Of a stretch of DNA of 24,250 nucleotides, positions 1 through 24,250 are shown piece after piece. Both the position numbers and the translations under genes were made by a program. Within the stretch, counting starts at the first letter, position 1; each line of letters opens with the position of its first letter. Source of the DNA: a virus; IMG/VR virus record IMGVR_UViG_3300032163_000754, positions 1 to 24,250 of that record; one strand, written 5' to 3'. The notes beneath the pieces were generated by a model. It saw nothing but the letters and a program-made list of their open reading frames with translations, was not told the origin of the DNA and ran no database searches.

Positions 1-1545
1 GTAGATATGGATTATGTCACTGCTCTTACCTGGGTATCTAAGAAGTTCTTAGAGGGTATGAAGGGTAAACCGGGAGTGGATGATGATGCCCTAGATTTAC
101 TAATCGAACTTTCAGAACAATCAACCCATGTTGACACCCACAAAGACACACTTACTGAACGGATTCGTGTAGCTCAATCTCGTAAACGCGGTGTTTGTCT
201 GGCTACTCGCTATGAATCTGGTCCTGACGGTAATTGGTGTACATTTGCACCTGACCATGGTCATATCCAAGTTAGAGAAATTCCCAACCCCCATAAGAAT
301 GGTCGGATTCCATTTGTTATTAAATACTCCCAACCACTATTTGACTCTTTCTACGGGTTAGGTGATTTCCAACGTTCTAGAGCTATTCAGTTCGGGCGTG
401 ATGGTCTACGAAACTTCTACTTCAAGGGCGTTAAGATGAATCTTATACCACCGATTGTAGCTAACTCCAACGGTGTTATTAAACATACTTTGGACTATCG
501 AGAGGGTGCGGTAATGTTAGAGACCCTACCTAACTCTATCCGCCGACTAGAAACTTCTTCTGCCGGTCTCCAGACATATCAGGCGGCTATGAGCGACCTA
601 ACTGGCTCTCTCTTGTCTATGTATGGCACTCAAAACGCTTCTCTCCCTGGTGCCGAAGCCTTAAACCCCTCTCAGGGTAAAACACCGGCAGCTATTGGTT
701 ATTATGGTTCTAAGGAGGCTTCTCGTGATGGGTCAGAACTTCGGCATCTAGAGAGTGCTATAGAACAATTATTTGATGGATTATTCTCTGTTACTGCTAA
801 TATCGGGACAGAAGATATTCCTGTTGCTCTGTTCGCTAGCGACATACAGGAAATAATAGATTCTGGTATGGGAGACCTTCAAGACCTGTTCACGGCTAAG
901 TCTCTAAAGCTGGTATCTAAAGGTACGGCCGGAGAATTAAAGGTAGACCCTAAAAAACTTAAAGGGATAGAATATCGATTCAATATTTCACCTGATTCTA
1001 CAACTAAGGCAGACCGTCAAGCCGAACAACAGGCTTTTGACACATTTGTTAGTATGATTGCTAAGTTCCAGAATATTTTCAAAGATGACCCACGAGTAGA
1101 CGTCAACTGGGGAGCTATATTAGAAGCTGGTGAGAAACTATCAGGTGTTAAAGGTGCGAAGAATTTTGTTAAGTTCGACCCTAATCAACCTGCTCCTCAT
1201 CAAGTTCAACAACAAATAGCTCAGAAACCAGTTCCTCCTAAACAACTCTTAACCTACAAAGATGCTCCCGAAGACATTAAACGACAGATGGAATCCGCCG
1301 ACGGGTATCAACCCTCTCAGAATCCTCAGACTCCCGATATGGTTTTAAAAGCTCATCAACAAGACCATAAACAGGAACTTGACCAAGCAAAATTGATGCT
1401 CGATGCTCACAAACATACCGTTGATTCTGGTCATCAAGATAATCAAGCTAAAATGCAAATGAAACAACAGATGATGGCGTCTCAGCTACAGGCTAAGACT
1501 ACCAAAGAAACGGCTAGACAAAAACCTACTCCAACAGTAAAATAG
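1..1545 (+). CDS. Phage portal protein, 5' end outside the window
   Basis: Probable portal protein, the dodecameric ring at the capsid vertex through which DNA enters and leaves. The reading frame is open to the first base and the first ATG (position 7) has no ribosome site in view, so the N-terminus is missing; 512 residues are visible from that ATG. The segment around residues 115-145, with GLGDFQRSRAIQFGRDGLRN followed by a KMNLIPPIVAN-like stretch, matches the way podovirus-type portals run from a helix into a 'PPxxxx' strand. Residues from about 430 to the end are rich in Gln, Lys and Met and look coiled-coil, as in many portal C-termini. The position before a scaffold and a capsid gene supports the call. 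The assignment rests on recalled family pattern and gene order, not on a search. Confidence 0.75.
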   Translation, partial: VDMDYVTALTWVSKKFLEGMKGKPGVDDDALDLLIELSEQSTHVDTHKDTLTERIRVAQSRKRGVCLATRYESGPDGNWCTFAPDHGHIQVREIPNPHKNGRIPFVIKYSQPLFDSFYGLGDFQRSRAIQFGRDGLRNFYFKGVKMNLIPPIVANSNGVIKHTLDYREGAVMLETLPNSIRRLETSSAGLQTYQAAMSDLTGSLLSMYGTQNASLPGAEALNPSQGKTPAAIGYYGSKEASRDGSELRHLESAIEQLFDGLFSVTANIGTEDIPVALFASDIQEIIDSGMGDLQDLFTAKSLKLVSKGTAGELKVDPKKLKGIEYRFNISPDSTTKADRQAEQQAFDTFVSMIAKFQNIFKDDPRVDVNWGAILEAGEKLSGVKGAKNFVKFDPNQPAPHQVQQQIAQKPVPPKQLLTYKDAPEDIKRQMESADGYQPSQNPQTPDMVLKAHQQDHKQELDQAKLMLDAHKHTVDSGHQDNQAKMQMKQQMMASQLQAKTTKETARQKPTPTVK

Positions 1546-1560
1546 ATTTAAGGAGAATAT

Positions 1561-1893
1561 ATGGCAGAACACGTTATGACTGGCGATACATTCGGTACAG
1601 ACCTCCCAAAAACTCAAATTTCAGAAGAATTATTAACTGAAGAAAAGAACTTAGCCAAATACTCGAAATCTAAAGAATTTAAAGAAATACGTGAGTATTG
1701 GGAGAATCGCAAGACTTTTTTCATGTCTTATACCCCTAGTGGTTCCGAAATAAGGTTCCAGGTCCCCAATGACGATATAGCACAGATGTGGGTTTTAGCT
1801 AATAATATGATAAATGAGATAAACGCTTTTTTGTCTAGGTATGATAATGCAGTTGATGTGATGGAACAGGTAAATGATGTACAACGAACGTGA
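1561..1893 (+). CDS. Hypothetical protein between portal and scaffold
   Basis: A 110-residue protein of unknown function. It is preceded by a strong Shine-Dalgarno site (AAGGAG at about 1551-1556) and starts 15 bases after the portal stop. The composition is charged and mostly helical-looking, with a Lys/Glu-rich N-terminal half, a FFMSYTPSGSEIRFQVPNDD stretch that could be two strands, and a C-terminal helix. No signal peptide or membrane segment is visible. Its end overlaps the next gene by 20 bases, which points to translational coupling. Position in the head operon suggests a minor virion or assembly protein, but nothing in the sequence identifies a role. Confidence 0.7.
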   Translation: MAEHVMTGDTFGTDLPKTQISEELLTEEKNLAKYSKSKEFKEIREYWENRKTFFMSYTPSGSEIRFQVPNDDIAQMWVLANNMINEINAFLSRYDNAVDVMEQVNDVQRT

Positions 1894-2146
1894 ACTTAAA
1901 GATTTTGATTACTGGAAAATACCTCGACCCACTCACGATTTTCATGGAACCGACTCTTTAGAAAGTCCTATTTCTACAAATCTTAAAAGTATTAGACCAA
2001 GAAACTGGAGACAACAGGGGAACCAGTTGATAGCTGATACTGAAATGGGTTCGTTGGTTCAAACCATCCCCGTAGATTACTTGCTAGATGGTGTTGATAC
2101 AAATGGTTTACCTAAATTCAAAAAAGTAGTGTATAGTAACAACTAA
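1874..2146 (+). CDS. Hypothetical protein upstream of scaffold
   Basis: A 90-residue protein of unknown function. Two consecutive ATG codons (1874 and 1877) could start it, both inside the 3' end of the preceding gene, so it is probably translated by coupling. The N-terminus contains a polar, aromatic segment (DFDYWKIPRPTHDFHGTDSL), and the rest alternates short strands and turns with a QTIPVDYLLDGVDTNGLPKF segment near the end. There are no cysteines and no membrane segment. It belongs to the head operon by position; a small head or assembly factor is a guess only. Confidence 0.65.
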   Translation: MMYNERELKDFDYWKIPRPTHDFHGTDSLESPISTNLKSIRPRNWRQQGNQLIADTEMGSLVQTIPVDYLLDGVDTNGLPKFKKVVYSNN

Positions 2147-2217
2147 CGGGTCTGCCGCCGATTACGTGGCATGAAATAAAGATAAACATTGCCGACCGGA
2201 TGTTAAAACGAGGTCAT

Positions 2218-2222
2218 GGAGG
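2218..2222 (+). promoter_or_regulatory. Ribosome binding site deciding the scaffold start
   Basis: GGAGG lies 8 bases before the ATG at 2231. An upstream in-frame ATG at 2216 would overlap this site and has only GAGG two bases ahead of it, so translation more probably begins at 2231. Confidence 0.7.
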
Positions 2223-2230
2223 AAAACAAA

Positions 2231-3040
2231 ATGGCGAAAGAAGATGAGGTAAAACTAGAAGAAACTAAACCTGGAGAAATCGTAGTGGCTACTAAGCCAG
2301 AAGAGGAACCCAAGGAAGAACCGAAAGAAACGCCACCTCAAGAACCTGAACAATTAGAGGAAACCGAAGAGGAAACCCTAGACGAGGAAGCCTCGGTCGA
2401 GGAAGAAAGCGAAGAACAAGCTACTCCGCCGATGAGTAAACGCAAAGCCGAAAGGTTAGCTAAACTAGAGAATCTAGTATCCAAATTAAAGGGTGATGAG
2501 ACTCCTATTAAAGTCCCTAAACCGCAAGGTATTGACTACCGAGAAGTTCTTAATGCTGACGATGACACTATCGAACAGTTTGAGAATGACCGTCTAGCCA
2601 CCGCCGAAGCGTCGTTTAATCAGGGTCGTGAACAGGCTAAGTCGATGCAATTCCACACTCGGCTCGAGATAGATGCCCCCAAAGTTGAGGGTAAATATCC
2701 GATTCTCGACAAAGATTCACCAGATTTCAAACCCGAGACAGCTTCCGCTATCAACAGTTGGTATTTAACTAGCGTGGGATACAATCCCAAAACCGATACT
2801 GTCATAAACCCAAATGTTCGATACTCGGATTTTGTAGAAGGCATCATGGAACTGTCTGATTCAATGGCAGGAGATAAACTCCAAACAAGTAAAAAGAATA
2901 TTGCTTCGCAGGCAGCTAATATTGGTCTTCGACCAGACGGCTCAACCACGAAACTAAATCTCAACAAATCTCCCCAAGAGATGACTGACGAAGAATTGTC
3001 GGCGGTCATAAAACGTTCTGTTCGCAACATACAAAAGTAA
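2231..3040 (+). CDS. Capsid scaffolding protein
   Basis: Probable scaffolding protein, which guides assembly of the procapsid from coat subunits and then leaves the shell. The 269-residue product begins with about 63 residues dominated by Glu and Pro (runs such as EETEEETLDEEASVEEESEE), followed by a basic helix around 68-88 (MSKRKAERLAKLENLVSKLK). A mixed middle follows, and the C-terminus is basic (IKRSVRNIQK), as expected of the end that contacts coat protein. The acidic N-terminus, the basic C-terminal helix and the location directly before the major capsid gene are the usual marks of podovirus scaffolds. The start at 2231 is chosen for its ribosome site. An in-frame ATG at 2216 would add five residues. 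No protease motif is visible. Confidence 0.75.
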   Translation: MAKEDEVKLEETKPGEIVVATKPEEEPKEEPKETPPQEPEQLEETEEETLDEEASVEEESEEQATPPMSKRKAERLAKLENLVSKLKGDETPIKVPKPQGIDYREVLNADDDTIEQFENDRLATAEASFNQGREQAKSMQFHTRLEIDAPKVEGKYPILDKDSPDFKPETASAINSWYLTSVGYNPKTDTVINPNVRYSDFVEGIMELSDSMAGDKLQTSKKNIASQAANIGLRPDGSTTKLNLNKSPQEMTDEELSAVIKRSVRNIQK

Positions 3041-3052
3041 GGACGAAAGTCC
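3041..3052 (+). other. RNA hairpin with GAAA tetraloop ahead of the capsid gene
   Basis: GGAC-GAAA-GTCC forms a 4-bp stem closed by a GNRA tetraloop. It begins immediately after the scaffold stop codon and ends seven bases or so before the purine-rich ribosome site of the capsid gene. The structure is short but the tetraloop type is unusually stable in RNA. Confidence 0.45.
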
Positions 3053-3073
3053 AATAACAAAAAAGGAAATAAA

Positions 3074-3928
3074 ATGGGAACTACTGGCTCTAATGTAATC
3101 TTATCGATTGCTCAGACAGCTCAATATGTCCAGGAAGCCTGGACTAGAGACGTACAAGCTCCGTTTGATGCTATTTTGCAAGCCTCCAAGCTGGTCACTG
3201 ACCGCTCTGGTTTGGCTAAAGGTGTAGACACTATCCGTGTACCATTCACTGGTACCGTCAACGCTCGTGCAAAATCTGCTTCATCTGCTGTAACTTACGA
3301 CTCACCCGAAGGCACAGCAATCGCCCACTCAATCAACAAACACTACTACGTCGCTGTTCTAATCGAGGACATCGCTAAGGTCTTATCTAACTACGACCTG
3401 CAAACTGCTTTCCGAGACCGAATGGCAGAGGGCGTAGCCCGCCAAATCGACACTGACTTAATGAGCCTTTACGGTTCAGTAGGTTCAACTGTCACTGGTG
3501 GTGCAGTAATCGACGATGCAGACATCCTGACACTCGTTTACAACTTCGATAATGCCAACACTCCACAAAGCCAACGCCGTGGTATCATCGGTCACAACAC
3601 AAAAAGTGACCTGCTTGCTATCAACAAGTACGTCGCTTACGACCAAACCGGAAAAACCGGCAAAGCCGTTGACGGTGGCACAGGCTTAGTTGGCTCTTTG
3701 TACGGTATGGACCTTTACCACTCTGGTAATGTTCAAACCTCTACAACTGGCCGCAATCTGTTCTTCCACAAATCTGCTCTAGTTCTGGCTCAAGCTCAAC
3801 GACCTAAGTTCGAGATGGAATACTCCGTCGACTATGTTGGTTTAAAAACTGTTCTACACGCAATCTATGGTGTAGGCGTCGAACGAGCATCTAGCTTCCA
3901 GGAGCTTACTCGTACTACTGCTCCTTAG
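3074..3928 (+). CDS. Major capsid protein (HK97-fold type)
   Basis: Probable major capsid protein that forms the icosahedral shell. The 284-residue product fits the size of compact coat proteins without a long processed arm. Recognisable features are an N-terminal helix (residues 1-30), a strand-rich segment with TIRVPFTGTVNARAKSASSA around 53-72, a long acidic helix (AVLIEDIAKVLSNYDLQTAF followed by RDRMAEGVARQIDTDLMSLY) typical of the spine helix, and a C-terminal VGLKTVLHAIYGVGVERASS strand. The 'GRNLFFHKSALVLAQAQRPK' segment near 227-247 is common in the C-terminal part of phage coat proteins. The start is preceded by AAGGAAA. Codon choice is more even and slightly more GC-rich than in neighbours, consistent with high expression. 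Confidence 0.85.
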   Translation: MGTTGSNVILSIAQTAQYVQEAWTRDVQAPFDAILQASKLVTDRSGLAKGVDTIRVPFTGTVNARAKSASSAVTYDSPEGTAIAHSINKHYYVAVLIEDIAKVLSNYDLQTAFRDRMAEGVARQIDTDLMSLYGSVGSTVTGGAVIDDADILTLVYNFDNANTPQSQRRGIIGHNTKSDLLAINKYVAYDQTGKTGKAVDGGTGLVGSLYGMDLYHSGNVQTSTTGRNLFFHKSALVLAQAQRPKFEMEYSVDYVGLKTVLHAIYGVGVERASSFQELTRTTAP

Positions 3929-3941
3929 TGAGCTAGCTTAT

Positions 3942-3963
3942 GGGGCGGGCTATTAACCGCCCC
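3942..3963 (+). other. GC-rich RNA hairpin after the capsid gene
   Basis: GGGGCGG (3942-3948) pairs perfectly with CCGCCCC (3957-3963) around an 8-base loop. No T-run follows, so it is not a canonical intrinsic terminator. It more likely acts as a partial attenuator or as a 3' stabilising structure for capsid mRNA. The ribosome site of the next gene begins about five bases later. Confidence 0.6.
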
Positions 3964-3983
3964 TAATAAGGAAAGGGGATAAT

Positions 3984-4181
3984 ATGCCTTCACGTTCAGA
4001 ACTTATACTTCGCGCTGGTGCTGTCAATGTAGATGTCACAGCTACGAAGTACATGAATGACTCTGTTCTAGAGCAAGCAGTTATCTATGCTGAAAAAGCA
4101 GTTACCACCGTAACTAATGCGACTACAATCGCTCCAACTGCGGCTGCGATTGCTAGAGTAAGCGGGGGAGCTAATATCTAA
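3984..4181 (+). CDS. Small alanine/threonine-rich head-module protein
   Basis: A 65-residue protein of unknown function, preceded by a strong purine-rich ribosome site (AAGGAAAGGGG at 3968-3978). The N-terminal half is polar; the C-terminal half is rich in Ala, Thr and Val (AVTTVTNATTIAPTAAAIAR) and lacks the length or charge boundary of a clear membrane helix. Position right after the capsid gene is where podoviruses and siphoviruses often carry a decoration or head-completion protein, but no motif confirms that. Its stop overlaps by one base the ATG of an 18-codon reading frame. Confidence 0.6.
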   Translation: MPSRSELILRAGAVNVDVTATKYMNDSVLEQAVIYAEKAVTTVTNATTIAPTAAAIARVSGGANI

Positions 4182-4237
4182 TGGCTAATAAACTACATCT
4201 AGACGTAGACCCCAATGACCCTCGAGCAAACAGATAG
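4181..4237 (+). CDS. Possible 18-residue peptide in TAATG overlap
   Basis: An ATG sharing its A with the preceding stop (TAATG) opens an 18-codon frame reading MANKLHLDVDPNDPRANR before TAG at 4235-4237. The junction type is the same as elsewhere in this genome, and translation by re-initiation is plausible. It could also be the remnant of a longer gene or chance, since it ends just before the terminator. Confidence 0.25.
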   Translation: MANKLHLDVDPNDPRANR

Positions 4238-4254
4238 ACTGACCGCTCTACAAT

Positions 4255-4283
4255 AATCCCCTTGTGTTTTATAGGGGATTTTT
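4255..4283 (+). terminator. Intrinsic terminator closing the head operon
   Basis: AATCCCCT (4255-4262) pairs with AGGGGATT (4273-4280) to give an 8-bp stem with a 10-base loop, followed by a run of T (4279-4283). This is a good Rho-independent terminator. It separates head genes from the glycan cassette. A weak promoter-like pair (TTGTGT at 4262-4267 and TATTGT at 4285-4290, 17-base spacer) overlaps it and might start the next operon, but the match is poor. Confidence 0.85.
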
Positions 4284-4308
4284 GTATTGTTTACCTAAGG
4301 ACTAAAAT

Positions 4309-4602
4309 ATGCGTAAAAGCAAACTCACAGCTCAAGAGCTTGAAGAGTCGGAATTAGCTGAACATCAACAACGCCAACAAAGAAATGGCGGATTTTCGAT
4401 TCGTAGTGTTCGTGATAGGGGGTGGGGGCATATTATAGATAAAAAAAGCAATCATAGATGTTCAATTCTTTGGCATGTAGATAATCGTATCCCTGGGGTT
4501 TACTATAGTGGTGTTCCGGCTGGTAGAATTGTACTTGTATCAGACGGTAAAGAAATGGTTTTTAATGTTGATGAACTACAGAAATTGTTGAGATGGGCTT
4601 AA
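4309..4602 (+). CDS. Hypothetical protein opening the glycan cassette
   Basis: A 97-residue protein of unknown function, the first gene after the terminator, with a Shine-Dalgarno-like CTAAGGA before its ATG. Residues 1-25 are a charged, Gln/Glu-rich helix (KLTAQELEESELAEHQQRQQ). The rest appears to be a small beta-rich domain (GWGHIIDKKSNHRCSILWHV, then VYYSGVPAGRIVLVSDGKEM) ending in a short helix. It has one cysteine and no membrane segment. Its last 10 bases overlap the epimerase gene, so it is probably co-translated with the cassette, but a catalytic role cannot be assigned. Confidence 0.65.
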   Translation: MRKSKLTAQELEESELAEHQQRQQRNGGFSIRSVRDRGWGHIIDKKSNHRCSILWHVDNRIPGVYYSGVPAGRIVLVSDGKEMVFNVDELQKLLRWA

Positions 4603-5318
4603 GCAGAATAGTAGTTACCGGACATTTAGGTTTTATAGGAAGCTATTTGATGCCTAAACTACAAAATGCTATAGGGTTAGATATAAAAGAAGGTAACGAC
4701 ATTCTAGACTGCGACTTACCAGATGTTGGTTTAGTCATTCATCTAGCTGCTGAACCTGGGGTGGTTGCCTCAGTAGCCGACCCCTTCAAAAATGCAGAAA
4801 CTAATATTCTAGGAACTATAAGGTTGGCAGAAAGATACAAAAATGCTCAGTTTATTTTTGCAAGTTCCGGTGGTACTATTCAGGAAACCATTGAATCACC
4901 ATACGGATTATCTAAATACGTCTGTGAGGAATATGTAAAAATGCTATGCAACCACCCTACCATCTTAAGATTCCCAAATGTCTACGGTAAGGGTAGTCGT
5001 AGTGTTGTCGACAAGTGGCTAGTAGGAGACGAACTTACTATTTACGGTGATGGACAAACTAAACGAATCTATGGATATGTAGAAGATATTGTTGAGGCAA
5101 TTATTCTTTCTATAGATTGGGATTCTGGCACTTACAAATTGGGTAGTAACCAAGTGTATAGTGTTTTAGAGGTAGCTAAAGCCATAGATAAACCGATAAA
5201 ATTTGCTCCTGCTCGCAAGGGAGAGATAACACATACTAAATCCGTACTCCCGAACACAACCCCTAACTGGATACCCAAAGTAGAACTTATGGATTACATC
5301 TATGGAAAAATTAAATGA
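4593..5318 (+). CDS. NAD-dependent sugar epimerase/dehydratase (extended SDR)
   Basis: Probable nucleotide-sugar epimerase or dehydratase of the extended short-chain dehydrogenase family, expected to act in the cytoplasm on an NDP-sugar that supplies the downstream transferases. Visible motifs are the dinucleotide-binding TGHLGFIGS (residues 9-17), LAAEPG (51-56), the catalytic Ser region FASSGGT (89-95), the YxxxK pair Y104/K108 in SPYGLSK, RFPNVYGKG (126-134) and a substrate-side YGDGQTKRIYGYVED (151-165). At 241 residues it is shorter than typical GalE-type enzymes (about 310-340); the loss appears spread through the first Rossmann half and the C-terminus. All key catalytic residues remain, so it is probably active. 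It overlaps the preceding gene by 10 bases. Confidence 0.85.
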   Translation: MGLSRIVVTGHLGFIGSYLMPKLQNAIGLDIKEGNDILDCDLPDVGLVIHLAAEPGVVASVADPFKNAETNILGTIRLAERYKNAQFIFASSGGTIQETIESPYGLSKYVCEEYVKMLCNHPTILRFPNVYGKGSRSVVDKWLVGDELTIYGDGQTKRIYGYVEDIVEAIILSIDWDSGTYKLGSNQVYSVLEVAKAIDKPIKFAPARKGEITHTKSVLPNTTPNWIPKVELMDYIYGKIK

Positions 5319-5463
5319 ACATCTACAACTTGAATACACGATTGGTTACTTGGTTATGATACTGGCAATTATACCATTATCTCCGGAGTGGAGAGTTATT
5401 TATACTGAAAGAATTGAAGAATTAAAGGAGAAATACAATGCTATCGATAATTATCCCATCTAG
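5302..5463 (+). CDS. Small single-span membrane-type protein
   Basis: A 53-residue reading frame bridges the gap between the epimerase and the GT2 transferase, overlapping the first by 17 bases and the second by 26. The product has a charged N-terminus (MEKLNEHLQLEYT), one hydrophobic stretch (IGYLVMILAIIPL, about residues 14-26) and a charged C-terminal helix (WRVIYTERIEELKEKY). That architecture suggests a membrane anchor or adaptor. The ribosome site is weak (GGA at 5291-5293). Supporting reality, it fills what would otherwise be a gap of about 120 bases in a cassette where other genes abut. It would be the only membrane-type component of the cassette. The hydrophobic run is short, so a buried helix is the alternative. 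Confidence 0.5.
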   Translation: MEKLNEHLQLEYTIGYLVMILAIIPLSPEWRVIYTERIEELKEKYNAIDNYPI

Positions 5464-6421
5464 GGTTGACCAGTATCTAGAGAAAACTATTGAGAGTTTA
5501 CTGAACCAAGCTAGGGGTGAAATTGAGATTATTGTGATTTTAGATGGTTACTGGCCCAAGACGAAACTTGAGGATAGACCCAAACTAACTATTATCCATC
5601 AGGGTGAGCTACATGACAATCTGGGGATGAGGTCTGCCATAAATGCTGGCATGTCTATTGCTAATGGTGAGTATGTTATGAAAGTTGATGAACATGTGCT
5701 TATGGATGAAGGTTTTGATGAAAAATTAAAGTTAGATTGTGAAGATAATTGGGTTGTCGTCCCTCGTCGCTACCGGCTTGACGCCGATAAATGGGAAATT
5801 ATAAATGACGGTCGCCCCCCTGTCGACTACATGTATATCGCTTATCCTTACGAGAGGCCGTTTGACCGCCGTTGTGGCTTATATGGCGGGGGTATAGACA
5901 AACAACGCCATATAAGCCGTTCTGATACAGAAATCGACGACACGATGTCGTGGCAAGGCTCATGCTATTTTATGAAAAAGACTTATTGGGATGAATTGTT
6001 CCCTGACGGGTTAGATAATGATAATTATGGTCCATTTAACGGGGAGGCACAAGAAATCGGCTTCAAGGCTCAGTTAAGTGGGGGTAGAGTAATGGTAAAT
6101 AAGAAAACTTTCTATGCCCACTACCACAAGGGCAAGGATGGCAAGGGGTATGGATTCTCTCGGGAGCAATACAAGCGACACGAAACCTATAAAGAAAAGG
6201 CCCGTATACATATGATGAATTATTGGCTCTTAAATAAATGGTCTTCTCCCCCCAGAATCCACGACTTTAAGTGGTTAATAGACACCTTTAATCCACCTGG
6301 CTGGCCGAAAGACTGGGAGACACGAATACATGAAGACGCTAAAACTGATTGGTCTAGGGACCCGTCAAAGCAACCATCTGGATGGGTCAATTCAGAGGGA
6401 TTACCGGAGTTAGAGATATGA
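5438..6421 (+). CDS. GT2-family glycosyltransferase
   Basis: Probable GT-A fold inverting glycosyltransferase of family GT2, transferring a sugar from a nucleotide donor. The 327-residue product opens with LSIIIPSRVDQYLEKTIESL and VILDG (residues 33-37). The metal/donor motif is V-D84-E-H86 in place of the common DxD, with SWQGSCYFM (171-179), GEAQEIGFK (about 202-210) and a histidine in FYAHYHKG (225-232). The combination of VDEH, WQGS and a late histidine resembles the polypeptide GalNAc-transferase-like branch. The N-terminal domain of the protein starting at 11215 has the same signature (VDAH, LQGSCF, WYAH), so the two are paralogs. A good ribosome site (AAAGGAG) precedes the start. A perfect 13-bp inverted repeat lies inside the gene at 5876-5918. 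Confidence 0.85.
   Translation: MLSIIIPSRVDQYLEKTIESLLNQARGEIEIIVILDGYWPKTKLEDRPKLTIIHQGELHDNLGMRSAINAGMSIANGEYVMKVDEHVLMDEGFDEKLKLDCEDNWVVVPRRYRLDADKWEIINDGRPPVDYMYIAYPYERPFDRRCGLYGGGIDKQRHISRSDTEIDDTMSWQGSCYFMKKTYWDELFPDGLDNDNYGPFNGEAQEIGFKAQLSGGRVMVNKKTFYAHYHKGKDGKGYGFSREQYKRHETYKEKARIHMMNYWLLNKWSSPPRIHDFKWLIDTFNPPGWPKDWETRIHEDAKTDWSRDPSKQPSGWVNSEGLPELEI
5876..5918 (+). repeat. Perfect 13-bp inverted repeat inside the GT2 gene
   Basis: GGCTTATATGGCG (5876-5888) and CGCCATATAAGCC (5906-5918) are exact reverse complements separated by 17 bases. In RNA this gives a stable stem-loop in the middle of the coding sequence, between residues about 147 and 161. It is not followed by a T-run. Confidence 0.9.
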
Positions 6422-6424
6422 GAG

Positions 6425-6997
6425 ATGAACAAGGCCGTTTTATCAATTATGCGTAACCGCACCGAACTCGCCCGCCACTTCGCCTCCCTTGGGTTCAAGA
6501 AAGGAGTAGAGGTTGGATTATGCCACGGGCGCTACTCCAAGATTCTCTATGATAATATCCCAGGATTGGAACTTCTAAGCATAGATGCCTACCGACCCTA
6601 CGGAGGACATGGCATTAACCGCATACAGTCTACCCACGACGCCAATATGATTACCGCCCACGAAGCACTTAAGGACTATCCAAACTTTGTGATGGTGGTG
6701 GCGGACGCCCACGAAACAAGTAGGTGGATAGCTGATGGCTCACTGGACTTCGTATTCATCGACGGCGCCCACGATTACGAAGCTGTTAAACGGGACATCA
6801 TTGACTGGGCACCCAAAGTCAGAAAAGGTGGTATTGTCTCTGGACATGATTACATATGGGGAAAATGGAATAAAATTGGCGTTATACCTGCTGTAAATGA
6901 ATTTACTAAAGAAAACAATTATGAGTTGCTAACTACTGAATATGACCCCAATGCGGAGAGAGACGATAGACAAGAAGATTGGTACTTCGTAAAATGA
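6425..6997 (+). CDS. Class I SAM-dependent methyltransferase (Methyltransf_24-like), copy A
   Basis: Probable S-adenosylmethionine-dependent methyltransferase. The 190-residue product has motif I GVEVGLCHG (27-35), an acidic residue after strand 2 (D54 in LSIDAY), DFVFIDGAHDYEAVKRDI (108-125) and GGIVSGHDY (135-143). The last two segments are characteristic of the Methyltransf_24 group found in glycan and natural-product operons, where O-methylation of a sugar is common. The substrate here is unknown; a sugar made by the neighbouring transferases is the natural candidate. It starts 3 bases after the GT2 stop, and its own TGA overlaps the ATG of the next gene (ATGA). It is clearly paralogous to the protein at 7466. 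Confidence 0.85.
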   Translation: MNKAVLSIMRNRTELARHFASLGFKKGVEVGLCHGRYSKILYDNIPGLELLSIDAYRPYGGHGINRIQSTHDANMITAHEALKDYPNFVMVVADAHETSRWIADGSLDFVFIDGAHDYEAVKRDIIDWAPKVRKGGIVSGHDYIWGKWNKIGVIPAVNEFTKENNYELLTTEYDPNAERDDRQEDWYFVK

Positions 6998-7473
6998 GTG
7001 TTGTTGGCTCGGGCGATATAGCCTCAGTTCTCAAAGACCGACCAGGTTTTATCTGGTTTGCCTCTGGTGTGAGTCATTCTCAGGAGGCAAGAGAGGCAGA
7101 GTATGGTAGAGAGATTGACCTTTTGATGAGTCAGAACAAAGATAAACATCTGGTCTATTTTTCTTCTCTGTCGATATTCTATGCCGAGGGACGGTATCAA
7201 ATACATAAACGTCAGATGGAAGAAATTATTAAATCTAATTGGAAGAAATATACGATTGTAAGGTTGGGAAATATCTCTTGGGGTACTAATTCTAATACAC
7301 TAATCAATTACCTAAAGAACCACCCCGAAGCTGAGATAAGGGATGAATACAGGTTTGTAATAGATAAGGAAGAGTTCCTATGGTGGATAAATCTTGTCCC
7401 TAGTTGGAGTACAGAATTCAATTGCCCGGGTCGCAGATTAAAAGTAAGAGAAATTAAGGAGTTATATGTTTGA
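6994..7473 (+). CDS. Reduced SDR / epimerase-like protein
   Basis: A 159-residue protein related to NAD-dependent epimerases but much shorter. It keeps a glycine-rich start (VVGSGDIASVL, residues 3-13), FASGVSHSQ (22-30), the serine pair in YFSSLSIFY (55-63), Y68-x3-K72 in RYQIHK, and VRLGNISWG (89-97), which corresponds to the epimerase RxxNxYG segment. Most of the first Rossmann half between the glycine loop and FASG is missing. The start at 6994 is preferred because its ATG overlaps the preceding stop (ATGA); an upstream TTG at 6979 is possible. It could be a minimal enzyme or a cofactor-binding partner. The end overlaps the next gene by 8 bases. Confidence 0.65.
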   Translation: MSVVGSGDIASVLKDRPGFIWFASGVSHSQEAREAEYGREIDLLMSQNKDKHLVYFSSLSIFYAEGRYQIHKRQMEEIIKSNWKKYTIVRLGNISWGTNSNTLINYLKNHPEAEIRDEYRFVIDKEEFLWWINLVPSWSTEFNCPGRRLKVREIKELYV

Positions 7474-8101
7474 TGATTATACACTGGTTGAGGGGCACCT
7501 CGGGGTGCAAGAGATACGGGATACCAACCGAGTAGACCTGGCCAAGTTCTTAGCTAAAATCGGCAACACGGGAGTAGAGGTGGGGGTCGCTCATGGCAAA
7601 TACTCTAAGATATTGATGGACGCCAACCCCAACCTAACCCTTTACGGAGTCGACCCCTACGAAGTCTACGAAGGGTATAAGGACTACCAGCTCCAAAGAA
7701 CCTTTGAGGCTCTACAAGCCGACGCCCACACTAGATTAGACCAATACCCTAACTATCACTTTGTAAGAAAGACCTCTATGGACGCCCTAAAAGACTTTGA
7801 GGACGGCAGACTGGACTGGGTCTACATTGACGGCAATCACTCCGACCCCTGGGTAATGCAGGATATTACAGAGTGGGCAAAGAAAGTTCGTAAGGGTGGA
7901 GTGGTTTCGGGACATGACTACGCCCGCATCGATGGGGGCGAGCACACTGGCGAGAACCGCTACGCTGTTGTTCAATCTGTAAACAAGTACGTTGCCGACA
8001 ATCACATCCAACTGTACGTTTGGGGATTAAATTCTAAAGCTGATAAATCTTTAAAGCGAGACAATCACAGGAGTTGGATGTTCTTCCAACCGGAGCAATA
8101 A
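7466..8101 (+). CDS. Class I SAM-dependent methyltransferase (Methyltransf_24-like), copy B
   Basis: Second methyltransferase of the cassette, 211 residues. Motif I is GVEVGVAHG (36-44), the strand-2 acid is D63 in YGVDPY, then DWVYIDGNH (117-125) and VRKGGVVSGHDY (141-152). These line up segment by segment with the copy starting at 6425, while the N-terminal 20 residues and the C-terminus (ending in RSWMFFQPEQ) differ. Two related but diverged copies suggest two methylation positions or substrates instead of a recent duplication. AAGGAG lies four bases before the start codon. The stop codon abuts the next start directly. Confidence 0.85.
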   Translation: MFDDYTLVEGHLGVQEIRDTNRVDLAKFLAKIGNTGVEVGVAHGKYSKILMDANPNLTLYGVDPYEVYEGYKDYQLQRTFEALQADAHTRLDQYPNYHFVRKTSMDALKDFEDGRLDWVYIDGNHSDPWVMQDITEWAKKVRKGGVVSGHDYARIDGGEHTGENRYAVVQSVNKYVADNHIQLYVWGLNSKADKSLKRDNHRSWMFFQPEQ

Positions 8102-8758
8102 ATGAAAGTAGCAGTCCTATCAACATCGTTGGGCAGTTTCGACCAGCACGTTAAGCACACAAGTCAAACGGTCAAGGCTGACTACTTTACTTTTACAGAT
8201 GATAATTACCCTCCCAGGAAGAACTCAATGTCCCCCCGGCTACAGGCTAAAATACCCAAAATGTTTGGTTGGCAGATGAAGCCAGGATACGACTTCTATG
8301 TATGGCTTGACGGTAACCTCAGCCTGAAAAGCCCAGACGGAGTTAAATATCTTATGGATAAGGACTATGATGTGGTTGTCCTTAAACACCCCGACCGAGA
8401 CACCGTATGGTGGGAGTACCGCTATAACTGGCGTGGTCTAAACAATAATGCTCCCTCCAATTATCTTACCGAGAGATATACGGGGGAGTGGCTAGACGAA
8501 CAAATAAAGGTCATCAAAGATGATAAGGACTATGTGGACGATTATATGGTCAACGGTGGGGTTTTTATGTACCGCAACACCCCGAAGGTTCACGAAATGC
8601 TAAAAGAGTGGTTCTATCACGTCTCTAGGTACTGCATATCTGACCAGATGAGCTGGGCTTATGTTCTTAAGAAAAGTGGTCTGAGAGTTAAAATCTTACC
8701 GGATGATTACCGAGATTGCGATTGGTTGAAAGTGGAAAGACATAAAAAACACGGATGA
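8102..8758 (+). CDS. TOD1/MUCI70 (DUF616)-like glycosyltransferase, copy A
   Basis: Probable glycosyltransferase of the TOD1/MUCI70 group (former DUF616), 218 residues. Recognisable points are YFTFTDDNYPP (28-38), SPRLQAKIPKMFGWQMKPGY (44-63), the putative donor/metal site VWLDGNLSL (67-75), NGGVFMYRN (151-159) and the late SDQMSWAY (180-187). In characterised relatives the group is linked to polysaccharide or glycan synthesis; the donor and acceptor here are unknown. No membrane segment is present, so it acts in the host cytoplasm. A GGAG lies six bases before the ATG, which follows the previous stop with no gap. It overlaps the next gene by 4 bases. Confidence 0.75.
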   Translation: MKVAVLSTSLGSFDQHVKHTSQTVKADYFTFTDDNYPPRKNSMSPRLQAKIPKMFGWQMKPGYDFYVWLDGNLSLKSPDGVKYLMDKDYDVVVLKHPDRDTVWWEYRYNWRGLNNNAPSNYLTERYTGEWLDEQIKVIKDDKDYVDDYMVNGGVFMYRNTPKVHEMLKEWFYHVSRYCISDQMSWAYVLKKSGLRVKILPDDYRDCDWLKVERHKKHG

Positions 8759-9369
8759 AAACTTTAATACACACTGCTAATTTCGGGAGATTCGATAAAC
8801 CCCAGAACCACGCCAATCAGTCGGCAGATTACTGGTGTGCTACAGAGAAGGAACTACCAGCCCGTATGAAAGCCATGACGCCTCGCCTCCAGGCTAGGAT
8901 AGTCAAAACTCACGCTTGGCAACTCAAGCCTGGGTACGACTTCTATCTTTGGGTAGACAGTTCTACAAACCTAGTTCGGACTGATTCACTCAGGTGGTTC
9001 ATAGAACAACTCGGAGACAAAGATATGGCAGTTTTCCGACATAACCGTCGTAAGACCATTCAGGAAGAAGCCGATTATCTTAAGCACCGCCTAAAGATAA
9101 ATTGCCCTTATATTACACCCCGATACGAGGGAGAGGATATAGACGGTCAGATGGCAGAAGTCGACCCCAGCGGACAGCTGTTCGCCTCTACAGTCTTTAT
9201 ATACCGCCCCACAACAGAGGTCAAAGAAGCATTAAAGGCTTGGTGGGTCGCTATAGCCCGTTTTCACTCCATAGACCAATTATCCCTAACCGAAGCCATA
9301 AAGGGCGTGTCGCAAAATGTTATCGATGAGGATTACCTGAAATGTAAATATCTGGAGCACAACAGATGA
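8755..9369 (+). CDS. TOD1/MUCI70 (DUF616)-like glycosyltransferase, copy B
   Basis: Paralog of the preceding gene, 204 residues, sharing the opening xANFGRFD / xTSLGSFD segment, MTPRLQARIVKTHAWQLKPG (41-60), YLWVDSSTNL (64-73) in place of VWLDGNLSL, FIYRPTTEVKEALKAWW and the late SIDQLSL (172-178). The Asp of the putative metal site is kept (D68) but the following Gly-Asn is replaced by Ser-Ser, so donor choice may differ. It starts by ATGA overlap with copy A and ends by ATGA overlap with the next gene. Confidence 0.72.
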   Translation: MKTLIHTANFGRFDKPQNHANQSADYWCATEKELPARMKAMTPRLQARIVKTHAWQLKPGYDFYLWVDSSTNLVRTDSLRWFIEQLGDKDMAVFRHNRRKTIQEEADYLKHRLKINCPYITPRYEGEDIDGQMAEVDPSGQLFASTVFIYRPTTEVKEALKAWWVAIARFHSIDQLSLTEAIKGVSQNVIDEDYLKCKYLEHNR

Positions 9370-9977
9370 TTAACGTGTATAGCATAGTTTACAATGAGGA
9401 GTTCATGCTCCCCCACTTCCTGAAGCACTACGAGCAGTTTGCTAATAAAATCTTCATTATAGACGACCACTCTACCGATAAGACGGCTGAGATAGCCAAA
9501 GCCCACCCCATGGTAGAGTATTCCCTGTACGGGTTTGAGGGGTTAAACGAGGATGAATTCAATGATACCTTCTACTCGTTTTATAAGAATAACCCTAGTG
9601 ATTGGGCGGTGGTAGTGGATTGTGATGAATTCGTTACAGGATTGGACAAATTAGTCACAAGCGAGGTTGTTCTTAAGACAACTGGATATATGATGGTTGG
9701 TTTAACTGGTCAGCTAGAAGACTGTAAACAGGTAAGAATGAGTACGTTCGACAAACCTATAGTGTTCAACCCTAAGCTAGATGTAAAGTTAGGGGATGGT
9801 CGGCATACTGTGAACCTACCCACTGTAGAATCAGGTCTTGAACTATTACATTACAAATACCCATCCAGAGAATACTACCTACAACGAAGCCTAGACACCT
9901 ACCCTAGAATAATGAACGCTAGAGATATGGCTTATAGAATTAAGAGAGGGTTGAGATATTATGACCGACACATCTGA
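9366..9977 (+). CDS. Glyco_tranf_2_4-like glycosyltransferase
   Basis: Probable GT-A glycosyltransferase of the Glyco_tranf_2_4 / GT92-like group, 203 residues. Typical features are YSIVYNEEFMLPHFLKHY (5-22), IFIIDDHSTDKT (29-40), the DxD-containing VVVDCDEFV (82-90) and LLHYKYPSREYYLQR (160-174). The order and spacing of these motifs are standard for the group. It is somewhat short at the C-terminus, where the gene overlaps the next one by 17 bases. Start by ATGA overlap. The acceptor is unknown. Confidence 0.8.
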   Translation: MINVYSIVYNEEFMLPHFLKHYEQFANKIFIIDDHSTDKTAEIAKAHPMVEYSLYGFEGLNEDEFNDTFYSFYKNNPSDWAVVVDCDEFVTGLDKLVTSEVVLKTTGYMMVGLTGQLEDCKQVRMSTFDKPIVFNPKLDVKLGDGRHTVNLPTVESGLELLHYKYPSREYYLQRSLDTYPRIMNARDMAYRIKRGLRYYDRHI

Positions 9978-10617
9978 TTTGACTTCGGTCATGTACACCG
10001 CCCGAACTATCTCCGATAAGTTTGCCAATAATACGATGGGGCAACTCAAAGAAGCATTGGGAGACATACCCCTTATTATTGTGGAACTGGATGGTAGCAC
10101 GCCCAGTCACTTTAACATCTACCGCATGGCACTTAGGGGAGCAAAACAAGCCACCACTAAGTACATCGCTTGCGTTGAAGATGACCAGCTCTACAGTCCC
10201 GAACATTTCAAATACCGCCCCCGCAAAACCCCCTTTGCCTACAATCTAGGGTATTGGGGACTTTACACTTGGCAAGACCCACCCATCTATAACTACAAAG
10301 GTCGGAAGAACCTAGGCAATTTAATTTGTGAGCGAGAGGCTTTTATCGAAGCGATGGAGGAACGCTTTGCTAAGTACCCCAACCCCGGAGGAGAACACCT
10401 AAAAGATATATGGGCTGAACCTTCACGATATGAGAGGCAATTAGGAGTCCAGATACAGGAGGCGGAAGATTTTTATAGTCAACCCCCGAACATAAAGTTC
10501 TCCCACCAGACTGAACTATCGTTTGAAGGTTTGGGAACACGCAAACGAGCTGGTGAACTAAGGGCGTTAGAGATTCCATTCTGGGGAAAAGCGAGCGATG
10601 TTAAAAAACTCTATTGA
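9961..10617 (+). CDS. 'EDD' family putative glycosyltransferase, copy A
   Basis: A 218-residue protein with a GT-A-like plan: an N-terminal alternating strand/helix part containing VMYTARTIS and IIVELDG, then YIACVEDDQLYSPEHF (68-83), in which E73-D74-D75 would be the metal site, followed by FAYNLGYWGLYTWQDPP and a segment LICEREAFIEAMEERF. The same order occurs in the next gene and in the C-terminal half of the protein starting at 11215. The last of these has AEHDVLYPPEHF, a pattern I associate with phage-encoded family 2-like transferases. Donor and acceptor cannot be told. The start overlaps the preceding gene by 17 bases, and the end overlaps the next by 20. Confidence 0.65.
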   Translation: MTDTSDLTSVMYTARTISDKFANNTMGQLKEALGDIPLIIVELDGSTPSHFNIYRMALRGAKQATTKYIACVEDDQLYSPEHFKYRPRKTPFAYNLGYWGLYTWQDPPIYNYKGRKNLGNLICEREAFIEAMEERFAKYPNPGGEHLKDIWAEPSRYERQLGVQIQEAEDFYSQPPNIKFSHQTELSFEGLGTRKRAGELRALEIPFWGKASDVKKLY

Positions 10618-11218
10618 TTTGACTATAGTTTACTCTAGTGCGCACAAAGTTCCTGAAGCATTTAGACAGCGGGTATTTGATAAGCTCAAGGAGTCGGCAA
10701 AAGATTATCCTATAGTTGAGCTTCATGCGACACCCGAAGCCAGCTCGATAACAAATTACTATAAGGAGTTGCTGGAAGTATGCAGAACCATAACTACCCC
10801 TTATGTGGCGTTTGCGGAAGATGACGCTTTAATGCCAGATGAACATTTTAATCAACGTCCCTCCAATCTCCAGACTTTCGCCTACAACTCCAATAGGTGG
10901 AATCTTTATACTTGGTCTGAACCCCCGTTCTTTTCCCTTAGACAGCGCAAGATACTAGCCACCCTGATAGCCCCCAGGGAAGAGTTTATCCGAATCATGG
11001 AAGAACGATTGACTAATCCCGACGAGAGTAAGATGGTTGAGCCTGGTCGTCGCAAAAACGAAAAGTTTGAAACCTTTGAAACCTATAACCCAGTAGTTGT
11101 CTTCACCCACCCTAATGCCTTTGGTTATATGGGAGGCGATAAACGAGCCAGTAGAATAAGAGCTCTTGAAATACCATACTTTGGAACAGCCAAAGAGGTG
11201 GTAAAATTATACCAATGA
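10598..11218 (+). CDS. 'EDD' family putative glycosyltransferase, copy B
   Basis: Paralog of the preceding gene, 206 residues. Shared segments are DLTIVYSSA near the start, YVAFAEDDALMPDEHF (69-84) with E74-D75-D76, FAYNSNRWNLYTWSEPP, LIAPREEFIRIMEERL, and a common C-terminus (RASRIRALEIPYFGTAKEVVKLY against RAGELRALEIPFWGKASDVKKLY). The C-terminal similarity is higher than the N-terminal one, which suggests duplication followed by divergence of the donor or acceptor side. It starts inside copy A and ends by ATGA overlap with the fusion transferase. Confidence 0.65.
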   Translation: MLKNSIDLTIVYSSAHKVPEAFRQRVFDKLKESAKDYPIVELHATPEASSITNYYKELLEVCRTITTPYVAFAEDDALMPDEHFNQRPSNLQTFAYNSNRWNLYTWSEPPFFSLRQRKILATLIAPREEFIRIMEERLTNPDESKMVEPGRRKNEKFETFETYNPVVVFTHPNAFGYMGGDKRASRIRALEIPYFGTAKEVVKLYQ

Positions 11219-12843
11219 AATTATCAATAATTGTCCCTGCCCGCAACGAAGAATGGTTGTCTAAGACAGTAGAAGACCTGCTTGAGAATATAGAAGACGA
11301 GACAGAGATTCTAGTTGGGTTAGACGGTTATATGCCTGAGATTAGCGTACCAGAAGACCCCAGAGTAAGAGTCCACCATGTAGACGAATCTATAGGACAA
11401 CGGGCTATGCAAAATAGATTGGCGGAGATGAGTACCGCTAAATACGTGATGAAAGTTGACGCCCACTGTGCGTTTGATAAAGGTTTTGATAAAAAGATGA
11501 TAGATAGAATGGAAGACGACATCACAATGGTTCCCGTTATGCGCAATCTCCATGTTTTCGATTGGGTATGTCAGTACTGTAAGATGCGTTCTTATCAAGG
11601 ACCTATGCCCGAACAGTGTAGAAATGAAGAGTGTGCCAATGTAGAACAGAAGTTTGAGAAGGAAGTAACCTGGATAGCCAAGAAGAATCCTCAATCCTCT
11701 GCCTATAGATTTAATAAGAAATTAAGATTCAAATATTTCCCCGAACTTAGACAAAAACTGCCTAGGGAGGGTCTACAGGAATCAATGAGTCTACAGGGAA
11801 GTTGCTTTATGTGTACCCGTGAGAAATACTGGTCGCTGAAACTATGTGATGAATCGTGGGGTTCATGGGGTCAGCAAGGTTCGGAAGTAGCTCTTAAGAC
11901 TTGGCTATCTGGTGGGCGGGTGATGTGTAATTTCGATACTTGGTATGCCCATCTATTTAGGACACAACATGGGTTTAGTTTCCCCTACCTCCAGTCAGGT
12001 AAATCTCAGGATAAAGCCAGAAAGATATGTATGGACCTATTCTTAAATGACAAGTGGAATAAAGCCGTCTACCCACTATCGTGGTTGTTAGATAAGTTCT
12101 GGTTCGCCCTTAAGGATGTACATGACAACGAGGAGATGTGGACAGAAGCCAGTGTCAAGGGCGCCCAGTCACAAAGAAAGTTGGGCTTTACAAAAGGTAT
12201 TTTATATTTTACCGATAACGAACTCCCCCTTAAAATAGCCAAGAATGTCCAAGGCAGGATAAGGAAAATAGCCAAAGACAAAGACATGGAATTGGTTTCC
12301 TCAACTCGAAAACCGATGGGGAATATGGGAAAGAACGTAGTCACCGATATGCCACGTTCATATCTCTGTATGTTCCATCAGATTTTGAAGGGGTTGGAGA
12401 CGATGGAATCAGATATAGTCTTTATGGCGGAACATGATGTCCTTTATCCACCCGAACATTTTGACTTCACCCCTACCGAACACAAGTTTTATTACGATAT
12501 TAACTGGTACAAGGTTCACTCCGACGGTGTGGTAGTACACTGGGAAGCCGACCAGGTGAGTGGACTTTGTGCCTTTAGGGAAGACCTATTAGAGTTCTAC
12601 CGTAAGCGTGTGGCTGAGTTCGACCCAGAAAACTTTGATAGAAAGTTCGAGCCATTATCGGGCGAAGGCTCTGAACAGTGGAAAGCCCCCGTCGCTTATA
12701 TTGATATTCGTACTGGCAGGAATCTTACGTACAACAAGAAAAAAATTGAACACTTCCGCAAACGTGATACCGCCGTAAATTTTGAATCTACAACTATAGA
12801 TAAGATACCTGGTTGGAGTTTATCTCTGAACGACATATACTGA
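11215..12843 (+). CDS. Two-domain glycosyltransferase: GT2 fused to an 'EHD' transferase domain
   Basis: A 542-residue fusion. Residues 1 to about 300 form a GT2 domain (LSIIVPARNEEWLSKTVEDL at 3-22, VGLDG at 34-38, VDAH at 81-84, LQGSCFMC at 193-200, WYAH at 243-246), paralogous to the protein starting at 5438. Inserted after the VDAH region is a cysteine cluster C119-x2-C122-x12-C135-x4-C140 that looks like a zinc knuckle and is absent from that paralog. Residues about 320-542 form a second domain with IVFMAEHDVLYPPEHF (401-416), GLCAFREDLLEFY and a C-terminal basic stretch. It is related to the two single-domain proteins upstream. The fusion probably adds two sugars in succession. It ends the tightly packed cassette; the next start is 32 bases on. 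Confidence 0.82.
   Translation: MKLSIIVPARNEEWLSKTVEDLLENIEDETEILVGLDGYMPEISVPEDPRVRVHHVDESIGQRAMQNRLAEMSTAKYVMKVDAHCAFDKGFDKKMIDRMEDDITMVPVMRNLHVFDWVCQYCKMRSYQGPMPEQCRNEECANVEQKFEKEVTWIAKKNPQSSAYRFNKKLRFKYFPELRQKLPREGLQESMSLQGSCFMCTREKYWSLKLCDESWGSWGQQGSEVALKTWLSGGRVMCNFDTWYAHLFRTQHGFSFPYLQSGKSQDKARKICMDLFLNDKWNKAVYPLSWLLDKFWFALKDVHDNEEMWTEASVKGAQSQRKLGFTKGILYFTDNELPLKIAKNVQGRIRKIAKDKDMELVSSTRKPMGNMGKNVVTDMPRSYLCMFHQILKGLETMESDIVFMAEHDVLYPPEHFDFTPTEHKFYYDINWYKVHSDGVVVHWEADQVSGLCAFREDLLEFYRKRVAEFDPENFDRKFEPLSGEGSEQWKAPVAYIDIRTGRNLTYNKKKIEHFRKRDTAVNFESTTIDKIPGWSLSLNDIY
12813..12841 (+). promoter_or_regulatory. Possible sigma70 promoter for the first Ser-Pro fibre gene
   Basis: TTGGAG (12813-12818) and TATACT (12836-12841) are separated by 17 bases, inside the end of the fusion transferase gene and 35 bases before the fibre ATG. 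The -35 match is only three of six, so this is tentative. Confidence 0.35.
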
Positions 12844-12875
12844 TAACAGTCCTTAAATAAACAGGTAAAAATAAA

Positions 12876-14237
12876 ATGGCAATTGGTTTAACGTCTTTAA
12901 CTGTAAATGGTTCTGATACCAATGCTTCGTCTTATGCTACAGCGTCAATAACTCCGACTGCCGACCAAACAACACTAGCCGCAATCCACTATTTTGGCGA
13001 CCTGACCACCGCGCCTACTTGTACTGGTAATGGCTTAACTTGGACTCAAGTTAGGCGAGTTACCGATGGGGGTAGCACCAGTTACGGCTACAGTGTTTTT
13101 AGGGCTTCTGGTAGTGCGCCCTCTACGGGGGCTGTGACTTTCGATTTCGGTTCACAGGCTATGTTGGGTTCTATTTGGCAAGTCATTACGGTATCGGGTT
13201 CAGATGTCCACACCACCGATGGTGTGGTGCAGTCGGTCAGCGACACAACCACCGCCGACACACTGACTGTCACTCTCGGTGCATTTGCCTCAACCAATAA
13301 CGGAACTATCGGGTTCTTCGGTGCGGTAGACACAGCCAATGCCACGATGACCTTTACTCCTGGTTCTGGCTTTACAACCCTCTCCAACAACGGTGTAACT
13401 GCTGACTCGACCAAAATAAACATGACCGTCGAGTCCAAGACTACCAATGACACCACGGTTGATGGTACTTATCAGTCCAACAATGACAGGATGTTTGCCG
13501 TCGGTATCGAGATAAATGCGTCAGGTACATCTACTAGCCCATCTCTATCTCCATCGAGTTCCGTCTCTAGGAGTCTTAGTCCCTCGTCATCGGTTTCACC
13601 GAGCTCTTCGGTTAGTCCTAGCGCTAGCGTTTCTCGAAGTTTATCCCCCTCCTCAAGTGTTTCCCCGAGCGCTTCTGCCAGCCCCTCGCTTAGCCCGAGT
13701 AGCTCTGTCTCACCGAGCGCCTCTGTTAGCCCATCCCTTTCTCCAAGCTCCAGTGTTTCCCCCTCAGCCTCGGTCTCTCGCTCACTTTCCCCGTCGAGTT
13801 CTGTTTCACCCTCCAGTTCAGTCAGTGCCAGTCTTTCACCATCAGCCTCGGTTTCTCTCTCCCCTAGCCCTTCCGCTTCTGCTAGTCCGAGTCTCTCCCC
13901 CTCGGCCAGCGTCAGCCTATCGCTAAGTCCCTCTGCCAGTATCAGTTCCTCCCTCAGTCCATCTGCGAGTGTATCTGCGAGTGTTTCCCCCTCCCCCTCT
14001 CTAGAGATTCACGGACGGATAGATTACATAATAGGCGTTAAACAAATAGATTCTATTGTCGCCAAAAAATATCTCGACCCGTTAGTTATCGCCAAAAGTC
14101 CAATTACCCATATAATCGCTACTAAGAAAATCGACGAATTAGTGGTCGCTAAACCCGACACTGATGAACTAACGGGCACTAAGAAAATAGACACATTAAA
14201 TATAGTCGATAGCCCAACAGTTGATATTAGTAATTAG
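12876..14237 (+). CDS. Fibre/adhesin with Ser-Pro repeat stalk
   Basis: A 453-residue probable fibre or appendage protein in three parts. Residues 1-217 look like a beta-sandwich domain, Thr/Ser/Gly-rich with alternating strands, similar in style to jelly-roll domains of phage appendages. Residues 219-375 are a low-complexity stalk built of SPSxSVSPS-type units with occasional Arg or Leu. Residues 377-453 are a different, beta-type repeat of about nine residues with the pattern xIDxIVxAK (QIDSIVAK, YLDPLVIAK, KIDELVVAK, KIDTLNIV). No signal peptide is visible, as expected for a virion protein. A mucin-like, O-glycosylated stalk between an N-terminal domain and a C-terminal repeat is inferred from composition and from the adjacent transferases. 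Which end binds the virion is not known. Confidence 0.75.
   Translation: MAIGLTSLTVNGSDTNASSYATASITPTADQTTLAAIHYFGDLTTAPTCTGNGLTWTQVRRVTDGGSTSYGYSVFRASGSAPSTGAVTFDFGSQAMLGSIWQVITVSGSDVHTTDGVVQSVSDTTTADTLTVTLGAFASTNNGTIGFFGAVDTANATMTFTPGSGFTTLSNNGVTADSTKINMTVESKTTNDTTVDGTYQSNNDRMFAVGIEINASGTSTSPSLSPSSSVSRSLSPSSSVSPSSSVSPSASVSRSLSPSSSVSPSASASPSLSPSSSVSPSASVSPSLSPSSSVSPSASVSRSLSPSSSVSPSSSVSASLSPSASVSLSPSPSASASPSLSPSASVSLSLSPSASISSSLSPSASVSASVSPSPSLEIHGRIDYIIGVKQIDSIVAKKYLDPLVIAKSPITHIIATKKIDELVVAKPDTDELTGTKKIDTLNIVDSPTVDISN
13530..14000 (+). repeat. Ser-Pro coding repeat, first fibre
   Basis: Encodes residues 219-375, made of short units such as [14 protein letters not shown]. All six serine codons are mixed throughout, so the repeat is obvious as protein but blurred as DNA. 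This points to selection on the peptide and against homologous DNA repeats, or to old amplification. Confidence 0.9.
14008..14234 (+). repeat. C-terminal nine-residue repeat, first fibre
   Basis: Residues from about 379 to 452 show aspartate (or Thr/Asp) positions spaced 9 or 10 residues apart, in units resembling xIDxIVxAK. About eight degenerate units are visible. The periodicity suggests a small beta-solenoid or a stacked beta module. Confidence 0.6.
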
Positions 14238-14249
14238 GTTTGATATAAT
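14221..14249 (+). promoter_or_regulatory. Strong sigma70-type promoter with extended -10
   Basis: TTGATA (14221-14226), a 17-base spacer and a consensus TATAAT (14244-14249), preceded by TG one base upstream (extended -10). The -35 element lies within the last codons of the fibre gene. It should drive the HNH gene whose ATG is 23 bases downstream, and perhaps the BppU-like gene after it. A palindrome ATTCGAAT (14248-14255) overlaps the likely start site. Confidence 0.75.
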
Positions 14250-14271
14250 TCGAATATAAGGAAAAACAAAA

Positions 14272-14709
14272 ATGGCAAAGATTGAAGAATTGAAACAGAG
14301 ACTTATGTCCAGCTTTACAAAAACTGGAGATTGTTGGAACTGGGATAAAGCATTAAACACTTGTGGTTATGGACAGACGACATATCAGAACAAGCCATAC
14401 CGTGCCCACCGTTTAATGTATGAGTTATTTGTAGGAGAAATTCCTAAAGACTTAGAACTAGACCATTTATGCAACAACAGAAAGTGTGTCAATCCTAGCC
14501 ACCTAGAGCCAGTAACTAGAAGAGATAATATGCTGAGGAGTTCCATAACATTCGCTGGCATTAACCACAGAAAAACTCATTGTGTCAACGGACACGAATT
14601 CAATGAAGAGAATACCTATCGGCGGAAGGATAGGAACAATAGAGAGTGCAGAAAATGTCGTTATCAGGCGTACCTCAACTTTAAGAATCGGAGATTAGCG
14701 TGGCAGTAA
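14272..14709 (+). CDS. HNH homing-type endonuclease with C-terminal zinc site
   Basis: A 145-residue free-standing HNH endonuclease. The HNH core is AHRLMYELFVGEIP with H46, LDHLCNN with D64-H65-C67, and C72, N74 and H77 in CVNPSHLEPVTRRDNM, which is the HNH_3 pattern. A second zinc site is C104/H108 with C126/C129 (HCVNGHEF...ECRKCR), common in phage HNH proteins. It would cleave DNA at or near homing sites and promote its own spread. The gene has its own promoter and an AAGGAAAAACAAAA ribosome leader. Its 3' end overlaps the GTG start of the next gene by 10 bases, so it is well settled in the gene order. Confidence 0.88.
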   Translation: MAKIEELKQRLMSSFTKTGDCWNWDKALNTCGYGQTTYQNKPYRAHRLMYELFVGEIPKDLELDHLCNNRKCVNPSHLEPVTRRDNMLRSSITFAGINHRKTHCVNGHEFNEENTYRRKDRNNRECRKCRYQAYLNFKNRRLAWQ

Positions 14710-15059
14710 GGAAGGGTAAACCAATCCGCGATGTTATCAGAGGAGACACCAGGCGAGTGTCGTGCACTTTTTATGACGAGGACGGGACTACTCTCTTGAA
14801 TCTAGCTGGCGGTACGGTTTATTTCACAGTCAATGCCTCCGGTGACCCGAGCGACGATACGGGAGTTTCTATCCAAAAGTCCGCTACTTCATTTACGGAC
14901 GCCGCCAATGGCAACCATATCTTCACACTCACCCACTCCGATACCAATATAGACGCTGGGGATTATTGGTATGATAGTCAGTTCAAGGATTCGGTTGGTA
15001 ACTATCTATCGGCTTATCGTGGAACATTCCAGATTCAATCGGATATTACTAGGACTTGA
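14700..15059 (+). CDS. BppU-like Ig-fold baseplate/fibre protein
   Basis: A 119-residue beta-rich protein resembling the N-terminal domain of baseplate upper proteins (BppU_N type). It has RGDTRRVSCTFYDEDGTTLL near the N-terminus, GGTVYFTVNAS, FTLTHSDTNIDAGDYWYDSQ and YRGTFQIQSDI at the end, which give a typical seven-strand sandwich. It probably attaches fibres or forms part of the tail periphery. The start is GTG at 14700, inside the HNH gene, with a GGAGA-like ribosome site about seven bases upstream. The assignment is by fold pattern only; a capsid-attached Ig protein is the alternative. Confidence 0.55.
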   Translation: MAVRKGKPIRDVIRGDTRRVSCTFYDEDGTTLLNLAGGTVYFTVNASGDPSDDTGVSIQKSATSFTDAANGNHIFTLTHSDTNIDAGDYWYDSQFKDSVGNYLSAYRGTFQIQSDITRT

Positions 15060-15085
15060 TTTTTAATAAACTATGATACTATAGA
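15056..15085 (+). promoter_or_regulatory. Probable promoter for the second Ser-Pro fibre gene
   Basis: TTGATT (15056-15061) precedes either TACTAT (15077-15082, with TG one base upstream, 15-base spacer) or TATAGA (15080-15085, 18-base spacer). The leader that follows (AATATAAAAGGATAAAACAAA) closely resembles the leader of the HNH gene at 14272. Confidence 0.5.
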
Positions 15086-15110
15086 AATATAAAAGGATAA
15101 AACAAAAAAA

Positions 15111-16067
15111 ATGGCTTTTCAAAATAATTCCAACAATGCTCCCGTAACTGATACTGACTGGTCTATCCAGGCTCTTAAAACCATGACCTTTACTGGCGGT
15201 GATAGTGCTGGTGCTGTTGGTACAGCTACTTTATTTACGGTTACTGGGTCTGTCTTGATGCGTTTATTTGGCAGGGTGGTTACGGCCCCCGGTGCTGCTT
15301 CGGCTTCGTTATCCCCGTCTGCTTCGACTTCAACCTCGTCCAGTGCATCCCCTTCCGCATCGGCTTCGGCCAGTTTGAGTCCTTCTAGTTCAGTTTCCCC
15401 AAGCGCATCAGAATCCGTATCTACCTCCGCATCACTCTCCCCAAGTTCGTCTCGTTCGGCTTCAGTATCACCGTCAGCTAGTGTTTCGGTAAGCCCAAGC
15501 TCTAGCCGTTCTCCATCAGCTAGCACATCTATCAGCCCATCATCAAGTGTCTCACCCAGTTCCTCAGTTTCGCCCAGTGCCAGTGCGTCTGGGTCACTAT
15601 CACCAAGTTCCAGTGCCTCGGCCTCGGTCTCGCCCAGTTCCAGCGCCTCTCGTTCTCTTAGCCCATCAGCTTCAGCAAGTTCAAGTGCTTCCGGCTCATT
15701 GTCTCCATCAACTTCGGTATCTCCATCAGCTTCGGGAAGCGTCTCGGTTTCTCTCTCTCTATCGCCTTCCGCGTCTGTATCAGCTTCGCAGTCGGCTGGC
15801 AACGCTGGTCAAATCGCTGTTGGTACGACCGCTAACCCAACCGGACTACTCGCTACTACTTCATCATTCCTATTAGCCGCCAAAGAAATATGGCACGATG
15901 CTACACCTGACTCTACAGTCGAACTTTCGTCCGTATTAACCCAAAAAGTTGTTACTGATGATGTTATCCAGACCGTTTCAGTTGAGTCAGTTAGTTCTGG
16001 TGTAATTGATTATTACTGTATGTGGTATCCATTAAGTTCAGATAGTTCGGTAAAAGCGACTGCATAA
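15111..16067 (+). CDS. Fibre/virion protein with a Ser-Pro repeat inserted in a globular domain
   Basis: A 318-residue protein. Residues 1-62 ([20 protein letters not shown], then [20 protein letters not shown]) and residues 230-318 ([60 protein letters not shown]) look like two halves of one phage beta-sandwich domain of about 150 residues. Between them, residues 64-229 are a Ser-rich repeat built of SPSxSxSxS units, with Ser at nearly every second position. The repeat thus appears to be looped out of a folded domain, not attached at an end. It may be displayed on the virion surface and, like the first fibre, glycosylated. The gene has its own probable promoter, and its stop overlaps the next HNH start (TAATG). 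Confidence 0.72.
15300..15797 (+). repeat. Ser-Pro coding repeat, second fibre
   Basis: Encodes residues 64-229 of the second fibre. Units are irregular ([23 protein letters not shown]), with all six serine codons in use. There is no long exact DNA repeat. Long reading frames on the other strand and in other frames here are by-products of the biased composition. Confidence 0.9.
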
Positions 16068-16672
16068 TGAAAAAAGACTGCAAATACTGTAACGGGGGCT
16101 TTGCGAAACCAGAGAACTGTAGTGTGCTTCAATGGGAGAACAGACGTAAGTTTTGCTCCCGTGACTGTGCTAATAAAGCTATGTCTATTTTTAGGCAGTG
16201 TATTGACTGTGGGACGGAGCGTCGTAGTCGGACTAAATGGACATTTTGTTCTAGAACTTGTAGAGCCAGTTGGGATAGGATGAATAGCGGTAGAGTTATC
16301 GACTGTCTGAATTGCAAAATAGCTTTCACGAGGAATGGTGTTAAAAACAAGTACTGTTCCTTAAAGTGTGCCAAATTATTTCAAAGAGGCAGTGGTCACT
16401 GGAACTGGCGAGGTGGAGCTAAAGTACTATCCAGCAGAATCAGAAAATCAGCCCAGTATAGCGACTGGCGCATGGCCGTATTAAAAAGAGACAACTTTAC
16501 CTGCCAAGACTGCGGTATTCGTGGTGGCAGACTTCATGCAGACCACATCAAACAGTTCGCCCTGTACCCTGACTTACGATTTGAAATAACTAACGGCAGG
16601 ACGCTGTGTGTGCCTTGCCACGTAAAAACACCCACCTATAGTCGCAAGGTTGGCTCGCTGGTAGTCGCGTAG
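16067..16672 (+). CDS. HNH endonuclease with three tandem CxxC zinc knuckles
   Basis: A 201-residue protein. Three repeated cysteine modules come first: C5-C8 with C30-C34, C45-C48 with C61-C65, and C80-C83 with C97-C101, each of the form CxxC, about 12-21 residues, then CxxxC. A basic linker (ILSSRIRKS-like) follows, then the HNH core: RDNFTCQDCG with C146/C149, LHADHI with H157-D159-H160, N176 in ITNGRTL, and CVPCH (181-185). The three knuckles probably bind DNA and set target specificity. The start overlaps the preceding fibre stop by one base (TAATG). It is a different HNH subfamily from the genes at 14272 and 22821, so the three arrived separately. Confidence 0.88.
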   Translation: MKKDCKYCNGGFAKPENCSVLQWENRRKFCSRDCANKAMSIFRQCIDCGTERRSRTKWTFCSRTCRASWDRMNSGRVIDCLNCKIAFTRNGVKNKYCSLKCAKLFQRGSGHWNWRGGAKVLSSRIRKSAQYSDWRMAVLKRDNFTCQDCGIRGGRLHADHIKQFALYPDLRFEITNGRTLCVPCHVKTPTYSRKVGSLVVA

Positions 16673-16684
16673 AGAGGTTAAATA

Positions 16685-17824
16685 ATGAGTATTATAAATT
16701 CGTTAGCCGGACTTGTAAGCGATATACCTGGAGCTAACCTTATAGGTCAAGGAGTATCAAGACTCGGAGCAAATATTGGTTCAGCCTTTGGAGATAACTC
16801 TGGTTCTCCTGGACAAATGCGGAATATGGCAGATTTAATGGCTGACCCAAATTATAATATAGGCGGTACGTTGAATCCTGTTACTAGAGAAATGGCGGAT
16901 AAATATTGGGGGGCTTTTAACCCAGGAGCAGGAGAAATTAATGTTGGCGAGGTATCACCATTTACTAGCGGAGGCGGGGTAGGTGATGTCAGTCTACCAG
17001 GGGGTAATGCGGCTGGTGTTGTACAGCCCACTTACACTCCTGCTGATATTAGTTCTTTTAACACTCAAAGACAAAACATTACCGGTTCAGCTAACGACTG
17101 GGCAGGAAATTACGGTATTGGCTTGGGCGTTCGTATAAGTGACTACATAAACTCTCTTAGGCAGGGTCAGCAAGGTATCGATGAACGTGGGATTCAGAAT
17201 GAGTTATCTCTTAAGCAGGGTCGAGCTGGGATTTTAGGTATGGTCGCTAATGGTATACGTTCTGGTGGAGTTATGCTGGCTAACCGTAACGCGACTGATT
17301 CTTCTGCCTCAGCCGCCCTAGCTAACGCTTATGGTGAAATAGGTCGTGGGCAACTCAGTAATACTGGTAATCAATATGGTATTGAAGACCGAAATATTGG
17401 TTTGGCTCAAGATACATTTAATACACAAGCTCAAGCTGGAGCAAATAGAATTAGAACCAGTGAAACTCAAGATATTGCAGGAGCTGTATCTCGACACCGC
17501 GATAAACTAGCAGTTCTTGATGCCTGGGCAGCTGATAAATCTCTGCCTGAAAGAATCCAAATAGAACAAGAAAAGGCTGCTATTCAGTCTCAAATTGAAC
17601 AAGCTCTATCTCAGTTTGGCGACCAACTAACTGGAGGTGTAGCTGGCGTCCAACCTACCTCAAAAGACCAACGACGTTCTACGGCTGCTAGCTTAGCTGG
17701 TGCTGGACAGGTTGCCGCTAATCCATTCAACTTTAGTTCAAACGTTCCCCTACAGTTTCAAAACTCACCATTTTCTTCAGACCTACCATTATTCACATCA
17801 CCAACACGTAAAAAGAGTCAGTAG
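16685..17824 (+). CDS. Putative internal/ejected virion protein
   Basis: A 379-residue Gly/Ala/Asn/Gln-rich protein of unknown function, with AGAGAGG at about 16671-16677 as ribosome site. The N-terminal 35 residues are mildly hydrophobic with glycines (SIINSLAGLVSDIPGANLIG), 36-140 are low in charge, and 140-310 are predicted long helices rich in Gln and Ala (NELSLKQGRAGILGMVANGI, DRNIGLAQDTFNTQAQAGAN, LPERIQIEQEKAAIQSQIEQ). The C-terminus is polar and disordered-looking. This composition, and its place directly before a very large protein, fits the smaller of the podovirus internal-core or ejection proteins. No enzyme motif is seen, so the call rests on context. Confidence 0.5.
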   Translation: MSIINSLAGLVSDIPGANLIGQGVSRLGANIGSAFGDNSGSPGQMRNMADLMADPNYNIGGTLNPVTREMADKYWGAFNPGAGEINVGEVSPFTSGGGVGDVSLPGGNAAGVVQPTYTPADISSFNTQRQNITGSANDWAGNYGIGLGVRISDYINSLRQGQQGIDERGIQNELSLKQGRAGILGMVANGIRSGGVMLANRNATDSSASAALANAYGEIGRGQLSNTGNQYGIEDRNIGLAQDTFNTQAQAGANRIRTSETQDIAGAVSRHRDKLAVLDAWAADKSLPERIQIEQEKAAIQSQIEQALSQFGDQLTGGVAGVQPTSKDQRRSTAASLAGAGQVAANPFNFSSNVPLQFQNSPFSSDLPLFTSPTRKKSQ

Positions 17825-17833
17825 GTAACCCCA

Positions 17834-20800
17834 ATGGGATTCTCTTTGCGAGATATACGCAAGAAGATTGATGCTATTGGTGCTCAAGTCAACCCTTTTG
17901 ACAATGGGGCGACTTATAATACGTCTATACAGAATCGTAGACCTGTCCCGAATCAGGGTTCTTTCGTATCTAACGCCACCGCGCCCGTAACGGGCCTAGT
18001 CAGAGGCTTGGCTGGTGGGGTTTATCATACAGCGGGCATACCAGTAGAGGGTGCCAGGTTGGGGCTGGCAAACCTCACCCACAACAACCAAGTGGCTAAT
18101 AGTGCTCGCCAACGTTTCCAATTAGACGCAACGACCGCCAGGCAACTAGCTCAAGCAACACCACGATTCGTATATGGTTTAGGTGAATCATTAAATCCTG
18201 CTGGTGGCGACGTTTATCAGCGCTCTCATACCGCCAATTCACCTACGGAGAACTTCCTACTGGGTAAAGAGCCCATCCCGTCGTGGCAAAAAACCTTCAA
18301 AGAAACAGCGGCTACAAAGGGCAGAACCACGGCTCAGGCTGAGGCTGTTCTCAACTCTCTTATGACTGCCGGTGGCCTACGTGGCGGTGCCATGGTTTCC
18401 TTAAAAGCGGGTCGAGCTGTCAAGACTTTTGACCAAGCCCAAAACCAAATAGGTGCTATTGGGAAAAACGTGGGTGGACAACCATTAAAGCATTTTACAA
18501 GCCCAGAAGTAGCTAAACAATTACAGGGTGGGGCGGCCTTTGATTTTTCCAAGAATCCTATACATGGAACTGGTAATCTCGCACGAGGGGAAACAACAGG
18601 CAAATTTGTTAATGACGGCAAGCCAGCACTTTATCTATCCAAGAATGACAAAGTTTGGAGCGTAGCGAACATACCAAAGGCGAATCCAGAAGTAGTTAAT
18701 ATTGACCACGTCACCCCCAAAATGATGAAAGAGGGTTATTTTCAGAAAAACGGCATTACGCCCGTAATGGACTATAAGCAGCAGAAGTATGTTGGTTATA
18801 AGAATGCTTTTGATACTAAACAGCTACAGGGGGTGGATTATCACATCTCGCCCAACGCTAGGAAACTAACCATAGATAGTGCTTCCAAATTAAAAGATGT
18901 GGCCAACTCACTTGGCGTACACCCTGACGACCCACAATTCTGGACAGCACTTCGTAACAAGTATGATGTGGTGGACATTACGAACGTGGCTAAGAATAGG
19001 GCAACCGAGGGTAGTGGGCGCAAGTTCTTCCAAGCCGCCAAAGCAGACCAGAGTATCGTACTCAACCCAGACGTAGCCTCAACAACTGTACCCAGACCCA
19101 CCGTCAGAGTTAAGCAAAATCCGCCCACCCCAAACATACCCCTTAGAGGTGCAGTAGGTAAGAATGTAAATAAGCCTAATGTACCCGAAGTACAGGCGAA
19201 GCCTAAGTTCGCCAGCATAGATGAAGCCTTTAAAGAGATGGATAGCCCGAAGGCTGGTAAGCAAGGCGTGATGTTAAGTAAGCCAGAGATTCAGCAGGTT
19301 AATGACTTATTCGCCAATCACCCCGACCCCATCAACCAGCAGTTCAGAGGCAAGGTATATGGGCGGTTTCATAATGCAAGGGACGTAATACTCGGTCACG
19401 CTAACGGAAATACTGTGGTGGCGGAACTGGATAACCACGGCGTACCAACTGGTCGCATTAGAAGCCACGCCACGCCACTAGACCCCAAACAGATTCAAGG
19501 AGATTTCAACCCATCAGTTACCCAACCCCCACAAGTAGGTAAGACACACCTACCCAAGGTTTCACTTAAAACTCCCCCCACCCCAGTTAGGGGGGTAGTC
19601 AAGGCGAAAGGGCAGGGGGATATGACAACTCCTCCCGACTTCTTGCAGACCTCTCCTGGGTATGTACCTAAGACTCCAGAAGAACTGGCTGGGTTATCTC
19701 CCAAAGTTCAAATGACTCTGGCTAAACTTCAAGGCATGGGGCCGCCCAGTAAAGAGCAGATTGCTACGGGCATGAAGTCAAACCCCTATAAATCCAATAT
19801 TCACGAAGTTGCACCAGGGAATTGGGTAGGTGCTAGAACGGCCGGAGATGCCGTATCCGCCCCGCTGATGACCGCTGGCAAGATTGCTGACTACCATCTT
19901 GGCAAACTAGCCAAAGACAGTCCCTCGCTACATGGTAAGTTCTGGGATGCTGTAGAAAAAGGTGTCATCCCCAAAGATGCACCGCCTAGTTTCCAGGCCG
20001 CCACTAAATGGTTTAGAGAAACAGCTAACGGAATTCATAAAGAATCTAACATACTGGGTACCCCAACCCGCTATCAAAAGAACTGGGAGCTACGGGCAGC
20101 CAGCCTAAAGGATGTAACACCAGAACAACTAGGCTCTGGAGAACTTGGTAGTGTGGCTAAACACGCCATCCAGCGTAAATACGCCACCCACGCTGAGTTC
20201 GTAGCCGCTGCCGAGAAAGCTGGTTTAAGTGTCGAAAAGAACCCTAGAGTGGCACTCCAAAAATATGTTACCGCTACTACCTCGGCACTTGAACGCAAAT
20301 CTCTGGCTAAGTCACTGGCCGAAGCCGACAGGAATAATCCCCTTAAACCACATACGGTTGATTTGGGCTGGGGAACGACCGTCAGGCTAAGTGATGAGGG
20401 GTTACACCAGGCTAGGGGAATCCTATCAATGACCACTAAAAAAACCAAGCTTGGTACTTTCTATGATGCCAGCAACTCCTTCCGCAAGGGGCTATTGCTT
20501 TCGCTTTCACAGTTTCACACCGTTAACATAGCGGGGCTACGAGCCGCCCCAGCATTAGTAATGCCCAAACCTGGCTACTTAGCGCACGGAGATTTAACGA
20601 TGGGCGTCCACCCGGTACGAGCTGCTAGGGGCTTGGGGAATACTATCCGCCCGCTATTTCCTGGCGGTAAAGGATTCGTAAACCGAAAACTAGAAGAAGC
20701 CTATGCACGAGGCGACGTTCAATTCGCGGCTCGTCATGGCTCGCCAATCGGTAAGTCAGCCTATGGTGCCAGTAAACACTTCAATGTTGGCCACAAAATG

Positions 20801-22798
20801 GTCTTCGAGAAGCAGATACCCATGATGCACAAAGAAGTAATCGGAGCCCTGCGAAGGGATATGGAGAAGTTCGGCATAAAAGAAGGCAGCCCCGAGGCAT
20901 TAGAAGCCGGAAAGGTAGCTAACTTTACTATGGGCTTCATCAACAAAGCGGCGATGAACATGCACCCAACTTTAGTGAAGGGAATCGAAAGAGTTATGTT
21001 AGCCGGACAGTTTACGCCATCTAAACTAGCTAACCTGTATAAAGGCGCCACTAAGGTTGGTTTGGCTGGTTCTATGGCCAGAGCCGATGTAGCCGCTAAT
21101 GCCATTAGCGCCACCGCCCTGATTGTTGGTGTCGGCTGGCTGGTTAGACAAAAATCTGACGATGTTCGGGATATGGTTTTGAGGGCTTTAATCAACCCAG
21201 CTATTCCGACAAACATTAAAGATAATAAGGACAACACCCAAGAGATTCGCATACCGATGACCTACACGGCTGAGGTAGCTCATATCCTAGGAATTAAGTT
21301 GGTTAGACAAGCAGACGGCCATCTGGGTGTAAACTTCTCGCCAAAGAATATGCCCGATACGGTTGGGGAGTGGGCAAGAGCCAGGCTGTCACCCAACCTT
21401 GGCGATGTAGTTAAGGTTTCAACTAATACTGAATTCGGCAACAAACCGCTATATGAAGAGGGTGCCCAACATGGCAAACAGGCCATCCAGGTCGCAACCA
21501 AGGCAATCCAGGGTGCGCTACCCATCGGCTTGCAGGGGTTGGGTTACACCGATGCGGTCAAGAACCGTTTGCCCGGCTCATCCAGAGAAGTCCTAGAAGC
21601 CGGTACGCCGTCCTCAAATCCGCTAGTTAAATCTTTAGCCTCTTCGACCGGATTTACCATCCGCACCGATAAGACAGTCGGAAAATCTCTTGATACAAAT
21701 CGCTACTTTAGCAGTATAGACGAGGCCGGAAGAGGTCTTAACGCCCAAGAATCTGCCGCTCTTAAACTTTATACAGGTTCTAAGAAAAACTCTGTAACTG
21801 GAAAATATGCTGTTATGCCGAGCGTCAACGACCAGCGAGCTAAGGCCTCCGCTCTTTTACAGAATCCTAAAGTCATAGACAGACTTATTGGTATGAACCA
21901 AAATCTTGCCGAACAAGGTTCGAAAGTTGACCCACTCTGGCAACAGACTAAAGACCAGATTACCGGGTATTTTCAGTATCAGGCCATGCCTCCCGGCGGG
22001 GCTGACCGTAGCCACTGGCACACCCAAAACGATAGCTGGTACCAACCGTTGACAAAAGACCGCAGTAAGTTCTTCGACTCGCTTCCGCCGGGCGACCCCA
22101 ATAAGCCCCAAGCCCCCATCGAATTCCCGAGCGCTTCCCCACAAGTATCTAATAAAATGGATACCTACTTCGCCATCAAAGATGATATAAAAGCGGCTGA
22201 ATATGTCGGTGCCAACCCCGACCTTCAGCAACAATTCGACAAACAAGCTGAATACAACAACGCTATGCGGAAGGCTCAGGGCTATGGTGAGCTGGACACT
22301 TACCCTAAGTCACCGCCAGCAATTCAGAAACTAATGGATGTATATAATGCGCAGCCCAAAAACGACGGTCCGAGAGGCGGCAATAAGACTCGCTCAATTT
22401 GGATTCAATCTCATCCCAAAGAGTGGGCTATGATGACCAGGACTTGGACGCAGGCTTCTCTTTACAATCTCGAAAAGGACGCCGGGCAAGCCCAGTTCAA
22501 AGATTCTGGCTTCTCCCAGAAAGGACTAAAGGCTATCTATAATCTCGGCCAATACGATGTCGGTAAATACACAGATAAAAATGGTAACGAATTTTATGCT
22601 TTGGGCGGAGGCGGTTCTGGCGGGGGCTACGGTAGACGTTCTGGCTCGAGTTCACCCCCCACCGGCAGAATCTCACTCACTAAAGGCAGTGTTCACGCTC
22701 CCAAGGTTTCAGTTAAAGGGGTTGGTAAGTTAAGGTCAACCCTAGCCAAGACTAAAGCCACTAAACCAAAAGTGTCAATTAAGAAAAGTTTGGTATAA
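17834..22798 (+). CDS. Giant multidomain virion protein (polyvalent / ejected type)
   Basis: A 1654-residue protein taking about a fifth of the window. The N-terminus carries Gly/Ala helices (LVRGLAGGVYHTAGIPVEGA, about 54-73). Residues about 215-300 (KHFTSPEVAKQL, HGTGNL, ALYLSKND) faintly resemble ADP-ribosyltransferase-like domains of phage polyvalent proteins. Residues about 420-620 are Pro-rich linkers. Residues about 650-1080 are long helical regions with LSLSQFHTVNIAGLRAA near 890, a pattern known from large phage polyvalent proteins. A hydrophobic segment (AISATALIVGVGWLV) lies near 1090-1105, followed by EIRIPMTYTAEVAHILG. The end has a Gly-rich hinge (GGGGSGGGYGRR, about 1593) and a basic tail. 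It is probably a structural protein ejected with DNA. No lysozyme, transglycosylase or polymerase motif is recognised. Confidence 0.6.
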   Translation: MGFSLRDIRKKIDAIGAQVNPFDNGATYNTSIQNRRPVPNQGSFVSNATAPVTGLVRGLAGGVYHTAGIPVEGARLGLANLTHNNQVANSARQRFQLDATTARQLAQATPRFVYGLGESLNPAGGDVYQRSHTANSPTENFLLGKEPIPSWQKTFKETAATKGRTTAQAEAVLNSLMTAGGLRGGAMVSLKAGRAVKTFDQAQNQIGAIGKNVGGQPLKHFTSPEVAKQLQGGAAFDFSKNPIHGTGNLARGETTGKFVNDGKPALYLSKNDKVWSVANIPKANPEVVNIDHVTPKMMKEGYFQKNGITPVMDYKQQKYVGYKNAFDTKQLQGVDYHISPNARKLTIDSASKLKDVANSLGVHPDDPQFWTALRNKYDVVDITNVAKNRATEGSGRKFFQAAKADQSIVLNPDVASTTVPRPTVRVKQNPPTPNIPLRGAVGKNVNKPNVPEVQAKPKFASIDEAFKEMDSPKAGKQGVMLSKPEIQQVNDLFANHPDPINQQFRGKVYGRFHNARDVILGHANGNTVVAELDNHGVPTGRIRSHATPLDPKQIQGDFNPSVTQPPQVGKTHLPKVSLKTPPTPVRGVVKAKGQGDMTTPPDFLQTSPGYVPKTPEELAGLSPKVQMTLAKLQGMGPPSKEQIATGMKSNPYKSNIHEVAPGNWVGARTAGDAVSAPLMTAGKIADYHLGKLAKDSPSLHGKFWDAVEKGVIPKDAPPSFQAATKWFRETANGIHKESNILGTPTRYQKNWELRAASLKDVTPEQLGSGELGSVAKHAIQRKYATHAEFVAAAEKAGLSVEKNPRVALQKYVTATTSALERKSLAKSLAEADRNNPLKPHTVDLGWGTTVRLSDEGLHQARGILSMTTKKTKLGTFYDASNSFRKGLLLSLSQFHTVNIAGLRAAPALVMPKPGYLAHGDLTMGVHPVRAARGLGNTIRPLFPGGKGFVNRKLEEAYARGDVQFAARHGSPIGKSAYGASKHFNVGHKMVFEKQIPMMHKEVIGALRRDMEKFGIKEGSPEALEAGKVANFTMGFINKAAMNMHPTLVKGIERVMLAGQFTPSKLANLYKGATKVGLAGSMARADVAANAISATALIVGVGWLVRQKSDDVRDMVLRALINPAIPTNIKDNKDNTQEIRIPMTYTAEVAHILGIKLVRQADGHLGVNFSPKNMPDTVGEWARARLSPNLGDVVKVSTNTEFGNKPLYEEGAQHGKQAIQVATKAIQGALPIGLQGLGYTDAVKNRLPGSSREVLEAGTPSSNPLVKSLASSTGFTIRTDKTVGKSLDTNRYFSSIDEAGRGLNAQESAALKLYTGSKKNSVTGKYAVMPSVNDQRAKASALLQNPKVIDRLIGMNQNLAEQGSKVDPLWQQTKDQITGYFQYQAMPPGGADRSHWHTQNDSWYQPLTKDRSKFFDSLPPGDPNKPQAPIEFPSASPQVSNKMDTYFAIKDDIKAAEYVGANPDLQQQFDKQAEYNNAMRKAQGYGELDTYPKSPPAIQKLMDVYNAQPKNDGPRGGNKTRSIWIQSHPKEWAMMTRTWTQASLYNLEKDAGQAQFKDSGFSQKGLKAIYNLGQYDVGKYTDKNGNEFYALGGGGSGGGYGRRSGSSSPPTGRISLTKGSVHAPKVSVKGVGKLRSTLAKTKATKPKVSIKKSLV

Positions 22799-22799
22799 T
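22772..22799 (+). promoter_or_regulatory. Promoter with extended -10 before the third HNH gene
   Basis: A consensus TATAAT (22794-22799), preceded by TG one base upstream, overlaps the stop codon of the giant gene. GTGTCA (22772-22777) is a 4-of-6 -35 match with a 16-base spacer. The ATG follows 21 bases later. Confidence 0.6.
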
Positions 22800-22820
22800 G
22801 AAGAAAAAGGCAAAACAAAC

Positions 22821-23300
22821 ATGAAGCGAATCCCCCAATATAGCAACTACTCCGCAACTACCGATGGGCGAGTTTGGACACATAACCTGCGTCCTGGCTG
22901 GCTAACTCAGGGTATAGACAAGAATGGATATGTTAGATATGACCTTGCGGGAGACAACGGTAAGAGAAAAGGATTATATGCCCATCAGGCCGTTGCTCTT
23001 ACTTATATCCCCAATCCAGATAACAAGCCCCATGTTAACCATCTTGACCATAATAAAGCTAATAACTCGATAGAAAATCTTGTGTGGTGTACTCATCTAG
23101 AGAATATCCGACACGATTGGGCAACGGGTAATCGGACGAGACATTTCGGCAATAGTGCAAAAATAAATACTAGTATTGCTCGTCGGATTCGTATTCTACA
23201 CGGAAAGGGATTAACCCAGGTTGAGTTGTCTAAAAAATTCGGTATCAGCCAACCGACAATAAGCCAAATAATTCTTCGCAAGACTTGGAGCACCGCATGA
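22821..23300 (+). CDS. NUMOD4 / HNH homing endonuclease with C-terminal HTH
   Basis: A 159-residue homing endonuclease with a standard domain order. NUMOD4 covers residues 3-48 (IPQYSNYSATTDGRVW). The HNH_3 core spans about 52-98 (AHQAVALTYIPNPDNKPHVN with H55, HLDHNKANN with H74-D76-H77, and ENLVWCTHLENIRHDW). A helix-turn-helix follows at about 129-153 (KGLTQVELSKKFGISQPTIS), which would recognise the target. The HTH resembles resolvase/repressor-type three-helix units. It has its own promoter in the end of the giant gene and a GGCAAAACAAAC leader. Its TGA overlaps the adaptor ATG, and its last codons hold the adaptor's ribosome site, so loss of the HNH gene would affect adaptor translation. 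Confidence 0.9.
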   Translation: MKRIPQYSNYSATTDGRVWTHNLRPGWLTQGIDKNGYVRYDLAGDNGKRKGLYAHQAVALTYIPNPDNKPHVNHLDHNKANNSIENLVWCTHLENIRHDWATGNRTRHFGNSAKINTSIARRIRILHGKGLTQVELSKKFGISQPTISQIILRKTWSTA

Positions 23301-23983
23301 ATTTTGACCAAATTTTTACTGAGTTTTATAGTATTTATCGCGGTGAAGCTACCGTTCCGTCTTCGACTGACGACGAGTACACTATTGCTCTTCGCTTCGC
23401 CAACAACGCTATCAACCGATGGGCGAATTATGATTCTAATTATTGGAAGGAACTTTTTGAGACAAACCAAGTTGACGGTTCTGGGGCGCAAACTATTATT
23501 ACTTCACAAACTGATTATGACGGCCCTAGTAATATGAGGGAGAGTGGGGGGTTTATTAAAATCCTTGACTCATCAAATAATACCGTCCAAAAATATCCCA
23601 TTCTCGACCCACAGGATGTGCAATTTAAGGGCGATTTGAATACTTTTGCTTACTTTACTGGCGACCCCTCAAATGGTTTTACTCTCCACCTCAACCCAGC
23701 ACCGCCATCATCACTTAAAGGCAAGCAGATAGATTATGTCTACTACAAGAACCCTACTGAGTTCACTACCGGTGAGGATGTTACCGAATGCCCTAATTCT
23801 AGATTTATTGTACAACATATGTTGTCTAATCGTTTTAGAGCTTCCCGTAACTGGACAGGTTATCAGACAGCTCTACGTGATGCTGAAGAGGCTCTAAAGA
23901 ATATGAAACAAGATAATGATTCTGGAAACTGGGCAAACCCCTGGTCCCTACCGGACAGGAGTGGGAGTATTTGGGGTGCCTAG
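23297..23983 (+). CDS. Head-tail adaptor protein
   Basis: Probable adaptor (connector) protein that docks under the portal ring and joins the tail, 228 residues. The N-terminal helical part contains FANNAINRWANYDSNYWKEL (about 37-56), a segment I know from podovirus adaptor-type proteins. The middle has strand-rich parts (GGFIKILDSSNNTVQKYPIL, LDPQDVQF, GFTLHLNPAPP, IDYVYYKNPTEF), and the C-terminus is helical (FIVQHMLSNRFRASRN, then LRDAEEALKNMKQ). The ATG at 23297 is chosen because it overlaps the HNH stop (ATGA) and has GGAG six bases upstream; a TTG at 23285 is the alternative. Position before a stabilisation-type tail gene supports the call. Confidence 0.7.
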   Translation: MNFDQIFTEFYSIYRGEATVPSSTDDEYTIALRFANNAINRWANYDSNYWKELFETNQVDGSGAQTIITSQTDYDGPSNMRESGGFIKILDSSNNTVQKYPILDPQDVQFKGDLNTFAYFTGDPSNGFTLHLNPAPPSSLKGKQIDYVYYKNPTEFTTGEDVTECPNSRFIVQHMLSNRFRASRNWTGYQTALRDAEEALKNMKQDNDSGNWANPWSLPDRSGSIWGA

Positions 23984-24071
23984 ATTCAGAAGAAATAAAT
24001 GTATGGTTTGTCGCAGACGATGGAATAGGGAAAATTATTGGCGACTAGCGAGGCTCGATAATGCCTCTTAA
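23976..24071 (+). CDS. Possible 31-residue basic CxxC peptide
   Basis: A GTG at 23976 inside the adaptor's last codons opens a frame reading MPRFRRNKCMVCRRRWNREN and ending LDNAS, which overlaps the start of the next gene by 11 bases. GGGAG lies about nine bases upstream. The peptide is strongly basic with one CxxC. It would fill the 77-base gap between two genes in an otherwise gapless region. Very short frames arise by chance, so confidence is low. Confidence 0.35.
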   Translation: MPRFRRNKCMVCRRRWNRENYWRLARLDNAS

Positions 24072-24250
24072 TTTAAGCATCAAAATGCCAAGCACGGGGC
24101 CTAAGCCGTCCACGTTGACGCTCTCAAATTGGCGCAGAGGTGTTATCACCCTAATAGATAAATCTCGTATACCTAAAGACGCCCTCGCTACTGCTAATAA
24201 TATATTCTTGGTTGAAGATGGTAACCCTACTCCTCGCCCTGGAGTAGATT
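24061..24250 (+). CDS. Tail/packaged-DNA stabilisation-type protein, 3' end outside the window
   Basis: The frame opens at ATG 24061 with GAGG seven bases upstream and stays open to the window edge, giving 63 residues. The visible part contains LSNWRRGVITLIDKSRIPKD followed by ALATANNIFLVEDG and PTPRPGVD. A start of the form 'NW..G..TL.D.SRIP.DAL..A.N..L..DG.P..RPG.D' is typical of phage tail hub or packaged-DNA stabilisation proteins (P22 gp10-like position in the genome). Being directly downstream of the adaptor supports this. Confidence 0.6.
   Translation, partial: MPLNLSIKMPSTGPKPSTLTLSNWRRGVITLIDKSRIPKDALATANNIFLVEDGNPTPRPGVD

Follow-up and report, generated by a model that had tools for sequence, protein, structure and literature searches.

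Serine-rich-repeat glycoproteins (SRRPs) of Gram-positive bacteria carry serine-rich low-complexity regions, have between two and ten glycosyltransferase genes clustered beside them (PMC6973325) and are glycosylated intracellularly (PMC7948813). In phages, sugar has been reported on structural proteins of mycobacteriophages Che8 and Rita (Freeman et al. 2023, cited in PMC11256854), where that secondary account places the glycans on major capsid proteins and mentions no dedicated serine stalk. Trimeric cement proteins with an Ig-like fold occupy the outer surface of the capsid (PMC9698820), and Hoc of phage T4, a string of folded Ig-like domains, forms long protrusions there (PMC10385173).

The window analysed here, 24,250 nt of DNA (positions 1 to 24,250 of IMG/VR record IMGVR_UViG_3300032163_000754), belongs to a phage related to viruses of the tiny Patescibacteria; no DNA relative of it was found in the phage collection. 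Like the SRRP loci (Fap1, GspB, PsrP, L. reuteri SRRP; SecA2/Y2-GT clusters), it combines Ser-rich repeats with an adjoining glycosyltransferase cluster. Its stalk proteins, P1 and P2, however, look like virion proteins, with neither an LPxTG motif nor a hydrophobic N-terminus that could be a signal peptide, and its glycosyltransferase families differ (GT2, TOD1-like and an unnamed GT-A family) and are accompanied by methyltransferases. Among the cassette proteins scanned there was no NCBIfam or Pfam match to the GtfA/GtfB priming pair, and no SecA2/SecY2/Asp export genes were seen among the genes scanned in this record, which is a fragment. Our best reading is that the system works like the Gram-positive SRRP clusters without being a member of them. 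With the mycobacteriophages it shares phage-encoded glycosyltransferases. With the cement proteins (KHP30, Pam1, GP4 gp1, BPP-1, epsilon15; PMC9698820) P2 may share its predicted fold, and it has a like place in the head-gene region, but it has a 165-residue serine stalk in a loop, and stalk-free homologues exist (L008/L122). Unlike Hoc, as outlined above, the arm here is a disordered (Ser-x)n chain. We found no published (Ser-x)n stalks in phages or Patescibacteria in the open literature, most subscription journals lying outside that search.

The cassette and the two stalk proteins

Just upstream of the stalk genes, a cassette of ten glycosyltransferase, methyltransferase and epimerase genes spans 4593-12843 (all features described are on the plus strand). 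It opens with an NAD-dependent epimerase/dehydratase (4593-5318; PF01370, E 1.3e-23) and a GT2 glycosyltransferase (5438-6421; PF00535, E 3.9e-13), followed by two SAM methyltransferases (Methyltransf_24; 6425-6997 and 7466-8101; PF13578, E 1.5e-14 and 2.6e-18), between which lies a conserved small protein with no Pfam match (6979-7473; 49-63% identity in L018, L004, L005 and L012). Two TOD1/MUCI70 glycosyltransferase-like proteins (8102-8758 and 8755-9369; PF04765, E 3.3e-9 and 7.2e-6) and a GT2-like glycosyltransferase (9366-9977; PF13704, E 3.6e-13) precede two proteins of a family we call A2 (9961-10617, with no Pfam match, and 10598-11218) and a protein of family A1 (11215-12843; PF00535, E 3.1e-10), which joins a GT2 domain to a C-terminal A2-like domain. 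The A2 family is predicted to have a GT-A glycosyltransferase fold, the model of the first member (pLDDT 95.4) matching SpsA, WrtF and the PBCV-1 capsid GT in Foldseek. At least five glycosyltransferase genes recognised by Pfam are co-located in the cassette, together with the A2 family recognised by fold, and no membrane segments were found in the cassette enzymes.

Both of the long serine stalks described in the earlier note are present. Stalk 1 (13527-14003; 157-159 residues, 88 of them Ser) lies within P1 (12876-14237) and includes a strict (Ser-x)n run of 157 residues at 13530-14000; stalk 2 (15291-15797; 165-169 residues, 92 Ser) lies within P2 (15111-16067), with a strict run of 165 residues at 15300-15794. 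The register is stricter than 'Ser-Pro' implies, with Ser at every second residue and P, S, A, V, L, R, T or G in between. The range previously given for the repeats, 13530-15797, takes in two unrelated genes between the stalks (14272-14709 and 14700-15059), the latter a phrog_1084 homologue in PHROGs that is also adjacent in the relative L018. Neither P1 nor P2 has a Pfam or PHROGs match, and NCBIfam Sdr adhesin matches to P1 fell far below cut-off and fit low complexity. The N-terminal domain of P1 (12876-13526; 217 aa) has homologues only in L018 and L016/L017; a by-eye suggestion that it is homologous to host stalk proteins was unsupported on comparison. The C-terminal region of P1 (14004-14234) carries short D-x-I-x-x-x-K-like repeats (IDYIIGVKQIDSIVAKK...), and similar tails come after the stalks in L018, L005 and L020-L022. 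P1 is presumably a virion protein.

In the AlphaFold model of P2 the domain blocks are mostly at pLDDT 84-97 and the disordered stalk lies at about residues 62-230. The first part of a beta-sandwich precedes it (15111-15290; strands 19-27, 37-45 and 48-61) and the remainder follows (15798-16064), and the stalk is modelled as an insertion in a loop of a folded domain. Stalks occupy the same loop in L004, L005, L018/L009 and L025, and the homologue in L008 has none. The top three fold matches are phage capsid or cement chains (KHP30, Z 9.4; Pam1, Z 9.2; KHP40, Z 8.7), a moderate match (Foldseek E 0.79; VIA Z about 9, with noise possible at 7-8) tied with a tail protein at Z 8.5. The P2 gene lies 11 kb after that of the major capsid protein (3074-3928; phrog_267, E 5.5e-24), with the cassette in between, and in L122 and L008 the capsid gene precedes that for the same domain by about 2-3 kb. 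P2 probably sits on the capsid surface, with the loop pointing outward.

Codon choice and selection on the peptide

All six Ser codons are in use in both stalks, as the earlier note stated (P1: TCT18 TCC16 TCA10 TCG10 AGT20 AGC14; P2: TCT15 TCC13 TCA21 TCG19 AGT15 AGC9), and exact DNA repetition is indeed slight, the longest exact repeats being 14 nt in P1 and 12 nt in P2 and Tandem Repeats Finder reporting one weak array (15562-15649, period 30, 70% matches). That note had read this as avoidance of recombination or slippage between DNA repeats, and the results go against it. Synonymous permutation gave longest repeats of 12.8 +/- 2.0 nt for P1 and 12.2 +/- 1.8 nt for P2, and 12-mer pairs numbered 4 against 2.6 permuted (P1) and 1 against 1.7 (P2), so the codon order in the window fits random synonymous shuffles, an outcome that the earlier note had itself named as refuting. 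Across 115 related stalks exact repeats were depleted in none and enriched in 60%, the longest reaching 134 nt. Nor is codon choice itself unusual, being close to that of other window genes (P1, chi2 P=0.15; P2, P=0.026, a mild departure), with an AGY share of 0.341 in stalks and 0.342 in ordinary genes of the relatives. What selection against DNA repeats can claim is a slight tendency, specific to stalks, for neighbouring serines to draw on different codon boxes, which persists: 4 same-box Ser-Ser pairs against 11 expected in P2 (P=0.0024), 6 against 9.3 in P1 (P=0.09), 920 against 1073 over the 115 stalks, counts under expectation at 36/52 loci (P=0.008), and, when controlled for parity, z -5.6 in stalks against -0.2 in ordinary genes. 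Set against the repeat counts and the AGY share, it leaves repeat avoidance a very improbable cause of the scrambling. The scrambled codons are in themselves ordinary, the outcome of synonymous drift under selection on the peptide.

That selection, which the earlier note had also proposed, is borne out in stalks of other phages. In a homologous trio (L221/L228/L295) omega is 0.05-0.08, and at 66-67 Ser positions there are 20-25 codon changes and no amino-acid changes. Purifying selection on the stalk peptide is strong in these relatives, and the stalks offer a test case for low-complexity evolution, in which codons drift to random whilst the peptide is strongly selected.

Co-occurrence of stalks and cassette

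Starting from cassette queries, which contain no stalk, a stalk was present at 55/69 viral and 22/34 MAG loci, and at 36/40 and 15/19 respectively when loci of at least 15 kb were considered, three of the eight misses among these having weaker or truncated stalks. No stalk was found near the cassette in L027, L059, L188, L094, L099 and L107. In the opposite direction, in a sample picked by an SPSAS-biased pattern, 21 of 26 viral records of at least 20 kb encoded an A1-type glycosyltransferase (18 at E<=1e-60). Of 28 control records chosen by a stalk-free P2 domain, two had both, one the cassette only, none the stalk only and 25 neither (Fisher P=0.008), and the cassette glycosyltransferase was present in 21/26 stalk-first against 1/26 stalk-free control records (P=1.3e-8), P-values that are overstated because of partial redundancy and common ancestry among the loci. 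Stalks and cassette co-occur far above controls. In G349 (the 44 kb record of L016) and in G333, G334, G338 and G363 (20-41 kb) stalks occur but no cassette enzyme was found, and the same holds for neck-like stalk proteins whose contigs are short; there the host's enzymes could do the work.

Cassette relatives in species genomes were all in MAGs (34/34), 33 of them named Patescibacteria, and in two MAGs the cassette and a giant stalk protein form a chromosomal island. Among 287 Patescibacteria genomes the cassette occurred in four, all with the dipeptide repeat and including the top three by count, although this wide pattern also catches Thr-Pro linkers and is not specific to Ser stalks. The setting of the stalk varies across relatives: besides the cement-like loop it occupies C-termini, and it turns up in proteins resembling fibres, in a neck-like protein from a different phage and in proteins encoded on host chromosomes, a recurrence that agrees in kind with the transferable module suggested earlier.

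A possible sugar coat

We regard the stalks as disordered arms on virion proteins which, on balance, probably offer the upstream cassette densely spaced acceptor sites for O-glycans. The strongest evidence for this part of the earlier proposal comes from beyond the stalks, in the tight two-way linkage to the cassette, and is indirect; that the stalk serines carry sugar is our inference. The soluble cassette enzymes would glycosylate stalk Ser in the cytoplasm, P2 would then join the capsid in the manner of an Ig-like cement protein, the stalk exiting from its loop, and P1 would be added as another virion protein that bears a stalk, giving a finished particle with a bristle or sugar coat. The benefit may be shielding, stability, or attachment to or mimicry of the host surface.

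The stalks could instead be unmodified flexible spacers or entropic brushes, with the neighbouring sugar cassette serving another target, as a disordered low-complexity insertion and the five named records with stalks and no cassette found would allow. Yet a spacer has no need of Ser at every second position, whereas not one Ser changed in the trio despite its codon changes, and it does not predict the two-way linkage; we consider it unlikely. DNA and host glycans are frequent targets of phage glycosyltransferases, and the cassette might add sugar to bases of the phage DNA or to a polymer on the host surface (for superinfection exclusion or seroconversion), its link to stalks being hitch-hiking in a structural region. 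Hypermodified pyrimidines usually need a thymidylate synthase/dCMP-hydroxymethylase, and PF00303 was over cut-off in 0/27 phage records of the cassette set, on which grounds we rejected DNA hypermodification. In favour of such a target, Patescibacteria phages carry O-antigen nucleotide-sugar genes, interpreted as auxiliary metabolic genes (PMC12911398), but the cassette enzymes have no membrane anchor, and in the two host genomes the last gene of the cassette island encodes the stalk, and no structural genes of a phage were recognised next to it. We consider a DNA or host-polymer target more doubtful still than a bare spacer.

Long serine stalks that almost always occur next to a dedicated set of sugar-transferring enzymes suggest phages wearing a coat of bristles that bear sugar. 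More tentatively, with the odds somewhat against so broad a reading, the system may be a phage counterpart of SRRP islands, a multi-enzyme glycosylation cassette with (Ser-x)n stalks insertable in various virion proteins including cement loops; since the same cassette-stalk pair forms a chromosomal island in Patescibacteria, it may have been exchanged between phage and host and give the phage a host-like coat. If glycosylation of the stalks is true, these virions would have their glycosylation system built in and written in their genes, complete with an acceptor peptide that can be recognised, and sugar-coated phages would therefore be findable from sequence alone. Most Patescibacteria are uncultured and such phage genes are otherwise interpreted as auxiliary metabolism; the glycosyltransferase set common to Patescibacteria and their phages would then have a concrete role as coat, shield or means of attachment.

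Serine stalks and selection on the peptide

The window spans a complete IMG/VR virus record (24,250 bases), itself a genome fragment, and encodes two stalks, at 13530-14000 in P1 (12876-14237) and at 15300-15794 in P2 (15111-16067). In both, serine occupies each alternate position of a strict dipeptide repeat that draws on all six serine codons, the longest exact DNA repeat measuring 14 nt in stalk 1 and 12 nt in stalk 2; the description in the earlier note is borne out. The codon pattern of stalk 2 also gives rise to a 227-aa antisense open frame (minus strand, 15119-15802), which is probably not a gene. Three HNH-type genes, identified by eye from sequence motifs, lie among the structural genes (14272-14709, 16067-16672 and 22821-23300), the first having a 49% identical homologue in the related locus L012.

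Selection was examined in a homologous stalk from three related contigs (L221, L228 and L295), none of which is the window. Its DNA diverged at about the rate of the sequence upstream of it and contains one 6-nt gap, dN/dS was 0.05-0.08, and 20-25 serine codon changes left every serine residue in place, with no switches between the AGY and TCN codon boxes among the three. This is direct evidence, in these relatives, that selection acts on the peptide rather than the DNA; the earlier argument for peptide selection stands, and is reinforced by a gene-neighbourhood result that went beyond it. The opening of this stalk resembles that of the stalk on a neck-like protein in L013 and L014, and a common opening sequence occurs in L013, L014, L221, L228, L231 and L295, short contigs from which the glycosyltransferase cassette was absent; in L013 and L014 the stalk is C-terminal on a neck- or sheath-completion-like protein in another phage group. 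The nearest relatives of the window stalks are far diverged, yet the order of the non-serine residues in the P2 stalk is still conserved (z 6-8 against L005, L018 and L025). It also matches that of the P1 stalk in the same window (z 5.5), thus part of this conservation is shared motif grammar.

Codon order and DNA repeats

The suggestion that codon choice avoids DNA repeats did not survive permutation. In 5,000 shuffles that exchanged codons only within each amino acid, exact repeats in both window stalks were at chance level, neither in excess nor in deficit, and none of 115 non-redundant related stalks (at least 80 residues) had exact 12-mer pairs below chance. Such pairs exceeded chance (P<=0.05) in 60% of the set, where the longest exact repeat reached 134 nt, suggesting that DNA duplication lengthened many of them; the window stalks are at the fully randomised end of this range. 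AGY codons accounted for a 0.341 share of serine codons in stalks, as against 0.342 for the ordinary genes at these loci. Neighbouring serines avoid AGY/AGY and TCN/TCN pairs in stalks generally, and in P2 of the window (15291-15797), an effect absent from ordinary genes (parity-controlled z -5.6 against -0.2; by locus, 36 below and 16 above expectation, P=0.008).

A linked glycosyltransferase cassette

Between the capsid gene and P1 lies a cassette (4593-12843) of ten genes and a small conserved protein, including an epimerase, GT2-type glycosyltransferases, two Methyltransf_24 and two TOD1/MUCI70-like genes, and the A2 family, which has no Pfam hit but whose model (pLDDT 95.4) has structural matches among GT-A enzymes, including SpsA, WrtF and the PBCV-1 capsid glycosyltransferase. 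Hydropathy revealed no membrane segments in the cassette proteins. The same cassette, with at least two stalk genes, is found in the related phages L018, L004, L005 and L012; L008, where the P2 homologue is stalk-free, lacks both cassette and stalk genes. Cassettes of L004 (3298-4182, PF03214) and L012 (homologue, 11998-12876) also encode a reversibly-glycosylated-polypeptide-like protein, adjoining the TOD1/MUCI70-like enzymes. The former family is known for UDP-arabinopyranose mutases and the latter enzymes are otherwise known from plants, which hints at arabinose.

Searching cassette-first with stalk-free queries (A2 against viral contigs; A1, a GT2 domain with an A2-like C-terminus, against species genomes), stalks were found in 55/69 viral loci (36/40 when at least 15 kb) and 22/34 MAG loci (15/19 when at least 15 kb). 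Among the misses, L078 and L087 carry weaker S/T-rich runs and in L098 a stalk starts at the contig end. Stalk-first, 21 of the 26 records that were chosen by their stalk and reach 20 kb or more had an A1-type enzyme, and A2 was present in 21/48 records of all lengths. Control records picked by the P2 domain comprised 25 with neither, two with both, one with the cassette only and none with a stalk only (Fisher P=0.008); stalk-first against stalk-free records gave Fisher P=1.3e-8 and an earlier locus-level table P=0.0056, all values that overstate the strength of linkage because the loci are non-independent.

Each of the 34 A1 relatives from the species-genome collection belongs to a MAG, named as Patescibacteria in 33 cases, and some lie on short contigs that may be phage. 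In G001 (916 kb chromosome; L215/L216) and G002 (240 kb contig; L217/L218), chromosomal islands of cassette and giant stalk protein lie between housekeeping-like genes, and sequence reading recognised no phage structural genes beside them. Upstream, by the same reading, are a transposase-like gene with a C-terminal SH3-like part and a ~200-aa membrane protein, which recur in several other MAG loci (homologues in L094, L100, L104, L110 and L112; the membrane protein also in L118) and in no viral loci. No obvious signal peptide was seen by eye in the host stalk proteins, and the island may be of phage origin. The cassette occurred in 4/287 Patescibacteria genomes, all four with the repeat; the remaining repeat-bearing genomes, among those listed, mostly had Thr-Pro linkers. 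The longest stalks here span 2,319 (L118:12508-19464) and 1,369 residues (L100:13395-17501).

Stalks on probable virion proteins

In the P2 model the beta-sandwich is well folded (pLDDT 84-97 in most domain blocks, 72-79 in the N-terminal 20 residues), with a disordered stretch at ~62-230. Capsid/cement chains ranked top in structural alignment (KHP30 Z 9.4, Pam1 9.2, KHP40 8.7), followed by a siphophage baseplate-tail chain (Z 8.5), and the Foldseek match was weak (E 0.79). Cements of the KHP30/Pam1 kind form trimers on the outer capsid surface (PMC9698820). The stalk is inserted in the same P2 loop in L004, L005, L018/L009 and L025, and is C-terminal on P2-like proteins in L006, L007, L010-L012 and L015. 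The stalks are most likely sugar-bearing bristles on virion proteins; such a system would work like serine-rich-repeat glycoprotein clusters, although GtfA/B and anchor tests set it apart from them.
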